Origin: Planctomycetota bacterium
GTDB lineage: Bacteria; Planctomycetota; Phycisphaerae; Phycisphaerales; UBA1924
Length of the DNA: 64,000 nucleotides
Direction of reading: 5' to 3'
Assembly: GCA_033763975.1 (NCBI GenBank)
Contig: JANRJM010000006.1
Location: 1-64,000, forward strand
Positions 1-64,000 of this stretch are shown one piece after another; the first letter of the stretch is position 1; the number at the start of each line of letters is the position of its first letter. The position numbers were made by a program, and so were the translations under genes. The notes beneath the pieces are model-generated. The model was not told the DNA's origin and searched no databases. It was given only the letters and a program-made list of their open reading frames with translations.

Positions 1-266
1 GCCAGGTAGCAGGTGCCGACCATGGGGCTCTCGATCGCGGGTCCGCTGGCCGCGGGCGGGGCGGCGGGGGCTGCGGGCGCCGGGGCGGCGGGGCCGGCCT
101 GGGGCGCGGCGGCGGGGGGCGCGGCGGCGTAGTGCACGATGGGGGCCGCGGCGGGCGACCCCCGCTTGATGCTCACGCCTTCTTTCTCGTCGGTGAGTTC
201 GACCTCGGTGAGGTCGTTGGCGGTCATGAGCGCCACGAGTTCCTTGAGTTTGGCGATGTCGATCAT
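1..266 (-). CDS. accB: Biotin carboxyl carrier protein of acetyl-CoA carboxylase (partial, C-terminus off window)
   Basis: The product would carry biotin for acetyl-CoA carboxylase in fatty-acid synthesis. The visible 88 codons begin MIDIAKLKELVALM, followed by a short acidic and basic helix region, then an Ala/Pro-rich linker of about 40 residues, then IESPMVGT, the classic start of the BCCP biotinyl domain (usual form SPMVGTFY; here the last bases read SPMVGTCYL). The window edge cuts the gene before the biotin-accepting MKM lysine, so that residue cannot be checked. The start ATG at 266 follows the Xaa-Pro peptidase stop by 42 bp on the same strand. A peptidase gene directly upstream of accB is a common bacterial arrangement, so co-transcription is likely. 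Identification is firm from the linker and the SPMVGT motif. Confidence 0.9.
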   Translation of the reverse strand, partial: MIDIAKLKELVALMTANDLTEVELTDEKEGVSIKRGSPAAAPIVHYAAAPPAAAPQAGPAAPAPAAPAAPPAASGPAIESPMVGTCYL

Positions 267-308
267 GTCTGATGGTTCCACGCAGACGCGCACCGTCGGT
301 GCGCGAGG

Positions 309-1463
309 CTACAGAGTGGCCCACCCCGCGTCGAGGGGGAGCGAACAGAGGTTCTCGGCGCCGCGCGCCGTGATGAGGTAATCGTCTTCGAGGCGAACGC
401 CCCCGACGCCCGGCAGGTAGATCCCCGGCTCGATCGTCACGACCATCCCTTCGCGCAGGGTCGTCGCGGCGGCGATGTGCGAGAGGAACGGCTCTTCGTG
501 CGCGTTGAAGCCCAGCCCGTGCCCCAACCCGTGCCCGAACCGCTCGGCGTACCCGTGGCGCGAGATGTACCCGCGGGCGATCGCGTCGATCTCGCGCGTC
601 GTTCGCCCGGGGGCGAGGGCGGCGGCGGCGGCGCGGTGGGCGTCGAGCACGACGTCGTAGATCTCGCGGATGGGGGCGGGCCAGCGCCCGAGCGAGAACG
701 TGCGGGTCATGTCGCTGTGGTAGCCGTCGACCACCGCGCCCCAGTCGATGAGCAGCGGGCGGTTGGCGGCGAGCTTGACCTTGTGCGGGCGGTAGTGCGG
801 GAGGCTGCCGTTGGCCCGGGCCGCGACGATGGTCTCGAAACCCGGCGCGCTCGAGCCGCGGGTCTTCATCTCGGCCTCGATGCGGGCCGCGACTTCGAGC
901 TCGGTCTGCCCGGGGCGGATGGTGGGGAGCACGGCGAGCAGGGCCTGCTCCTGGATGCGTGCGGCGGCGCGGATGGCGCGGACCTCGGTCTCGTCCTTGA
1001 CGGCGCGGAGCGGGGCGACGAGGTCGCGCACGGGCACGAGCGTGACGCCCGCGCCCGCCGCCTCGGCGAGGGCATCGCGCGACGCGAGGGTGACGGTCTC
1101 GGCCTGGATCGCGACGCGCCGGATCGAGCGGTCGGCGAGGAGGCCGGCGACGGCCCGGACCATGGGCTCGCGCCGGATGTGCACGCGGGCGAGCGCGCGA
1201 ACGGGGACGAGTTCTTCCTCGTACCGGAAGTCGGAGATGATGACACGCTCGCGCTGTCCGGCGAGGAGGTAGGAATCCCCGCCGAGGAACCCGGTGAGGT
1301 ACGCCACGTCGAGCGGATTGGTGACGAGCACCCAGTCGCAGTCGTGGGCGGCGAGGGCGCTCGCGAGGCGGCGGAGGCGGGCGGCGTGCACCGATCCGGC
1401 GCGCGCGGGGCCCGACGCGCGGGCGCGCGTGGTCGGGCGGGGGGTTGCGGCGCGGGCCGTCAT
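309..1463 (-). CDS. Xaa-Pro peptidase (M24 family)
   Basis: This 384-residue M24 metallopeptidase is expected to hydrolyse Xaa-Pro bonds in the cytoplasm with two metal ions. The N-terminal creatinase-like domain contains NPLDVAYLTGF. The C-terminal pita-bread domain shows the ligand set in order: D and D in LLIDWGAVVDGYHSDMTRTF, H in GHGLGHGLGF, E in VTIEPGIYLPG and E in VRLEDDYL. The frame stays open far upstream, but the ATG at 1463 is chosen because it gives a normal family length and the residues before it have no family likeness. There is no Shine-Dalgarno sequence. TATCAT lies 9 nt before the ATG (1473-1478), so a leaderless message is possible. Either pepP or pepQ naming would be arbitrary. 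Confidence 0.9.
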   Translation of the reverse strand: MTARAATPRPTTRARASGPARAGSVHAARLRRLASALAAHDCDWVLVTNPLDVAYLTGFLGGDSYLLAGQRERVIISDFRYEEELVPVRALARVHIRREPMVRAVAGLLADRSIRRVAIQAETVTLASRDALAEAAGAGVTLVPVRDLVAPLRAVKDETEVRAIRAAARIQEQALLAVLPTIRPGQTELEVAARIEAEMKTRGSSAPGFETIVAARANGSLPHYRPHKVKLAANRPLLIDWGAVVDGYHSDMTRTFSLGRWPAPIREIYDVVLDAHRAAAAALAPGRTTREIDAIARGYISRHGYAERFGHGLGHGLGFNAHEEPFLSHIAAATTLREGMVVTIEPGIYLPGVGGVRLEDDYLITARGAENLCSLPLDAGWATL

Positions 1464-1542
1464 GGGGTCACGATGATACCGTGGGCGAGTCGGCCTTGAA
1501 TCGCCCGTGTAGAGCCCGAACCTTGGCAGGCGAAGCACACGC

Positions 1543-3189
1543 GTGACCATCCCGCTGCGGCAGGTCGAATCGGATCGCAACGCCGCGCCCTCGGGCGTGG
1601 GGCTGGTCGCGGCGTGGGGCGTGCTGCTGGGCGGGGTGGCGTTCGTCGCGCTCCCCGCGTTCGGGGTGGCGAGGTCGCTGGTCGGAGGCGTGACGTCCGG
1701 CCGCGTGACGAGCGCGTCGCTGACGCCCTCGGCCGGGCTGCTGCTCACCACCGGCGCGTGGTGCGTGGGGGTCGCGGTACTCGCCACCGCGCTCGCGCTC
1801 CCGGCGGGGTGGTGGCTCGGCCGGCGCGGCGGGCGTGCGGCGTGGTGGGCGGGCGGGCTCACGATGCTCTTCCCGTCGTTCCTGTCGTACGCGGCGTACG
1901 GGCTCGCCCGGGCGCCGGGAACCTGGACCGGCGACCTCATCGCGCGGGCGGCCGAGCGCGGGTGGACCAATCTCCCCGTGCTCGCCGGGCGGGTGGTCGC
2001 GGCGGGCGGGCTGGCCTTGTGGGCGTGGCCCCTGGCCGCGCTGATCGTCGCGTGGGGCGTCCGCGCGATCCCGCGCGAGGCGCTCGATTCCCTGCGTCTC
2101 GACGTGCCCGGGCGCGGGCGCCGGGCGTGGCACGTCGTGCGGATGGTGCGGGCGCAGGCCGCGGCAAGCGTCGGCGTGATCGCGCTGCTCATGGCCGGCT
2201 CGGCGGTGCCCCTGCACCTCGCGCAGGCCCCCACCTACAGCGTGCGGGTGTGGCTGGAACTCACTACTTCGCCGGGAAGTCCTGCGGCGTGGGCGGCGTC
2301 GTGGCCTCTGCTGGTGCTGGGCGTGGGCGGGGCGGTGTGGCTGGGCGGCACGGTGGCGCGCGTGCGCATGCCGGGGGGTGAGGAGCCGGCGGGAGCGCTC
2401 GGCCCGGCGAGCGGGGCCGCGGCCTGGTTCTGGGGGCTGGTGGTGCTCTCGACGGCGGTGCCGGCGGGGCTGATGGCCGGGAGCCTGACGAGTCTGCGCC
2501 CGCTGCTGGATTTCTGGACGCTCTCGGGCGCGGCGCTGGGCGCGAGCACGGTGACCGCGGCGATCGCCGGGATCTTGGGCGGCGCGCTGTGCGTGGGCGT
2601 GTGGATCGCGCTGTCGGTCGGCGGGGGCGGGGCCCGGCGGGTGGTGCGGGCGGCCGGGATCGTGTGGTTCGTGGGTGCGCTCACGCCCGGGGTGCTGGTC
2701 GGGCAGGCGCTGTCGACGGCGTGGACGGGCTGGGACGCGCTGCTCGAGAGCCCGTTCGCGCCGGCGTTCGCCCATGTCGTGCGGTTCGGGGCGATCGGCG
2801 TGGTCATCGGCGTGCTGCTGGCGGGGACGGAGCGCGCGAGCGAGCGCGACCTGCGCGCCATCGACGGGCAGGGCGGGCTGGGCGGGTTCCTGCGGGTCGT
2901 CGTGCGCGGGCGTGCGATGGCGGCGGCGGGCGTGGGCGCGGCGATCGCGTGCCTCAGCCTGCACGAGATCGAGACGGGCGTGCTGCTCCAGCCGCCGGGC
3001 ACGCCGAGCTTTGCGCAGATCATGCTCGGCTACCTTCATTTCTCGCGGCTTGACGATCTCGCCGCGGCGGTCGTGTGGCTGCTGGCGCTGGGAGGCGTCG
3101 CGGGCGGGCTGGGAGCGCTCGTGGCGGCACGGCTCGCCCCGCATCCTTGCGTCGCCCGTCGCAGTACCATCCCCCCGGAGTCTGCATGA
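1543..3189 (+). CDS. Iron(III)-type ABC transporter permease-like membrane protein
   Basis: A 548-residue, highly hydrophobic protein with about 10-12 predicted membrane segments in two halves, the size and layout of fused FbpB/ThiP-type permeases. The first half ends in an EAA-like cytoplasmic loop (REALDSLRLDVPGRGRRAW). The second half ends with SLHEIETGVLLQPPG, which resembles the KELPATLLLRPxG motif of iron permeases. The start is GTG at 1543, with a purine stretch a few bases upstream. The stop overlaps the next ATG (ATGA). No ATPase or solute-binding protein of this type is beside it; the partner downstream is an NHL lipoprotein, so the substrate is unknown. The fold assignment is fairly sure, the iron specificity is not. 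Confidence 0.65.
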   Translation: MTIPLRQVESDRNAAPSGVGLVAAWGVLLGGVAFVALPAFGVARSLVGGVTSGRVTSASLTPSAGLLLTTGAWCVGVAVLATALALPAGWWLGRRGGRAAWWAGGLTMLFPSFLSYAAYGLARAPGTWTGDLIARAAERGWTNLPVLAGRVVAAGGLALWAWPLAALIVAWGVRAIPREALDSLRLDVPGRGRRAWHVVRMVRAQAAASVGVIALLMAGSAVPLHLAQAPTYSVRVWLELTTSPGSPAAWAASWPLLVLGVGGAVWLGGTVARVRMPGGEEPAGALGPASGAAAWFWGLVVLSTAVPAGLMAGSLTSLRPLLDFWTLSGAALGASTVTAAIAGILGGALCVGVWIALSVGGGGARRVVRAAGIVWFVGALTPGVLVGQALSTAWTGWDALLESPFAPAFAHVVRFGAIGVVIGVLLAGTERASERDLRAIDGQGGLGGFLRVVVRGRAMAAAGVGAAIACLSLHEIETGVLLQPPGTPSFAQIMLGYLHFSRLDDLAAAVVWLLALGGVAGGLGALVAARLAPHPCVARRSTIPPESA

Positions 3190-4295
3190 TGACGGCGCGG
3201 GCAACCTGGGCGGCGGCGAGGCGGGCTGCCGCGGTGCGGGGACGCGCGTTGGCGGCGTTCGCCGGGGCGCTCGCGGCGCTGTCCGGCGGGTGCGGGGGCA
3301 CGCCCGACGGCGATCTGCTCGACGTGGTGGCGCTCTACGGCGAGGCGGGGGACGCGCCCGGCCAGTTTTCGTACCCCAGGTGCCTGGACGCGACCCAGAC
3401 GCACGCCTGGGTCATCGACAAACTGGCGCGCGTGCAGAAGATCGACGTGCGCACCGGCGAGTGTGTCGGCGGGTGGCGCATGCCCGAGTGGCAGAACGGC
3501 AAGCCCACCGGCGTCACGGTCTGGACGCCCCCCGCCGGCGGGCCGACGCGGATCATCATCGCCGACACCCACTACCACCGCGTCATGGTGTACGACCCCG
3601 CGGGGATCGCGCCGCCCGGCGAGATGTCCGACGCGCACGGCCTGGTGCTCGCCAGCTTCGGCTCGTACGGCGAGGAGGACGGGCAGTTCATCTATCCCAC
3701 GGACGTGTGCGTCCTGCCGACCGACGACGGTCGCGGGATCAAGCGGCTGTACGTCGCGGAGTACGGCGGGAACGACCGCGTGAGCGTGTTCGAGCCGGCG
3801 GTGGGCGAGACGCCCGGGCACGAGACCAGGTTCACGTTCCTGTTCGCGTTCGGCGAGCCGGGCGCGGGCGAGGGCCGCTTCAACCGCCCGCAGTCGCTGT
3901 TCCTGGGCGCCGACGGGACGGAACTCGTGGTGGTCGACGCGTGCAACCACCGGCTGGCGCGTCATGCGCTGGACGGCACGTACCTGGGGCAGGTGGGGCT
4001 GGGGATCGGTAACGGGCCGGGAGAGATGAAGTATCCGTACGCGGGCGTGGTGCTCTCGGACGGGAGCGTGATGGTGAGCGAGTTCGGCGGGAACCGGCTG
4101 CAGCGGTTCGATCTGCGCACGGGCGCGAGCCTGGGGATCTATGGTCGTGCGGGGCGGTCGCCGGGCGAACTCGCGTCGCCGTGGGGGGTCGCGGTCGCGG
4201 GGACGCGTCTGCTGGTGCTGGATTCGGGGAACAACCGCGTGCAGAGCATCACGGCGCCGGGGCGGTCGATGTGGTCCGTGGGGGGAAGCCGCTGA
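3186..4295 (+). CDS. NHL-repeat beta-propeller lipoprotein
   Basis: A 369-residue exported protein. The N-terminus has a charged stretch, a hydrophobic core and LSGGC, a probable lipobox with Cys near residue 38, so the product is likely a lipid-anchored envelope protein. The rest is five or six NHL repeats, recognisable by recurrent G-x-F/M-x-x-P starts and D/N-x-x-N-x-R-V ends (for example GEEDGQFIYPTDV with GGNDRVSVF, and GRSPGELASPWGV with SGNNRVQ). NHL propellers bind proteins or peptides rather than catalyse. Start ATGATG at 3186 overlaps the permease stop by 4 bp, and the stop TGA shares one base with the next ATG, so the three genes are translationally coupled. The binding partner is unknown. 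Confidence 0.8.
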   Translation: MMTARATWAAARRAAAVRGRALAAFAGALAALSGGCGGTPDGDLLDVVALYGEAGDAPGQFSYPRCLDATQTHAWVIDKLARVQKIDVRTGECVGGWRMPEWQNGKPTGVTVWTPPAGGPTRIIIADTHYHRVMVYDPAGIAPPGEMSDAHGLVLASFGSYGEEDGQFIYPTDVCVLPTDDGRGIKRLYVAEYGGNDRVSVFEPAVGETPGHETRFTFLFAFGEPGAGEGRFNRPQSLFLGADGTELVVVDACNHRLARHALDGTYLGQVGLGIGNGPGEMKYPYAGVVLSDGSVMVSEFGGNRLQRFDLRTGASLGIYGRAGRSPGELASPWGVAVAGTRLLVLDSGNNRVQSITAPGRSMWSVGGSR

Positions 4296-7200
4296 TGCAC
4301 ATGGCGACGCTGGCATCGCTGGCGCTGGGACCGGTGCAGTTCGACGAGCCGGTCTTCCTCTGGCTGGCGCCGGTGGCGTGCGCGCTGGTGCTGCTCATGG
4401 CGCGCAAGAGCCTGTCGGGCCTGGGGCCCGTGACGCGCTGGGCGGCGCTGGCGATCCGGCTGCTGGTGGTGGTGCTGATCGTGGGCGCGATGGCCGAGCC
4501 ACACTGGCGCCGTGAGTCCAAGGACGTCGCGGTAATCGCGGTGGTGGATTCCAGCGAGAGCGTGCCCTCGAGCAAGCAGACGGAGGTCGAGTCGTACATC
4601 CGCGGCGCGCTCGAGGGGCAGGACCGGCGCGACGACCGGCTGGGGGTCATCACGACGGCGAAGAGCTCCTTCGTGCAGGCGTTGCCCAGCCGCCTGACGC
4701 GTGAGGTCGAGCGCCAGCACCTGGGCCCGCTGGACGGGACGGACCTGGCGGCGGGGGTGCGCCTGGCTTTGGCCGTGAAGCCGACCGACGCCGCGACGCG
4801 GATCCTGCTCGCCTCCGACGGGATCCAGACGGCGGGGAACGTGCTGCAGGTCGCGGAGACGGCCAAGGCGCTGGGGGTGCCCATCGACGTGCTCCCGCTG
4901 CAGTACCGGTACGACGAAGAAGTGATCGTCGACCGGCTGGTGGCGCCGGCGAGCGCGCGCGAGGGAGAGACGCTGAACCTGCGCGTGGTGCTGCAGGCGG
5001 TGACGCCCGCGCGCGGGCTGCTGACGATCCTGATGAACGGCGAGCCGGTGGACCTGGACCCCGAAGGCCCGTCGCTGGGTGCGCGGGTGGTGCTCAAGGC
5101 GGGGCCCAACGTGCTGTCGGTGCCGGTGAAGGCCATCTCGACGGGCCCGCAGCGGTTCGAGGCGGTCTTCGAGCCCGAGGCCCGGGGCGGGCGGGCGATC
5201 GGCGACTCGGTCGCGGAGAACAACCGCGGGCAGGCGGTGACGTTCGTGTCGGGCGAGGGCAAGGTGCTGGTGCTCGCGGAGCAGCCGGAAGAGGCGCGGT
5301 ACCTGCTGGACGCGATGGCGGGGGCGAAGATCAAGGCCGACGTGCGCACCGCCGAGCAGGTCCCCACGTCGCTGACGGACCTCAACGCGTACGACGCGGT
5401 GGTGCTGGTGAACCAGGCGGCGTACGGGTTCACGCAGAAGTTCCAGGAAGACCTGCGCCAGTACGTGCACGACACGGGGGGCGGGCTGCTCATGGTGGGC
5501 GGACCGGACTCGTTCGGCGCGGGCGGGTGGATCGGCTCGCCCATCGAGGACGCGCTACCGATCAAGCTCGACCCGCCCCAGAAGCGCCAGATGCCCCGGG
5601 GCGCGCTGGTGCTCGTGGTGCACTCGGTGGAAGCGCCCGAGGGGACGTTCCTGGGCAAGAAGGTCAGCGAGGCGGCGGTGAACTCGCTCTCGCGCCTCGA
5701 CCTGATCGGGATCATCGAGTACGGGTGGGGCGGCGGGACGGACTGGGTGCTCCCGCTGGGCCCGCGGGGCGACGGCACCAGGGCCAAGCGCGCGATCAAC
5801 AACCTGATGTTCGGCGACATGCCGGACTTCACGCCCAGCATCGAGCTGGCGTACGAGGGGCTGAGCAAGGCCGACGCCGGGCAGCGCCACGTCATCATGA
5901 TCAGCGACGGCGACCCGTCGATCCCCAGCACGGCGCTGCTCGACAGGTACGTGCAGAGGAAGATCACGATCAGCACGGTGGGCGTGTTCCCGCACAGCGG
6001 GGCCGACACGAGCCGCATGCAGCAGATCAGCCGGTACACGGGCGGGCGGCACTACCACATCAACACGCAGGCGGGGCTGGCGACGGTGCCCGAGATCTTC
6101 GTGAAGGAAGCACAGACCGTGCGCCGGAGCCTGATCTGGGAGGGCACGCCCTTCACGCCGCAGATCCTGCCGGGCGGGGAGGCGATGCGCGGGCTGACGC
6201 AGGTGCCGCCGATCAGCGGGTACGTGGTGGCGGCGGAGCGCGAAGGGCTGGCGCTGGTCTCGCTGAAGGGCAAGGAGGGCGACCCGATCCTCGCGCAGTG
6301 GCAGCACGGGCTGGGCAAGGTCGTGACGTACACGAGCGACGCGACAAGCCGCTGGAACGCCGCGTGGATCTCGTGGCCCAGCTACCGCCAGTTCTGGGAG
6401 CAGCATCTGCGCTGGGTGATGCGCCCGGGCGGGTCGGCGAACGTGCGTGTCGTGACCGAGAACCGGGGCGACCAGACGGTGATCATCGTGGAGGCGCTCG
6501 ACGCGGCGGGCGAACGCCTCAACTTCGCGACGTTCAAGGGGCGCCTCGCGCTCCCCGACGGGCGCGGGATTGATGTCGACCTGAATCAGGTGGGGCCCGG
6601 ACGCTATCAGGGCGTGGTGCAGACGGATCGGCCGGGGTCGTACGTCGTCAGCCTGCGCTACGCCGCCCCGGACCCGACGCAGCAGGACGGCGTGCTGGAG
6701 GGGAGCGTGCAGGCGGCCGTGACGCGCCCGTACGCCGACGAGTACCGCACGCTGGAGGACAACACGCCCCTGCTGCGCCAGGTGGCGGAACTGACGGGCG
6801 GGCGCGTACTGACGGGCGACCCCCGCGCCGAGGACCTGTGGCTGCGCGAGGGGCTCCGGGTGCCGGTGGCGCTGCGGGCGATCTGGCTGTGGGTGGCGGT
6901 GCTGGCGATCACCCTGTTCCTGATGGACGTGGGCGTGCGCCGGGTGCGGATCGACCTCGTCGCGATGTGGCGGGCGGTGGCGCGGGGCGCGTCGAAGTCG
7001 ACGTCGAAGGACGCGGCCCACGTGGGCTCGCTGCGGGCGGCCCGCGAGCAGGCCCGCGCGAAGATGCAGCAGCGTTCGGGCGGGAGCGCGGGCGACCTGC
7101 GCCCCGACGAGGCCGCCGCGGGCGCCGTGCGCGACGTCCGCAAGGCGCAGCGCCTGAGCGGGGTGAAGTTCGAGGCGACGCCCGCGCAGGCGCAGCAGGC

Positions 7201-7378
7201 GGCGGCCCCGATCGTGATGGGCGGGGCCGACGCGCGCGTGACGCCCCTCACGCCACCACCCCCGCCCCGCGACGCGGGCGCGCAGCCCGGCGAGGGGCTG
7301 GGGCGGCTCATGAAGGCGAAGCAGAAGGCACGCGAGGGGATGGACGACGAGGGCGCGGGCCCGCAGCAGGGAACCTGA
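4295..7378 (+). CDS. VWA and GATase-like domain membrane protein (BatB/BatA-system component)
   Basis: A 1027-residue inner-membrane protein. Two N-terminal membrane segments precede a VWA domain with the metal site DSSES (D-x-S-x-S). A glutamine-amidotransferase-like domain follows (YDAVVLVNQAAYGF ... GGGLLMVGGPDSFGAGGW), which in this family lacks the catalytic triad and is thought structural. A second VWA-like part (HVIMISDGDPSIP) has no intact metal site. A C-terminal membrane helix (IWLWVAVLAITLFLMDVG) is followed by about 140 basic cytosolic residues ending in a Pro-rich tail. The ATG at 4295 overlaps the previous stop by one base. It precedes moxR by 37 bp. A homologous architecture recurs at 56694-59027. 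The role is probably envelope assembly with MoxR; the exact function is unknown. Confidence 0.75.
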   Translation: MHMATLASLALGPVQFDEPVFLWLAPVACALVLLMARKSLSGLGPVTRWAALAIRLLVVVLIVGAMAEPHWRRESKDVAVIAVVDSSESVPSSKQTEVESYIRGALEGQDRRDDRLGVITTAKSSFVQALPSRLTREVERQHLGPLDGTDLAAGVRLALAVKPTDAATRILLASDGIQTAGNVLQVAETAKALGVPIDVLPLQYRYDEEVIVDRLVAPASAREGETLNLRVVLQAVTPARGLLTILMNGEPVDLDPEGPSLGARVVLKAGPNVLSVPVKAISTGPQRFEAVFEPEARGGRAIGDSVAENNRGQAVTFVSGEGKVLVLAEQPEEARYLLDAMAGAKIKADVRTAEQVPTSLTDLNAYDAVVLVNQAAYGFTQKFQEDLRQYVHDTGGGLLMVGGPDSFGAGGWIGSPIEDALPIKLDPPQKRQMPRGALVLVVHSVEAPEGTFLGKKVSEAAVNSLSRLDLIGIIEYGWGGGTDWVLPLGPRGDGTRAKRAINNLMFGDMPDFTPSIELAYEGLSKADAGQRHVIMISDGDPSIPSTALLDRYVQRKITISTVGVFPHSGADTSRMQQISRYTGGRHYHINTQAGLATVPEIFVKEAQTVRRSLIWEGTPFTPQILPGGEAMRGLTQVPPISGYVVAAEREGLALVSLKGKEGDPILAQWQHGLGKVVTYTSDATSRWNAAWISWPSYRQFWEQHLRWVMRPGGSANVRVVTENRGDQTVIIVEALDAAGERLNFATFKGRLALPDGRGIDVDLNQVGPGRYQGVVQTDRPGSYVVSLRYAAPDPTQQDGVLEGSVQAAVTRPYADEYRTLEDNTPLLRQVAELTGGRVLTGDPRAEDLWLREGLRVPVALRAIWLWVAVLAITLFLMDVGVRRVRIDLVAMWRAVARGASKSTSKDAAHVGSLRAAREQARAKMQQRSGGSAGDLRPDEAAAGAVRDVRKAQRLSGVKFEATPAQAQQAAAPIVMGGADARVTPLTPPPPPRDAGAQPGEGLGRLMKAKQKAREGMDDEGAGPQQGT

Positions 7379-7415
7379 CCGACTGGCGCCGGCGCGAGCG
7401 GCGAAGGAGTGCACC

Positions 7416-8465
<1,050 letters not shown>

Positions 8466-8468
8466 GGA

Positions 8469-8491
8469 GTTTCAACGCGAAGCCCGCGAAG
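8469..8491 (+). repeat. Left terminal inverted repeat of the GxxExxY cassette
   Basis: The 23-nt arm starts GTTTCAACGCGAAG. The reverse complement of 8902-8924 matches it at all positions but one (C versus G at the fifteenth base). CGCGAAG recurs inside and just beyond the arm at 8476, 8485 and 8493, giving a period of 8-9 nt. Confidence 0.85.
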
Positions 8492-8553
8492 ACGCGAAGC
8501 GGGAACGCGGAGTGGGTAACCAGAAACAGCGGGCGAGAAGCGGCGAGGTGGGC

Positions 8554-8898
8554 ATGAGCAACCTGACGCACAAGGAACTCCCGGCGCATATTGAAGCGGC
8601 GTGCCACACCGTGATCGGTCGCGCGATCGAAGTGCATCGCGTGCTCGGCCCGGGGCTGCTCGAGAGCTTGTACGAGGACGCGCTGGTGTACGAGCTACGC
8701 GACGCGGGACTTCGCGTGGATCAGCAGGTCGACCTTGCCGTGCCCTACAAGGCGACGACGCTGCGCGGCCAGCGTCTCGATGTGCTCGTTCTCCTCAAGG
8801 ACGGGCTACGACGCGTCTTCAATGAGCGATCTCCCCTGGCCCGGACCGACGTGCACGGCCGGCACGACAAAGTAACCTCGGACGGCATCTCCCTTTGA
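8554..8898 (+). CDS. GxxExxY family protein with internal deletion of the nuclease core (probable pseudogene)
   Basis: The product is 114 residues. The N-terminus fits the GxxExxY family (PD-(D/E)XK superfamily): IEVHRVLGPGLLESLYEDAL contains the GxxExxY motif, followed by LRVDQQVDLAVPYKATTLRGQRLDVLV. In family members this is followed by a core with a V-E-L-K motif and a later segment ending in something like NFNxPLLKDGIRRxV. Here RLDVLV runs directly into LLKDGLRRVFNERS, so about 40-45 central residues, including the expected catalytic E and K, are missing. The join keeps the frame. Start ATG at 8554 has GAGGTG six nt upstream; an upstream GTG at 8512 is less likely. The protein is probably inactive as a nuclease. 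The gene sits in an inverted-repeat cassette. Confidence 0.75.
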   Translation: MSNLTHKELPAHIEAACHTVIGRAIEVHRVLGPGLLESLYEDALVYELRDAGLRVDQQVDLAVPYKATTLRGQRLDVLVLLKDGLRRVFNERSPLARTDVHGRHDKVTSDGISL

Positions 8899-8901
8899 GC
8901 C

Positions 8902-8924
8902 CTTCGCGGCCTTCGCGTTGAAAC
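8902..8924 (-). repeat. Right terminal inverted repeat of the GxxExxY cassette
   Basis: Inverted copy of 8469-8491 with one mismatch. It starts 3 bp after the GxxExxY stop codon and ends 9 bp before the DUF58 ATG. Confidence 0.85.
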
Positions 8925-8933
8925 AGGTTGTGC

Positions 8934-9857
8934 ATGCTGAAGACTTCCAACCCAACCCGGCCGTCGTCGATCGAGGACCTGCTCACGCCGGACCTCATTG
9001 CGCGGCTGGACCCGCTGGACCTCTCGAGCAAGAAGGTCTTCTTCGGCAAGCTCAAGGGCGAGCGGCGGAGCAAGAAGCGCGGGCAGAGCGTGGAGTTCGC
9101 CGATCACAGGCCGTATGCGACGGGCGACGACATCCGCCACATCGACTGGAACATCTACGCGCGGCTCGACCAGATCTTCATGAAGCTGTTCCTCGAGGAA
9201 GAAGACCTCTCGCTGCACCTGGTGCTGGATTGCTCGGGAAGCGCGGACTGCGGCGAGCCGGGCAAGTTCCTGTTCATGCAGAAGGCCGTCATGGCGCTGG
9301 GGTACGTGGGGCTCGTGAACCTCAACCGCGTGTCGGCGACGGCGATGGGCGCCGGGGCGGGGGGCGTGGTCTCGAACATCCGCGACCTGCGCGGGCGCCG
9401 GCGCGTGCACGATCTCGCGCAGTGGGTCTGCTCGCTCACGCCCGAGGGCGACTTCTCGTTCCGCGAGGCGACGGAGCGCATCGCGCTGACGCGCCGGGGC
9501 AAGGGGCTGATGCTCGTGTTCTCCGACTACTTCTTCAAGGAAGGGTACGAAGAGGGCCTGCGCCGCCTCGTCGGGCACGGCTACGACGTGTACGTCATGC
9601 AGGTGCTGAGCCCGCAGGAGGTCGACCCGCCCCTCACCGGCGACCTGCGCCTGCGCGACGTCGAGGACCTCGACACCGCCGAGGTCACCATCTCGGCGCC
9701 GCTGCTCAAGCGCTACAAGGCGAACCTCGCGGCGTACTGCGGGCAGCTCGCGTCGTTCTGCGCCCGGCGTGAACTCACGCACATGACCGTCCGCAGCGAC
9801 ACGCCCGTCGACGTGCTCGTGCTCGACTACCTCCGCAAGAAGGGAGTAGTCAAGTGA
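8934..9857 (+). CDS. DUF58 domain protein, MoxR partner
   Basis: A 307-residue cytosolic protein. SVEFADHRPYATGDDIRHIDWNIYARLD is the DUF58 signature. It is followed by a VWA-like fold whose metal site LDCSGS (D99, S101, S103) keeps D-x-S-x-S. There is no membrane segment, unlike many DUF58 proteins. DUF58 proteins are the direct neighbours and probable clients or adaptors of MoxR. The ATG at 8934 is preferred to a TTG six bases earlier. Only a weak AGG precedes it, because the GxxExxY cassette ends right upstream and has separated it from the GTGAGGAG after moxR. Its stop TGA overlaps the GTG of the four-helix-bundle gene, and that gene's inverted-repeat arm starts one base later. Confidence 0.9.
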   Translation: MLKTSNPTRPSSIEDLLTPDLIARLDPLDLSSKKVFFGKLKGERRSKKRGQSVEFADHRPYATGDDIRHIDWNIYARLDQIFMKLFLEEEDLSLHLVLDCSGSADCGEPGKFLFMQKAVMALGYVGLVNLNRVSATAMGAGAGGVVSNIRDLRGRRRVHDLAQWVCSLTPEGDFSFREATERIALTRRGKGLMLVFSDYFFKEGYEEGLRRLVGHGYDVYVMQVLSPQEVDPPLTGDLRLRDVEDLDTAEVTISAPLLKRYKANLAAYCGQLASFCARRELTHMTVRSDTPVDVLVLDYLRKKGVVK

Positions 9858-10276
9858 GCGAGACAGCGAAGCAACGAGCGAGCGAGACAGGGCGGACGCG
9901 GACGACCACGAAGGTCCGGACATTCCGTGATCTCGTGGCGTGGCAGCGGGGTATGGAGCTGGCCATCGCCGTGTACGACCATACCCGGTCGCTCCCGGAG
10001 GCGGAGCGGTACGGACTTGTGTCCCAGATGCGCCGGGCCGCGGTGTCCGTACCGTCAAACATCGCCGAGGGCTACGCCCGCCAGAGCAGAGCGGACTACG
10101 TTCGATTCCTGCGAGTCGCGCGAGGCTCGATCGCCGAACTCGGCACGCAGGCCGAGCTCGCCGAACGGCTCACGCTCGTCGCACCCAACCCGCAGCTCCG
10201 CGCGTTGATCGACGAGGAGGCGCGAATACTCCAGGCCCTGATTCGTGCGCTCGAACTGAAGGAGGGCGGCGTATGA
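9854..10276 (+). CDS. Four-helix bundle protein (23S rRNA intervening-sequence protein family)
   Basis: A 140-residue protein of the family first known from 23S rRNA intervening sequences (Pfam PF05635). The signature runs FRDLVAWQRGMELAIAVY, then GLVSQMRRAAVSVPSNIAEG, then FLRVARGSIAELGTQAELA. Members form pentameric helical bundles of unknown function; no enzyme motif is present. The start GTG at 9854 overlaps the DUF58 stop (GTGA), and the first dozen residues (SETAKQRASETGR) are encoded by an octamer repeat arm, so the true start could lie further in. There is no rRNA nearby. The gene interrupts the DUF58-batA junction and is flanked by inverted octamer repeats, which suggests insertion as a cassette. 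Confidence 0.85.
   Translation: MSETAKQRASETGRTRTTTKVRTFRDLVAWQRGMELAIAVYDHTRSLPEAERYGLVSQMRRAAVSVPSNIAEGYARQSRADYVRFLRVARGSIAELGTQAELAERLTLVAPNPQLRALIDEEARILQALIRALELKEGGV
9858..9889 (+). repeat. Left octamer arm of the IVS-protein cassette
   Basis: Four 8-nt units in register: GCGAGACA, GCGAAGCA, ACGAGCGA, GCGAGACA. They are translated as the N-terminus of the four-helix protein. Confidence 0.8.
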
Positions 10277-10319
10277 GCACCGTTCGCACTTCGCACGCCA
10301 GCGGGCATGAATCGGCCCC

Positions 10320-10343
10320 TGTTTCGCTGTCTCGCTTGCTCGC
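10320..10343 (-). repeat. Right octamer arm of the IVS-protein cassette
   Basis: Three 8-nt units on the plus strand, TGTTTCGC, TGTCTCGC, TTGCTCGC, are the inverse of the left-arm units. A fourth, more divergent unit TCGGTCCC follows to 10351. Confidence 0.8.
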
Positions 10344-10367
10344 TCGGTCCCTCTGCGGAGGCCGCCC

Positions 10368-12674
10368 GTGACGTGGCTCACCCCGATGTACGGCCTCATC
10401 GCCGCGTCGATCGCGGTGCCGACGCTCATCATTCTGTACTTCCTGAAGCTCCGCCGGCGCGACGTCGAGATCTCGACGACGCTGCTGTGGAAGAAGGCGA
10501 TCCAGGACCTGCAGGCCAACGCGCCGTTCCAGCGCCTCCGGCGGAACATCCTGCTCTTCCTCCAACTGCTCATCCTGGGCGCGATGCTGGTCGCGCTCGC
10601 CCAGCCGCAGCTCACCAGCCAGGTGATGACCGGGCGGCGGCACGTGATCCTGATCGACCGATCGGCGTCGATGAGCGCGCAGGACGAGGAGCTGGCGGGC
10701 GGGAAGAAGGCGAGCCGCCTCGACGTGGCGAAGGAGCAGGCGCTCGCGCTCGTCGAATCGCTGCGCGAGGGCGGGCTGCTGGCGAAGGACCGCGCGGACC
10801 AGGCGATGGTCATCGCGTTCGACAGCCAGGCGGAGATCCGCCAGCAACTGACGGCCGACAAGGCCGCGCTGCGGCGCGCGATCGAGGAGATCACGCCCAG
10901 CGAGGCCCCCACCGCGATCGAGGAGGCCATCCGCCTGGCGAAGGCGCAGCAGCGCCGGCGCGTGGTCGAGGGGCAGGAGATCGCGGGGCTGACGAGCGAC
11001 GAGCCGTTCACGATCCACGTGTACTCGGACGGGCGGATCCCCGACGCCTCGCGGACCGCGCCGGGGCCGGAGGATCACGTCGAGTTTCATCGCGTGGGCA
11101 CGCCGGACGCCGCCAACGTGGCGATCGTGGGCATGCGCGCGGAACGCTCGTTCGACAACCCGTCGAGGCTGAGCGTGTTCGTGTCGCTCATCAACACGCA
11201 GACGCTCCCGCGCACGGTGGACGTCGAACTGCTCATCGACGACGCGGGCTCGGGCATCAAGACAACGACCATCGCGGGCGCGAGCACCGAGGGCGTGTCG
11301 CTCTCGGCGCCCGAGGCGGCCCGGGCGGGGGCACGCGAGCGCGAGGCCGCGAACGCCGCGGGCCTGGCCCAGCCCGTCGCCGAGCGCACCGGGCGGGCCT
11401 CGCCCGGGGTCGGGGGCGTGGTGTTCAGCGTCGACCGGTCCGCGGGGGCGGTGGTGCAGGTGCGACTGCGCGATCCGGCGACGGGCGCGGCGTTGGAGGC
11501 CGATTCGCTCGAGATGGACAATCGCGGGTGGCTGATCGTGCCGCCCGCGAAGCGCCTGGCGGTGGCGGTGGTCTCGGCGCGGGGCAATCTCTTCCTGACC
11601 TCGGCGCTGCAGGGCCTGCCCTTGTCGCGCCTGGCGGAGTTCGGCCCCGAGGAGTTCGAGGAGCGGGCGGCCGACGGTTCTCTGGGCGAGTTCGACGTGG
11701 TGATCCTGGACGGGTACCTGCCGGAGGGCGCGAAGGCGGCGCCCCAGGCCGCCGCGCCGGCAGCGCCCGCACCCGAGGGCGATGCGCCCGCCGCACCGGC
11801 CGAGGCGTCCCCCGGGCCCGAGGCGGCCCCGCCCGCGCCGATCGACGCCGCGGTGCCCGTGGATGTGCTCCCGCCGGGGCGGTACCTGATCTTCGGCTCG
11901 GTGCCGGGGCGCCTGGGCGCGACGCCCTCGGGCATCCGCGACCTGGGCACGGGCGGCAGTGGCTCGATCATCGACTGGCGGCGTGACCATCCCCTGTTGC
12001 GCGCGGTGAACCTCGACGGGCTCGACATCGCACGCACGCGCAAGGTGTCGCTCGAGCAGGGAAGCCCGGCGACGGCGCTCGCGTTCTCCGAGGCCGGGCC
12101 GATCATCCTCGACGCCTCGACGGGCGAGGTCCGCAGCGTCGTCGTGCCGTTCGACGTGGCGGAGAGCGACTGGCCCTTCAACGTGAGCTTCGTGGTGTTC
12201 ATGGCGTCGGCGGTGAACTACCTGGCCGACGACACCGGCGCGGGCGCGACGGGTCGCACCGTGCAGCCCGGCTCGGTCTTCTCCGACCGCCTGCCGCCCG
12301 GCTCGACCGGCGCGCGGGTGCAATCGCCGGACGAACAATCCCAAGTCCTTCAGGCGGCCGGCGACGGACGCATCATCTACGGGCCTGTCTCGCGCACCGG
12401 CGTGTACGAGCTGTCCTGGAGCGGCCCGGCGGGCCCCACCGACCTGGCGGGCGATGGAGAACGTCCCACGCGCTACTTCGCGGCCAACCTGTTCGACCCC
12501 ACCGAGTCCGACATCGGCGCCACCGACGTGCTCGACCTCGCGAGCGACCGGGTCGCGGCGCGCGACTCGGGCAGCGCCGGCGCCACGCGACGCCTCTGGC
12601 CGCTCTTGCTGCTGGGCGCCCTGCTCATCGTCCTGGTCGAGTGGTTCGTGTACAACCGCAAGGTGCACGTGTGA
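10368..12674 (+). CDS. BatA-type VWA membrane protein
   Basis: A 768-residue inner-membrane protein. It opens with the BatA N-terminal domain: a membrane helix (GLIAASIAVPTLIILYFLKL), the LRRRDVEISTTLLW strand and a second helix (ILLFLQLLILGAMLVALAQP). A VWA domain follows with an intact metal site DRSAS (D97, S99, S101). A long beta-rich region, an Ala/Pro-rich linker near residues 460-500 and a C-terminal helix (LLLLGALLIVLVEWFVYN) complete it. The start is GTG at 10368 with GCGGAGG at 10356-10362. It overlaps the next gene by 4 bp. BatA proteins work with MoxR and DUF58 partners in the membrane; a second, divergent copy lies at 59024-61285. Confidence 0.85.
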   Translation: MTWLTPMYGLIAASIAVPTLIILYFLKLRRRDVEISTTLLWKKAIQDLQANAPFQRLRRNILLFLQLLILGAMLVALAQPQLTSQVMTGRRHVILIDRSASMSAQDEELAGGKKASRLDVAKEQALALVESLREGGLLAKDRADQAMVIAFDSQAEIRQQLTADKAALRRAIEEITPSEAPTAIEEAIRLAKAQQRRRVVEGQEIAGLTSDEPFTIHVYSDGRIPDASRTAPGPEDHVEFHRVGTPDAANVAIVGMRAERSFDNPSRLSVFVSLINTQTLPRTVDVELLIDDAGSGIKTTTIAGASTEGVSLSAPEAARAGAREREAANAAGLAQPVAERTGRASPGVGGVVFSVDRSAGAVVQVRLRDPATGAALEADSLEMDNRGWLIVPPAKRLAVAVVSARGNLFLTSALQGLPLSRLAEFGPEEFEERAADGSLGEFDVVILDGYLPEGAKAAPQAAAPAAPAPEGDAPAAPAEASPGPEAAPPAPIDAAVPVDVLPPGRYLIFGSVPGRLGATPSGIRDLGTGGSGSIIDWRRDHPLLRAVNLDGLDIARTRKVSLEQGSPATALAFSEAGPIILDASTGEVRSVVVPFDVAESDWPFNVSFVVFMASAVNYLADDTGAGATGRTVQPGSVFSDRLPPGSTGARVQSPDEQSQVLQAAGDGRIIYGPVSRTGVYELSWSGPAGPTDLAGDGERPTRYFAANLFDPTESDIGATDVLDLASDRVAARDSGSAGATRRLWPLLLLGALLIVLVEWFVYNRKVHV

Positions 12675-14887
12675 TCACCCGCCCTCGTCCATCGCGTGCG
12701 TTCGCGCGGGCGATCGGACTGGGCCTGCTGGCGGCGTCGGCCGCGGGCGCGCACGCGCAGGAGTCGCCCCCGGCGGAGATCACGCGGGTCCGGCTCGGCT
12801 GGGGGGGCGCCATCATCCCGGGCGAGCGCTGGGCGCCGGTGGTGGTGGACGTGCGGGGCGGGCCCGATGCGTTCGCGGGCACGCTGACGATCGAGTACAC
12901 GCAGGATGCAACGCAGCGGGCGCAGGTGTGGGTGCCGGTGGCGACGACGCCCAACCAGACGGTGCCGTACGAACTGGGCGTGTGCGTGCCCTTTCACACC
13001 GACAGCGTGCGGGTGACGCTCACGGGCGAGCGGTTCCGCCAGCAGATCGATTTCGACCGGTCCGGGGCGGCGGGCAGCCAGCCGCTCCCGTCGATCGACG
13101 GGGCCGAGCGGTTCGTGCTGGCGGTGGGCGATGATCTGGCGGCACTGCGCCTGGCCGACGCGGGTGTGGGCACGCCCGTGCCGCCCGCGGGGATGCCCGT
13201 AATGCCCGCGAGCACGCCGCCCGACCCGTGGTCGCGGACGACCGTGGTGCCGGCCGGCGCCGCCGATCTGCCGATGTCGTGGATGCTGTACGAGGGACTG
13301 TCGCTGGTCGTCGCGCGCGAGCGCGACCTCCTGGACGCCGACCGGCGCAGCCGGGACGCGCTGCTCACCTGGGTCGAGGCGGGCGGGCGTCTGATCGTGC
13401 TGCTCGAGCCCGCCGGCGACGCCTGGCGCACGTTCGTCGGCGCGGGGCACGTGGAGGTCGGGGGCGCCGTGCCCGTGACGCTCGAGCAGGGATCGATCGC
13501 GAACGACGCGGCCTCGGGCGGCGCGGACGCCGGCATTCGCACGGCCCGCCCCATCACCATCACGCCAGCGGGCCTCGCCCAAGGGTGGCGCACCCTGTGG
13601 CCTTTCGAGGGCGGGGGGCCGACGCGCGGGCTGGGCGCGACCGGGCCCGTCGGCATGGGCATGGTCGGCCTGCTGGGCATCGACCCCGCGCGCCTGCACC
13701 CGACGCTCGATACCTCCCGGACACGTTCGCACTGGCGGGATGTCTGCGCGCAGGTGCTGCCGAGCCATTCGAACTACGGCGATTCCTCGCAACCCTGGGC
13801 CTGGTTCGGCTCGGGGCGATCCGGGCCCGACACGCCCTCCGCGGACGCGATGTCCGCGGGGCTCGACGCCCTCGCGATCGTGCCCCCCTTCGGCAGCGGC
13901 GCGTTCGTCGTCGTCGGCCTCTCGATCGCGCTGCTGGGCCTGATGCTCGGCCCGGTCGACTACGCGCTCCTGCGCCGGCGCCGGCGCGCCCGCTGGAACT
14001 GGCTCACCGCCATCACGTGGATCGGCCTGGCGGGCGGCACGGCCTACCTGGCGCCGGTGCTCGTCCGCTCGGGCGAGACCGTGAACGCGCGGATGCGCGC
14101 GGTCGACCTGATCGACGGGCCCGAGGGCGGCGCCTTCGCGTGGGAGACCGCGCTGACGGGGGTCTTCGCCGGGCAGCCGCTGCTGACGGCGCCCCCCACC
14201 ATCGACGGGCGTCCCGCGTGCGAGGGATCGTGGTTTCGGGGCGTGTCGCCGGTGTACCAGCACGGCGGGCCGGCCACCGGGTTCCCGCCGCTGCGCATCG
14301 GGGTGCGGAGCACGCCCACGCGGGGCGGGATTCCAGGGCCCATGTCGCAGGGGCAATGGACGTACCGCACGCTGCTCGAGCAGCGCCCCGGCATGCCCGC
14401 CTCTCTCCCGATGCCCGTCCGCGTCGCGCGGACCAAGGCGGGATACGCCGTCGAGGTCGGCCCGCTGCCCGAGGGCGCGGCGCTGCGGTCGGCGCACCTC
14501 GTGACCGACGCGGGGCACGCATCTCTGCACCTCGTCCCCGCCGAGGACGAACGGGGCGGACGCGTGCTCGTGGACAATGTCCGCGCGAACACGCTGGTTG
14601 TCTCGCCATCGGCGCGGGCGGCCGAGTGGGAGCGCGACACCCCGACGCGGACGGTGTGGCCGGCCGGCAGCACCTGGCCGGGGACATGCCTGGACCTGCC
14701 GCTGGTGCGCGATCGCACCGACGCCATCGATCGCCGCCTGGCGCGAGGGTGGGTGTGCGTGATGCTCGAGGCGCACGACATGCCCGACGACGGGCTGCTG
14801 GACGTGCCCGGCTCGCGTCCGCGCACCGTCATGCTGCTCCGGGCGGTGCTGCGCCCTGACGCCCCTCTCGACGGAGACTTGCCATGA
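12671..14887 (+). CDS. Exported membrane protein of the BatA cluster, unknown function
   Basis: A 738-residue protein that I do not recognise beyond its context. It has a signal peptide (AIGLGLLAASAAGAHAQ), a beta-rich extracytoplasmic part with a low-complexity stretch, and two close membrane helices around residues 420-470 (GAFVVVGLSIALLGLMLGP and WLTAITWIGLAGGTAYLAP) with a strongly basic loop between them (LLRRRRRARWNW). A further extracytoplasmic domain follows. GTG at 12671 overlaps the batA stop (GTGA), and its own stop overlaps the ABC ATPase start (ATGA). It is therefore co-translated between BatA and the ABC exporter, which suggests an auxiliary envelope role similar in topology to gliding-system GldG proteins, but no clear homology is visible. 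Confidence 0.65.
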   Translation: MITRPRPSRAFARAIGLGLLAASAAGAHAQESPPAEITRVRLGWGGAIIPGERWAPVVVDVRGGPDAFAGTLTIEYTQDATQRAQVWVPVATTPNQTVPYELGVCVPFHTDSVRVTLTGERFRQQIDFDRSGAAGSQPLPSIDGAERFVLAVGDDLAALRLADAGVGTPVPPAGMPVMPASTPPDPWSRTTVVPAGAADLPMSWMLYEGLSLVVARERDLLDADRRSRDALLTWVEAGGRLIVLLEPAGDAWRTFVGAGHVEVGGAVPVTLEQGSIANDAASGGADAGIRTARPITITPAGLAQGWRTLWPFEGGGPTRGLGATGPVGMGMVGLLGIDPARLHPTLDTSRTRSHWRDVCAQVLPSHSNYGDSSQPWAWFGSGRSGPDTPSADAMSAGLDALAIVPPFGSGAFVVVGLSIALLGLMLGPVDYALLRRRRRARWNWLTAITWIGLAGGTAYLAPVLVRSGETVNARMRAVDLIDGPEGGAFAWETALTGVFAGQPLLTAPPTIDGRPACEGSWFRGVSPVYQHGGPATGFPPLRIGVRSTPTRGGIPGPMSQGQWTYRTLLEQRPGMPASLPMPVRVARTKAGYAVEVGPLPEGAALRSAHLVTDAGHASLHLVPAEDERGGRVLVDNVRANTLVVSPSARAAEWERDTPTRTVWPAGSTWPGTCLDLPLVRDRTDAIDRRLARGWVCVMLEAHDMPDDGLLDVPGSRPRTVMLLRAVLRPDAPLDGDLP

Positions 14888-15837
14888 TCGAGGCCCGCGG
14901 GCTCACCAAGCGGTTCGGGGCGCTGACGGCGCTCCATGACCTCACGCTCGACATCGGCCCGGGCGAGGTCTTCGGCTTCATCGGGCCCAACGGCGCCGGC
15001 AAGTCCACCACCATGAAGATCCTCGCGTGCCTGCTGCGGCCCGACGCGGGGACCGCGAAGGTCTGCGGCCTGGACATCGCGACGCGCGCCGACGACATCC
15101 GGGCCGCCATCGGCTACATGCCCGACTTCCTGGGCGTGTACGACGACCTGACGGTGGACGAGTACCTGCAGTTCTTCGCGGCGGCGTTCCGCCTGCCCCG
15201 CATCAAGCGGCGCACCATCGTGGGGCAGGTGCTGGAACTGACGGACCTGACGGAAAAGCGCGACGCGCTGGTCGACAGCCTGTCGCGCGGGATGCAGCAG
15301 CGCCTCGGCGTGGCGCGCGTGCTCATCCACGACCCCAAGGTGCTGCTGCTGGACGAGCCCGCGAGCGGGCTGGACCCGCGCGCCCGCATCGAGATGCGAT
15401 CGCTGCTGGTGGAGCTGGGACGCATGGGCAAGACGCTCATGGTCTCGTCGCACATCCTGTCCGAGCTCGCCGAGATGTGCACCTGCATCGGGATCGTCGA
15501 GCGCGGCCGCCTGCTCTACGCCGGGTCGATCGCCGAGGCGTACGCACGCACCCGCGAGGCGGCCGGGCACGGGGAGCGCATCGCGGTGCGCCTTGATCCC
15601 GGCGGCGCCGGCGTGGCGCGGGTGCGCGAGGTGTTCGCGACCGACGCGCGGGTGCAGCGCGTGCTGGGGGACGACGCCGGGCAGACGCTCGTCGTCGAAC
15701 TGACGCCCGGCCAGCACGGGCACCATTTCGTCATCGAGGCGCTCGTGGGCTGCGGGGCGCGGATCGACGCCTTCCAGCCCGAGGACGTGAAGCTCGAGGA
15801 CGCGTTCCTGAAGCTCACGACGGGTGCGCTGCAATGA
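14884..15837 (+). CDS. ABC transporter ATP-binding protein (ABC-2 exporter type)
   Basis: A 317-residue ATPase subunit. Walker A is GPNGAGKST (residues 34-42), the signature is LSRGMQQR and Walker B is VLLLDEPASGLD, followed by a switch His in MVSSHILSELAEM. A C-terminal extension of about 90 residues (ERIAVRLDPGGAGVARV...) is typical of the CcmA/GldA/NatA-like ABC-2 group. ATG at 14884 overlaps the previous stop. The permease encoded 13 bp downstream is its partner. The substrate is unknown; export of a lipid, peptide or polysaccharide, or regulation of envelope complexes, is possible. Confidence 0.92.
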   Translation: MIEARGLTKRFGALTALHDLTLDIGPGEVFGFIGPNGAGKSTTMKILACLLRPDAGTAKVCGLDIATRADDIRAAIGYMPDFLGVYDDLTVDEYLQFFAAAFRLPRIKRRTIVGQVLELTDLTEKRDALVDSLSRGMQQRLGVARVLIHDPKVLLLDEPASGLDPRARIEMRSLLVELGRMGKTLMVSSHILSELAEMCTCIGIVERGRLLYAGSIAEAYARTREAAGHGERIAVRLDPGGAGVARVREVFATDARVQRVLGDDAGQTLVVELTPGQHGHHFVIEALVGCGARIDAFQPEDVKLEDAFLKLTTGALQ

Positions 15838-15850
15838 CGGGGGCCCCGCC

Positions 15851-17878
15851 ATGACGCAGGCCCCGACCGCGCCCGCGCCGCCCGCGGCTGTGCCACGTCG
15901 GTCGCGCGGGGCCCGCCTGTTCGCGGCGCTGCACCCGTCGTACCTGGCGTGGGCGATCCCCGGCCCGATCTTCCACAAGGAGATGTGGATGGCCGGACGC
16001 CGTGGGGGCACGTACGCCATCCGCGCGTTGTACACGGGCGCGCTGCTCGCGATCGTCGCGCTGACGTTCGTGAGCATGCGCCCGTGGGGCGGCGGCAGCA
16101 CGACGGCCCGCCTGCAGCAGATCCAGGGCGTCGCGCCGAGCATCGCGTTCGGGGCCGCATGGTTCCAGTTCTTCGCGCTCGCGCTCGCCGCCATCATCTT
16201 CGCCGCCCCGAGCATCTGCGACGAGAAGCGCGCGGGCACCCTCGGCACGCTGCTCACCACGCCGCTGCGCGCCTGGCAGATCGTGCTGGGCAAGCTCGCC
16301 TCCACGTGCACGCAACTGGTGATCCTCGCGCTCGTCTCGGCCCCCGTGCTGCTGGCGCTGCGCCTGTTCGGCGGGGTGACGGCGGAGTTCGTGCTCGGCA
16401 GCCAGTGCGTTACCATCGCGACGGCGTTGCTCGCGGCGAACATCGCCTTGTACGTGTCGATCGGGGCGAAGCGCGCCCCCGCCGCGGCGGGCACGGCGCT
16501 GGTGCTGTTCTTCGTGTCTCTGGGCGCCGGCCCGCTGCTGCTGTGGGGCGTCACTTCGATCGATCTGCCCGCAGGAGTCGCGGCGCGGCTGCTCTCGGGG
16601 TGCGTCCCGGGCACGGGCCCCCTGCTCGCTCCGATCATCGAGGGCGTGCTACGCCGACTGAGCGGCGCGGTCGGCCCCGGGGCGTACCTCTTCTCGACGC
16701 CCGTCGTCGGCATGTCGATGCTGTACCAGGAACTGCGCCCCGGGATGCTGCCGGCGTGGACGACGCGCGCCGGATGGCTGGCGGGCACCGCGTTCGGGCT
16801 CGCCGGGTCGGCGGTGCTGTTCTTCGCGTCCACGTTCCGGCTGCGCCGCGTGCTGCGAGCCGAGAGCGACGGCGGGGCCCCGATCCCCGCGCCGGCGCCC
16901 TCACGGACGGCGCGTCCGGGCGCGCAGCCGCCCCCGCTGCCGGGGCCGGCGGGCGGCGCGTGGACGCTGCAAACGGGGGCGGCCTCGCCACCGACCCGCC
17001 CGCATGAAGCCGTGCGGGTGCGTGGATGGAGCCGCGAGGTGGGGGACCATCCGGTGTTCTGGCGCGAGTTCCGCCAGCCGCTGTTCCGATCGAGCGTGCA
17101 GCGGCTGCTGGCGATCGGGTTCCTGTCGGTGCTGCTGCTCTTCGTGTACTGGCGGGTGGGGTGGGACAATCTGGGCGAGCAGGCGGTGCAGATGCCCGTC
17201 GGCACGCTGGGCACGCTGATGCTGGTGCTGCTGGGCATCTTCTCGTCGTCGGCGCTCATCGCCGGCGAGCGCGAGAGCCGCACGTGGGAAGCGCTGCTGG
17301 CGTCGCCCCTCTCGGCGTGGGAGATCGTCACGCAGAAGTTCCTGGGGTCGCTCCGCAAGGCCTGGCTGGTGCTGGGCACGCTCACCGCACACTTCGTGCT
17401 CATGACGCTGCTCTTCCGCGTGCACCCGCTCACCATCGTCTTCCTGGCCTTCGCCGTGATTCCCCCCCTGCTGGGCGTGACGGCGACGGGCGTGCTGTTC
17501 TCCACCGTGCTCCCCAAGAGCGTGCGAGCCGCGGCGGCGAACTTCGCGCTCTGGGTCGGCGTGTGGGCGGCCCTGCCGCTCGTCGTCGGCATCGCCAGCG
17601 CCGGCATCGGACGCGCGGACACCATGATCAGCATCGCGATGTTCCCCAACCCCGTCGGCATGACCGCCGTCTCGCTCACCGGGCTGGCCGAGTTCGAGTG
17701 GTCCCGGAAGTTCTCCTTGGCACGCTGGGACTTCGATTTCTACGGCATCGGTGACGTGCCGGCCCTGGGCTTCGTGTTCCTCCTGGCGCTCTACACCGCC
17801 CTGTACGCCGGCGTCGCCTGGGGCGCCCTGCAGATGGCGGCGAGGCACATCGCCGTCCGCACGGGACGCGCGCGCTGA
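15851..17878 (+). CDS. ABC-2 type transporter permease
   Basis: A 675-residue polytopic membrane protein with at least twelve hydrophobic segments in two halves, joined by a Pro-rich cytosolic linker near residues 335-385. Each half has the ABC-2 coupling region: FHKEMW near the N-terminus with DEKRAGTLGTLLTTPLRAW, and FWREFR with ERESRTWEALLASPLSAW. This duplicated ExxxGTLxxLLxxPL pattern marks two fused ABC-2 permease modules, so one polypeptide may replace the usual dimer. ATG at 15851 is chosen because the protein then starts just before the first conserved segment; an upstream in-frame start at 15824 would overlap the ATPase gene. It forms the exporter with the preceding ATPase. Confidence 0.88.
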   Translation: MTQAPTAPAPPAAVPRRSRGARLFAALHPSYLAWAIPGPIFHKEMWMAGRRGGTYAIRALYTGALLAIVALTFVSMRPWGGGSTTARLQQIQGVAPSIAFGAAWFQFFALALAAIIFAAPSICDEKRAGTLGTLLTTPLRAWQIVLGKLASTCTQLVILALVSAPVLLALRLFGGVTAEFVLGSQCVTIATALLAANIALYVSIGAKRAPAAAGTALVLFFVSLGAGPLLLWGVTSIDLPAGVAARLLSGCVPGTGPLLAPIIEGVLRRLSGAVGPGAYLFSTPVVGMSMLYQELRPGMLPAWTTRAGWLAGTAFGLAGSAVLFFASTFRLRRVLRAESDGGAPIPAPAPSRTARPGAQPPPLPGPAGGAWTLQTGAASPPTRPHEAVRVRGWSREVGDHPVFWREFRQPLFRSSVQRLLAIGFLSVLLLFVYWRVGWDNLGEQAVQMPVGTLGTLMLVLLGIFSSSALIAGERESRTWEALLASPLSAWEIVTQKFLGSLRKAWLVLGTLTAHFVLMTLLFRVHPLTIVFLAFAVIPPLLGVTATGVLFSTVLPKSVRAAAANFALWVGVWAALPLVVGIASAGIGRADTMISIAMFPNPVGMTAVSLTGLAEFEWSRKFSLARWDFDFYGIGDVPALGFVFLLALYTALYAGVAWGALQMAARHIAVRTGRAR

Positions 17879-17934
17879 GGCCCCGGAGTGACGGCCGGTC
17901 GAGTTCCCCCGCCCCCGGGGCCGATACTGAACGC
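17878..17934 (+). promoter_or_regulatory. Intergenic with -10-like GATACT close to the next start
   Basis: GATACT at 17923-17928 lies six nt before the ATG at 17935, and no Shine-Dalgarno sequence is present. This fits a leaderless start. The -35 region is not recognisable. Confidence 0.35.
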
Positions 17935-20703
17935 ATGCGGGCGCGGCGTGTCGAGTTCCTGGCCGGTGTTTGCTCGGTGATCGCCGGCGCCGCGAGCAGC
18001 GTCGCGCAAGAGGTCGCCCGCCCTTCGGCGTCGGGGCGCATCGTCCGCATCTTCGACTTCGAAGAACGCGAGACGAACCCCGGCGAGGTGCCCGACCTGT
18101 GGTACCGCGACCAGGACGACCCGAGCGGGGTCCGCCGCCCCGGGTTCCCGCCGTGGAACCGGGCGCGCGTCGCGTACGGGCGCGAGGGAACGCTCGCGTA
18201 CGCGGGGCAGGGCGCGGTCGAGCTGCCCACACGCGGGGGTTCGACGTCGCTGGTGCTCGCGCCGGGGGCGATCCCCGTCTTTCCCAACGCCGACTACCGC
18301 ATCGGCGCGTACGTCCGGACGCAGGGCCTGCGCCACGCACGCGCGGTGATCGAGGCCCGGTTCCTCGACGCCCAGCGACGGGCGATCCCCGGCGAGACCT
18401 ATCGCTCGGCCCCGGTGGTGGCGCCCGACCAATGGACACGCGTGGAGTTCGAGGCGGTCGGCCGCGCGAGCGGGGCGGCGTGGCTGCAGCTGGAACTGCT
18501 GCTGCTGCAGCCGGAATCGCTCGGGGCGGGCGCGACGACCGGCGAGCACCACGTGCGCAGCCAGGACTTCGACGGGAGCGCGTGGTTCGACGACCTGTCG
18601 GTGGTGCAGCTGCCGCGCGTGGAGATCACCACGGGCATTCCCGGCAACGTGTTCACGGGCCCGGACCGCCCGGAGATCGACCTGCTGGTGCGCGACCTCA
18701 CGGGCGAAGCGCTCACGATCATCGCCGAGGTGCTCGACGCGTCCGGGGCGGTGGTCGCGACCTCGACGCACCGGTCGGGCGCCGGTTTGTTCAAGTCGAC
18801 GTGGAGGCCCGAGCTGCCGCGCCTGGGGTGGTACCGCGCCCGGACGCGCGTGCGTTCGGGCGGGCGCGAGGTGGACGGCGCGACCGCCGACTTCGCGTGG
18901 ATCCCCGCCTCGGCGTCGGTCTCGGCGATGCCCGAGGAACTCGAGCGGTTCTCGATCGACCTGCTGTCGCTCCCCGAATCCGCGATGCGCGACGCGGAGG
19001 AACTCGTGCAGCGCGCGGGCGCGGGGCACGCGACGCTCGACGTCTGGACGCCCGACCTGACGCCCGAGCTCGCGCCGGAGCGGGCCCGCGCCCTGCTCGA
19101 GGGCGTGGGCGCGCTGCTCACGCACGGAAGGGGCGTCTCGTTGTCCGTCTCGGTCGTGCCCGACCAGCTCGCGACCTCGATGCGCCTGGGGGCGGACCGT
19201 CCGCTCGCGGTGCTCGCCTCGCCCCGCGAGCACTGGGAGGCGCACGCCGTCGACCTCTTCGAGACCCTCGGCCCGCGCGTCCCGCGCTGGCGCTTCGGGC
19301 TGCCCGCGAACGACGCGGACTTCTGGAACCCCTCGATCGCCGACGACCTCCAGCGCGCCCGCGCCTCGCTGGGCAAGTTCATCCCCTCGGCCCGCCTCTC
19401 GCTCTGCGGCGGGCTCGAACGCGACTGGTCGGACGTCTCCGGCTGCGACGGCGTCGTGCTCCGCGTTCCCCCGGACATGCCCCCGGAGGGCGTGCGCCTC
19501 GCGGTCGAAGGCTGGCGCGCCCGGGCCGACGCCCCGGAACTCACGCTTGTCTTTGAGCCCGTGCCCGGGCCGGTGCGCGACGGCGTCGCGAACCTCGCGC
19601 GCCAGGTCGTCGAGGCTTGGCTCGGCGCGGGCGAGACGCGCCCCCCCACCATGACGCTCGCCGATGCGTACTCGTGGGTCGGCGAGCGCCGCCCCGCGCT
19701 CGTTCCGCGCCCGACAATCCCCGCGTGGCGGACGCTGGCCGACCATCTCCGCGGGCGCCGGTACGCGGGGGATTTCCCCGCCGCCCCGGGCGTGCGCTGC
19801 ATCATGCTCGCGCCCTCGCCGGGGTCCGGGCGTCCCGGGGCGCTCGTCGCGTGGAGCGAGGTCGACACGGGCGCCGTGCTGGAGTCGTACCTCGGGCCCG
19901 GGCCCGTGCAGGTCACCGATCTCGACGGCAACACCCGCGGTGCCCCGACGCCCGAATCCGCCGGCGACCGACGCCCCTCGGGCGTGCGCATCGCCCTCAC
20001 CACCACCCCCGTCTTCATCGAGGGCGTGGACATGGGCTGGTGCCGGTTCCTCGCCTCGCTGCGCCTCGACCCCGCCACGCTCGACAGCGCCGGGCGCGAC
20101 CAGGACCTCGCGTTCGAGATCAGCGGCACGTGGAAGACCGGAGCCGCGGGTTCGATCACGATCTTGGAGCCCGGCGGGCACGAGCGGGGCGAGCGCGACC
20201 GATCCTGGCGCATTTCGCCCCGCCAACTCCGCTTTCACGTCGGCCCCGGCGAGGTCGCCCGCGTGCCCTTCAGCGTCGGCTTCAGCCCCGTGGAGGAATC
20301 CGGCACGCGCGAGATGGTGCTGGAGGTCGAGGTGCAGGGCGAGAAGGCCTACGGCCCGGTCGAAGTCCGTCGCACGTTCGAGATCGGGTCGCGCGGGCTG
20401 CGCCTGGAACTCGCGCCCACCATCGTCGGGGCTGACCTCATCGTCGACGCCATCGTGTCGAACGCCGGAGAGCAGGCGGCCTCGCTGCGCCTGACCGCCT
20501 TTGCGCCCAACGCACCGCGCATCAAGGCGGTGATCCCGGACCTTCCGCGTGGCAACCAGGCGACACGCCGGTTCCGGTTCGACGGGCTGGCGGAGCGGGC
20601 CCGCGGGCAGCGGGTCATGGTCGTGCTCGAAGACCCCGAGTCCGGCGCGCGCCTCGTGCGCTCTGTGCAGGCCCCGGATCCTGCCCGTCCCGGGCGAGAA
20701 TGA
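17935..20703 (+). CDS. Large secreted protein with CBM-like N-terminal region, unknown function
   Basis: A 922-residue protein with a signal peptide (FLAGVCSVIAGAASSVAQ). Residues about 90-220 look like a jelly-roll carbohydrate-binding fold of the CBM_4_9 kind (VVVAPDQWTRVEFEAVGRAS ... GSAWFDDLSVVQLP). Beta-sandwich sequence follows, then an alpha/beta part near residues 320-560 that could be a barrel (LLEGVGALLTHGRGVSLSVSVVP), then immunoglobulin-like beta domains at the C-terminus. I see no catalytic motif I can name. It follows the ABC exporter genes after 56 bp, and its last 89 bp overlap the convergent methyltransferase gene. It may be a secreted polysaccharide-interacting protein, but that is inference. 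Confidence 0.6.
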   Translation: MRARRVEFLAGVCSVIAGAASSVAQEVARPSASGRIVRIFDFEERETNPGEVPDLWYRDQDDPSGVRRPGFPPWNRARVAYGREGTLAYAGQGAVELPTRGGSTSLVLAPGAIPVFPNADYRIGAYVRTQGLRHARAVIEARFLDAQRRAIPGETYRSAPVVAPDQWTRVEFEAVGRASGAAWLQLELLLLQPESLGAGATTGEHHVRSQDFDGSAWFDDLSVVQLPRVEITTGIPGNVFTGPDRPEIDLLVRDLTGEALTIIAEVLDASGAVVATSTHRSGAGLFKSTWRPELPRLGWYRARTRVRSGGREVDGATADFAWIPASASVSAMPEELERFSIDLLSLPESAMRDAEELVQRAGAGHATLDVWTPDLTPELAPERARALLEGVGALLTHGRGVSLSVSVVPDQLATSMRLGADRPLAVLASPREHWEAHAVDLFETLGPRVPRWRFGLPANDADFWNPSIADDLQRARASLGKFIPSARLSLCGGLERDWSDVSGCDGVVLRVPPDMPPEGVRLAVEGWRARADAPELTLVFEPVPGPVRDGVANLARQVVEAWLGAGETRPPTMTLADAYSWVGERRPALVPRPTIPAWRTLADHLRGRRYAGDFPAAPGVRCIMLAPSPGSGRPGALVAWSEVDTGAVLESYLGPGPVQVTDLDGNTRGAPTPESAGDRRPSGVRIALTTTPVFIEGVDMGWCRFLASLRLDPATLDSAGRDQDLAFEISGTWKTGAAGSITILEPGGHERGERDRSWRISPRQLRFHVGPGEVARVPFSVGFSPVEESGTREMVLEVEVQGEKAYGPVEVRRTFEIGSRGLRLELAPTIVGADLIVDAIVSNAGEQAASLRLTAFAPNAPRIKAVIPDLPRGNQATRRFRFDGLAERARGQRVMVVLEDPESGARLVRSVQAPDPARPGRE

Positions 20704-21514
20704 AGAGGTAGTACCCGGGCTCGCGGGGCGTCGCCGGCACGCCTTCGCCGTCGGTGACGCCGACGACGCGCAGCCCGCCCCGCGACACGACGTCCCGCCA
20801 CTGCGCGAGGTTGTACCCGCGCAGGGCGTACGTCGAATCGATGTGCCGCTCGCGGACGCGCTTCCCCACCCCAGTCCGCACGGTGAGATGGCTGATCACG
20901 CGCTCGTTGCGGGCCGATTCTCCGCGTGCGCCCGCGGGCGGGATGTACTGCACGACCTGCGAGACGCGGACCCCGTCGCGCGAGCCCTTCCAGACGTCCT
21001 CGGTGATGCTCTCCAGCCCGTACGCGCACAGGCTGATGCCCACCACGTACACGCCCCCGGGGCGCAGCACGCCCCCGACACTGCGCAGGTGCTCGACCAT
21101 CGCGCGGTCGCTCGTCAGGTGGCGGATGGTGTTGATCAGGTTGAACGCCATCGTCACAGGGGGCAGACGCCGCCCCGACGCGAAGTCCTCCATGCGGGCG
21201 GCGAAGATGCGCACGCCCCCGTCGCCCTCCCCGGTCTGCGACTGGCAGACGCCCGCGTCGCGGGCCGTGCGGCGGGCGAACGCGACCATCTTCGGCTCGC
21301 TGTCGAAGCCGATCCCGCGCACCTTGAGGCGTGCCGCCGCACGCAGGTACCGGCCCGTGCCGCAGCCGGGCTCCAGCCACACGTCGGGCCCCTCGTGGCG
21401 CGGCACGTGCGCACGGCGCAGGCGGCGCAGCACGCGCACGTCCGACATCGTGCCGGGCGCGTGCAGAATGTCGTACAGTCGCGGGATGGAATAGAAGTCC
21501 TCGAACGTGCCCAT
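20615..21514 (-). CDS. Class I SAM-dependent methyltransferase
   Basis: A 299-residue cytosolic methyltransferase. The glycine-rich SAM motif I is VWLEPGCGTGRYL. An acidic motif II follows in IGFDSEPKMVAFAR, then MAFNLINTIRHL, and a post-motif III region LRPGGVYVVGISL. The acceptor cannot be told from the sequence. The start ATG at 21514 begins MGTFEDFYSIPRLYDIL, a usual opening for this group; the open frame upstream of it is not family-like. It is divergent from the DinB-like gene with only 13 bp between start codons, and TACGCT lies 8 nt upstream. The 3' end overlaps the convergent secreted-protein gene by 89 bp, so the last 20-25 residues may be non-conserved tail. Confidence 0.85.
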   Translation of the reverse strand: MGTFEDFYSIPRLYDILHAPGTMSDVRVLRRLRRAHVPRHEGPDVWLEPGCGTGRYLRAAARLKVRGIGFDSEPKMVAFARRTARDAGVCQSQTGEGDGGVRIFAARMEDFASGRRLPPVTMAFNLINTIRHLTSDRAMVEHLRSVGGVLRPGGVYVVGISLCAYGLESITEDVWKGSRDGVRVSQVVQYIPPAGARGESARNERVISHLTVRTGVGKRVRERHIDSTYALRGYNLAQWRDVVSRGGLRVVGVTDGEGVPATPREPGYYLFILARDGQDPGPAQSARGARRTRGLRARP

Positions 21515-21527
21515 CGCGGGGGAGCGT

Positions 21528-22043
21528 ATGAACCGATCCGAAGAACTCGCCGGCGCCATCGAGATGTCGCGGGCGCTGCTCGTCCGATTCCTTCCGGGCT
21601 TCACCGACGAAACCCACACCGCGCAGTTCCCCGGCCTGCCGAACCACCTGGCCTGGAACCTCGGGCACCTCGCGCACACCTGCCACCGCTGCGCCGCGAT
21701 GCTCGACGGGCTGGAGGCCTTCCCCGCAGCGGACTTCGTGCCCGGCGACGCGGGAAACCCCGAGCGCTACGCCATCGAGTCCATCGCGTTCGGGTCCGTG
21801 CCCGTGGCCGACCCCGCCCGCTACCCGCGATTGGCCCGGTGCAGCGCGATCTTCGACGCGGCCATCGCCCGCTACGCCGCCGCGGTGCGCGCGCTGGAAG
21901 ATCCCGACCGCGTGGTGTCGTGGGGCGGCACGCCGCTCACCGCGGCGCAGCTCGTGATCCGCATGGTCTTCCACAACGGCACGCACTGCGGCGAGATCCT
22001 GGACCTCCGCCGGGCGCTTCGCCTCGGGCGCATCCTGGGCTAG
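21528..22043 (+). CDS. DinB superfamily protein
   Basis: A 171-residue four-helix protein of the DinB/YfiT group. The metal triad is visible: H47 in NLGHLAH, and H149 and H153 in FHNGTHCGEI, the latter in the typical HxxxH spacing. These proteins are metal-dependent thiol transferases or unassigned; the substrate here is unknown. The ATG at 21528 is chosen because GGGGGAG precedes it by about 4 nt; a GTG at 21507 would add seven residues without family likeness. It is divergent from the methyltransferase gene and shares the 13-bp start region, so both may use overlapping control sites. Confidence 0.85.
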   Translation: MNRSEELAGAIEMSRALLVRFLPGFTDETHTAQFPGLPNHLAWNLGHLAHTCHRCAAMLDGLEAFPAADFVPGDAGNPERYAIESIAFGSVPVADPARYPRLARCSAIFDAAIARYAAAVRALEDPDRVVSWGGTPLTAAQLVIRMVFHNGTHCGEILDLRRALRLGRILG

Positions 22044-22084
22044 CCCGTGCCGGGGGCTCGGCGACGGGTCGTATGCGCTGGGCG

Positions 22085-24091
22085 CTACGCCCCGGGCAGA
22101 TGCTTGTCGATCCAGTCGTCCTGGCGCAGCACGCTGGCGCGGTTGCGTCGGTCGCGCGCCTCGCTGCGGCGCTGCGCGTGACGGAAGACCATCAGCGCGA
22201 CGCGCGTGTCGAGCAGTTCGTCCGCCGTCGCCCGCGCCCGCAGCAGGCGCGCCTCGAACGGCGCGTGCCGGGTGATGAGTTCGTCCTCCAGCGAGACAAA
22301 GACCTGCGACGAACCCGGGTCGCCCTGGCGCCCGGCGCGCCCGATGAACTGGCGGTCGATGCGCTGGGCCCCGTGCATCTCGGTGAGCAGCACGTGCAGC
22401 CCGCCGGCCTCGAGCGCCGCCCGGTCGGGCTTGATGTCCGTCCCGCGTCCGGCCATGTTCGTCGCGACGGTGATCGCCGCCCCGGACCCGCCGATGCCCG
22501 CCCGCCCGATGAACTCGGCCTCTTCCTTGTCGAAGTTCGCGTTCAGCACCTGGTGCGGGAGGCCCCGCGCCGTCAGCAGGCGCGACAGCAGTTCCGACGC
22601 CGCGATCGAGCGCGTCCCCACCAGCACCGGGCGTCCGCGCCGGTGCATGTCCTCGATCGACGCGCCGATGGCGGCCCACTTGTCGCGCACCGTCCGGAAC
22701 ACGCGCGTGGGCATCCGCGTCCGCACCACCGGGCGGTTCGGCGGGATCACCGTCACGGGGCGCGCATACACCGTCTCCATCTCGCTCGTCGCGTCGGCCG
22801 CCGTGCCCGTCATCCCGCACAGGAACGGGTACGTGCGGAAGAACCGCTGGAACGAGAGTCGCGCGAGCGTCTCGCGGTCGGCCGTCACGTCCAGCCCTTC
22901 CTTGGCCTCCACCGCCTGGTGCAGGCCGTGCTCCCACTGCCGGTCGGGGAGGAACCGCCCCGTGTACTCATCGACGATGAGCACCTTGCCGTCCACCACC
23001 TGGTAGTGCTGCCCGTGCAGGTAGCAGTGGCTCGCGACCAGCGCCTGGCGCACGAGCTCTTCGCCCCGGCGCGACGCCCGCCAGATCGCCTCGCCCCCGT
23101 GCGCGAGCAGGTCGTCGGTGAGCACGCGCAGCCGGTCGCGCCCGCGGCGCGTGAGCGTCGCGCGCCGGCGCACGTGCTCGACCTCGTAGTCGGCCTGCTC
23201 GTCGAGCTTGCCCGCCAGGCGCGTCGCCTCGCGGTACACCTTCGCCATGTCGTCCTCACGCCGCGAACGCGCGATGATCAGCGGGACGACGCCCTCGTCG
23301 ATCAGCACGGCGTCGGCCTCGTCGACCAGCGCCGCCCGCAGCCCGGGCACCAGCGGGTTCAGTCCTTCGCCCCCCGAGCCGACGAGCGAGGTCAGGCGCC
23401 GTGCGCTCCACGCCGTGCCCGTGGGGCCGAGCTTGATCTGATCGCGCAGCCAGTCGGCGACGATCTGCTTGGGCGTGCCGTAGACGATGCCCCGCGAGTA
23501 GACGCCCGCGCGCTCCGGGGGCGAGAGGTCCTGGGTGATGGCCCCGACCTCGAGCAGGCATCGTCGGTAGATGTGGCGGCGAGATTCCGCGTCGCGGGCC
23601 GCCAGGTAGTCATTCACCGTGAAGACGTGCAGGCGCTTGCGTCGCCAGGCGATGAGCGCCGCCGCGAGCGAGCCGGTGAGGGTCTTGCCCTCGCCGGTCA
23701 GCATCTCGATGATCCGCCCGTGGTAGAGGCCCAGCGCGCCCATGAGCTGCACGACGTACGCCTCTTCGCCCGTCGCGCGCCGGGCCACCTCGCGCACGCA
23801 CGCCAGCCCACGGCGCACGCACGCGTCGTCCTGACGCCCGCGCACGAACCGCTCGCGCACGTCGGCGATCACCGCGTCGAGCGCGCCCTCCGACATCCCC
23901 CGCATCTCCGGCGAGAGCGCGTCGGTCGCCTGCGCCTCGCGCAGCAGGCACGACGCACGCGACCGCGCGTGACGCACCAGCGTCCCCACGCGCGACGCGA
24001 GCAGATCGACCCCCTTGTGCACCGGCGGCCTCATCCGCCGGCTGCGGAACGAGTCGAACAGCACGCTGTACCTGGTCAGCACCTGCGTCAC
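22085..24091 (-). CDS. Short SecA-type ATPase (accessory SecA-like, truncated C-terminus)
   Basis: A 668-residue SecA-family motor. Nucleotide motifs are present: MLTGEGKT (residues 130-137), VDEADAVLID, TVATNMAGRGTDI and QFIGRAGRQGDPGSSQVFVSLEDEL. YGTPKQIVADWLRDQ and a preprotein cross-linking region (LVASHCYLHGQHYQVVDGKVLIVDEYTGR) are also present. The chain ends about 65 residues after SLEDEL, at a point matching the start of the long scaffold helix, so the two-helix finger, most of the helical wing and the zinc-binding tail of SecA (about 900 residues) are absent. GTG at 24091 has GGAG five nt upstream. It lies 10 bp after the M50/HlyD gene on the same strand, so it is probably the motor of a dedicated export module, not the housekeeping SecA. 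Confidence 0.88.
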   Translation of the reverse strand: MTQVLTRYSVLFDSFRSRRMRPPVHKGVDLLASRVGTLVRHARSRASCLLREAQATDALSPEMRGMSEGALDAVIADVRERFVRGRQDDACVRRGLACVREVARRATGEEAYVVQLMGALGLYHGRIIEMLTGEGKTLTGSLAAALIAWRRKRLHVFTVNDYLAARDAESRRHIYRRCLLEVGAITQDLSPPERAGVYSRGIVYGTPKQIVADWLRDQIKLGPTGTAWSARRLTSLVGSGGEGLNPLVPGLRAALVDEADAVLIDEGVVPLIIARSRREDDMAKVYREATRLAGKLDEQADYEVEHVRRRATLTRRGRDRLRVLTDDLLAHGGEAIWRASRRGEELVRQALVASHCYLHGQHYQVVDGKVLIVDEYTGRFLPDRQWEHGLHQAVEAKEGLDVTADRETLARLSFQRFFRTYPFLCGMTGTAADATSEMETVYARPVTVIPPNRPVVRTRMPTRVFRTVRDKWAAIGASIEDMHRRGRPVLVGTRSIAASELLSRLLTARGLPHQVLNANFDKEEAEFIGRAGIGGSGAAITVATNMAGRGTDIKPDRAALEAGGLHVLLTEMHGAQRIDRQFIGRAGRQGDPGSSQVFVSLEDELITRHAPFEARLLRARATADELLDTRVALMVFRHAQRRSEARDRRNRASVLRQDDWIDKHLPGA

Positions 24092-24101
24092 ACGCGCTCC
24101 G

Positions 24102-26270
24102 TTAGATCTTCGCACGCCCCTGCAGCGCCTGACGCAGACGCACCCACCACTGCGCCGCCAGCGGGCGGCTCTCCAGCGTGAACCGCAGCACCACCCGCTC
24201 GCCCGGCACGCCGATCGGCGCCGCCCGCTCCGCGCCGGCGTCGTCCACCGCACGGAAATACCCGCGGAAGACCGGCGAAGTCGCGACCCGCCCCGTCTGG
24301 TCGTCCGGGCTCGTCGCGATCACCCCGCCCCCCATGGCCGAGAGCGCCTCGTGCGGGAGCGAGCGCGTGCCCGCCTCGATGATCTTCTCGGTCCGCGCCG
24401 GCACGACATCGTCCACGCGCGAGACCGTCCGCACTTCCACCTTCAGGGGCCCCTCGCGGACCCACGACGCCTCGGTCTGCGAGAGCACCGCCGCCACGCG
24501 CACGTCGGCCAGGTCCACGACCTCGCACAACGCCGCCCCTTCGCGCACGTAGCTGCCCAGTAGCAGGCGGGGATCATCGCCCACGACGACGCCCGCGTGC
24601 GGCGCGCGCACGATCATCGCCTCCCGGCGCGCTTCCAGCCACTCGAGCTGCGCGCGGATCGCGCGGGCGTACTCCTCCGCCGCCTGGGCCGCGGCGATGC
24701 TCTCGGGCATCGCGGCCCGCCCGCGGCTCTCGACCTCGGCGAGCTGCGCCTTGGAGAGCCGGTAGTGCGCGTCCAGCGAGGCGTTCTCGAGCGTCACGAG
24801 GGGCTGGCCCTGCTCGACGCGATCGCCGCCGCGCACGTGCGCCTCGCGCACGAACCCGTCGACCCCGAAGAACACGCCCGAGGCGCTCGCGCTCTCCAGC
24901 ACGCCCGAGGCGCGGCGACGGTCCGGCGCGGGGATGACCCCCACCGCCGTCACCACCAGGGCGGCCAGCGCAACCGACGTCGCGATCGCGCGCGGGCGCG
25001 AGTCGGAGAGCATCGGGCTGGTCGCCAGCCAGTGGACGAAGCGCCCGGTGGGCAGGATGAACCACATCGCCGCCGTCCACGCCGCCAGGAACACCCCGAT
25101 GGCGAACAGCTTGGTCATCACGTACAGCGTGATCGAGACGAACAGGAAGATGCGGTACACGAACGCCGCGATGCCGTAGACAACGAGGATGGCGGCCTCG
25201 GAGAGGCTGCCCGTCGGGGGCTGGGCCTGCTCCAGCCGGTACACGTGGCGCTGGAACAGGAACTGGAGCATCTGGTTCGAACGCTGCATGAGGTTGGGCA
25301 CCTCGAGCAGGTCGCTGAGCATGTAGTACCCGTCGAACTTCATGAGCGGGTTGGCGTTGAAGAGCACGGTGCTGACGCCCGCGCTGAGCATGACGTTGTA
25401 CGCGAGCTGGTGGGGCAGGCTCTCGTCGGGGGTGCGCAGCCACACGAACGCGGCGATCGCCGCGACGAAGAGCTCAAAGAGCATGCCCCCCGCGCCGACG
25501 GCGATGCGCTTCCACTTGCTCGTGAAGCCCCACGCCGCCGAGGCGTCGACGTACGGCGCGGGCAGCAGCACGAGGAGCATCGCGCCGAACTCGGGCACCT
25601 GCCCGCCGTAGCGCTTGCAGATGAGCCCGTGCCCCAGCTCGTGGAAGAGCTTGAGCAGCACGAACACGACCGCCATCCAGCCCCAGTTCGCCGGCGCGAT
25701 GGCGCCGTCGATCCCGCTCGCCAGGCGCCCCCAGTGCGGGAGCAGCGCGACCACCGCCGCCACGACCAGCCCGAGCCACAGCAAGAAGCCCACGGGCGAG
25801 ATCGCCGGGCGCACGATCGGCTCGAGCCACGACAGGATGGTGTCGGGGTTGAACAGGCGCACCTTGAAGTACATCAGCCCGATGGCCTGCTGACGCACCT
25901 TCTTCGCCGTGCGGTCGCGCCCGCGCCGCAGCAGTTGCTCGGTCTCGGGCGTCACGTCGCCCGTGAGCAGGTTGCTCCCGTACAACTGCGAGAGGAGCTG
26001 GATCACCTCGTTCTGCGTCAGCGCGTCGTCCGCGTGCTTCTCGAGCGAGGTCTGCCACACCGCCTCGACGGTGCGCCGTCCGTCGAGCAGCCCAACGAAC
26101 TCGTGCGCCACGCTGTTCAGCCGGTAGAACTGGTTCGACGAGGGGTCGTGCACCACGTGCCACCGGCGCCCGCGGAAGTGCTGCCTCGTGATCTGCACGT
26201 GCGGCCTCAGGCGGGGCTTCATCGCCCGCACCCGGTGCCAGAACGGCGAAAATGTCGATCGCTCGCTCAT
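24102..26270 (-). CDS. PqqD-like / site-2-protease (M50) / HlyD fusion membrane protein
   Basis: A 722-residue multipass protein. Residues 20-105 resemble PqqD, the winged-helix fold used as a RiPP recognition element (HVVHDPSSNQFYRLNSVAHEFVGLLDGRRTVEAV). The core has the M50 zinc site HELGH (210-214) in a membrane segment and NPLMKFDG (about 307-314), the third-ligand motif with D313. Several further membrane helices follow. The C-terminal 230 residues are an HlyD-like periplasmic adaptor with a lipoyl half-motif (VTLENASLDAHYRL) and a coiled-coil pair. Start ATG at 26270. It lies between the GAF/HlyD gene and the short secA. Intramembrane cleavage of an exported peptide or anchoring of an export channel is possible; no precursor peptide gene is seen nearby. 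Confidence 0.82.
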   Translation of the reverse strand: MSERSTFSPFWHRVRAMKPRLRPHVQITRQHFRGRRWHVVHDPSSNQFYRLNSVAHEFVGLLDGRRTVEAVWQTSLEKHADDALTQNEVIQLLSQLYGSNLLTGDVTPETEQLLRRGRDRTAKKVRQQAIGLMYFKVRLFNPDTILSWLEPIVRPAISPVGFLLWLGLVVAAVVALLPHWGRLASGIDGAIAPANWGWMAVVFVLLKLFHELGHGLICKRYGGQVPEFGAMLLVLLPAPYVDASAAWGFTSKWKRIAVGAGGMLFELFVAAIAAFVWLRTPDESLPHQLAYNVMLSAGVSTVLFNANPLMKFDGYYMLSDLLEVPNLMQRSNQMLQFLFQRHVYRLEQAQPPTGSLSEAAILVVYGIAAFVYRIFLFVSITLYVMTKLFAIGVFLAAWTAAMWFILPTGRFVHWLATSPMLSDSRPRAIATSVALAALVVTAVGVIPAPDRRRASGVLESASASGVFFGVDGFVREAHVRGGDRVEQGQPLVTLENASLDAHYRLSKAQLAEVESRGRAAMPESIAAAQAAEEYARAIRAQLEWLEARREAMIVRAPHAGVVVGDDPRLLLGSYVREGAALCEVVDLADVRVAAVLSQTEASWVREGPLKVEVRTVSRVDDVVPARTEKIIEAGTRSLPHEALSAMGGGVIATSPDDQTGRVATSPVFRGYFRAVDDAGAERAAPIGVPGERVVLRFTLESRPLAAQWWVRLRQALQGRAKI

Positions 26271-26308
26271 GTCGTCTCACCGCGAACCGGGCCGCTACCC
26301 CTGCCCGC

Positions 26309-26476
26309 TCTTTCCCTGCCGCGCTGTCTCGCTCTTCCCCTGCCTCGCTGCCTCGCCGTCTCGCTCTTCCCCTGCCTCGCTGCCTCGCTCTTTCGCTCTT
26401 TCCCTGCCTCGCTGTCTCGCTCTTTCGCTCTTTACCTGTCTCGCTGTCTCGCTGTCTCGCTTCTTCCCTGCCTCGC
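26309..26476 (-). repeat. 168-bp array of 21 octamers, GCGAGRCA family
   Basis: The stretch between the two HlyD-type genes is built of 21 consecutive 8-nt units in strict register. On the plus strand the commonest are TGCCTCGC and TGTCTCGC (eleven copies in all), separated by TCTTTCGC, TCTTCCCC, TCTTTCCC and similar variants. On the minus (gene) strand they read GCGAGGCA and GCGAGACA. The same units form the inverted arms of the IVS-protein cassette at 9858-10343. No direct repeat/spacer pattern of CRISPR type is present. Because both flanking genes are read on the minus strand, the array lies in the leader of the M50 gene's downstream neighbour order and would be transcribed in the operon. 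It could be a relic of a lost cassette, a slippage-expanded repeat or a binding site. Confidence 0.85.
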
Positions 26477-26481
26477 TCTCT

Positions 26482-28527
26482 TCACCACCACAGCCACACG
26501 CGCAGCGTGTCGATCACCCGGCGCGACGCGATCCACGCCAGCGAGTGTTCCTCGGTGTCGAACCGCGCCTGGCCTTCCATGCCCGGCAGCGCCCACGCCG
26601 GCAGCGCGCCCTGCTGCACCTTGCCCCGCACCTCGAAGACGTTCTCGCCTTCCTTCGCCCGCGCCAGCGGCACGACCGCCTCCACCGTGAAGTCCATCGC
26701 CAGCGAGGGGTCCGACTTCGGGCTCACCTGCCCCGTGCCCCCCACCCCGATCATCGCGATGTCGCGATCGTCGACCTCCGCCACCACCACCATGTCGCGC
26801 GTGTCCGCCACCTCCAGCAGCCCATCGCCCACCCGTGCCGACGCCCCGATCTTCCGACGCAGGTCCCCCGCGATGATCGTCCCGTCGATCGGCGAGATCA
26901 CGCGGCTGCGCTCTATCTGGTACGTCATCAGATCCCGGCGCGCCCGCGCCTGCTCCGCCTTCGCCCGCGCCTGCGATGCCTCGCTCAGCTCCGAGCGCTT
27001 CAGCGCCTCCGCCTCCTGCTTCTCGAACTGCACCACCTGCGCCTCGGCCTCCAGACGCGACAGGATCATCTCCCGCGTGTCCAGCTCCACCAGCACCTCG
27101 CCCGCACGCACGTCGCGCCCCGGCTCCATCCCCTCCGCCACCCGCGCGATCGTCCCGTCGAACGGCATCGACAGCGTCCGACGCTCGCGCGGCTGCAACT
27201 GCATCGGCGCGCCCACCCGGTACGTCGTCGTGTAGAACGTCATGAACAGCACCGCGGCCATCACCAGCACGCCCGCGACCTTCCACACCGTGTGCGTCGG
27301 GCCCACCGCCCACCCCGCCGCACGCTTCGCCGACGCCCACGCCCGGGCCGCCAGGATGCGGTCGTCGCTCCGGCGCACCGCCAGCACCGGCGCCACCAGG
27401 TCGAGCGTCGCCTGCAGCAGTTCCACCGTCGCCGTGTCGATCTTGCCCTCGCCCCCCGCCTCGACGAGCAGCACGCCGACGATCCGCTCGCCCTCGGCGT
27501 CCACCACGCGCAGGGGCATGCTCGCGACCTTCAGGCGCGCGTCCTCCGCCGCAAGTTCCCGGTGCGCGTGCGTCACCGCCTGCGACAGCACCGCGTCTCC
27601 CGAGGCCTCGGGCGCCGGGAACAGCACCGGCTGCTCCTGGTCCAGGCACTCGTCCATCGCGTGCTCGATCTTGCGGACCATCGCCATGCGACGGTCCAGG
27701 TTCTCGGTGTCCGAGAGCGCGACGCACCGCGTCTCGCGCCGGGGCGAACTCCCCTCGCGCGCCGACCCCGCCTCGTGCACCCACCCCACCGCCACGCGGT
27801 CGACCGACAACTGGCGGCTCAGGTCGTTCACCAACTGCAGGCAGCACCCCTTGAAGTCGTTGGTCGAGTTGATCGACGCGATCAGCCGGGCCGCCAGGTC
27901 CAGCGACGCGCCCGACGCCCGCGCACGGCGGAGCGCCTGGCTCGCCGCGTGCAGGAACGAATACCCGGTCAGCACCTCCACCATCGCCAGCGTGGTCTGC
28001 AGCGCCTGGCGCGAGCGCGAGTCGATCAGCAGCGTGATGACGCCCAGCAGGGGCAGGCCCGAGGCCTCGGCGGGCAGGCCCGCCATCACGGGCGCCGCGA
28101 TCACGCTCCCGCGCTGCCCGGACGCGTCGTACATCAGCGTGTCGCCCTCGAGGGCGAACACCGCCGGCTGGCGCGTCGTGCCCGCGCTGCGCGCCGCCGC
28201 CTTCACCTCCGCCGCGGACTCCAACTGGCGCTCGTCGAACGCGCCGGCGTCGAACATCGCGTCCAGCGAGCGCGACACCCGCCCCTGCGCGTCGACCGCG
28301 TCGCCGGCGAGGGGCCAGACGAGCGTCGGGCGGGGTTCGAACTCGGGCGCGTTCTCGCGTTGCCCGCCCACGGTGAACAGCACGCCCTGGCGCGCCCCCG
28401 ACACCTGCCCCAGCACGCCCAGCAGGCGCAGCAGGAACACGCGGTCGTCGGCCGCGGGAGACGTCAGCTCCGACACCACCCGCTGCCACCCGGGCGCCTT
28501 GAGATTCGACAGGTCCGTCAGTGCCAT
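26482..28527 (-). CDS. GAF-domain / HlyD fusion membrane adaptor
   Basis: A 681-residue protein. The first 370 residues are cytosolic and look like one or two GAF-type sensor domains (LTGYSFLHAASQALRRA ... LIASINSTNDFKGCCLQLVNDLSRQLSVDRVAVGWV ... VDAEGERIVGVLLVEAGG). A single membrane helix follows (VWKVAGVLVMAAVLFMTFY, about residue 410). The periplasmic part is a HlyD adaptor: PFDGTIARVAEGMEPGRDVRAGEVLVELDTREM, a coiled coil of about 70 residues and SPIDGTIIAGDL. ATG at 28527 has a GCGAGG ribosome-binding site. It is placed between a free HlyD protein and the M50/HlyD protein. Fusion of a small-molecule sensor to a secretion adaptor suggests that export is gated by a cytosolic signal, but the ligand is unknown. 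Confidence 0.82.
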   Translation of the reverse strand: MALTDLSNLKAPGWQRVVSELTSPAADDRVFLLRLLGVLGQVSGARQGVLFTVGGQRENAPEFEPRPTLVWPLAGDAVDAQGRVSRSLDAMFDAGAFDERQLESAAEVKAAARSAGTTRQPAVFALEGDTLMYDASGQRGSVIAAPVMAGLPAEASGLPLLGVITLLIDSRSRQALQTTLAMVEVLTGYSFLHAASQALRRARASGASLDLAARLIASINSTNDFKGCCLQLVNDLSRQLSVDRVAVGWVHEAGSAREGSSPRRETRCVALSDTENLDRRMAMVRKIEHAMDECLDQEQPVLFPAPEASGDAVLSQAVTHAHRELAAEDARLKVASMPLRVVDAEGERIVGVLLVEAGGEGKIDTATVELLQATLDLVAPVLAVRRSDDRILAARAWASAKRAAGWAVGPTHTVWKVAGVLVMAAVLFMTFYTTTYRVGAPMQLQPRERRTLSMPFDGTIARVAEGMEPGRDVRAGEVLVELDTREMILSRLEAEAQVVQFEKQEAEALKRSELSEASQARAKAEQARARRDLMTYQIERSRVISPIDGTIIAGDLRRKIGASARVGDGLLEVADTRDMVVVAEVDDRDIAMIGVGGTGQVSPKSDPSLAMDFTVEAVVPLARAKEGENVFEVRGKVQQGALPAWALPGMEGQARFDTEEHSLAWIASRRVIDTLRVWLWW

Positions 28528-28579
28528 GCCAATCACCTCGCCGCCGCGCGGGCCCGCCCGCGCCGCCCCACAGGGTTGC

Positions 28580-29560
28580 TCACCGGCTCGCCGCCGCGGC
28601 CTGCACCCGCAGCGATCCGAGCAACGCCGCGTCGGGTTCCTCGAACCGCACCCACGCCGGCCCGCCCGACAGCAAGCGCCCCGCGCCCTTCGGGTTCGCG
28701 ATCTCCACACGCACCCGCCTCGTGCGGCTGCCCAGGTCCGACGTCGGCGCGACCTCCGTCACCTTCCCCGTCCGCAACTGCGCGGACCCGGCCACCTCGA
28801 CCAGCACCCACGCCGGGTCGCCCACCTGCACCCGCCACGTCCGCGCATCGCCGATGTCGGCCCCCACGTCCATCACCAGCGAGTCGATGCGCACCAGGCG
28901 CACCAGCGGGTCGGTCTCGCGCACGCTCTGTCCGGCGTCGGCCAGCACGCGGTCCACGATCCCGTCGAACGGCGCGGTGATCCGGAAGCGGTCCACGCGC
29001 GCCTGGAACCGATCGACCTGCAGCACCTCCTGCGTCTGCTGCAACTGGGCGTTCAGGTAGTCCAGCCGGGCCGTCTCGAACGTCAGGCGCGCCCGCTCCA
29101 CCTCTTGCGGGCCCGATCCGCCCTTGTCCCGAATCTCCAGCAGGTGCTTGTACTCCACCTCCGCGAGGTCCATCGCGGCCTTGGCCCGCTGGACGGGAAT
29201 GTCCTTCTCCGCCCGCACTTTCTGCAGGTTGAGGATCGCGAGTTCCTCGGTGTCGTCGCCCCGAAGCAGCAACTGCCCCGCGACGACCTCCTGCCCCCCC
29301 TGCACGAGCACTTCCTTCACGGTCGTCGGCAACTGCAGGCTCATGGTCACGTCCAGCCGCGGGCGGACGTGGCAGAGCACGCCGAACTTCTCCGCGGCCT
29401 GCGAATCCACCCGCGTGGGGCCTTCCAGGGGCTGCGGGGCCACCGGCGCAGTGGATCCCCCCGGCGCCGGTCCGGAAGTCTGTGCTGGAACGGGTGATAC
29501 GCCGAGAGTCACGAGCGAGGCGGCGACAAGCGCCCCCACGCCCCAAGCGGGCTTCGACAT
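28580..29560 (-). CDS. HlyD family periplasmic adaptor
   Basis: A 326-residue exported adaptor with a signal peptide (GVGALVAASLVTLGVSPVPAQ). A lipoyl half-motif follows (LQLPTTVKEVLVQGGQEVVAGQLLLRGDD), a helical hairpin with coiled-coil character (residues about 105-185) and the second half (DRFRITAPFDGIVDRVLADAGQSVRETDPLVRLVRID), then a beta-barrel. The C-terminus lacks a membrane anchor. ATG at 29560 is used because it places the signal peptide at the N-terminus; an ATG nine codons upstream is possible. TATAGT lies six nt before the ATG, so this gene probably starts the operon that runs through the GAF/HlyD, M50/HlyD and short SecA genes. Confidence 0.85.
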   Translation of the reverse strand: MSKPAWGVGALVAASLVTLGVSPVPAQTSGPAPGGSTAPVAPQPLEGPTRVDSQAAEKFGVLCHVRPRLDVTMSLQLPTTVKEVLVQGGQEVVAGQLLLRGDDTEELAILNLQKVRAEKDIPVQRAKAAMDLAEVEYKHLLEIRDKGGSGPQEVERARLTFETARLDYLNAQLQQTQEVLQVDRFQARVDRFRITAPFDGIVDRVLADAGQSVRETDPLVRLVRIDSLVMDVGADIGDARTWRVQVGDPAWVLVEVAGSAQLRTGKVTEVAPTSDLGSRTRRVRVEIANPKGAGRLLSGGPAWVRFEEPDAALLGSLRVQAAAASR

Positions 29561-29566
29561 GCCCGG

Positions 29567-29572
29567 ACTATA
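29567..29572 (-). promoter_or_regulatory. -10-like TATAGT six nt before the HlyD start
   Basis: TATAGT on the minus strand matches the -10 consensus at five of six positions, six nt upstream of the ATG at 29560. There is no clear Shine-Dalgarno sequence, so a leaderless start is likely. Confidence 0.45.
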
Positions 29573-29675
29573 CGTCTCCGCCCCCATGAACTGTTGCAGG
29601 GGCGTGGATTCCGCGTCGCACCTTCCTACCCTAGCCGGTTAGTCGCCCGCTCAGGGATCGATCTGGAGCACCCGC

Positions 29676-30863
29676 TTGGCAACCGCCGCCGCCGCCCGAC
29701 CCCGTTCCGACGCCGCGAAAAATCTGGCCCTGTTTGGCGGGACGCCCGTCAGCACGACCGCCGTGCCGTTCATGTCCACGGCGTTGGCGCCGGCCGACAT
29801 CGAGGCGTGCCTGGCGGTGCTGAAGTCGGGCATGCTCCGGGCCTCCACGAAGTGCGCGGAACTCGAGGACCGCTGGGCCTCGATGACCGACGCGAAGTAC
29901 GCCATGACCTGCGCCAACGGGACGTGCGCGCTGCAGCTCGCGTACGAGCCGCTCGTGCGCCCGGGCGATGAGGTCCTGGTTCCCGCCTGGTCGTACATCG
30001 CGACCGTCTCGATGGTCGTGGCGCGGGGCGGGGTTCCCGTCTTCGTCGACGCGGACCCCGACACCTTCCAGATCGACGTCAAGGACGCCGCCGCCAAGAT
30101 CACCAAGCGCACCACCGCCATCGCCGCGACGCACCTCTACGGGTGCCCGGTCGACATCGACGGCGTGCAGGCCCTCGCCGAGAAGCACAACCTCATGGTC
30201 GTGTACGACGCGGCCCAGGCGCACCTCGCCACCTACAAGGGGCGCGGGCTGGGCGCCTTCGGCGACGTCGTCACGTACTCGATGTACGCCACCAAGAACC
30301 TCGCCACCGGCGAGGGCGGCATCGTCACCTGCAACGACGAGGGGCTCGCCCGCGAGATCCGCCTCCTGCGCTCGCACGGCGAGACCGAGAAGTACCTGCA
30401 CGAGTCCGTCGGGTACAACTACCGCCTCAACGACATGGCCGGCGCCATCGGCTGCTCGCGCCTCGACCGCCTCGCCGACCAGACGGCCCAGCGCCGGCGC
30501 AACGCCTCGCGCTACGACGCGCTGCTCGCCGAGATCGACGGGCTGCTCGCCCCCAAGGCCACGCCCGGCGCCGAGCCCGTGTACCACCTGTACACCGTCC
30601 GGCTCGACCTCTCGAAGTTCTCGTGCACGCGCGACGAGTTCTGCAAGGCCCTGGGCGCCGAGGGCGTGCCCACCGCCACGCACTACCCCCGCAGCCTGCC
30701 CGAGCAGCCCGCCCTCGCCGAGTTCGACCGGGGCGACACGCCCGAGGCCGCCTCGCTCGCGGCCCGCGTCTTCTCGCTCCCCATGCACCACGACCTCACC
30801 GACGAGCACTTCCGCATCGTCGGCGAGGCGCTCCGCAAGGTCGCGAAGGCCTACCGCGCCTGA
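29676..30863 (+). CDS. DegT/DnrJ/EryC1/StrS family PLP aminotransferase
   Basis: A 395-residue fold-type I, PLP-dependent enzyme of the sugar aminotransferase/dehydratase family. K207 in MYATKNLATGEGG is the Schiff-base lysine. D178 in VVYDAAQAH contacts the pyridine nitrogen and H183 lies where the family has its stacking histidine. NGTCALQLAYEPLVRPGDEVLVPAWSYIAT is the phosphate-binding and conserved loop region. Such enzymes build amino sugars for surface polysaccharides. The start is TTG at 29676, with GGAG at 29665-29668 seven nt upstream; ATG codons further in would cut conserved sequence. No sugar-nucleotide pathway genes lie next to it, so the substrate is open. Confidence 0.9.
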   Translation: MATAAAARPRSDAAKNLALFGGTPVSTTAVPFMSTALAPADIEACLAVLKSGMLRASTKCAELEDRWASMTDAKYAMTCANGTCALQLAYEPLVRPGDEVLVPAWSYIATVSMVVARGGVPVFVDADPDTFQIDVKDAAAKITKRTTAIAATHLYGCPVDIDGVQALAEKHNLMVVYDAAQAHLATYKGRGLGAFGDVVTYSMYATKNLATGEGGIVTCNDEGLAREIRLLRSHGETEKYLHESVGYNYRLNDMAGAIGCSRLDRLADQTAQRRRNASRYDALLAEIDGLLAPKATPGAEPVYHLYTVRLDLSKFSCTRDEFCKALGAEGVPTATHYPRSLPEQPALAEFDRGDTPEAASLAARVFSLPMHHDLTDEHFRIVGEALRKVAKAYRA

Positions 30864-30943
30864 GCACGCGCACGCCGTCAGCAGCCGTCCGATCAGCCGG
30901 GCTGAACACGCGCGCCTGAACGCGTGCTTCCGAGCGGCCCCGC

Positions 30944-32125
30944 CTACTTGGCGCTGATGGTCGCGCGCCCTTCGCTCAGCGCCTTCATCCCCTCGCCCAC
31001 GAGGTAGGCGCGTCCCGCGTCGTTGCCCCGCAGGTGCGCGTCGAGGAACGCCAGCACCGCGCTGTGCGTGCACTCCTGGATGACCTCCACGGGCGTGGTC
31101 GGGCGCTCGCGCAGCACCGCGGTCGCGCCCTTCCCGCCGAAGGACGCGTGCGTCGCGCCCTCGATCCACAGCAGGTAGACCGGCGGGCCGCCCTTCGCCG
31201 TGCCGCGGCTTTTTTCGAACGGATGCCTCCGCGTCGCGGGCACCTCGCTGGTAATGGTCGACGTATCCAGCGACCCGGTGATGACCAGCATGGGAATCTC
31301 GATCTCGCTCCACGCGTCTTCGCGGATGGCGACGCGGTTGACCCCCTGCCCGCTGATGACCACGCTCACGCGGATGCGCTTCTCGGGGCGGGCCTCGCCC
31401 GCGGGGTTCTCGCGGTCGCGCACCTTCATGCCCGACGCCAGCTGCGTCGTGTACGCCCCGGCCGAATGCCCCAGCAGCACGATCTTCGCCCGATCAACCG
31501 TGGCGAGTTCGCCCAGGCCGGCGCATTCCTTCTCCAGTGTCGCCACGCTGTCGATGATGAACGAGATGTCACCGACGCGCTCGGCCCGCTTCTCGGGGTT
31601 CATGAGGCGCAGGTCGAAGGCGTTGTCGCGCGTCACCTTTTCGCCATCGCGCCGGCGCTCCTGGACAGAGTCGGCGTGGCTGCACGCGACCACCACGAAG
31701 CCGTGGCTCGCCAGATGGTCGCACAGGTCGGGGAAGACGTCCTTCGACCCGCCCAGCCCGTGCGAGAAGATCGCGAGCGGGTACGCGGGACGCGACGCGC
31801 CGTCGCCCTCCATCGGGCCCCCGCCCTTGGCCACCGGCACGCGCACCTTGACCCGCAGGTCTTTGCCCCGCTGCTCGTCCTTGAGCACGAGGTCGTCGGT
31901 CACGCGCACCTCGAACGGGCCGCGCTCGACCTTGTACCCGCCCTCGGGCTCCAGGCGTGGCCCGGCCATCGGATGGGCCTGGGCGAACGCCGTGCCGGCG
32001 CCGGCGAGCAGCACCGCGCCGCCGAGCAGGGCCGCAGCAAGAACCCGCACCGCGCGACCAGCTCGAGCCATCGTCGCTGCGCGGCCCGTCATGGCCGCTC
32101 GACCCGTCATCCGGCGCGTGTTCAT
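30944..32125 (-). CDS. Secreted alpha/beta hydrolase (PAF-acetylhydrolase/dienelactone hydrolase-like)
   Basis: A 393-residue exported hydrolase. After a signal peptide (RAVRVLAAALLGGAVLLAGAGTAFAQ) comes an alpha/beta hydrolase domain: oxyanion region IFSHGLGGSKDVF, nucleophile elbow LLGHSAGAY, a probable acid in ITGSLDTST and a His in EGATHASFGG. The layout resembles esterases that act on short acyl or lactone bonds; the substrate is unknown. Several in-frame starts exist in the repetitive N-terminus (MTGRAAMTGRAA); ATG at 32125 is used because GGGGGTG lies about seven nt upstream, while the start at 32071 would leave a tighter signal peptide. It lies 16 bp after the BamE-like gene on the same strand. 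Confidence 0.82.
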   Translation of the reverse strand: MNTRRMTGRAAMTGRAATMARAGRAVRVLAAALLGGAVLLAGAGTAFAQAHPMAGPRLEPEGGYKVERGPFEVRVTDDLVLKDEQRGKDLRVKVRVPVAKGGGPMEGDGASRPAYPLAIFSHGLGGSKDVFPDLCDHLASHGFVVVACSHADSVQERRRDGEKVTRDNAFDLRLMNPEKRAERVGDISFIIDSVATLEKECAGLGELATVDRAKIVLLGHSAGAYTTQLASGMKVRDRENPAGEARPEKRIRVSVVISGQGVNRVAIREDAWSEIEIPMLVITGSLDTSTITSEVPATRRHPFEKSRGTAKGGPPVYLLWIEGATHASFGGKGATAVLRERPTTPVEVIQECTHSAVLAFLDAHLRGNDAGRAYLVGEGMKALSEGRATISAK

Positions 32126-32141
32126 CCTCGCACCCCCGCTG

Positions 32142-32447
32142 CTACCGCATGGACTTGTTGACGACCTTGCCCTTGTCGAACGTGACCGACATCTCGGTAT
32201 TGCCGTTCTTCCAGGTCCACGTCACCTGGCTGTTCTGGCTGCTGCCCCCGGCCACGCCCGCGCCCGAGATGCTCATCCCGCCCACGTCCTGCACCTCGCC
32301 CTTGCCGAGGATCCCCTGCACCTGCCCCATCGTCATCCCGATCGTCACCTTCTCGTAGTTCTCGGGCGTCGCTTTGTCGTCGCACGACACCAGCACCACG
32401 AGACACAGGGCGGCAACAGCGGCGTACACCGGGCGGGCGATGCGCAT
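32142..32447 (-). CDS. Small BamE/SmpA-like lipoprotein (DUF3862-like)
   Basis: A 101-residue lipoprotein. The signal sequence ends in VLVSC, a good lipobox, and the mature part contains NYEKVTIGMTMGQVQGILGKGE, the pattern of the BamE/SmpA/OmlA fold, followed by a two-stranded beta sheet (TWTWKNGNTEMSVTFDKGKV). Length and motif fit the small DUF3862-type members rather than the beta-barrel assembly protein itself. ATG at 32447 has AAAGGAG upstream and TAGGCT further up as a possible -10. It leads a two-gene unit with the hydrolase gene. The function is unknown; an envelope inhibitor or assembly role is a guess from fold. Confidence 0.75.
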   Translation of the reverse strand: MRIARPVYAAVAALCLVVLVSCDDKATPENYEKVTIGMTMGQVQGILGKGEVQDVGGMSISGAGVAGGSSQNSQVTWTWKNGNTEMSVTFDKGKVVNKSMR

Positions 32448-32502
32448 GGGAGGCTCCTTTGCGCGTCAGCCTACCACGGCGCGCCCCCCGCGCGGGGCGT
32501 TT

Positions 32503-34497
32503 CTACACGCCGCGCAGCGCGGGCGGCTCGGTCTGCGCCCGCAGCAACTCCGCGTACCGCCCGCCCCGGGCGAGCAGGTCCTCGTGCGGGCCCAGCTCGG
32601 TGATCGCCCCCTTCTCGACGACCGCGATCCGCGAGGCGTACCGGATCGTGCTCAGCCGGTGCGCGATCACGAAGCACGTCCGGCCCTTCATGAGCGTCGC
32701 GAGCGACCGCTGGATCAGCACCTCGCTCTCCGTGTCGAGGTTGCTCGTCGCTTCGTCCAGGATCAGCAGCAGCGGATCGGCGAGCAGCGCCCGCGCGATC
32801 GCCAGACGCTGCTTCTGCCCGCCCGACAGGCGCACCCCACGCTCTCCGATCACCGTCGCGTAGCCCTTCTCGAGGTCGGAGATGAACGCGTGCGCGTTGG
32901 CGGCCTTGGCCGCGTCGACGATCATGTCCCCCGTCGCGTCCCGGCGTCCGTACGCGATGTTCTCGGCGACCGTGCCGTCGAAGAGCAGCACCTCCTGCTC
33001 GACGATGCCCAGCAGCGCGCGGTACGAGCCGACGTCGAGCCGCCGCAGGTCGACCCCGTCGAAGAGCACCTCCCCGCCCGTCGGGTCGTAGAAGCGCGCG
33101 ATGAGGTTGCACAGCGTGGTCTTGCCCGAGCCGGACGGGCCGACGAACGCGATGACCTCGCCGGGCTTCACGTCCAGCGAGACGCCCCGCACGACCGGCT
33201 CGGGGGGCGTCTCCTGTGCCGCGGGTTCGCCCTCGGCGCGTTTCCTGGGCGCGGGCGCGCGGGGGTAGGTGAACCAGACGTTGCGCAGCTCGACGCGTCC
33301 CTCGGCGGTGGCGCGCGAGACCACGACGTCGCCGGGCATGGACGCGAACTCCTCTTCCTCGCCCAGGAGGTCGAGCACGCGGTCGAGTGCCGCCAGGTTG
33401 CTCTGGATGGTGGACGCGGTGGACGTCAGGGTCTCGAGCGGGCCCAGGAGCATGAGGAGGTAGGTCGAGAACATCATGACGTCGCCGATGGTGAGCTCGC
33501 CGCGGACCACCTGCGACCCGCCGTAGACCAGCACGAACGCCGAGGCGAGCGGGATGAGCACGGCCCAGGCGATCTCGAGCACGCGCGACCACCACCACGT
33601 CACGATCTCGATGCGCGTCATGTAGTGCTGCGCGCCGGTGAATCGCACGGCCTCGGCACGCTCGCGTGCGAACCCGCGCACCACCCGGATGCCCCCGAAC
33701 ACCTCGGTCGTCGAGGCGTCGATCCCCTGGCGCACCTGCTTGGCGTCGCGGTGCAGCGGGCGGATCCGCCCGATCCATGTCCGGTGCGTCACCCACACCG
33801 CCGGGATCAGCATCGCCCCGCCCGCCAGCATCCGCCAATCCACCCAGGCGAGGATCCCCAGCGTGCCCACGAGCTGCACCACCGCCCGCCACGGGTTGTA
33901 GATCATCGAGAACAGCAGCTCGCCCGCCAGCCCCGCGTCCTCGCGCAGCAGGCTCGCCACCCCGCCGGTCTTGTAGTGCTGCAGGCGGTGCAGCGGCAGG
34001 CGCACGGCGTGCAGGAAAGTCGTCCGGCGCAGGTGCGCCTGCACGCGCTTCGTCACCCGCGTGATCTGCCACCGCCCCACCGTGCCGATCGAGACCCCCA
34101 GCAGCGCGATGAGCACCAGGACCATCCCGAGCCGCCACAGCAGCCCCTCGCGCGAATCCGGCAGCGCGAACACCTCCCGCGCCCACGCGGGGATGCCCGC
34201 CGGGCCCGGCTCGTCGGTCAGGATGTAGTCGATCGCGACCTTCGTCGACGCCGGCGCGACCAGGCCCATCGCCGTCACGAGCGTGAGCGTGCCCAGCGCC
34301 AGCGCCACGTACCGGCGGTGCCCGCGCGTCAGCTCCCAGAACCGCCCGAAGAGCTCGACGAACGAGCGCGACCGCTTCGACCTGTCCGCGCGCGGACCTT
34401 TGTCCGAGGTGGGGCGCTTCGCCCACGCCGCGTCCGCCTTGCGGGTGCGCTGGTACTCCGAGAACCGTTCGCGGCTGGACGATCGGCGTGGGATCAT
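32503..34497 (-). CDS. ABC exporter, fused membrane and ATPase domains
   Basis: A 664-residue half-transporter of the MsbA/exporter type that would work as a homodimer in the inner membrane. The N-terminal 70 residues are basic and cytosolic. The membrane domain starts near VALALGTLTLVTAMGLV and has six helices. The ATPase domain has Walker A GPSGSGKTT, Q-loop in GIVEQEVLLFDGTVAENI, signature LSGGQKQR, Walker B LLLILDEATSNLD and switch His in IAHRLSTI. A lipid or peptide substrate is usual for this class. ATG at 34497 lacks a ribosome-binding site; TATAGA lies eight nt upstream. It stands alone, 44 bp downstream of the carboxypeptidase stop. Confidence 0.92.
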   Translation of the reverse strand: MIPRRSSSRERFSEYQRTRKADAAWAKRPTSDKGPRADRSKRSRSFVELFGRFWELTRGHRRYVALALGTLTLVTAMGLVAPASTKVAIDYILTDEPGPAGIPAWAREVFALPDSREGLLWRLGMVLVLIALLGVSIGTVGRWQITRVTKRVQAHLRRTTFLHAVRLPLHRLQHYKTGGVASLLREDAGLAGELLFSMIYNPWRAVVQLVGTLGILAWVDWRMLAGGAMLIPAVWVTHRTWIGRIRPLHRDAKQVRQGIDASTTEVFGGIRVVRGFARERAEAVRFTGAQHYMTRIEIVTWWWSRVLEIAWAVLIPLASAFVLVYGGSQVVRGELTIGDVMMFSTYLLMLLGPLETLTSTASTIQSNLAALDRVLDLLGEEEEFASMPGDVVVSRATAEGRVELRNVWFTYPRAPAPRKRAEGEPAAQETPPEPVVRGVSLDVKPGEVIAFVGPSGSGKTTLCNLIARFYDPTGGEVLFDGVDLRRLDVGSYRALLGIVEQEVLLFDGTVAENIAYGRRDATGDMIVDAAKAANAHAFISDLEKGYATVIGERGVRLSGGQKQRLAIARALLADPLLLILDEATSNLDTESEVLIQRSLATLMKGRTCFVIAHRLSTIRYASRIAVVEKGAITELGPHEDLLARGGRYAELLRAQTEPPALRGV

Positions 34498-34505
34498 CAG
34501 AGGGT

Positions 34506-34511
34506 TCTATA
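34506..34511 (-). promoter_or_regulatory. -10-like TATAGA before the ABC exporter start
   Basis: TATAGA matches the -10 consensus at four of six positions on the minus strand, eight nt upstream of the ATG at 34497, where no Shine-Dalgarno sequence is seen. A leaderless message is possible. Confidence 0.4.
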
Positions 34512-34541
34512 GGTCCCCTGCGCTCGGCGCGCCCACTTTTC

Positions 34542-36833
34542 TCAGCCGCCCCCGATGGCGATCGCCAGCGCCTGGACGTCGTCCTGGTCGACGTTCCCGT
34601 CCCCGTTGAAGTCCGGGTCCAGCACCGTGCACGACCCCTCGCCCGCCACCGTCTGCGCCAGGCACGCGATGTCGTCCTGGTCCGCGTTGCCGTCCGCGTT
34701 GTAATCCAGGTCGATCGGGCACGAGAGCACCTCGACGCGGACGTCGTCCAGCCCGCACTCGACGATCGACCCGGCGCCCAGGTCGCTCGCGACAAACCGC
34801 AGGCGCATCCGGTCGGTGGGCGGGAGGAACTCCTCCAGCCGCCAGGCCTTGCGCTGCCACACGCCCGCGTTGTCCTGCGCGCCCTCGAGCTGCACCCACG
34901 TGGCGCCGTCGTCGTTCGACAGGAGGATGGGCGACGTGTCCTGGTTCGGGTTCGCCCCGGCGTTGTTCGAGTGCCACCGCGCGTACGACAGACGCACCCC
35001 GGCGACCCGGCGCCCGCTCGCCGGTACCGCGCCGAAGCGCGGGCTCGTCAGCGTGGTCGTCCCGCCGTCGACATCGAACGAGCCCACGCCCGTCCCAGCG
35101 CGGCAGTCGGTGATCCAGGCCAGCACGCCCGGGTCGAAGGTCGCGTCGTTACCGGGTTGCGCCGCCGTCGCCTCCGGATCGCAGCGGTTCCAGATCCCCA
35201 GCGTCGCCGTATCGCCCGGGGCCCCCACCGTCCAGCCCCGGTCCGTCTCCATGTCGTCCGCGAACGTCACGTCGAGATCAACGCCCCGGGCGAGCAGCGT
35301 GGCGCCGCCGGCGGGGTACGTCACCGACGTTCCCGTGGTCGTGGGCGCTTCGAAGTAGTACTCCACCACGTTCCCGCACCCCAGCGCGGGCAGCGCGCCC
35401 GTGAACGTGCTGCCGACCTCCGAACCCATCGGCTGGCTGGTCCAGGCCCCGCCGTTCACGCGTGTCCACAGCAGAGGCGTCGCGGGGTTCTCCTTCGCCG
35501 CCCGCACCGCCAGGCGCACCAGTTCGGGCGCCGACGTCGTCAGCACGCTGGGGTACTCGCCCACCGGCACGACGTACAGCGGGAGCAGCGTCGACTCGGC
35601 CAGCCGGATCGCGGCCTCGAAGTTCTCCTCCGCGTTGGGGATGATCTCCGACACCGGCATCACGAAGCCGTATGTCCCCTGGTCGCGCACCTCGATCGTG
35701 TACGCCAGCAGCCCGCGCGCGCCGAACGACCAGTCCGGGGCGACGCCGGACGCCGGGTAGATCGTCGTGTACGCCGGGCCCGCGTCGTACACCCGCCCGT
35801 GCACGCCGAAGATCCCCTCGCGCATGTCTTCCTCGAGGAACGCGAAGATCGGCCTGTCCGGCGGCAGTTCGCTCGTGTACCCCCAGGGCGCCAGGATGAG
35901 CTGCGAGAAGCTGTGGAAGTCGATGTGGGCGCGCAGGCGCGTGTTCGCCGTGATGAAGTCGCGCATCACCTGCGTCTCGGGCTCCGAGAACGGCCCGGTG
36001 CCGCGGTACGTGTCGTTCCCGGGGTTGGTGCTCGCGCCCTCGCCCCCCCACTGATAGCCCCAGTTGCGGTTGGGATCGACGCCGAACGTCCCGTCGCCGT
36101 TGTCGCGCCGGTTCTTCCGCCACAGGCGGTTGTTGGGCTGCCACGAGAACTCGTACCCGTCGCAGTTCACGACCGGGATGATGATGATCTCGCACTGGTT
36201 GACGAGCGCGCTGAGCCGCGCGTCCGTGCCGTACGACTCGAGAAGGCGATCGCCGATCCACATGGTGGTCATGGGCGTCGCCCATTCGCGCGCGTGCTGG
36301 CAGGAGTTGAAGAGCACCGCCGGGCGCGAGATCCGCGGGTTGCCGGGCTGGTCGGGCGCGGTGATGCGGATGCCCTTGATGTTCCGCCCTTGCAGCGTCT
36401 GCCCCGCGACGAACGTCTCGGCCAGCGTCGGGTACTGCGTCGCCCACAAGTCCAGGCGCGCGTGCACCTCCGTCAGCGTGCGGAACACGCCGAACCACGA
36501 CGCGTCGCGCTGCAGGCGCGCCTCGGCGATCTCCCGCTGTTCCTGGTCCAGCAGCGCCTGCACGTCGGGGATCACCACCTGGGGCTCGAGCCCAAGGGCC
36601 CGGATCGCGCCCAACTGCTCGGGCGTGACCTGCACGTCGATCAGGCCCGTGCCGACGCGGCAGTTCCACGCCGTCGTCGCCAGGTCCAGCACCCGGTCGC
36701 GCATCTCGGGCGAGCCCACCTCAACGCGGACGAGTTGGTGCCCGTGGTAGGGGCCCGCGGGCGGGGCGTGCTGGGCCCACGCCGCCGTGCAAACACCCGC
36801 CGTCAGAATGACGCTCAGAACCGCAATGCGCAT
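34542..36833 (-). CDS. Secreted M14 zinc carboxypeptidase with C-terminal dockerin-like repeats
   Basis: A 763-residue exported protease. The signal peptide is MRIAVLSVILTAGVCTAAWA. Zinc ligands H180 and E183 lie in SCQHAREWATPM, the third ligand in AHIDFHSF, the substrate site in GVDPNRNWGYQW and the catalytic E in AYTIEVRDQG. It should remove C-terminal residues from peptides outside the cytoplasm. A beta-sandwich region follows. The last 60 residues hold two calcium-loop repeats (DYNADGNADQDDIACL and DPDFNGDGNVDQDDVQAL), the dockerin type I-like pattern often seen at the ends of planctomycete secreted proteins; no cohesin partner is in view, so this may be a sorting or anchoring tag. A GGAG lies about 11 nt before the start. 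Confidence 0.9.
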   Translation of the reverse strand: MRIAVLSVILTAGVCTAAWAQHAPPAGPYHGHQLVRVEVGSPEMRDRVLDLATTAWNCRVGTGLIDVQVTPEQLGAIRALGLEPQVVIPDVQALLDQEQREIAEARLQRDASWFGVFRTLTEVHARLDLWATQYPTLAETFVAGQTLQGRNIKGIRITAPDQPGNPRISRPAVLFNSCQHAREWATPMTTMWIGDRLLESYGTDARLSALVNQCEIIIIPVVNCDGYEFSWQPNNRLWRKNRRDNGDGTFGVDPNRNWGYQWGGEGASTNPGNDTYRGTGPFSEPETQVMRDFITANTRLRAHIDFHSFSQLILAPWGYTSELPPDRPIFAFLEEDMREGIFGVHGRVYDAGPAYTTIYPASGVAPDWSFGARGLLAYTIEVRDQGTYGFVMPVSEIIPNAEENFEAAIRLAESTLLPLYVVPVGEYPSVLTTSAPELVRLAVRAAKENPATPLLWTRVNGGAWTSQPMGSEVGSTFTGALPALGCGNVVEYYFEAPTTTGTSVTYPAGGATLLARGVDLDVTFADDMETDRGWTVGAPGDTATLGIWNRCDPEATAAQPGNDATFDPGVLAWITDCRAGTGVGSFDVDGGTTTLTSPRFGAVPASGRRVAGVRLSYARWHSNNAGANPNQDTSPILLSNDDGATWVQLEGAQDNAGVWQRKAWRLEEFLPPTDRMRLRFVASDLGAGSIVECGLDDVRVEVLSCPIDLDYNADGNADQDDIACLAQTVAGEGSCTVLDPDFNGDGNVDQDDVQALAIAIGGG

Positions 36834-36904
36834 GGCCAGTCTCCGAAAGCCGCCCCCCCGGCGGAATCGCCGGTCCTATCGATCCGCTCACCCGGTGCGC
36901 GCGG

Positions 36905-36936
36905 TTCCCCGCCCGGGGCGGGGGAATCGCTATTCT
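36905..36936 (+). promoter_or_regulatory. GC-rich inverted repeat and -10-like TATTCT upstream of gamma-glutamyltransferase
   Basis: TTCCCCGCCC followed by GGGGCGGGGGAA (36905-36926) is nearly palindromic. TATTCT at 36931-36936 lies eight nt before the ATG at 36945, with no Shine-Dalgarno sequence. The repeat sits where an operator or -35 region would be. This 111-bp interval also contains the divergent carboxypeptidase promoter. Confidence 0.35.
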
Positions 36937-36944
36937 GCCATGCC

Positions 36945-38726
36945 ATGACCGCTTTGACCAGAGCATTGTCGAGCCTGGCGGCCGCGTGCGCCCTGGCCGG
37001 ACTCGGCGGTGCGGGCGCATCCGCCCAGGTCTCGCCCCTCGGTCCGGGAGCCGGCGTGTACGAAAAAGCCTGTGTCGCCGCCGATCACGCCCTGGCCAGC
37101 GCCGCCGGGGCCGACATCCTCCGCGCGGGCGGCAACGCCGTCGACGCCGCCGTCGCCACCTCGTTCGCGCTCTCCGTCGTCCGCCCCTATTCCTGCGGCA
37201 TCGGCGGGGGCGGGTTCATGGTGATCCGCCTCAAAGACCACCCGCGCGTCGGCCCGGTCACCGTCGCCATCGACTACCGCGAGGCCGGCCCGCGCGCGGT
37301 CCGCGCCGACTCCTTCGAGAACGACCCCGACCCCGACGCCAGCACCCACGGCGGGAAAGCCGTCTGCGTCCCGGGCACCGTCGCCGGCCTGCTGCACGCC
37401 CTGGAGCGCTACGGCACGCTGGACCGCGAGGCCGTCCTCGCGCCGGCCATCCGCCTCGCCGAGGAGGGATTCACCGCCGACGCGCACTACGTCGAGAACG
37501 CGCGCGAGGATGCGCTCGTGCTGCCCTGGTTCCGCAAGGACCCGGCCCGGGCCGCCCGGTTTGCGTTCGTCTGGGAGCGCTACCTGCTGAAGGGCGAGGT
37601 GCAGGTCGGCGACCGCATCCACGTTCCCGAGCAGGGCGAGGCGCTGCGGCGGATCGCGCGCGACGGACGCGCCGGGTTCTACGAGGGGCCCGTCGCGAGC
37701 GCGATGGTCGCGTGCGTGCAGAAGGACAACGGGTTCCTCACGCTCGAAGACCTCGCGTCGTACCGCGTGCGCGAGTTCGAGCCCCTGCGCACCCGCTTCC
37801 GCGGGCTCGAGGTGCTCGGCATGCCGCCCCCCAGCAGCGGCGGGATCGTGCTGGCGCAGGTCCTGGGAATGCTCGAACACCGGCGCGCCGACCTCGACGC
37901 GCTCGTCGCGGCCGACGGGCACAACAGCGCCGCGTACATCCATCTCATCGCCGAGTCCTCCAAGCACGCCTTCGCCGACCGCGCCCGCTGGGTCGCCGAC
38001 CCGGACTTCGCCCGCGTCCCGCTCGCCGGGCTGCTCGCGCCGTCGTACCTGCGCGCCCGTGCCGACGCCTTCGACCCCGCGCGCACGCTCCCGCACGAGT
38101 CCTACGGCAGCGCGACGCCCCCGCCCGACGACGCCGGCACCAGCCACTTCTGCGTCATCGACGAGCACGGCAACGCCGTCGCGTGCACCGAGACGGTCAA
38201 CCTCATCTTCGGGTCGATGCTCGTCGCCGAGCCCTTCGGCGTGCTGCTCAACTGCGAGATGGACGACTTCCAGACCCGCACGGGCGCGCTCAACGCCTTC
38301 CAGCTCGCGCACGCCGAGGGCAACCGCCCGGCGCCGGGCAAGCGCCCGCTCTCCAGCATGACGCCGACGCTCGCCTTCGACGCCGCCCCGGACGGGTCGC
38401 TCGGCGATCTGCGGTTCGCCGGAGGCGGCGCGGGGGGCCCGCGCATCATCTCCGGCACGCTGCAGGCGGCCCTCAACGCCATCGTCTGGGACATGAACGC
38501 CCACGACGCGCTCCGCGCCCCGCGATTCCACCATCAATGGACGCCCGACCGGCTCGACCTGGAGCCCGCGCTCCACAGATCACCCGCCGCCGCCGGCCTC
38601 GGCGAACTCGGGCATTCGTTGGGCACGCGCAAGGCGATCGGCAACGTGCAGATCGTGAAGCGAAGCCCGCGGGGGTGGGAGGCCGCCAGCGACCCGCGCA
38701 AGGGCGGCGCGCCCGACGGGTACTAG
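36945..38726 (+). CDS. ggt: Gamma-glutamyltransferase (Ntn hydrolase)
   Basis: A 593-residue exported enzyme that splits gamma-glutamyl bonds such as glutathione and transfers or hydrolyses the glutamyl group. The signal peptide is LSSLAAACALAGLGGAGASAQ. The large subunit contains ADHALASAAGADILRAGGNAVDAAVA and GGGGFMV. The processing site and catalytic nucleophile is the first T of TSHFCVID in DDAGTSHFCVIDEHGNAVACTETVN (usually TTHFSVVD). PLSSMTPT and the GGAGGPRI loop of the small subunit follow. Length is normal. Start ATG at 36945 with a -10-like TATTCT close upstream. The stop TAG shares the tetramer CTAG with the stop of the convergent trm112-like gene. Confidence 0.92.
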   Translation: MTALTRALSSLAAACALAGLGGAGASAQVSPLGPGAGVYEKACVAADHALASAAGADILRAGGNAVDAAVATSFALSVVRPYSCGIGGGGFMVIRLKDHPRVGPVTVAIDYREAGPRAVRADSFENDPDPDASTHGGKAVCVPGTVAGLLHALERYGTLDREAVLAPAIRLAEEGFTADAHYVENAREDALVLPWFRKDPARAARFAFVWERYLLKGEVQVGDRIHVPEQGEALRRIARDGRAGFYEGPVASAMVACVQKDNGFLTLEDLASYRVREFEPLRTRFRGLEVLGMPPPSSGGIVLAQVLGMLEHRRADLDALVAADGHNSAAYIHLIAESSKHAFADRARWVADPDFARVPLAGLLAPSYLRARADAFDPARTLPHESYGSATPPPDDAGTSHFCVIDEHGNAVACTETVNLIFGSMLVAEPFGVLLNCEMDDFQTRTGALNAFQLAHAEGNRPAPGKRPLSSMTPTLAFDAAPDGSLGDLRFAGGGAGGPRIISGTLQAALNAIVWDMNAHDALRAPRFHHQWTPDRLDLEPALHRSPAAAGLGELGHSLGTRKAIGNVQIVKRSPRGWEAASDPRKGGAPDGY

Positions 38727-38992
38727 CCCGGTGACGAGACGGCGTCGGGACCGGGCGGGCCTGCGGGCGGTGACGCGGACTGGTCGGCGACGCCGCTCAG
38801 CACCGGCATCCCGTTCACGACCGGGTACCGCAGCGTGCCGTCGACCGTCACGAGTTCGTGGCGCTCGCCCGAACGTTCTTCGCGCAGCGCCTGCCCGGTG
38901 CGGGGGCAGCGCAGGATCGCAACAACGCGCGGATCGAGTCCGGCGCGGCGGTCGAGCCCGGCGGGCGCGACGGGCGGTTCACTCTTCGTCAA
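38723..38992 (-). CDS. Trm112-like small protein
   Basis: An 89-residue protein with the Trm112/YcaR fold signature: ILRCPRTGQALRE ... LVTVDGTLRYPVVNGMPVL. Bacterial members usually carry CPxC at the first turn; here only one Cys remains (RCPRTG), so zinc binding of the normal kind is unlikely. The partner may be a methyltransferase or a folding client, as known for this family. ATG at 38992 overlaps the HPr stop by 14 bp, so the two genes are coupled. Its stop shares CTAG with the convergent gamma-glutamyltransferase gene. Confidence 0.78.
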   Translation of the reverse strand: MTKSEPPVAPAGLDRRAGLDPRVVAILRCPRTGQALREERSGERHELVTVDGTLRYPVVNGMPVLSGVADQSASPPAGPPGPDAVSSPG

Positions 38993-39254
38993 ACCCGCTC
39001 TCCACGAGACGCTTGAGCGCGACGAGGGCGGCGTCGGCGTCCGCGCCCTCGGCGGTGATTCGCAGTTCGCTGCCCTGGCTCGCCGCGAGCATCATCATCT
39101 GCATGATCGACTTGCCGTCGACGTCGGTGTCGCCCTTGCACACCCGGATCGCGCACTGGAACGTCGACGCCACGTCCACGAACGTCATCGCGGGGCGCGC
39201 GTGCAGCCCCAGCCGATTGACGATCTTCACCGTGATGGACGCCCCGTTCCCCAC
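38979..39254 (-). CDS. ptsH: HPr family phosphocarrier protein
   Basis: A 91-residue phosphocarrier. H18 in NRLGLHARPA is the phosphorylated histidine and GKSIMQMMML gives the conserved serine region. It passes phosphate in the phosphotransferase chain, here most likely in a regulatory nitrogen-type PTS with the IIA encoded just upstream, because no sugar permease is near. The start is GTG at 39254 with GGAGG at about 39262-39266. It is 49 bp downstream of the IIA gene. No enzyme I gene is in the window. It could instead be called NPr; the sequence does not decide. Confidence 0.93.
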   Translation of the reverse strand: MGNGASITVKIVNRLGLHARPAMTFVDVASTFQCAIRVCKGDTDVDGKSIMQMMMLAASQGSELRITAEGADADAALVALKRLVESGFDEE

Positions 39255-39303
39255 CCAGATCCCTCCGCCGCTGCCCCCGGCATGCCGAGGCGGCGCCCGC
39301 TCG

Positions 39304-39783
39304 CTACCCGTTGAGGCCCTGCCCGTCCGCCTCCTCCAGCAGCGTCCGCACGTCGGCCGGTGATTGCGCCTGACGCAGGAACCGCCGGAACGTGTCCTTG
39401 CTGAGGTTGCGGAAGATCACCTCCATCGCGTGCAGATGGTCCTCGGGGCGGTCCTCGGGGCTCAGCAGCAGGAACACCGAGAACACCGGCTGGCGGTCCA
39501 GCGCCACGAAGTCGATCCCGTGCGACGACAGCCCGATCCCCGCGACCATCGACGTGATGTCCCGGTGCTTCACGTGCGGGACGGCGACGCCCTTGCCGAA
39601 CCCCGTCGAGCCGATCCGCTCGCGCGCCAGGATCCGCTGCGTCAACTCCTGACGAAGTTCCGCGCGGACCGCGCCGCTCGATACCAGCGCCTCCACCAGC
39701 TCCGCGACCGCGCCGTCGCGGTCCGACGCCGCCAGCGGCACCACGATGCCCCCCTCCGGCACGATGCGGGTCAGCTTGATCAC
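39304..39783 (-). CDS. ptsN: PTS IIA(Ntr)-type phosphoacceptor
   Basis: A 159-residue protein of the fructose/nitrogen IIA family. H70 in GVAVPHVKH is the phosphorylation site; the surrounding GSTGFGKGVAVPH and the end region (PEDHLHAMEVIFRNL) fit IIA(Ntr). It receives phosphate from HPr and, in better studied bacteria, regulates potassium uptake and stress responses. It lies between hpf and ptsH, the order seen in many rpoN-ptsN regions, but rpoN and the sugar-specific domains are missing. ATG at 39783; 49 bp separate it from hpf. Confidence 0.9.
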   Translation of the reverse strand: MIKLTRIVPEGGIVVPLAASDRDGAVAELVEALVSSGAVRAELRQELTQRILARERIGSTGFGKGVAVPHVKHRDITSMVAGIGLSSHGIDFVALDRQPVFSVFLLLSPEDRPEDHLHAMEVIFRNLSKDTFRRFLRQAQSPADVRTLLEEADGQGLNG

Positions 39784-39832
39784 ACGCGGCTCCTGAACTG
39801 CCCCCGGCGCCCGGGAGGCGGTCTTCCCGTCC

Positions 39833-40141
39833 TCACGCCTTCGGGTTCTTCAACTGCTCCTTGAAGTCCCGCAACTGACGCTCCCCCTTCTCGCACACCA
39901 GGTCGATCCCCTCGTACGGGTCCCGGCAGTCCGAGTGGCTCACGAAGTCGTCGTGCTTCTCCACGTCCAGGATCAACTCGACGTTGTACTCCGAACCGGC
40001 CTTGTGGTTCAGCTTCGCCACCCGGACCCGCACCGCCTGCAGCCCGTCGAAGTACTTGGTGAGCTTCCCCGCCTTCGTCTCCGCGTACGCACGGATCGCG
40101 TCCGTCACGTCAAAGTTCTGCCCGATCACGTCGACCCGCAT
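39833..40141 (-). CDS. hpf: Ribosome hibernation promoting factor (short form)
   Basis: A 102-residue protein that binds the 30S decoding site and helps to inactivate ribosomes. The fold signature is VDVIGQNFDVTDAIRAYAETKAGKLTKYFDGLQAVRVRV, then a DxEKHDDFVSHSDCRDPYEGIDLVCEKGERQL stretch. The length matches the short HPF/YfiA form without the dimerising C-terminal domain, so 100S formation would need another factor. ATG at 40141 has GAGGAGG just upstream. TATCAT at 40182-40187 is a plausible -10 with a leader of about 35 nt. It heads the hpf-ptsN-ptsH-trm112 group. Confidence 0.92.
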   Translation of the reverse strand: MRVDVIGQNFDVTDAIRAYAETKAGKLTKYFDGLQAVRVRVAKLNHKAGSEYNVELILDVEKHDDFVSHSDCRDPYEGIDLVCEKGERQLRDFKEQLKNPKA

Positions 40142-40181
40142 GCCGCCTCCTCGGTCGCGCATCCGGCGCGCACCAACTCCC

Positions 40182-40187
40182 ATGATA
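40182..40187 (-). promoter_or_regulatory. -10-like TATCAT for the hpf operon
   Basis: TATCAT lies on the minus strand about 40 nt before the hpf ATG, in the gap between the tRNA terminator and hpf. No good -35 is seen 17 nt upstream. Confidence 0.35.
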
Positions 40188-40225
40188 CGCGCCGGGCATC
40201 CGCCGCCCGCGCGGTGCGATGCCCC

Positions 40226-40262
40226 AAAAAGCACGCCGGGGCGCTCACCCGAGCGCCCCGGC
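40226..40262 (-). terminator. Intrinsic terminator after tRNA-Ile
   Basis: On the minus strand a perfect 11-bp stem (GCCGGGGCGCT with its complement, loop of six) is followed within five nt by TTTTT. It starts five nt after the tRNA 3' end, so it should end the tRNA transcript and shield hpf from read-through. Confidence 0.85.
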
Positions 40263-40266
40263 CTAG

Positions 40267-40340
40267 TGGGCCTGATTGGATTCGAACCAACGACCTCACC
40301 CTTATCAGGGGTGCGCTCTAGCCAACTGAGCTACAAGCCC
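40267..40340 (-). tRNA. tRNA-Ile (GAT anticodon)
   Basis: A 74-nt cloverleaf on the minus strand. The acceptor stem GGGCTTG pairs with CAGGCCC (one G-U). The D-arm is GCTCAGTTGGCTAGAGC, the anticodon loop CTGATAA holds GAT, and the T-arm has GGTTCGAATCC. The discriminator base is A at 40267. CCA is not encoded. A promoter precedes it and a terminator follows. Confidence 0.97.
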
Positions 40341-40380
40341 GAACGAGCCCGACGGCCTCCGGTGACGCCGGCGGGGAGGG

Positions 40381-40409
40381 AGTATACGCCCTTGCCCACC
40401 GCGGGAAAA
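40381..40409 (-). promoter_or_regulatory. Promoter of tRNA-Ile
   Basis: TATACT (40381-40386 on the minus strand) matches the -10 consensus at five of six positions. TTTTCC at 40404-40409 is a weak -35 with 17-nt spacing. The tRNA 5' end lies 40 nt downstream of the -10. The same interval behind the murA stop contains a small inverted repeat (CGGGA / TCCCG). Confidence 0.6.
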
Positions 40410-40429
40410 CCTCCCGCCCCCCCGGAGCG

Positions 40430-41845
40430 TCATTCCGACGCCGCGCCCGCCAGTTCCTTCTCGTCCTTCCGCTCGATCGCCGCGCCGAGCGAGCGAAGCC
40501 GCTCTTCCATCCGCTCGTACCCGCGGTCCAGGTGGTACACGCGGTTCACCACCGTCGTGCCCTGGGCCGCCAGGCCCGCGAGCACCAGCCCCGCGCTCGC
40601 CCGCAGATCGCTCGCCATCACCGGCGCCCCGATGAGCTTGCGCACGCCCGTGATCATCACGCTCGGCCCCTGCCGCACGATCTTGGCGCCCATCCGCAGC
40701 AGTTCCGCCACGTGCAGGAAGCGGTCCGGGAAGATCCGCTCCGTGATCACCGAGTTCCCGTCCGCCAGGCACAGCAGCGTCACGAGCTGCGCCTGCAGGT
40801 CCGTCGGAAATCCCGGGTGCGGCTGCGTCGTGACTTCCACCGGACGCAGCACGCGGTCGCACGTCACGCGCACCGTCCGACGCATCGGGTCGTCGGTCAG
40901 GCCCCGCGGGATCGACGTCCCGCTCGTGATCGTCAGCGAGGGCGAACGCTGGCGCACCGGCGAGGCGCCCACGCCCGACACGGGCGTCACGTGCACGCCC
41001 GCGCTCTCGAGGGCATACACCGTCGACAGCAACGCGTCGAGCGGGCAGTTGTCGATCGTGAGGTCGCCGTTGGTGATCGCCGCGGCCATCATGAACGTGC
41101 CCGCCTCGATCCGGTCCGGGATGATCGTCCAATCCGCCCCGCCCAGCGATTCCACGCCCTCGATGATGATCCGGGGCGAGCCCGCGCCCTGCACCTTCGC
41201 GCCCATCGCCGTCAGCAGCCCGGCCAGGTCGACGATCTCCGGCTCGCACGCGGCGCACTCGATGATCGTCGTCCCGCGCGCCAGGCACGCGGCGCACAGC
41301 ACGTTGGCGGTGCCCAGCACGGTCGAGCCGAACGGCCCGCCCAGAAAGATCGTCCCGCCCTTCAGCCCGGACGGGGGCGCCTTCACGACGATGTCCCCGG
41401 ACTGCAGCGAGACCTGCGCGCCCAGGGCGGCCAGCCCGCGCAGGTGGATGTCCACGGGGCGATCGCCGATCGCGCACCCGCCCGGCATCGAGACCCGGGC
41501 CACGCCGCGCCGGGCGAGCATCGGCCCCAGCGTGCAGATCGACGCGCGCATGGTGCGCACGATGTCGTAGCGGGCGTGCGACTTTGACGCGTCGTCGACG
41601 CGCAGCGAGACCACGCCCGAGCCGATGGTCGCGATGTCCTCGGCCCCGTCCTCGCGGACGCAGCCGAGCTCGCCCAGCAGGCGGAGCATGTTGCGCACGT
41701 CGGCGAGCGAGGGCACGTCGCGGAGCGTGACGGGCTGGTCGGTGAGGAGCGTCGCCGCCAGAAGGGGCAGCGAGGAGTTCTTGGACCCATTGACCTGCAG
41801 CCGCCCGTACAGACGGCGACCCCCCTCGATCACGAACATATCCAT
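40430..41845 (-). CDS. murA: UDP-N-acetylglucosamine 1-carboxyvinyltransferase
   Basis: A 471-residue cytosolic enzyme that transfers enolpyruvate from phosphoenolpyruvate to UDP-GlcNAc, the first committed step of peptidoglycan synthesis. The substrate-binding pair K22-N23 is in NGSKNSSLPL. The catalytic loop is SMPGGCAIGDRPVDIHLRGL with C124, so the enzyme should be fosfomycin-sensitive. R100 (RTMRAS) and AGTFMMAAAI are conserved. It is about 50 residues longer than E. coli MurA (419), with extra sequence around residues 290-310. ATG at 41845 or 41839. It is separate from the murE-murF-mraY group. Confidence 0.95.
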   Translation of the reverse strand: MDMFVIEGGRRLYGRLQVNGSKNSSLPLLAATLLTDQPVTLRDVPSLADVRNMLRLLGELGCVREDGAEDIATIGSGVVSLRVDDASKSHARYDIVRTMRASICTLGPMLARRGVARVSMPGGCAIGDRPVDIHLRGLAALGAQVSLQSGDIVVKAPPSGLKGGTIFLGGPFGSTVLGTANVLCAACLARGTTIIECAACEPEIVDLAGLLTAMGAKVQGAGSPRIIIEGVESLGGADWTIIPDRIEAGTFMMAAAITNGDLTIDNCPLDALLSTVYALESAGVHVTPVSGVGASPVRQRSPSLTITSGTSIPRGLTDDPMRRTVRVTCDRVLRPVEVTTQPHPGFPTDLQAQLVTLLCLADGNSVITERIFPDRFLHVAELLRMGAKIVRQGPSVMITGVRKLIGAPVMASDLRASAGLVLAGLAAQGTTVVNRVYHLDRGYERMEERLRSLGAAIERKDEKELAGAASE

Positions 41846-42155
41846 GGTGGCCGTCCTGACGGAAAGACGCCCCGCCGCCGCGATGGGCGGAGGACGGGGT
41901 CGGTGCGTGCGTCACGTGCTCCCGCGCGGGAGCGTCCGATCATACATCGGCCGCCGGCGTCGCCGGGCTTGTGCAGGACGGCACGCCCGGCGCAGGCGGC
42001 GTGCGCGCCGGTCAGCGGGCGCGGGAGCGGTCTTCATCCCTTGCCGCCGCACGCGGGAAATGCACCTTTGCTGATGGTTCGTCGTCGGGTGCGTTGCCCG
42101 CAGCGACCGGCCGACCGGTTTTCCCGGCGGCGGACCGGAATCCACGGAGGACACC
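41846..42155. promoter_or_regulatory. 310-bp divergent intergenic region with a 16-bp palindrome
   Basis: The gap between murA and the fibro-slime gene contains the perfect palindrome GCTCCCGCGCGGGAGC at 41918-41933, about 75 bp upstream of murA, and a GGAGG ribosome-binding site before 42156. I see no convincing -10/-35 pair and no small gene. The palindrome may be an operator for one or both genes or a transcript hairpin. Confidence 0.35.
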
Positions 42156-43079
42156 ATGAACATGAACCGAGGCACCCTGATCGCGGCGTTGGCGCTGGTT
42201 GGCGCTGCGGGCGGAGCCGCCAGTCTGGCGCCCGCACACCGTTCGAGCGACCCCTACGCCCACCTGCCCTCGTCCATCTCGCTGACGGGCACGGTGCGCG
42301 ACTTCAAGGAGCGCACCGCCTCGGGCGGGCATCCGGACTTTGAGCGCCAGCCCACCGGCGGGTTCGGCCAGTACGTGAACATGATCAGCGACGATCTGAG
42401 CGCGGACGGCAAGCCCGTGATGCGCTCGACCGGCAACAAGCTGAGCAGCCAGTTCCGCGACAGCCAGGGGCGCAACCGCCTGGGCGGGAAGTCGTACATC
42501 GAGAGCCGCTCGGGCGACGTCAACGGCTCGGTCTCCTCGACCGCCGGCGGCGCGCTGACCACCTCGGCCTCTTTCGACCAGTGGTTCCGTGACGTGCCGG
42601 GCGTCAACCTGTCGCGCCAGCTGACCCTGAACCTGATGCGCCAGCCCAACTCCAACATCTACACCTTCAACGACCGCACCGACCCCGTCTTCGCCGGTCG
42701 CGGCGGGTTCTTCCCGGTCAACGGCGAGCTGTGGGGCAACTCCGGCGGGAGCACCCCGAGCCAGAACTTCCACTTCACGTTCGAGCTGGACACCAGCTTC
42801 ATCTACGAGGAAGGGCGAGGCCAGGCCTTCACCTTCACCGGCGACGACGACGTCTGGGTGTTCATCGACAACAAGCTGGTCGTGGACATCGGCGGCGTGC
42901 ACGGCGCCGTCTCCCAGACCGTCGAGCTGGACCGCCTGAACTGGTTGATCGACGGGCGCCAGTACAGCCTGAAGTTCTTCTTCGCCGAGCGCCACCGCAC
43001 CCAGTCCAACTTCCGCATCGACACCACCATGGTGCTGCGCAACATCGACCCGCCCGCCACCTCGGCGCTGCACGACTGA
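42156..43079 (+). CDS. Secreted fibro-slime (PA14-like) domain protein
   Basis: A 307-residue exported protein with a signal peptide (GTLIAALALVGAAGGAASLAPA). The main part is a fibro-slime domain: SISLTGTVRDFKE at the start, SASFDQWFRDVPGVN, FHFTFELDTSFIY, then FTGDDDVWVFIDNKLVVDIGGVHG, which is the calcium-site-like DDDxWVFID signature of the related PA14 fold, and SLKFFFAERHRTQSNFRI. Such domains occur in cellulose-binding and slime or adhesion proteins. It would act outside the cell in carbohydrate binding or adhesion. ATG at 42156 has GGAGG at 42144-42148. Monocistronic, with hairpins just behind it. Base use looks like its neighbours. Confidence 0.88.
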   Translation: MNMNRGTLIAALALVGAAGGAASLAPAHRSSDPYAHLPSSISLTGTVRDFKERTASGGHPDFERQPTGGFGQYVNMISDDLSADGKPVMRSTGNKLSSQFRDSQGRNRLGGKSYIESRSGDVNGSVSSTAGGALTTSASFDQWFRDVPGVNLSRQLTLNLMRQPNSNIYTFNDRTDPVFAGRGGFFPVNGELWGNSGGSTPSQNFHFTFELDTSFIYEEGRGQAFTFTGDDDVWVFIDNKLVVDIGGVHGAVSQTVELDRLNWLIDGRQYSLKFFFAERHRTQSNFRIDTTMVLRNIDPPATSALHD

Positions 43080-43085
43080 GTTCCG

Positions 43086-43149
43086 GCGCCCGGGACACCG
43101 GGCGCTCTTCCAACCGGGGCGGGGGTTCTCTCCGTGCGGCCCCCGCCCC
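43086..43149 (+). terminator. Two hairpins behind the fibro-slime gene
   Basis: The first stem is GCGCCCGG / CCGGGCGC with loop GACA (43086-43105), followed by TCTTCC. The second is GGGGCGGGGG / CCCCCGCCCC (43116-43125 with 43140-43149). Neither has a T-tract, but the position seven bp after the stop suggests termination or 3'-end protection. Confidence 0.6.
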
Positions 43150-43209
43150 CGCGATTTCGAGTTCCACGCCCGGGTTGGGCGCGTCGCCCGCCCGGGCGTT
43201 GACGCGCGC

Positions 43210-43545
43210 TCACCACGCCGTCCGCGGATGCCGCCGGAAGTACAGCACCACGTCCGCGTGATGGTCCCACAGGTGCAGGTACCGCGCCCGGTCCAGGCTC
43301 GGACGCGACGGCTCGGGCCAGGCGCTTTCTTCGAACGCCGTCCGCACGTCCCGGATCGCGAGCGCGTCGTCCCGCCGTGCGAACTCCGCGCCCTCCGCCG
43401 CGCCCCCGAACGCCGGGAACACCAGCGCCTCGCTCTCGCCCTGTCCCGCTAGCCGTACGCCCTGCGAACGGATCGGCACCGACGTGCTGCAACCGGCCAG
43501 CCAGGCGGCCGCGAGCACTCCCAGCATCAGCCGGACACGTGTCAC
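43210..43545 (-). CDS. Small lipoprotein, unknown function
   Basis: A 111-residue predicted lipoprotein. From GTG at 43545 the N-terminus reads VTRVRLMLGVLAAAWLAGCSTS, with LAGC as a good lipobox. The mature part is charged and ends in YLHLWDHHADVVLYFRRHPRTAW; the aromatic/His-rich end is notable but not a motif I know. The frame is open further upstream to 43644 but without a better start. No Shine-Dalgarno sequence is evident. It lies alone between the fibro-slime gene and the queA group. The lipoprotein call is probable; the function is unknown. Confidence 0.6.
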   Translation of the reverse strand: MTRVRLMLGVLAAAWLAGCSTSVPIRSQGVRLAGQGESEALVFPAFGGAAEGAEFARRDDALAIRDVRTAFEESAWPEPSRPSLDRARYLHLWDHHADVVLYFRRHPRTAW

Positions 43546-43686
43546 AGCAGGTACAGGTACAACACGCGTGCCGACCCGTCCAGCACCATCTGCGCACCGG
43601 GGGTCAAAGCCCGTGGTGTCCGCACGCAACATCTTTCGCGACATCGTGTTGCGGCTTCGCCCCAGCGACGGATTCCCGCGATCCGG

Positions 43687-44058
43687 CTAGATGATCACGT
43701 CGAGTATGCGACCCAGGCCCAGCAGGCGCTCGATCACATATCGGACGTGCTGGCGCACTTCCGCCGGCGCACGCCGCGGTGCCGGGGGTTCGCCCCCCAG
43801 GGGCTCGGTGCGTGCGGCAGGTCGCCACGAGCTGGCCGGGGCCGCGGACGTCGCGGGCTCGTAGGAATCGGGTGATCGCCGCGGCGCGGGGAGTTCGGCC
43901 AGGAACCGGTGGAAGGGGGGCGTGCGGAGATCGTGGCGCCGGCACGGGTCGTGCGGCAGGTCGGCAGGGCACGGGCAGGCCGGCTCGACCTCGCGCAACG
44001 GCGCGCACGCCACGGGCCTGGCGAAGAAGAGCGCGGCGTGTCCGTCGTCGATGCGCAC
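43687..44058 (-). CDS. Possible hypothetical protein divergent to queA
   Basis: A frame that may encode a protein of 123 residues from GTG at 44058, or 173 residues if the GTG at 44208 is used. The predicted chain has an ordinary composition at both ends (VRIDDGHAALFFARPV and EVRQHVRYVIERLLGLGRILDVII), but a Pro/Arg/Ala-rich middle and no known motif. There is no ribosome-binding site at either start. It fills an otherwise empty 530-bp interval between the small lipoprotein and queA. The call rests only on composition and position and may be wrong. Confidence 0.3.
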   Translation of the reverse strand: MRIDDGHAALFFARPVACAPLREVEPACPCPADLPHDPCRRHDLRTPPFHRFLAELPAPRRSPDSYEPATSAAPASSWRPAARTEPLGGEPPAPRRAPAEVRQHVRYVIERLLGLGRILDVII

Positions 44059-44215
44059 GGAGGAAACCGCGTCAACCCGCGGGCCGCACCCCGCCCTTCC
44101 GATAAGATCGCCCGCGTGGACGATCCACGCGGCGTCGGGTGCGTGCCCTCCCCGCCGCGTAGAGCGTGTGTTGCGGGCGAGCAACAGCGGTCGTCCACGC
44201 GGTGCCACGCCGACG

Positions 44216-45331
44216 ATGCTGCCCACCCGGGACCTCGAGTACGACCTTCCGTCGCGGTGCATCGCGACGACGCCCGCCGAGCCGCGCGACGCGGCCCGGC
44301 TGTTGGTCGTCCGCAGGACCGGGAACGCCCCCGCCATCGACCTGCACGTCCGCGACCTGCCGGGGCTGCTGCGCGCGGGCGACCTGCTGGTGCTGAACAC
44401 GACGCGCGTGCTGCCGGCCCGCCTGGAAGGGACGCGCGTCGACAGCGGGGGGCACGTGGAGGGCCTGTTCCTCGCGCAGGCCGGTGCCGACTGGATCGTC
44501 ATGCTGCGGGCGCGCCGCCCGCACGCGGGCGTCGTGGTGCGGCTGCACGCGCCGGACGGAACCGACGGCGGGGTGGATCTGGAACTGGTCGAGCGCGTCG
44601 AGCACGAGCCGGGCGCGTGGCGGGTGCGCGTCATCGACCGGGCCGCCAGTGGCACTGCGGACCCAGGCGCCCGCACGCCGGACGTTCTGGCGCGGGTCGG
44701 GCGGACGCCCCTGCCGCCGTACATCCTGCGTGCCCGTGCGCAGGCCGGCCAGACGGTGGATGACGCGTACGACCGCGCGCGGTACCAGACCCTCTTCGCG
44801 GGCGACGCGGGTGCATCGGTGGCGGCCCCCACCGCCGGACTGCACCTGACGCCCGGCGTGCTCGACGCGCTCCGCGCGGGCGGCGTGGGCGTCGCCGAGG
44901 TCGTGCTGCACGTGGGCACGGGCACGTTCCGGTCGGTGGAGACGGAGTTCGTCGAGCAGCACCCGATGCACGCGGAAGCGTGCTTTCTGAGCGAGGCGAC
45001 GGCGGCGGCCATCGAGCGGACGCGGGTCTCGGGCGGGCGGGTGGTGTGCGTGGGAACCACCGCCGCACGCACGGTCGAGGCGTACGCCCGGGGCGACGCG
45101 GCGCCGGGGCGGTGGCACGAATCGCGGTTGCTGATCACCCCCGGGTATGCGTGGCGCTGGACGGACGGGCTGCTGACGAACTTCCACCTGCCCCGGTCGA
45201 CGCTGCTGGCGATGGTCGCGTCGCTTGTGGAGGGCGGCGTGGGGCGGCTGCTGGCGCACTACGGGCGCGCGATCGAGGAGGGGTACCGGTTCTACTCGTA
45301 CGGGGACGCGATGCTGGTGCTGCCGGAGTAG
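44216..45331 (+). CDS. queA: S-adenosylmethionine:tRNA ribosyltransferase-isomerase
   Basis: A 371-residue cytosolic enzyme that transfers and isomerises the ribosyl part of SAM onto preQ1-modified tRNA, forming epoxyqueuosine. Motifs: DLEYDLPSRCIATTPAEPRDAARLLV at the N-terminus, LLVLNTTRVLPARL, TPLPPYI, YQTLFAGDAGASVAAPTAGLHLT, EVVLHVGTGTFRSV, GTTAARTVE and LLTNFHLPRSTLLAMVASL. ATG at 44216 gives the family-typical start. It is 62 bp before murE on the same strand. Linkage of queA to mur genes is unusual but function is clear. Confidence 0.95.
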   Translation: MLPTRDLEYDLPSRCIATTPAEPRDAARLLVVRRTGNAPAIDLHVRDLPGLLRAGDLLVLNTTRVLPARLEGTRVDSGGHVEGLFLAQAGADWIVMLRARRPHAGVVVRLHAPDGTDGGVDLELVERVEHEPGAWRVRVIDRAASGTADPGARTPDVLARVGRTPLPPYILRARAQAGQTVDDAYDRARYQTLFAGDAGASVAAPTAGLHLTPGVLDALRAGGVGVAEVVLHVGTGTFRSVETEFVEQHPMHAEACFLSEATAAAIERTRVSGGRVVCVGTTAARTVEAYARGDAAPGRWHESRLLITPGYAWRWTDGLLTNFHLPRSTLLAMVASLVEGGVGRLLAHYGRAIEEGYRFYSYGDAMLVLPE

Positions 45332-45393
45332 GGCGCGCGGATTCGACCTCGGTCGCCGGTTTCGCCGATACGCTTGGCCGTCACGGAGGACGG

Positions 45394-46998
45394 ATGCTGC
45401 TGTCGGAACTTGTCTCGGGCTTGTCGGTGCGCCGCGATCCCGACCGGGACGCGCGGGTGTGCGACCTGAGCGAGGACAGCCGCACGGTCGTGCCGGGCAC
45501 GCTGTTCATCGCGCGTCGGGGGCTGAAGGCCGACGGCAACGCGTTCATCGAGCAGGCGCTGCGGGCGGGGGCGTCGGCGGTGCTGACGGACAACGCGTCG
45601 CTGCGTCTGGCGGGCGACGGAGCCGTCCCGCTGGTGTACGCCCCGGACGTGCCGGCGGTGCTGAGCGTGATCGCGGAGCGGTTCTACGGCGGGGCGTCGT
45701 CGCGTCTCTCGCTGGTGGGCGTGACGGGCACGAACGGCAAGACGACGACGACGTACCTCGTGTGGCGCCTGCTGAACGGGGCCGGCGTGCGCTGCGGGCT
45801 GGTCGGGACAGTGCTCGTCGACGACGGGCGCGAGGTGGCGGCGTCGGGCATGACCACGCCCCCCGCGACCGAAACCAGCCGCTGCCTGGCGAGCATGGTC
45901 GACGCCGGGTGCGCCGCGGCGTGCATGGAGGTTTCGAGCCACGCGCTGCACCAGCGCCGGGCCGACGCGCTGCGCTTCCGCGTCGGGGTGTTCACGAACC
46001 TGTCGGGCGACCACCTGGACTACCACGGCACGATGGACGCCTACGCCGACGCGAAGGCGCGGCTGTTCGAGCGGCTCGAGCCCGACGCGCTCGCGGTGGT
46101 GAACGTCCAGGACCCCCGGGCCGCACGCATGACCCGCGACTGCCGCGCCCGCGTGCTGCGCTGCGCCGTGGCGACGCCCGGGGCGCTCACGGACGCCGAG
46201 CGCGGCGCGGACTGCGTCGCGACGATCCTCGACGAGAGCCTCGACGCGATGCGCCTGCGCCTGCGCGGGGCGTGGGGCGAGATCGACGCGCGCGTCCCGC
46301 TCGTCGGGCGGTACAACGCGATGAACACGCTGCAGGCCTGCGCGTGCGCGCACGCCCTGGGGCTGGGCGCCGACGCGCTCGCGGCGGGGCTCCCGGGCCT
46401 CGCGGCCCCGCCCGGACGCCTGGAACGCGTGCACGCGCCCACCGACGACGTCCGCGTGTACGTCGACTACGCGCACAGCGACGACTCGCTCCGCAACGTG
46501 CTGCTCACCGTGGGCGCGGTGATGCCCGGGCGACATCACGCCGGGGACATCCGGTCCGCCGCGGGCGCGCCGAAGCAGACGGAAACCCCGTCGCGCCTGT
46601 GGGCCGTCTTCGGGTGCGGGGGCGATCGCGACCGCACGAAGCGCCCGCGGATGGGGCGGGCCGCGGCGGACCTGGCCGACCGCGTGGTCGTGACGAGCGA
46701 CAACCCGCGGACCGAACGCCCCGGCGACATCATCGACGAGATCCTCGCGGGGATCCCCGCGTCCGCTCGCCCCGCGATCGAGGTGCAGGCCGATCGCGCC
46801 CGGGCGATCCACCACGCGGTGCGACAGGCTTCCCCTGGCGACGTCGTGGTGATCGCCGGCAAGGGGCACGAGACCGAGCAGATCCTGCCCGACGGGAAGG
46901 GCGGCACGGTCCGCACGCACTTCGACGACCGCGAGGTGGCGCGCGAGGCGCTCGAGCTCCGGCGCGCCCGCGTCGCCCCTTCGGAGCCGGCCCCATGA
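45394..46998 (+). CDS. murE: UDP-MurNAc-tripeptide synthetase (meso-diaminopimelate type)
   Basis: A 534-residue Mur ligase that adds the third stem-peptide residue to UDP-MurNAc-L-Ala-D-Glu. The P-loop is GVTGTNGKTTTT (109-120). K221 in AYADAKARLF is the expected carbamylated lysine. The DNPR motif (436-439), which selects meso-diaminopimelate, is present. Residues about 379-400 (GRHHAGDIRSAAGAPKQTETPS) are an insertion before FGCGGDRD that most MurE proteins lack. ATG at 45394 has GGAGG five nt upstream. It overlaps murF by 4 bp (ATGA). Confidence 0.95.
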   Translation: MLLSELVSGLSVRRDPDRDARVCDLSEDSRTVVPGTLFIARRGLKADGNAFIEQALRAGASAVLTDNASLRLAGDGAVPLVYAPDVPAVLSVIAERFYGGASSRLSLVGVTGTNGKTTTTYLVWRLLNGAGVRCGLVGTVLVDDGREVAASGMTTPPATETSRCLASMVDAGCAAACMEVSSHALHQRRADALRFRVGVFTNLSGDHLDYHGTMDAYADAKARLFERLEPDALAVVNVQDPRAARMTRDCRARVLRCAVATPGALTDAERGADCVATILDESLDAMRLRLRGAWGEIDARVPLVGRYNAMNTLQACACAHALGLGADALAAGLPGLAAPPGRLERVHAPTDDVRVYVDYAHSDDSLRNVLLTVGAVMPGRHHAGDIRSAAGAPKQTETPSRLWAVFGCGGDRDRTKRPRMGRAAADLADRVVVTSDNPRTERPGDIIDEILAGIPASARPAIEVQADRARAIHHAVRQASPGDVVVIAGKGHETEQILPDGKGGTVRTHFDDREVAREALELRRARVAPSEPAP

Positions 46999-48434
46999 CG
47001 TTCTGGACGCCCGACGCGATCAAGGGAGTGCTCGGGGGCACCTGGCTGGCGCGCGCGGACGCCCCGGCGGACGCGGGCGTGGGCATCGACACGCGCACGC
47101 TGCAGCCCGGGCAGCTCTTCGTCGCGCTGCGGGGCGAGCGCACCGACGGGCACGCGTACCTGCGCGACGCCGTCCGCGCCGGGGCCGCCATGCTCGTCAT
47201 CGACGACCCCCGCGCCGTGCCCGCCGAAGGGTGGGAGCGCCCCGTGGCGGTGCTGCACGTGCCCGACGCGGGGGCGGCCCTGCTGCGCCTGGGGGCGGCG
47301 TACCGCAAGACGCTGGACCCCACGCGCGTCATCGCCGTCGGGGGCTCGAACGGCAAGACGACGACGGTGCGCCTGATCCACGCGGCGCTGGCGCCGTCGA
47401 TGCGCGGGACGCACGCGCCGCGGAGCTTCAACAACGCCGTCGGTCTCCCGCTCACGCTGCTGGGCGCGCGCCGGGGCGACCAGTACCTCGTGTGCGAGAT
47501 CGGGACGAACGCGCCCGGCGAGATCGCACCCCTGGCGAGCGTGGCCGAGCCCGACATCGCGGTCATCACGAGCATCGGGCGCGAGCACCTGGAAGGGCTG
47601 GGTTCGCTGCGGGGCGTGGCGCAGGAAGAGGCGAGCCTGCTGCTCGGGCTGCGGGCCGGGGGCGTGGCGATCCTGAACGCCGATGCGCCCCACCTGGTGG
47701 AGGCGGCCCGGCCGATCGCGCTCTCGCAGCGCGCGCAGGTGCTGACGTTCGGGCGTTCGCCCGAGGCGGACCTGCGCGTGACGGACGTGCGCGACACGCC
47801 CGAGGGCCTGCGCGTGCGCGTGAACGAGCGCGAGGCGCTGGCGGCCCCGCTGCACGGGAAGCACAACGCCCTGAACATGGTCGCCGCCTTCGCGGTCGCC
47901 CGTCGCCTGGGGCTGGACACGCAGGCCATCGCCGGCGGGCTGGCCCGCGCGACGCCCCCGCCCATGCGCCTGCAGCGCGTGCGCGTCGGCGAGATCGAGT
48001 TCCTGAACGACGCGTACAACGCGAACCCCGAGTCGCTGCTGGCGGCGGTCGAGACCTTCGGCGAGCTGTACCGCGACGCCGCCCGCCGGGTGTTGATCCT
48101 CGGCGACATGCTCGAGCAGGGCGTGCACGCCCCGGCCCTGCACGAGGAGTGCGCCGCGGCGGTGGGCGCGTGCGCGTGGGCGGACCTGGTCGTGCTCGTC
48201 GGACCTCATTGGACGCACAGCGCGTCGATCGTGCGGGCGGCCCTGGGCGACGACCGCGTGCGGACGCTCGCCGACGTCGCGGGGCCGAACGCGTCGCGCG
48301 TGGCCCAGGCGCTGCGCCCGGGCGACGCGGTGCTGCTCAAGGGATCGCGCGGGGTGGCGCTGGAGCGCGTGCTGGACGCGTGCCGTCTGGAGGGCGAGGC
48401 GCTCACCGAGTTCAAGCCCGGGGCGACGGCATGA
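46995..48434 (+). CDS. murF: UDP-MurNAc-tripeptide D-Ala-D-Ala ligase
   Basis: A 479-residue Mur ligase that adds D-Ala-D-Ala to complete the pentapeptide. It has GIDTRTLQPGQLFVALRGERTDGHAY at the N-terminal substrate domain, the P-loop AVGGSNGKTTT (114-124), SFNNAVGLPLTLL, CEIGTNAPGEI, and NDAYNANPESLLAAVE in the C-terminal domain. ATG at 46995 overlaps the murE stop, so translation is coupled. mraY follows after 31 bp. The length is close to the family norm. Confidence 0.95.
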   Translation: MTFWTPDAIKGVLGGTWLARADAPADAGVGIDTRTLQPGQLFVALRGERTDGHAYLRDAVRAGAAMLVIDDPRAVPAEGWERPVAVLHVPDAGAALLRLGAAYRKTLDPTRVIAVGGSNGKTTTVRLIHAALAPSMRGTHAPRSFNNAVGLPLTLLGARRGDQYLVCEIGTNAPGEIAPLASVAEPDIAVITSIGREHLEGLGSLRGVAQEEASLLLGLRAGGVAILNADAPHLVEAARPIALSQRAQVLTFGRSPEADLRVTDVRDTPEGLRVRVNEREALAAPLHGKHNALNMVAAFAVARRLGLDTQAIAGGLARATPPPMRLQRVRVGEIEFLNDAYNANPESLLAAVETFGELYRDAARRVLILGDMLEQGVHAPALHEECAAAVGACAWADLVVLVGPHWTHSASIVRAALGDDRVRTLADVAGPNASRVAQALRPGDAVLLKGSRGVALERVLDACRLEGEALTEFKPGATA

Positions 48435-48465
48435 CCCGCCACGTACGCGACGGGACGCTCCCCGC

Positions 48466-49632
48466 ATGATCTACCTCCTGCTGGTGGAGTGGCTGGGCGA
48501 TGCGTTGCGCGACGCGGGGCTGTACGGCTTCGTCCGCGTGCTCGAGCAGCTCCAGTTCCGCGCGTTGCTGGCCTCGGGCCTGTCGTTCGCGCTCGTCCTC
48601 ATCTTCGGCAAGCGCACGATCCGAATGCTCGTGCGCCTCAAGATCGGCGACAGCGGCGCCACCGACGCCGACGCCCTGCGCGCGCACACGTCGTCCAAGG
48701 CCAACACCCCCACCATGGGCGGCGTGCTCATCGTCGGCTCGATCCTCACGAGCACCGTGCTGCTCGCCGACATCTCGCAGTTCTACGTCCTGCTCGGCGT
48801 GATCGTCGTGGTGTGGCTCGCGGTGCTCGGCGGGTTCGACGACTACCTGAAGCTCACCGCGCGCCAGCGGGGCTCGGGCTCGCGCCAGGGGTTGTACGCC
48901 TGGGAGAAACTCATCTTCCAGATCGGCGTGGGGCTGCTCGTGGGGTACTTCGTCTTCCGCCAGGGCTCGGGCGAGGGCGACGTGCGCCACGCGCTCAACC
49001 TGCCCTTCCAGAAGACCTACGACGGGCCCGGGCAACTGAGTTCCACGCTGCTGTTCCTCGGCGCGCCCGCGTTCATCATCATCGGGACGCTCATGGTGTC
49101 GGGCATGAGCAACGCCGTGAACATCACCGACGGCATGGACGGGCTCGCCGGCGGGATCAGCGGGATCGTCTGCATCGGCGTCTTCGTGCTCGCGATGATC
49201 GCCGGCGACCAGGCCATGGCCCAGTACCTGCTCGTCCCGTACGTCCCCGGCGCGGGCGAACTCGCGGTGCTCGCCGGCGCCACCGCCGGGGCGTGCTTCG
49301 GCTTCCTCTGGTGGAACTGCTCGCCCGCGCAGGTCTTCATGGGCGACACCGGCGCCCTCGCCCTGGGCGGGATCATCGGCTACCTCGCGATCGTCACGCG
49401 CCAGGAGTTCGTCGTGCTCCTGATGAGCGGCGTGTTCCTCCTCGAGATCGGCTCGGTCGCGCTCCAGGTCGGGTACTTCAAGGCGACCGGCGGCAAACGC
49501 ATCTTCCGCGTCGCGCCCTTCCACCATCACCTGCACCTGGGCGGGTGGCCCGAGCAGCAGGTCGTCGCGCGACTCTGGATCGTCTCGGTCCTGCTCGTCG
49601 TCGTCGGGCTCGCCTCGCTCAAGGTGCGCTAG
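48466..49632 (+). CDS. mraY: Phospho-N-acetylmuramoyl-pentapeptide transferase
   Basis: A 388-residue inner-membrane enzyme with about ten helices. It moves phospho-MurNAc-pentapeptide onto undecaprenyl phosphate to make lipid I. Active-site regions are visible: KANTPTMGG, GGFDDYLKL (the Asp pair), NITDGMDGLAGG, WWNCSPAQVFMGDTGALALGG and PFHHHLHLGGWPE. ATG at 48466. It ends the queA-murE-murF-mraY run; murD, ftsW and murG do not follow. Its stop TAG shares the tetramer CTAG (49629-49632) with the stop of the convergent gene. Confidence 0.95.
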   Translation: MIYLLLVEWLGDALRDAGLYGFVRVLEQLQFRALLASGLSFALVLIFGKRTIRMLVRLKIGDSGATDADALRAHTSSKANTPTMGGVLIVGSILTSTVLLADISQFYVLLGVIVVVWLAVLGGFDDYLKLTARQRGSGSRQGLYAWEKLIFQIGVGLLVGYFVFRQGSGEGDVRHALNLPFQKTYDGPGQLSSTLLFLGAPAFIIIGTLMVSGMSNAVNITDGMDGLAGGISGIVCIGVFVLAMIAGDQAMAQYLLVPYVPGAGELAVLAGATAGACFGFLWWNCSPAQVFMGDTGALALGGIIGYLAIVTRQEFVVLLMSGVFLLEIGSVALQVGYFKATGGKRIFRVAPFHHHLHLGGWPEQQVVARLWIVSVLLVVVGLASLKVR

Positions 49633-50843
49633 CGCCCGCCCCCCAGCAGCACCAGCGGGCGTCGGAGGATCACGCGGTCCTGCACCGCGCCCCGGTTGCC
49701 GGGCGCCACCGTCACACGCAGGCGCGACCCGGCGGGCACCGCCCCGCCGAACTCCACGCGCAGGTCGGCCTTTGGCCGCTCCGCGTGCAGACGCGTGCGC
49801 GAGACCTCGCGCCCGCCCACGTCCATGATCAGTTCGCAATCGCCCCACACCCGCGACGACGCCGGCAGTTCGGCCTCGCACGCGAGCATCGTCGCGCCCG
49901 CCGGCAGTTCGAACGTGACCTGCATCGGGCCGGGCAGTTCGACGTCGGCGGCGAACAGCGGCGCCCGCGCGGTATCACCGATGACCGGGGGCGGGGTCCA
50001 GCGCCGAGCGCCCACGCCCTGCGCCGTCCACGCCAGCCCGCTCAGGCCTCGGACCGCGCCGGGGTCAAAGAGCGCCGCACGCACGTCGGGCACGGACACC
50101 CGGACGTCGCCGCTGGTGAGCGTCGCCTCGAAGTCCAGCATGCCGTCGGCGATCGAGACGGAGCCCGCCGACACGACCGACCCGTTGTGCAGCCAGAGGG
50201 CGACGCCCGCGGGCGAAGCCTCCGGGTTGGCGAAGGCGATCATCGCCACGCGTTCGAGCGGGACGTCCACGGCGCCGGCGTCGCGCTCCACGCGCACCAC
50301 CGACCCGACGGCCGCGACGAACCCCTCGACGGAGTCGCCGTTGCGCAGGCGCACGACATCGGCCGTGCCCGCGCGCACCGGCGCACCCCCGGGCAGTTCG
50401 CCCAGTTCGAGCACCGCGACGTCCTCGAGCGTGACGCGCACCGAGCCCAGCAGCGTCGATTCCCACCGGAGCGATTCGCCCTCGGGCGCGCCGCCGGCCG
50501 AGATGGTGCCGGGCAGGGTCTGCCCGTCGGCCAGGCGCATGCGGGGCTCGAAGGACGCGGAGACCGCGCCGGTCGGCCCCGCCGCCCGCTCGGGCAGCAG
50601 CGCCAGCACGTCCGCGCGCGGGATGGTGCGCACGCGGCCCGCGTCGTCGCGCAGGGTGAGGGCGTCGGGGGTCAGCGAGACGACCCGCCCGCGCGTTTCG
50701 CGCAGCGCCCGATCGAGCACGAGCCGGGGGACGTCGGCACCGCCCTGGGGCTGCGCATCGGCCAACCTCCCGACCGCGGCCATCGCGCCGACCGCGGCCA
50801 TCGCCAGGCCAAGCACGAATCCGCCCGTCGTTGCTGCACGCAT
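49629..50843 (-). CDS. Secreted protein with NPCBM-like C-terminal region
   Basis: A 404-residue exported protein with a signal peptide (GFVLGLAMAAVGAMAAVGRLADAQ). The middle has repeated short beta motifs (VRLRNGDSVEGFVAAVGSVVRVE, a pattern of strand-turn-strand found in proteins that bind nucleosides or metals, not assignable here). Residues about 290-400 fit an NPCBM-like jelly roll (PLFAADVELPGPMQVTFELPAGATMLACEAELP ... DCELIMDVGGREVSRTRL). The likely role is carbohydrate or surface binding. ATG at 50843. It is the last gene of the second BatA-type cluster, 32 bp after the prenyltransferase-repeat gene, and converges with mraY. Confidence 0.65.
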   Translation of the reverse strand: MRAATTGGFVLGLAMAAVGAMAAVGRLADAQPQGGADVPRLVLDRALRETRGRVVSLTPDALTLRDDAGRVRTIPRADVLALLPERAAGPTGAVSASFEPRMRLADGQTLPGTISAGGAPEGESLRWESTLLGSVRVTLEDVAVLELGELPGGAPVRAGTADVVRLRNGDSVEGFVAAVGSVVRVERDAGAVDVPLERVAMIAFANPEASPAGVALWLHNGSVVSAGSVSIADGMLDFEATLTSGDVRVSVPDVRAALFDPGAVRGLSGLAWTAQGVGARRWTPPPVIGDTARAPLFAADVELPGPMQVTFELPAGATMLACEAELPASSRVWGDCELIMDVGGREVSRTRLHAERPKADLRVEFGGAVPAGSRLRVTVAPGNRGAVQDRVILRRPLVLLGGGR

Positions 50844-50875
50844 CGCTTCGCGTCCTCCGCCGGACCGGGGTCGTG

Positions 50876-52015
50876 TCACTTCTGGAAGATCGGCAGGTAC
50901 CGCTTGGGCATTTGCAGGATGATGAGCGCCATCGCCGTCCCGTAATCTTCGCCCGCGCTGGTATCGGCCCACAGCCCGTCGGGGCGCTGCGCCCGGATGA
51001 GTTCGCGACGGATCGCCGGCCACCACGCCGCCCACCGTGCGCCCCCAGCGAGAAAGGTCGCCTGCACCGCGTAGTAGTGCCCGTAGAAGTAGTGAATCGC
51101 CTGCTGATCCGGGCGTCCGGGCATCGCCGTGGTGAACAGGTAGTTCATCCCCGAGTCGATCGCGCGGTCCTCGTAGATGCCCGCGTACTGGAGGGAGGCG
51201 ATCCCCGCGGCCGACCGGGGCCAGGCGCTCGGGCCGGCCATCATCTGGTACCGGAACCCGCCGTCGGGGTTCTGGCAGGCGCGGACGTACTCGACCGCGC
51301 GGTCGACGGTTTCCTTGGGAACGTCGAGCCCGGCGTTGCGCGCCGAGCGGAGCGCCATGATCTGGCAGATCGTGACGCTGACGTCGGCGTCGAACGGGAC
51401 GGGGTTGTAGCGCCAGCCGCCCTCTTCGTTCTGCGTGCTCTGGATGAGGCGCACGGCGCGCACGAGGGCCGCGTGCACGCGGTCGGACTCGGCGGTCTCG
51501 CCCCCGCCGGCGGTCATGCCGTAGACCTCGCCCAGGAACAACGCCGCGAACCCGTGCCCGTACATGGGGCTGGTCGCGGTGGGCGTGGCGAGCAGCCCGT
51601 TCTCGCTGGAGTTGCGCAGGACGTACTCGAGCCCGCGCGCCACCTGCTCGCCGTACGCCCCGCGCCCGGGCAGGTTGCCGTCGGCCATGAAGGCCAGGCA
51701 CGCGAGCGACGTGACGGCGACCGTCCGCCCGTACTGCGCCGGGCCGAACGAGCCGTCCGCGTTCTGCGTGCGCGCCAACGCCGCCAGCCCCCGCGCCACG
51801 GCGGCGTCCAGCTCGGGCGTGATCTCGTTCTCGAGCGGGTTGTTCTCCGCCGAGCGGCCTGGCTCGGGCTGCGACATCTCCGCCGGGGCCATCGCCGCCC
51901 CCGGGATCAGCTCCGCCGACTCGACCGTGTCGGCCCCGGCGAACGCCGGCACCGGCGCGGGCGTCGACGCCCACGCGTGCAGGCACGCCGCCGCGATCAC
52001 GACGCCCCCGCTCAT
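50876..52015 (-). CDS. Exported prenyltransferase/squalene-oxidase-repeat protein
   Basis: A 379-residue protein with a weak signal peptide (GGVVIAAACLHAWASTPAPVPA). The chain is a series of alpha-barrel repeats with QNADGSFG, QNEEGGWRY, QNPDGGFRY and QRPDGLWAD, the QN-x-DGG-W/F pattern of the alpha/alpha toroid family. The catalytic Asp motif of squalene cyclases is not seen, so a binding or complement-like scaffold role is more likely than a cyclase. ATG at 52015 has GGGAGG upstream and overlaps the stop of the preceding gene (ATGA). A second such protein opens the same cluster at 63666. Confidence 0.85.
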   Translation of the reverse strand: MSGGVVIAAACLHAWASTPAPVPAFAGADTVESAELIPGAAMAPAEMSQPEPGRSAENNPLENEITPELDAAVARGLAALARTQNADGSFGPAQYGRTVAVTSLACLAFMADGNLPGRGAYGEQVARGLEYVLRNSSENGLLATPTATSPMYGHGFAALFLGEVYGMTAGGGETAESDRVHAALVRAVRLIQSTQNEEGGWRYNPVPFDADVSVTICQIMALRSARNAGLDVPKETVDRAVEYVRACQNPDGGFRYQMMAGPSAWPRSAAGIASLQYAGIYEDRAIDSGMNYLFTTAMPGRPDQQAIHYFYGHYYAVQATFLAGGARWAAWWPAIRRELIRAQRPDGLWADTSAGEDYGTAMALIILQMPKRYLPIFQK

Positions 52016-52764
52016 CGGCGCCTCCCGGCCTCTTCGGCCAGACGCTTGTAGTACTCCTCGGTCATGCGCTGGTACAGCGCGCTGAACTTGTCCGACTGCC
52101 CCTGCGTCAGCGCCTGACGCACGTGCTCGGGCAGGTTGCCCCACGACGCGCCCCCCGACGCCCGCGGCGGGTTTCCCGCGCCGTCCTGGCGGGGCACGCT
52201 CGGCTCGCCCCCCTCCGCGCTCGGCGACGACGCGTCCGCCTGCGTGCTCTGACGCTGCGGCTGGTCGCCCTCGCCCGGCTGGGGCTGCTGCTGGCGACTT
52301 TTCGACTTGCTCTTGCTGCGGCTCGCCTGGCGCTGCGCCTCGTCGATCAGCTTGTCCAACCGCTTGATCGCCTCGTCCTGCACGCGCTGCGTCTGCGGGC
52401 CCTTGTCGCGCGCCGTCTCCAGCCGGCGCGCCGCGTCCGACATCAACTGCACCGCCTGGTTGAAGTCGTCGGCCACATCGCCCGCTGTCAGTTGCCGGTC
52501 GAGTTCGGTGCGCGTCGCGTCCTCCGCCTTCGGCGCGTCGGGCGCGGGCTCGCGCGCCGGGGGCAGGCCCAGCAGTTCATCCAGCGTCGGCAAGGGCGGC
52601 ACGCCCGGCGACGCCGGCGGCGTTCCGGGCTTCTCGGCGGGCTGCTCGCCGGCGTTCTCAGCGGGCTTCTCGATCGGCGGCTGGGTGGACTGTGCCCACG
52701 CCGCGCTACACGCCACGCTACACGCGACGCCCCACGCCACCAGCAGCAATGTTCGCACGTTCAC
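52012..52764 (-). CDS. Small exported coiled-coil protein of the DUF4175-like cluster
   Basis: A 250-residue protein. The signal peptide (TLLLVAWGVACSVACSAAWAQ) is followed by a Pro/Glu-rich linker, a helical region (DDFNQAVQLMSDAARRLETAR ... KRLDKLIDEAQRQASRSKSKSKSR) with a basic repeat, then a Gln/Gly/Ser-rich stretch and a conserved-looking end (GGASWGNLPEHVRQALTQGQSDKFSALYQRMTEEYYKRLAEE). Start GTG at 52764 has GAGGAGG upstream and overlaps the preceding stop (GTGA). It lies between the DUF4175-like protein and the prenyltransferase-repeat protein, so it is probably a subunit of the same envelope assembly; its function is unknown. Confidence 0.75.
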   Translation of the reverse strand: MNVRTLLLVAWGVACSVACSAAWAQSTQPPIEKPAENAGEQPAEKPGTPPASPGVPPLPTLDELLGLPPAREPAPDAPKAEDATRTELDRQLTAGDVADDFNQAVQLMSDAARRLETARDKGPQTQRVQDEAIKRLDKLIDEAQRQASRSKSKSKSRQQQPQPGEGDQPQRQSTQADASSPSAEGGEPSVPRQDGAGNPPRASGGASWGNLPEHVRQALTQGQSDKFSALYQRMTEEYYKRLAEEAGRRR

Positions 52765-55700
52765 GGCGTGTCCTCCTCGGGCGCGGGGGCCGGCGCGGGA
52801 GGCTTCGCCCCGCCGGGCGCGTCGGGCTCCTGGGGGACCGCGTCCGGCGCCGGCACGATCGACGGCCCCTCCGCGTTCTTCTCCAACGCCTCCAGCATCA
52901 CCAGCGCGCGGCGCGCCAGCTCCGCCTGCAGCGATACCAGCGACTCGACCTCCTCGGGCGAGGCGTCCGGCGCGTCGTCGAGCGCTCTCGTCAGTTCCGC
53001 GGCCTCGCCCTGCATGGCACGCAGCAGCTTGAGCTCGGCCAGCGGCGGGATCAGGGGCTGCTCGCCGCCCTGACCGCCCGCGCCGTCGCCGCCCCCGCCG
53101 CCCTCTTCGTTGCGGAACTCGTCGTCCTTCTGGTCGTTCGTCAGGGCCCGCACCAGCCCCTGCAGCACGCGCAGGGCGCCCTGCTGATCGCGGACGGTAG
53201 CGGCGGCGACCGCGCCCGCGCGCAGGCGCTCGGCCGCTCTGGCCATCGCCCCGTCGAGGCGCTGGTGCGCGAACTCGAAGACCTTGGCCTCGGCGAGCTC
53301 CTCGGTGCTCGAACGCAACTGCGCCAGCCGCTCGCGCAGCTCGGCCTGCTCGTTCCCCACGCCCCGCACCTCGCTGCGATCGCGCCGCGACAGCTCGCGC
53401 CCCGCGAAGGGCTCGCTGCGCGTGAGCAACGCCGCCTGCGTCTCGGCCGCCTCGGCGTACGCCTGGCGCAGCTCCGCCCGGCGCCGGTCGGCGCTGCGTT
53501 CGTCGGCTTCTTCCTGCATCTGCTCCGCGCGGGCGAGGGCCTCGCGCAGGCGGCTGAGGCTGAGCCGCTCCGCGCCGTCGGCCTCGGCGAGGTCGGGCAG
53601 GCGCAGGGCCGCCACCGCCGCCCCCTGCGCGTCCGCCGCGGCCCCGAGCAGGTCGATGAGTTCGGTCGCGCCCCGGGCCGCCTCGCGGGCGCTCGCCTGC
53701 ACCGCGAGCGTGTTCTGGTTGAGGGTCGCCATGGCGGCGTCCAGCGCCGGCTCGGCGGGCGCCCCGCCCGCGATGACCGCGCCCAGGCGGGCGATCTCCC
53801 GCTCCTGCGCCTCGATGAGCCGCGTGATGGACTCGGTGAGCTCGGCCAGCGCCCGGCGCAACTGCTCGTCGCGCCGCGCCTCGCCCCGGTCGAGTTCGTC
53901 CAGAACGCGCTGGATGGCGCGCTCGGCCTGCGCCTGCAGCTCGTCGGCCGCCCCGCTCTGGTTCTGCTCGATCTCGTCCGCCGCCCGGCGCTGCGAGTCC
54001 GCGAGCTGCTCCTGCTGCGCCCGCTGTGCGGCGGCCTGCATCGCCTGCGCCTGCGCCGCGTCCCCCGCCTCCATCGCCTGCGCGCGCTGCAAGAGCGCCT
54101 CGACGATCGCGTCGGCCCGCTGCCCGGCCTCGCGCTGGCGACGCGCCAGGCGCTCCAGGTCCTCGCGCTCCGCGCGCGACAGTTCCTCCGCCGCCCGCCC
54201 GCGCACGGCGTCGCCCGCCGCACGCGTCTGCGAGCGGATCTGCTGCTGCTCGGTCAGCAGACGCTCCAACTGCCGACGCACCGCCCATGAATCCTGCCCC
54301 CGGTCCAGCAGGTTCGCCAGCGCCGCCAGTTCCTCCTCCACGCCCCGCTGCGCCGCCTCGCCCCGCGCCGCGGCGTCGGCCCGCTCGCGCTCCGCCCGCC
54401 CCGGGCGGCTCAGTTCGTCCAGCGCCGCCGTGGCCCGGTCGGACTTCTCGCCCGCGCTGTCCACAAACGCCTGCGCATCGCGCAGCATGCCGCTGAGCGA
54501 CTCGTCTTCCAGCCGGTTGCGTTCGACCCGGGCCGTCAGCCGGCGCAGCACGTCGCCGATGGGCGTCAGGCGTTCGCCCAGCGCTCCCTGCGCGCCCACC
54601 TGGTCGGCGGCGGTCTCGGGGTCGGTCTTCGCCCCGTCGAGGCGTCCGCGCAGACGCTCCTGGTCGCCCGCGAGGCGCTTGGCCGACTCGCGCACGCCCG
54701 AGAGTTCCGCGCGGATCTGCTCGATGAACTCGCTCTCGCCGATGACGCGCAGCCGCCGTCGTGCGGAGCGGCTTGGCTCGCGCGCGCCCGACGCGCCCAG
54801 CGCGTCCTGCGCCTCGGTCTCGATCCACACCTCGTCGCCCGGCGCGAGGCCCAGGGGCGAGAGGTCGAGCGTGGAGTTCGCCCGCTCGCGCGTCGTCGCC
54901 GGGCCCTGCGCGGGGCGAACCGACGCCAGCTCGATCGGCTCTCCCTGCGCCTCGGGCGGGGCGCCCTCCGAGCCCGCGGGCGGGCGGGCCGTCTGGTACA
55001 GCAGGCGCACCCACGCGAGGGCCACGTCGTCGCGCCCTTCGCCCGCCGCGGGCACGGCCGCGTCGGGCAGCACGGGCTCGTCGGACACGGGCTCGACGAC
55101 GGCGGCCATCGCGGGGCGATCTTCGAGCACGTCCACGCGGAACACCGCTTCGTCCGTGGCGCCGATGCCGTACGAATCCACCAGCGTCACGGGCACACGC
55201 ATGCTCTCCTTCGCGTCGAACGAGAGCGTCCACGTGGCGCCGTCGAAGGTTCCCTGCAGGTCGGACGTGTGCTCGAGCCCCGGGACGGCGCGCGACGCCC
55301 ACGCGCGCAGGTCTTCGCCCCCCGGGCCGGGGACGGGCTTGTTCAGATTCAGCACGATCGTGACCCGCGAGCCGGCGAGCACCGGACCCAACACCGCGCG
55401 ATCGTCGCGCCCCGTGCCCAGGTCGTGCGTGCCCCCGGCGTGCGGCGCGTCCGCCAGCACGTCGCCCACGTACGCCGGCGGGGTGATGTCCGCGCGCGCA
55501 CCCGTGATCGCGGGCGGGGTGACGAGCGTGACGCGCCCGACGGCCGAGCGGTCGTCGGCCGTTTCGAAGGCGAACTCGAGCTCGGCGGGCGTCGCCGCGT
55601 CGCTCGCGCCCATGCCGCCGGTATCCAGGAGGCGCTCGAACAACTCGCCCTCGACCAGGGGCGCGCCGGCGCCGGGGTCGAACGACGCGCGCCGTTCCTG

Positions 55701-56504
55701 CGACGTCAGCAGCGCGCGGCGCCACGGCCCTTCGTTCCCGTCGGCCACCACGCGATACTCGACGCCGACATCGGTCGCGCCGACGCGTGCGGGCGTGCGG
55801 GTGAGCAGGGCCCGCAGCGGGATGGGCGTGCCGAGCGGGTGGGCCGCGATCGGCGTCGCGTTGACGACCATCGTGCGCTTGGGCCAGGCGGCGCCCGACC
55901 ACGGGGTGGCGACGCGCGCCCAGCCGATGCGCGCGAACTCGGGCGCGAGGAGGCTGGTCGCGACAATCGGCACGCCCACGATCGCGAGGGAAGCCATCGC
56001 GCGACGCAGTTGGCGCGGGTTGAGGAACGCGCCCGCGCGGGGAAGCCGCCCCAGCCCCTCGACCGCGCGCGCGAGCGCCTCGGTCGCGAGCGCGTCGGTG
56101 AGCCCGCCCCCGCGCGGCCTTCGTCCGAGCTCCAGCCCCGAGGCGAGCACACCAGCCAAGCCCGCCCGGCGCCCGGCGTCGCTGCGCTCCACGCGCAAAG
56201 CCATCTCCGTGAGCGAGGGGTTGAACAGCAGCGCCGGCACCACTCGGCGCCACGCCCACCACGCGGCGACACCCAGGCCGGCGGCCCAGACGAGCAGACG
56301 CAGCGCCATCGGCAGACGGAACGCGTAGTCGATCAGGCCGACCACCAGTGCGGCGCCGAAGAGGGCCGCCACGATCTGCCCCGCCCGCTGCAGCACCAGT
56401 TGGGCCCGCGCGGCCCGTCGCAACCCTGAGAGGAGCGACGTCAGGCGCGTCACCGCCCCGGCCGACCGATGCTCGTGGGAGTCCGCGGCGTCCATGCGCT
56501 TCAT
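52761..56504 (-). CDS. DUF4175-like giant membrane protein with long coiled coil
   Basis: A 1247-residue protein. Two helices near residues 40-85 (AGQIVAALFGAALVVGLIDYAF and LRLLVWAAGLGVAAWWAW) and one near 180 (ASLAIVGVPIVATSLLAPEF) anchor it in the membrane. A periplasmic beta-rich region of about 350 residues follows (VTLVTPPAITGARADITPPAYVGDV is typical of DUF4175). The rest, from about residue 570 to 1150, is almost entirely Ala/Glu/Arg/Gln-rich coiled coil, ending in an acidic Pro-rich tail. GGAGG lies close to two possible starts, ATG 56504 and 56495. It overlaps the next gene (GTGA). It is likely a scaffold of the cluster. Confidence 0.75.
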   Translation of the reverse strand: MKRMDAADSHEHRSAGAVTRLTSLLSGLRRAARAQLVLQRAGQIVAALFGAALVVGLIDYAFRLPMALRLLVWAAGLGVAAWWAWRRVVPALLFNPSLTEMALRVERSDAGRRAGLAGVLASGLELGRRPRGGGLTDALATEALARAVEGLGRLPRAGAFLNPRQLRRAMASLAIVGVPIVATSLLAPEFARIGWARVATPWSGAAWPKRTMVVNATPIAAHPLGTPIPLRALLTRTPARVGATDVGVEYRVVADGNEGPWRRALLTSQERRASFDPGAGAPLVEGELFERLLDTGGMGASDAATPAELEFAFETADDRSAVGRVTLVTPPAITGARADITPPAYVGDVLADAPHAGGTHDLGTGRDDRAVLGPVLAGSRVTIVLNLNKPVPGPGGEDLRAWASRAVPGLEHTSDLQGTFDGATWTLSFDAKESMRVPVTLVDSYGIGATDEAVFRVDVLEDRPAMAAVVEPVSDEPVLPDAAVPAAGEGRDDVALAWVRLLYQTARPPAGSEGAPPEAQGEPIELASVRPAQGPATTRERANSTLDLSPLGLAPGDEVWIETEAQDALGASGAREPSRSARRRLRVIGESEFIEQIRAELSGVRESAKRLAGDQERLRGRLDGAKTDPETAADQVGAQGALGERLTPIGDVLRRLTARVERNRLEDESLSGMLRDAQAFVDSAGEKSDRATAALDELSRPGRAERERADAAARGEAAQRGVEEELAALANLLDRGQDSWAVRRQLERLLTEQQQIRSQTRAAGDAVRGRAAEELSRAEREDLERLARRQREAGQRADAIVEALLQRAQAMEAGDAAQAQAMQAAAQRAQQEQLADSQRRAADEIEQNQSGAADELQAQAERAIQRVLDELDRGEARRDEQLRRALAELTESITRLIEAQEREIARLGAVIAGGAPAEPALDAAMATLNQNTLAVQASAREAARGATELIDLLGAAADAQGAAVAALRLPDLAEADGAERLSLSRLREALARAEQMQEEADERSADRRRAELRQAYAEAAETQAALLTRSEPFAGRELSRRDRSEVRGVGNEQAELRERLAQLRSSTEELAEAKVFEFAHQRLDGAMARAAERLRAGAVAAATVRDQQGALRVLQGLVRALTNDQKDDEFRNEEGGGGGDGAGGQGGEQPLIPPLAELKLLRAMQGEAAELTRALDDAPDASPEEVESLVSLQAELARRALVMLEALEKNAEGPSIVPAPDAVPQEPDAPGGAKPPAPAPAPEEDTP

Positions 56505-56693
56505 CCCTCCACGAGCGCGCCCGGCGCTTCCCTGAACAATCGTCCGAAACCGCACGCCGGCACAACCCTGTGCGCGCACGCGGGCGGTCGGGCACGTCCC
56601 ATTACCAATGTACGCGGCGAACGCCCGGCGGGTGCGGACGTGACGCGCCCGTGACTCCTCGGGGAGCCCCGCCGCGCCCGCCCGCGCCATGGG

Positions 56694-59027
56694 TTATGAG
56701 AGCTTGATCAGGCGGCGGGTCATCCATTCCGCCGCGACGAGCACCATGAACAGAACCCACACGAACGGCTTGTCCCACAGCGTCTCGATGTCCGGCACGC
56801 CCTGCACGCGCACCTCGCGGTTGGGAAGCAGCGTCTCGAGCGCCTCGGGCCGGGCCGGGTCGAGCACGACCCCCCCGGACTGCTCGGCCAACGCCGCGAG
56901 CAGCGCGTGGTCGGCCTGCGGGTGGCGGAGTTCGTCGTCGGGGTTCACGACGTCGACCTTGGCCGTGATGTCGAGCCCCGCGAACATCGCGTCGGCGGGC
57001 TGGAGCGTGTACACCCCCGCGTCGGGAGGCACCCACGTGGCGCCGAAGACGCCGGGCAGGTCGTCGTCGCCGCCGCCTTCCGGACGCAGCACGATCTCGA
57101 ACGGGCGTTCGCCCTCGCGCTCGGGCGTGATGCGCACCGTGACCGACGGCGGGCGGCGTTCGATCAGCGCCTGGTCGAGCAGCCGGATCGACACCCGCAC
57201 GACGTCGCCCCGCCCTACGCGCTCGGGCGATGCGGCGAGGATCGCCGGGCGCCCGCTGCGCCCGAGGCTCTCGCGCGCCAGCAGACGCACGAGCGGGATC
57301 CAGATCCGCTCGGACAGCGTTTCGCCGCGGGCGTAGCGGTACCGCCAGGTCTCGTCGGTGCCGACGTAGGCGATCCGCCCCGCGCCGTACCGCATCGTCA
57401 TGATGATCGGCGTGCCGGTGCCGCTCGGGTCCGAGGCGGCGTGCGCGGTCGCGAGCACTTCGGCCGTGGGCTTCAGGTTCTGCGGCGCGAATCGCTGGGC
57501 GTAGTAGAGTCGGGTCCAGCCCAGGTCGGGGTCGCTCAGTTCGGCCGGCCAGGCGCGGTCGCGAGCGTCGCTCAGGCGCAGCACGCCGTAGCGCTCCGCG
57601 CCCGGCGCAGGGCGCAGCACCACCGGCCCGGGCCAGGACTGCACGCCCTCCTCGGGGTTGGTCGAGAGCGTCACGGGCAGCAGGTCGGCGAGCGGCGTCC
57701 CGCGCCAGGCGTCGGGCGTGGCCGACGGCCCGCCGATCCACAGCAGCCCGGCGCCGCGCTCCGCCACCAGCGCCCGGATCTGTCGCAGTTGGTCCTCGCT
57801 GAAGAGCGCCGGGCGGATGTCGCCGATCACCACGACGTCGATCGTGTTCCACTCGTCCTTCGTGCGCGGGACGGCCGGCAGCGGGTCGGTCCCTTCCTGG
57901 ATGTACCGCCGGTCGGAGGCCAGCAGCAGCGCCGAGGACCGGATCGACGCCTCGCGCACCAGCAGGTTCTTGACGTAGCGGTATTCCCAGCGCGGGTAGC
58001 CGTCGAAGTACGCGACGCGGATGGGCTGCTCCACCACCTGCACCTGCACGACCGCGCTGTTGTTGTCCTGCGTCAGGTCCGGGGTCTGCGCCCGCAGGCG
58101 CACGAGCGCCCGCAGCGGGCCGGCACGCGTCGGGCGCGTCGTCACCGTGACTTCCAGCGACGGGTCCGAGGAATCGAACGACCGCTCGTCGAGCGTGAGA
58201 TTGGTGTCCGCGTCGATCAGTTCGACCACGCCCCGCACGGGCGCCCCCTCGCCCCCCCGACGGTCGATCCGCACGCGCACGGGCACGAAATCACCCGCGA
58301 ACGCGGCCCCCGGCGCTTCGACGCCGGCGACGGCCAGGTCGGCCAGGTCCTGCGCGCTCCCCAAGGGCAGCACGAACACCGGCGTCCCGCGCGCCTCGAG
58401 CTGGCGCAGCGTGCCGCGCGACACCGCGTCGGCCGAGCGCCCGTCCGACACCAGCACCACCCCGGCCACGGGTCGCGACGCCACACGGCGCAGCGCCTGC
58501 TCGAGCGACTGCCCCAGCAGCGTGCGCGTGCCGGCGGGCTCGGGAATCTCGCCCGGCGCGCCCGCCAGGTCGTACGCCCCGGCGTCGAACCCCAGGTACA
58601 GCACGCCCCGGCGCTCGGCGATGCGCTCCAGCACGGGGCGGGCGGCGTCGAGCGACTCGCGCATCTGCGCCTCGCGCGCCACGCGCCGCCCGGCGCGCTC
58701 GACATCCGCCACGGTCATCGACGCCGAGCGGTCCAGCATCACCACGACCCAGTCGCGCTCGACGCGCTCGCGCGCCCGCACGAGTTGGGGGCGACAGAAC
58801 AGCAGCACCAGAAGCACGATCAGCACGCCCCGCAGCCCCGCGAGCGCCATGCGCACGCCCCGCGGGCCCACGAGCCGCCCGTACGACCACGCGGCGTACG
58901 CGAACGCCGCCAGGGTGATGAGCAGCCATCCCCACGCGGGCACGGGCGTCACCAGCGAGAACTCCACGCCCGCGTCGGCCGACGAGAGTCGTTCGAGCCC
59001 GAGCAGCCGATCGATCCACGTGCTCAC
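56694..59027 (-). CDS. VWA and GATase-like domain membrane protein, second cluster
   Basis: A 777-residue membrane protein with the architecture of the 4295-7378 product: an N-terminal helix pair (WGWLLITLAAFAYAAW and GVLIVLLVLLF), a VWA domain with an intact metal site LDRSAS, a beta-rich middle, a GATase-like domain (VVVIGDIRPALFSEDQLRQIRALVAERGAGLLWIGGPS), further beta domains and a C-terminal helix (FVWVLFMVLVAAEWMTRRL). The GTG at 59027 overlaps the BatA stop (GTGA) and GGGGGTG lies upstream. It is separated from the DUF4175-like gene by 189 bp. It is probably a MoxR-dependent envelope factor; a paralogous pair of clusters is therefore present in this window. Confidence 0.78.
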   Translation of the reverse strand: MSTWIDRLLGLERLSSADAGVEFSLVTPVPAWGWLLITLAAFAYAAWSYGRLVGPRGVRMALAGLRGVLIVLLVLLFCRPQLVRARERVERDWVVVMLDRSASMTVADVERAGRRVAREAQMRESLDAARPVLERIAERRGVLYLGFDAGAYDLAGAPGEIPEPAGTRTLLGQSLEQALRRVASRPVAGVVLVSDGRSADAVSRGTLRQLEARGTPVFVLPLGSAQDLADLAVAGVEAPGAAFAGDFVPVRVRIDRRGGEGAPVRGVVELIDADTNLTLDERSFDSSDPSLEVTVTTRPTRAGPLRALVRLRAQTPDLTQDNNSAVVQVQVVEQPIRVAYFDGYPRWEYRYVKNLLVREASIRSSALLLASDRRYIQEGTDPLPAVPRTKDEWNTIDVVVIGDIRPALFSEDQLRQIRALVAERGAGLLWIGGPSATPDAWRGTPLADLLPVTLSTNPEEGVQSWPGPVVLRPAPGAERYGVLRLSDARDRAWPAELSDPDLGWTRLYYAQRFAPQNLKPTAEVLATAHAASDPSGTGTPIIMTMRYGAGRIAYVGTDETWRYRYARGETLSERIWIPLVRLLARESLGRSGRPAILAASPERVGRGDVVRVSIRLLDQALIERRPPSVTVRITPEREGERPFEIVLRPEGGGDDDLPGVFGATWVPPDAGVYTLQPADAMFAGLDITAKVDVVNPDDELRHPQADHALLAALAEQSGGVVLDPARPEALETLLPNREVRVQGVPDIETLWDKPFVWVLFMVLVAAEWMTRRLIKLS

Positions 59028-61285
59028 GCCGCACCCCCGGGCGCGTCGTCCACGCGTGCATGGCTGAAGAACCGGGCGAACACGGTCTCGACGAGCGCGA
59101 GCGCGATCGCGGCGCCCAGCAGGTACGGGCTGATCGGGGGCGTGTCGTCGGGGGTGCGTCCGTTGCGGGGCTCGCCCGCCTCGCCCGGGGCGTCGTCGCG
59201 CAGCCACTCGAACGCAACACCCGTCTGCGTGAGCCAGCGCTCGACGCCCTCACGCCCCGAGACGTCGACGCCCGCCCCGGCCGGGTCGGGGTTCACCGCG
59301 AGCATGCCGACCGTGGCGCCCCCGCCGCCACGCACGCTGTACAGCCCGGCGTAGCGCAGGGCCGGGTCGATCGCGCCGGAGGGGCCCACGCGCGCGAGCG
59401 CCGGCCCGGGCGCGTCCGCGCCGACGCGCACCAGTTCCGCCGCACCCTGCGGCAGGCCGGGCGCCAGGCCCGCGACCGACTGCACGGACCCGCCCGCGCG
59501 CCCCACGCTCTGGCGGACGAGTTCCTGCACCAGCGGGACCATGAGCGGGCGGGTCGGCAGGTCGGTCCATTCCAGGTGCACCGCCGTGCCGAGGTACACG
59601 ATCGGCGCGCGCCCGCCGGGCGGGCTGGTGCTCACGAGCAACGCCGTGCCGTCGGACAGGGCGAGCAGCGTCTCGAACGACCCGGCCGGTCCTTGCGGGC
59701 CGAGCACCCGGCGCACCGCGACGCCCCGCAGCAGTTCGGGCATCTCGGCATTGAGCAGCGACAGGATCCCGCCCTGGTCCGCGCGCGTGTGCACCACGCC
59801 CAGGGCGTCGGGCATCTCGCGCGACTCGCGGGGCAGCGTCCAATCCAGCCCGAAGCGGGCGATCAGCGCGTCGCCCCACAGGTGCGTCTGCACGCCCTCG
59901 GGGGCGCTCACGATCACCGGCGCGCCGTTCGACCACGCACGCGCGACCTCGGCCCAGCCGGCGTCGTCGAGCAGGTCCGGGCGCGGGAGCAGCACCGCGT
60001 CGACCTCGTGCAGCGCCAGCCCCGTGTTCGCCGGGAGCGCGGGCCGCGCAGGATCGAACACGCTCAGGCGGATCTCACCCGCCTGGCGCCGGCGCACGCC
60101 CAGGTCGGTCTCGGGCGCGAGCGCGAGCGCCAGCCAGTCGCCCGAGCCGTACTCGTTCACCGCGGCCCCGACGCGCCCCGCGCCCGGGGCGACAAGCGCC
60201 ACTTCCAGACGGTCGCGCACGGGCACGACGCGACGGAACGTGTCGTCGGGCGCGATGGCGTCGCGGTCGACATCGGCGCGCAGGACGATCCGCCCCTGCG
60301 ACGCCGCGCCGCGCGGCAGTTCGACAGACGCCGACACGCTCGCCTCCGACTGCCCGGGGCTCCACGTGTGCACCACGCGGGCGCGCCCGTCGCTCGCGCC
60401 GTCGGCGCCCGGCCCTTCCACGCCCACCACCACGCGGGTGGTCTGTGCGGCTCCCGCGCCCGGGCCCGACCGCCGCAGCAGCACGCGCACCGGGGTCGAC
60501 GTCGGCGCCGCCGCGCCCGCCCCCAGCAGCACCCGGCGCAGGGGCTCGACGCCCACGACCGCCACGTCGTCGACCACCGCCGTCGCGGGCTCGGTGGCCC
60601 GCAGCGCCACGCCCGTCGCCGGCAGGCGCGGCGGAGAGGTTTCCAGCGACACCGACCCCGCGCGGAACGCCGAGAGCACGACGACCTCCACGCGATCCCC
60701 GCTCGTGGCGGCCTGGCCCGCCGCGCCGGCGTCGCCCGCCGCCAACGCGAGGGCGCCCGCCAGATCCGAGCGGGCGTGCGTGCCGGGCAGCGCCGCGATG
60801 ACCTCGCGGGCCGCGGCGAACTCGGGCGTCGGGGGCATCACCGGCGCGTCGGCCGGGCCGCCGGCCGTCACCACGCCCACGCGATCGCCCCGCGAGGCGT
60901 CGAGCGTGTCGATGATCTCCAGGGCGCGGCGCTTCGACCGGGCCAGGTCCGTTTCCCCCGTGCCGTCCGCCGCGAGCGACGCGAGCCCGTCGTCGATCAC
61001 GAACACCACGGTGCGCGCGCCGCCCGCGGCACGCCCCGCCAACGCCCCGAGCACCGGCTTGCCGACCGCGAGCGCCAGCGCCGCCACCAGCAGGCAGCGC
61101 GTCGCGAGCAGCAGCAGTTGCTCCAGGTTGGTGCGCCGGCGCTGACGCCGGTAGGCCTCCAGCAGGAATCGCATCGCGCCCCACGGCACGGGGCGGCGCC
61201 GCCGGCGCATGAGGATGTGGATGAGGATGGGGATCGCGATGCAGGCGAGCGCCGCCGCCGCCAACGCGGGGTTGAGGAAGTTCAC
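59024..61285 (-). CDS. BatA-type membrane protein with degenerate VWA metal site
   Basis: A 753-residue protein that opens with the BatA N-terminal domain (NPALAAAALACIAIPILIHILMRRRRRPVPWGAMRFLLEAY), then a second helix (LLLLATRCLLVAALALAVGKPVL). The VWA domain follows, but the metal site reads VIDDGLAS instead of D-x-S-x-S, so metal-dependent binding is probably lost. A beta-rich extracytoplasmic part ends in a helix (SPYLLGAAIALALVETVFA). The ATG at 61285 overlaps the DUF58 stop (ATGA), and its end overlaps the next gene. Compare the intact paralog at 10368-12674; the loss suggests a purely structural role here. Confidence 0.82.
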   Translation of the reverse strand: MNFLNPALAAAALACIAIPILIHILMRRRRRPVPWGAMRFLLEAYRRQRRRTNLEQLLLLATRCLLVAALALAVGKPVLGALAGRAAGGARTVVFVIDDGLASLAADGTGETDLARSKRRALEIIDTLDASRGDRVGVVTAGGPADAPVMPPTPEFAAAREVIAALPGTHARSDLAGALALAAGDAGAAGQAATSGDRVEVVVLSAFRAGSVSLETSPPRLPATGVALRATEPATAVVDDVAVVGVEPLRRVLLGAGAAAPTSTPVRVLLRRSGPGAGAAQTTRVVVGVEGPGADGASDGRARVVHTWSPGQSEASVSASVELPRGAASQGRIVLRADVDRDAIAPDDTFRRVVPVRDRLEVALVAPGAGRVGAAVNEYGSGDWLALALAPETDLGVRRRQAGEIRLSVFDPARPALPANTGLALHEVDAVLLPRPDLLDDAGWAEVARAWSNGAPVIVSAPEGVQTHLWGDALIARFGLDWTLPRESREMPDALGVVHTRADQGGILSLLNAEMPELLRGVAVRRVLGPQGPAGSFETLLALSDGTALLVSTSPPGGRAPIVYLGTAVHLEWTDLPTRPLMVPLVQELVRQSVGRAGGSVQSVAGLAPGLPQGAAELVRVGADAPGPALARVGPSGAIDPALRYAGLYSVRGGGGATVGMLAVNPDPAGAGVDVSGREGVERWLTQTGVAFEWLRDDAPGEAGEPRNGRTPDDTPPISPYLLGAAIALALVETVFARFFSHARVDDAPGGAA

Positions 61286-62307
61286 GCCGAGCTCCGCTTG
61301 AGCATGGCGTTGCGCCGCGCGATGAACGCCGCCAGGGGCGGTCCCAGCCAGTCGTGCGTGCTGATGGTCTCCCAGTCGAAGTTCATGCCCCGGACGATGC
61401 GCGAGACCTCCGCCTGGTGCTTGCGGAACACCTCCAGGTACGCCTTGCGGAGCCCGCGCGGGTCGATCCGCACCGCCGCCTCGCCCTCGAGCCCCACGAA
61501 CGGCGCGCTATCGGTGAACGCGAACTCCTCTTCCGCCTTGTCGAGCACCTGGAAGACGATCACGTCGTGCCCGGCGTGGCGCAGGCGCGCCAGGGCCGTC
61601 TGCAGGTCGGCCGGATCCATGAACAGGTCGCTGGCGATCACCACGATCGAGCGGTTCGTCACCTTGCCGCGCACCTGGTCGATCACGCGCGAGAGGCTCG
61701 TGGGGCGGGCGCGTTCCGCCGGGTCCACCGGGTGCTGGTTCAGCGCGCCCACGATCTGGCGCCACGTGCTCTGGCTGCTCGACCGGCGCACGATCGCCCG
61801 GATCTCGTCGGCGAAGACCATCAGCCCCACCCGGTCGCCCTGCCCGAGCGTCACGTACGCGATCGCCGCCGCAAGGGCCGTCGCGTGGTCGAACTTGCTC
61901 CACGTCGCACGCCCGTCGACGCTCGCCGCCTTCCCCGTGCCCGACGCGTCCGCGAAGCTGCGGCTGCCGTAGAACATCGACCCCGACGCGTCGACCAGCA
62001 GCATCAGGTCGAGGTTCGTCTCCTGCTGGTGCTGCTTGAGATACAGCTTGTCCGTCCGCCCGAAGACCTTCCAATCCAGGTGGCGCAGGTCATCGCCGGG
62101 CACATAGGGCCGGTGTTGCGCGAACTCCACCGAGAGCCCGCGGTAGGGCGAGCGGTGCTGCCCGCTCGAGATTCCTTCCACGATCAGCTTCGCCCGCAGC
62201 TCGAACGACGACAGTCGCGCCAGCGTCTGCGGGTGCAGATACATCGACGGGTCCGCCTCGGGGGGCGGACGTTCATCGGCGGCGCGGCGGGGGTCGGGCG
62301 ATGCCAT
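61282..62307 (-). CDS. DUF58 domain protein, second cluster
   Basis: A 341-residue cytosolic DUF58 protein. The signature is LSVEFAQHRPYVPGDDLRHLDWKVFGRTDKLYLKQHQQETN, followed by a VWA-like domain with intact DASGS (D-x-S-x-S). It overlaps the BatA gene by 4 bp, the usual arrangement in MoxR systems. No MoxR gene precedes it; the gene before it encodes a prenyltransferase-repeat lipoprotein, 12 bp away. ATG at 62307 has no clear ribosome-binding site, and TAGCAT lies nine nt upstream, inside the end of the preceding gene, as a possible internal leaderless promoter. Confidence 0.9.
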   Translation of the reverse strand: MASPDPRRAADERPPPEADPSMYLHPQTLARLSSFELRAKLIVEGISSGQHRSPYRGLSVEFAQHRPYVPGDDLRHLDWKVFGRTDKLYLKQHQQETNLDLMLLVDASGSMFYGSRSFADASGTGKAASVDGRATWSKFDHATALAAAIAYVTLGQGDRVGLMVFADEIRAIVRRSSSQSTWRQIVGALNQHPVDPAERARPTSLSRVIDQVRGKVTNRSIVVIASDLFMDPADLQTALARLRHAGHDVIVFQVLDKAEEEFAFTDSAPFVGLEGEAAVRIDPRGLRKAYLEVFRKHQAEVSRIVRGMNFDWETISTHDWLGPPLAAFIARRNAMLKRSSA

Positions 62308-62319
62308 GCTCGTCAGATG

Positions 62320-63666
62320 CTATCGGTCCTGCGGGGGCGACGGTTCGGGCGCCGACGCCGGCTTTGCGTCGTCCGCCCCCGGCTGTTCCGCCGGCGCGGG
62401 CGCCTCGGCCGGCCACGCCGCGGGCTCCAGGTCGGGCTGCATGAGCGCCAGCATCGCCATCGCCGTCCCGTACGCGCGGCTGCGTTCGAACACCCGGTCG
62501 TTCCACGCACCGTCCTCGTCGCGCACCGCGAACAGCCGCTCGCGCACGCGCCGGCGATACTCCACGCGCTCCTCCGCGGGCAATCGCTCGACGCACTGCG
62601 CCGCGTAGAAGTGCGCGAACATGAAGTAGTACGGCGCCACGGCGTACGGGCCCTGGTGCGTGCCGGGCTTGGCCCGCCGGTCTTCCAGCCACAACCAGTG
62701 CGTCAGGAACGCGTCCACCGCGCCGCGCACGTCGCGCACCCGCCCGCGCCCCGCCAGCAGCAGCGTGCACTCGGCGCTCGTCATGCGTCCGACCGCGCCG
62801 GGCGTCGCGTCGGCCCGGCGGGCGCGCCGATCGGCGTCGCCGCTGTAGACCACCGAGCCCGTGCCGCCCCGGGCCTTTTCCAGCACGCGCAGCGCACGAT
62901 CGACCACGCCCGCGTCGATCTCCTGCCCCGCCGCCCGCGCCGCGAAGAGCGCCTGCAGCGCACGGGCCGTCATGAAGGGCGACGGCGCCGACGCTTCCTC
63001 GCGTGGCCCGCGCGCGTAGTTCCACCCGCCCGCCTGCGGGATCTCCATCGCCACGAGCGCCCGCACGTACCACGCGAGCGATTCATCGCACGCGCCGGCG
63101 TGCGCCGCCGGGATCAACTCCCGCTGCCGCAGCGTCGCCAGGCACGCGATCGCCTCGATGTACCCCCACGCGCGCACGTCGTACCCGCCCGCGTACTCGT
63201 CCGGGCTCATCAGAGCCTCCGACCTCGCCGCGCACATGAACGCCAGCGCCCGCGCCACCGCGTCCTGCCGCGCCGCCGAGGCCTGATACCCCGGCGCGAG
63301 CGCCAGCGCCTGCGCCACGATCGCCGTGCCGCCCACGCGATAGCCGATCGGGATCTCGCCCCGCACGCGGTACACGCCCTCGTAGGGCCACTCGCCCTCG
63401 CGCTCGCGCATCGCGACGAGCAGGTCCGCGCCCTTCTCAAGCGCGGCCCGCACGCCCTCGTCCGACAAGTCCGCGGGCGCCGCGGCCGCCCCCGGCTGCG
63501 CGGCCGGCTGCGCGGTAGCCCGTGCTAGGCCGAGCATGCCCGGGCTCGCCGGCGAACCCCCGCGAGGCACGCCGGAGCAGCCGGCGCCGATCACGCCCAA
63601 CGCAAGGCCAACACCCGCGAACACCATTGCGCACGCGTGTCCAAGTCGCCCGCAGACGCTCGCCAT
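62320..63666 (-). CDS. Prenyltransferase/squalene-oxidase-repeat lipoprotein
   Basis: A 448-residue protein with a signal peptide that ends in VIGAGC, a good lipobox with Cys near residue 28. The mature part has the alpha-toroid repeats of the prenyltransferase/squalene oxidase family (AREREGEWPYEGVYRVRG, MEIPQAGGWNYARG, DEDGAWNDRVF), no cyclase active site, and a Pro/Ala-rich C-terminal tail. It is the distal paralog of the 50876-52015 product. ATG at 63666 has GGGAGGTG upstream. It heads the second cluster, so lipid-anchored toroid proteins begin and nearly end that operon. Confidence 0.83.
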   Translation of the reverse strand: MASVCGRLGHACAMVFAGVGLALGVIGAGCSGVPRGGSPASPGMLGLARATAQPAAQPGAAAAPADLSDEGVRAALEKGADLLVAMREREGEWPYEGVYRVRGEIPIGYRVGGTAIVAQALALAPGYQASAARQDAVARALAFMCAARSEALMSPDEYAGGYDVRAWGYIEAIACLATLRQRELIPAAHAGACDESLAWYVRALVAMEIPQAGGWNYARGPREEASAPSPFMTARALQALFAARAAGQEIDAGVVDRALRVLEKARGGTGSVVYSGDADRRARRADATPGAVGRMTSAECTLLLAGRGRVRDVRGAVDAFLTHWLWLEDRRAKPGTHQGPYAVAPYYFMFAHFYAAQCVERLPAEERVEYRRRVRERLFAVRDEDGAWNDRVFERSRAYGTAMAMLALMQPDLEPAAWPAEAPAPAEQPGADDAKPASAPEPSPPQDR

Positions 63667-63717
63667 GCCGCACCTCCCGGCGGAGCGTACCGCGCCCGGG
63701 CCCGCGTGCCCCGCCGC

Positions 63718-63723
63718 TACCCT
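63718..63723 (+). promoter_or_regulatory. -10-like TACCCT six nt before the carboxymuconolactone decarboxylase start
   Basis: TACCCT lies exactly six nt upstream of the ATG at 63730, in the short gap between this gene and the divergent lipoprotein gene. No Shine-Dalgarno sequence is present, which fits a leaderless start. Confidence 0.4.
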
Positions 63724-63729
63724 GTGCGC

Positions 63730-64000
63730 ATGAGCCAGCAGCCCGCTCCCGGCACGTCCCGCTACGACGCCTTTCAGGCGTACCGCACGAAGATGAACGC
63801 CCGCATCACGGGCGACGACGCCGCCCGCGCCGCGGCGGGTGCATCGCGCCCCGACGGCTCGGTCGCGCCCGGCGGCACGCTCGTGACGAAGCGGTTTTTC
63901 TCGCTCGATCACCAGACCTACGCCGCGGGCGCACTCGATGTGAAGACCAAGGAACTGCTCGGCCTCGTCGCCTCCACGGTCCTCCGCTGCGACGACTGCA
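63730..64000 (+). CDS. Carboxymuconolactone decarboxylase family protein (partial, C-terminus off window)
   Basis: Ninety codons are visible. LVTKRFFSLDHQTYAAGALDVKTKELLGLVASTVLRCDDC matches the AhpD-like core of carboxymuconolactone decarboxylase family proteins, in which RCDDC is the redox CxxC-like motif (only its first part is in the window). Members are peroxidase-like or gamma-carboxymuconolactone decarboxylases; the function here is open. It is divergent from the toroid lipoprotein gene, with a -10-like TACCCT close upstream and no ribosome-binding site. Confidence 0.85.
   Translation, partial: MSQQPAPGTSRYDAFQAYRTKMNARITGDDAARAAAGASRPDGSVAPGGTLVTKRFFSLDHQTYAAGALDVKTKELLGLVASTVLRCDDC

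Follow-up and report, generated by a model that had tools for sequence, protein, structure and literature searches.

What could a SecA-type motor do in an operon whose other three products all carry HlyD adaptor sequences? This question is raised by a locus in the 64,000-nucleotide stretch of a Planctomycetota genome analysed here (contig JANRJM010000006.1, positions 1 to 64,000, hereafter the window). Taken together, the evidence below suggests that the operon probably supplies three parts (motor, inner-membrane, and periplasmic) of a type-I-like, SecA-driven machine for long extracellular proteins that carry an N-terminal LEPR leader.

Gene content of the operon

A preliminary description of this DNA reported a set of four genes on one strand (HlyD, GAF/HlyD, M50/HlyD, and a shortened SecA), and this is confirmed by the coding signal and by Pfam matches. 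All four genes lie on the minus strand with a clear GC-frame coding signal, and their limits were refined using start codons and comparison with relatives (Table 1). The short SecA gene has a GTG start 10 bp past the M50 stop. No TolC or SecY gene is present within the window operon, SecY was also absent from the scanned neighbours, and none of the operon genes encodes an ABC exporter that could act as its motor. A gene for an ABC exporter (32503-34497, minus strand) sits 2.9 kb upstream of the operon, past DegT and hydrolase genes.

Table 1 Positions of the operon genes and their domains in the window
Feature	Position	Strand	Description
HlyD	28580..29560	-	Periplasmic adaptor (membrane fusion protein); HlyD_D23 7.6e-15, HlyD_3 7e-12 (Pfam)
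GAF/HlyD	26482..28527	-	GAF-like region in the cytoplasm, a single membrane segment, and an HlyD adaptor part
PqqD-M50-HlyD fusion	24102..26270	-	722 aa; model pLDDT 90
PqqD-like domain, residues 38-102	25965..26159	-	PF05402 7.3e-8
M50 membrane core, residues 191-385	25116..25700	-	HExxH at 210-214, D313
MacA-like HlyD part, residues 448-709	24144..24929	-	MacA fold match
Short SecA, 668 aa	22085..24091	-	Both motor domains and preprotein cross-linking domain present; wing/scaffold, finger, and C-tail absent

The short SecA matches SecA_DEAD (5.8e-78), P-loop_SecA (5e-50), and SecA_PP_bind (9e-23) in Pfam, with no match to SecA_SW (wing/scaffold), and its alignment to the Bacillus subtilis SecA chain spans residues 23-603 of the latter and then ends. 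A frameshifted full-length SecA was ruled out as its origin: when the genome's full-length SecA was compared with window positions 18001-24500 by tblastn, the match ended at ~22106, and the downstream DNA therefore holds no displaced remainder. Nor is the short form recent: sixty adjacent SecA ORFs among the 80 named loci listed are 641-754 aa long, and two further ones measure 814 and 851 aa by ORF, overlapping M50. Another contig of the same genome encodes a full-length SecA (1348 aa, with SecA_SW); the short protein is therefore not the housekeeping copy, an objection that the preliminary description had raised against its own reading. Scores against the SecA2 equivalog models (364-438 bits) do not reach the cut-offs of 725-1100. 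In both RefSeq-annotated operons inspected that contain it, the short SecA is labelled 'prepilin peptidase', and the system can therefore be hidden in annotation.

The fusion protein contains a PqqD domain (7e-8; 33.1 bits, above the cut-off of 23.4), HlyD_3 (8e-11), and Peptidase_M50 (1e-5; 25.4 bits, just under the cut-off of 27.2), as identified by Pfam. The predicted fold of its M50 core matches RseP (Z 10.0-10.3), and residues H210, E211, H214, and D313 are invariant across 48 sequences. The site-2-protease active-site residues (HExxH and a distal D) are thus intact, and proteolysis is predicted. The modelled HlyD part resembles MacA (9qgy_G; Z 16.3, rmsd 2.3 over 219 residues). The M50 protein also matches a daptide-family peptide-maturation protease (1.1e-53; 182.7 bits, below the cut-off of 300). 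In the GAF/HlyD protein the adaptor part is clear (HlyD_3, 2.1e-10) and GAF_2 stays below its cut-off (0.0012; 19.4 bits against 28.6), with GAF domains clear in the homologues L223 and L225. The free HlyD protein has a likely signal peptide, judged by eye.

Conservation of the module and its linkage to LEPR proteins

The co-occurrence of these genes across genomes, which the preliminary description had proposed as a check, is seen among close relatives. The M50 protein is present in 59 of 81 genomes and the short SecA (matches down to E 3e-89) in 58, all among those 59; SecA lies directly downstream of M50 at 61 of 77 M50 places, after exclusion of 18 weaker rows (E 1.5e-19 or worse), which were fragments or matched HlyD only. 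The module is spread through Planctomycetota, Verrucomicrobiota, several proteobacterial classes, and further phyla, and two plasmids carry complete annotated operons. Non-pathogenic carriers include Methylosinus sp. C49, Pseudosulfitobacter sp. DSM 107133, and Marinobacterium mangrovicola DSM 27697. The 80 named loci are drawn from at least 553 relatives obtained by a scan of genome contigs, and ABC-exporter-like ORFs are present in only 3 of them. An outer-membrane efflux protein (OEP) was confirmed in all 8 candidate ORFs scanned beside the module in other genomes; the earlier statement that outer-membrane TolC is missing thus holds for the window operon but not for the system.

Proteins matching the NCBIfam model LEPR-XLL (NF012209, E<=1e-3) have a leader consisting of a basic stretch followed by [FLIV]ExLEPRxLLS[AG]D at the N-terminus of long extracellular proteins. 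LEPR genes are present in 29/59 genomes with the M50 protein versus 0/22 without it among close relatives, in 12/49 versus 1/167 in Planctomycetota, and in 21/31 versus 2/188 in a Rhodobacteraceae set (the family of genome G319), although P values for these comparisons are optimistic because the genomes within sets are related and the sets partly overlap (the first two share 8 genomes; the last shares G304 and G319 with the 43 genomes below). The Rhodobacteraceae split uses a pre-set line of 1e-30; a 'strong' line of E<=1e-120, chosen after seeing the scores, gives 20/22 versus 3/197. LEPR was also found in 34 of 43 further module genomes, taken from 44 of the 80 listed loci with most Phycisphaerae left out on purpose and L111 dropped. 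Control genomes yielded 0/14 in each search. No LEPR match was found in 30/59, 37/49, 10/31, and 9/43 of the module genomes in the four sets (relatives, Planctomycetota, Rhodobacteraceae, and further genomes, respectively), and three genomes (G230, G357, and G448) have LEPR and no M50 match.

Physical linkage follows the same pattern. In the Rhodobacteraceae set, 20 of 28 LEPR genes are within 5 kb of M50, 19 of these 20 on the M50 strand; two LEPR genes are present in each of the five genomes that have two strong modules, and the longest LEPR frame reaches 17,824 aa. Among 35 tabled named loci, 18 have a LEPR gene within the fetched module flank with contig identity checked (23 agreed in coordinates; L100, L132, and L156 were dropped as chance agreements with other ORFs, and L124 and L128, among the 20 kept, failed the contig check). 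Most leaders (38/46) lack a strong hydrophobic core, their maximum 12-residue hydropathy being <=1.6. A loose regular expression, LE.R.[LMVAI][LM], matched 9 times in 725 ORFs of the 80 loci versus a shuffled mean of 4.1 and 2 in reversed sequences, a count that is weak by itself; 8 of the 9 matches continue as LSA, LSG, or LNA. The leader also has variants such as LEARQLLSAD. PF07595 was rejected as a leader probe, being too weak (5/216 genomes, the module present in 3 of those 5). A C-terminal [ILVM]xW[SDEGN] pattern, picked after looking, is present in 7/14 giants versus 19/541. The conserved substrate gene sought near or away from the cluster is therefore probably the LEPR-XLL family, on the basis of co-occurrence and linkage, and LEPR proteins are probably the cargo of the module, with export a prediction from sequence.

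In the window's own genome, the best candidate clients number three: a subtilase of 1829 aa and two shorter proteins. None of them is encoded in the window; each lies more than 100 kb away from the module or else on a different contig. Their 13.8-14.9 bits do not reach the NF012209 cut-off (17 bits) and are no higher than the scores of two non-leader matches in this genome (15.8 and 15.2 bits); as whole proteins the three give 11.7 bits or no match. An ExLExR pattern search of the genome's DNA showed no enrichment (42 matches versus 52 in the reversed control); visual inspection of 30 of the 42 followed.

DUF3467 was the sole small-gene family to recur when 21 module loci were clustered (ORFs of at least 90 aa). 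Its candidacy as a SecB-like chaperone was rejected: the model (three strands plus one helix, pLDDT 77) has no PDB match at E<=0.001, the best VIA-align Z being 5.2. SecB is absent among the listed structure matches, which decides nothing.

Proposed secretion machine and alternative roles

Export, the function put forward in the preliminary description, is the reading that we favour; that description further suggested that the M50/HlyD protein may form the membrane part of the path and that the GAF domains may gate the process. The PqqD-like domain may bind the leader in the way known for PqqD-type domains and peptide leaders, and the fingerless SecA would feed the unfolded chain past the M50 part, which could gate the path, cut the leader near LLSA/D, or both. 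The HlyD proteins would build a MacA-like conduit through the periplasm, leading to a TolC-type channel whose gene, in the window's genome, would need to lie outside the operon, and the GAF region may sense a signal. A broader proposal, for which we see about equal grounds for belief and doubt, is that of a separate secretion system across all the groups that carry the module, in which a SecA without its finger stands in for the ABC or SecY partner. Proteins as long as ~18,000 residues would be driven in a single step through an assembly of M50, HlyD, and TolC components, with the PqqD-type domain reading a common N-terminal LExRxLLS leader.

The intact M50 site and the sub-cut-off resemblance to the daptide protease (1.1e-53) would also fit a role in processing or anchoring, with LEPR proteins crossing by Sec or an ABC exporter and M50 cutting the leader. 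A published Vibrio giant combines LEPR-XLL with RTX parts at its C-terminus, an architecture that might be compatible with an ABC exporter. However, processing or anchoring would not call for a SecA motor, nor for three adaptors with an OEP encoded nearby, and the rarity of ABC-exporter-like ORFs at the loci and the weakly hydrophobic leaders also speak against it; we consider it unlikely. A SecA2-like role, in which the short SecA would serve some proteins together with the ordinary SecYEG and M50/HlyD would act afterwards, seems quite improbable. Both motor domains and the cross-linking domain are kept, and the SecA clade has been placed beside actinobacterial SecA2 (PMC4452313), but the finger-bearing part is missing, every SecA2 cut-off is far above the observed scores, and the leaders are unlike Sec signals. 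Maturation of a small modified peptide by the PqqD-M50-HlyD protein, with export of that peptide by the operon, is suggested by the PqqD domain and the daptide-protease similarity. It is nevertheless very improbable given that DUF3467 alone recurs among small genes, and that the recurrent linkage is to giant proteins. The SecA finger is required for work in SecY; a SecA-driven export machine for LEPR proteins, if true, would mean that SecA works without its finger and perhaps without SecY.

Relation to known systems

Kamneva, Poudel, and Ward (2015; PMC4452313) described a secondary SecA_DEAD locus related to type I secretion with the same four components, in Planctomycetes, Verrucomicrobia, Proteobacteria, and others, with a canonical SecA encoded separately; they proposed SecA as ATPase, M50 as pore, and GAF as sensor. 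They also place the module in Methylobacterium extorquens AM1, where every one of its genes except the GAF gene showed little expression during exponential growth. The gene set, with nearly the same hypothesis, has thus been in print since 2015; the module is not 'unassigned', and the suggestion in the preliminary description that it may be the most novel system of the window is not supported. The window locus agrees in its SecA_DEAD protein without a full SecA_SW, its Peptidase_M50/HlyD neighbour (near-cut-off M50 score; RseP-like and MacA-like folds), its GAF/HlyD neighbour (with the clear HlyD part and low GAF_2 score given above), and the canonical SecA elsewhere in the genome. The present analysis adds the LEPR proteins as probable client, further phyla, and the active site of M50; by a term search, PMC4452313 names neither a client nor a leader, nor a PqqD domain or a DUF3467 partner.

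The Rhodopirellula baltica motif RRLxxExLExRxLLA (Pfam PF07595; Studholme 2004) is called a putative export signal (cited in PMC8567305) and, like LEPR-XLL, is an N-terminal LExR-x-LL leader on long surface proteins. In the literature found, no exporter is tied to either. The gene set published in 2015 gains a probable client, and the leader, which is widespread and has counted as a putative export signal of Planctomycetes since 2004, gains a probable exporter. If true, this would explain the exit route of some of the longest bacterial proteins and provide a short tag for testing.

The proposed machine resembles type I secretion in its HlyD-type adaptors, in the OEP of TolC type encoded next to the module elsewhere, and in the one-step export envisaged. 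It differs in having a SecA-type motor and an M50 membrane protein, no ABC exporter in the operon, and an N-terminal leader. SecA2 of accessory Sec systems serves special clients, some of them very large, and the short SecA would likewise be a second SecA for special clients, although it is fingerless, has no SecY2, and is partnered by HlyD and M50 proteins. The module itself is already known; the novelty lies in its probable client, in the leader, and in the mechanism proposed.

A four-gene module with a shortened SecA

The preliminary description had placed HlyD, GAF/HlyD and M50/HlyD genes on one strand together with a SecA motor lacking the two-helix finger and tail, and both points are borne out by four minus-strand genes (table). 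The short SecA aligns to residues 23-603 of a B. subtilis SecA chain and then ends; Pfam recognizes SecA_DEAD, PP_bind and a P-loop domain in it and does not find SecA_SW. A tblastn search of window 18001-24500 with the full SecA of the same genome found no remainder past about 22106. The absent part is presumably the wing, most of the scaffold, the two-helix finger and the C-tail. The short protein is not the housekeeping copy, as a second SecA of 1348 aa with SecA_SW (Pfam) is encoded on contig C1. An ABC exporter gene (ABC_membrane and ABC_tran; window 32503-34497, minus strand) lies 2.9 kb upstream of the module, and of the 80 module loci only 3 have a similar ORF. The region is flanked by genes of the VWA, BatA and DUF58 types, which form two separate sets (window 4181-12674 and 59024-62307).

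Module genes in the window and candidate clients in the same genome
Gene	Window coordinates	Strand	Length (aa)	Remark
HlyD	29560-28580	minus		clear coding signal
GAF/HlyD	28527-26482	minus		clear coding signal
PqqD-M50-HlyD (M50 protein)	26270-24102	minus		clear coding signal
Short SecA	24091-22085	minus		clear coding signal
Candidate client, subtilase with P-domain and PPC			1829	leader variant ALEALEARQLLSADLP
Candidate client			579	leader variant FEALESRLALAADF
Candidate client			478	leader variant RFEALERRVVLDG

Co-occurrence of the genes was examined in 81 genomes (this one and 80 relatives). The M50 protein is present in 59, of which 58 also have the short SecA; the remaining 22 have neither. 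SecA is directly downstream of M50, in the same orientation, at 61 of 77 M50 places. Of the other 16, seven reflect a contig end or a pair that is split, and the M50/HlyD proteins of nine form part of a more distant paralogue group (G006:C9:173749-175806, G061:C18:509357-511459 and seven similar places, without a short SecA directly downstream); genome G006 has a gene with the LEPR leader described below about 5 kb from its paralogue. Among 80 named loci, kept out of at least 553 relatives, M50 is followed by SecA in 60 of the 69 with room and preceded by GAF/HlyD in 64 of 68. By their record titles, these loci come from Planctomycetota, Verrucomicrobia, Lentisphaerae, Kiritimatiellae, Nitrospirota, Omnitrophota, alpha-, beta-, gamma- and deltaproteobacteria, Fibrobacteres, Rokubacteria and Magnetococcales. 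Since their adjoining SecA ORFs are 641-754 aa long (n = 60), the shortening of SecA is old.

Ten further ORFs adjoining the module were scanned; eight are OEP (TolC family) and two are SapC. The SapC genes separate M50 from SecA in alphaproteobacterial loci (L117:12259-13038, L154:12948-13799), and the same holds in plasmid locus L223. A DUF3467 gene, the family being assigned on relatives' copies, is present in 16 of the 80 named loci, and no clear structural match to it was found. This small gene often lies between a giant gene or HlyD and GAF/HlyD (e.g., L049:5889-6311, L105:7688-8053). RefSeq labels the short SecA of the Methylosinus and Pseudosulfitobacter plasmids described below "prepilin peptidase" (L223:23071-25095, L225:22204-24120), and Pfam identifies SecA_DEAD in these proteins at 8.5e-99 and 1e-103; on a third plasmid, CP081100.1, the protein is labelled SecA.

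LEPR-leader proteins as candidate clients

Giant planctomycete proteins prompted the choice of NCBIfam NF012209 (LEPR-XLL, 24 positions) as a probe for a client signal, with presence called at E ≤ 1e-3. LEPR was detected in 29 of the 81 genomes, all within the 59 with M50. Across the phylum Planctomycetota, 13 of 216 genomes have it; the M50 profile matches 49 genomes, including 12 of these 13 but not G230. Among 219 Rhodobacteraceae genomes (the family of G319, Sedimentitalea), 23 have LEPR: 21 of 31 with M50 at the preset line of E ≤ 1e-30 versus 2 of 188 without (G357 and G448), or 20 of 22 versus 3 of 197 with a stricter line drawn after the fact. Among 43 additional module genomes, mostly outside Planctomycetota, 34 have LEPR, and all 14 control genomes lack it in every search at the same E-value. 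One-sided Fisher values are 7e-6 (relatives), 6e-8 (phylum) and 1e-19 (Rhodobacteraceae; 4e-23 with the stricter line), all optimistic as the genomes are related and the sets partly overlap.

The conserved substrate gene sought in the preliminary description is probably the LEPR family, whose members also lie near the module in other genomes. In Rhodobacteraceae, M50 is on the same contig for 24 of 28 LEPR hits and no more than 5 kb away for 20, of which 19 have its orientation; the intervening gap mostly matches the GAF/HlyD gene in size. Each of the five genomes having two strong modules carries two LEPR genes, and the LEPR frames reach 17,824 aa (median 9605). In genome G507 the two are 153 kb apart, with M50 coordinates identical to those of CP081100.1, on which no genes are listed for the 13 kb separating the module from the end of the record; the LEPR gene and module are likely adjacent across the record's start. 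For 18 of the 35 named loci tabled, the LEPR gene lies within the module's retrieved flank, the contig being verified through exact identity over 1 kb. Methylosinus sp. C49 plasmid pMSC49a encodes an 8847-aa protein with leader IIFDTLEPRVLLNAD in a one-strand set with DUF3467, GAF/HlyD, PqqD/M50, SecA, HlyD and TolC, and a Pseudosulfitobacter sp. DSM 107133 plasmid encodes a 12,918-aa LEPR-XLL protein, GAF/HlyD, M50, SapC, SecA and HlyD. The Phycisphaerae genomes G061, G068 and G073 have a leader-bearing gene within or adjoining the cluster, scoring 16.9, 27.7 and 11.6 bits, respectively, with NF012209 at the protein level; only one passes the cut-off this way, and the G061 gene passes in the genome search (22.1 bits).

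The 46 N-termini matching the collecting regex, out of 50 LEPR loci, have a basic stretch followed by [FLIV]ExLEPR[LVI]LLS[AG]D. The regex itself dictates the L, E and R of LExR; at free positions, E two places before LExR is found in 45 of 46, S in 42 and D in 36. Hydropathy over any 12 residues peaks at no more than 2.07 in these N-termini, and 38 of 46 stay at or below 1.6. In our judgement, these leaders lack a Sec signal. Among 14 giant ORFs (e.g., L154:3-8663, L117:3-8102, L125:1-7773), patterns chosen after looking include HExxHxxGxxH within the last 700 residues (5 of 14 versus 1 of 541 other ORFs) and [ILVM]xW[SDEGN] near the C-terminal end (7 of 14).

In the genome of the window, no LEPR match passes the NF012209 cut-off. 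Three open frames have leader variants in the correct place and frame (table), two on the module's contig more than 100 kb away and one on another contig. Since two non-leader matches in this genome score at least as high as these three frames do (13.8-14.9 bits), the frames are by-eye candidates. Co-occurrence and linkage elsewhere support LEPR-leader proteins as putative clients of the module.

Proposed export route and published proposals

Across 48 sequences of the M50 protein, H210, E211, H214 and D313 never vary. Its structure model (pLDDT 90) is MacA-like at residues 449-701 (Z 16.3, rmsd 2.3, 219 residues) and RseP-like at residues 191-385 (Z 10.0-10.3), while residues 13-105 resemble a portion of GdmN (7vzz, Z 10) and Pfam assigns residues 38-102 to PqqD. 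PqqD-type domains bind peptide leaders. In the likeliest scheme, the leader would be captured by the PqqD domain and the chain fed by SecA to M50, for passage or leader cleavage, and on into an HlyD/OEP conduit; this order, the channel and any role of GAF are inferred.

The preliminary description called the module unassigned. However, Kamneva, Poudel and Ward had already described in 2015 secondary SecA_DEAD proteins that have lost SecA_SW, with genes adjoining M50, HlyD and GAF genes (PMC4452313). The module is known, and the earlier idea is essentially that of this paper. A term search of its text found neither PqqD nor Studholme, and "substrate" solely where type I secretion is discussed in general terms. 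The R. baltica motif RRLxxExLExRxLLA (Studholme 2004) is cited as a putative export signal in PMC8567305, with no exporter named in the part available. The LEPR-XLL literature located among open-access papers, preprints excluded, contains nothing on export in the portions available, and no paper joining the module to the LEPR leader was found in the same literature. The 2015 proposal assigned the ATPase to SecA, the pore to M50 and the sensor to GAF (PMC4452313); as far as the literature was searched, the assignment of clients and their leader is new.
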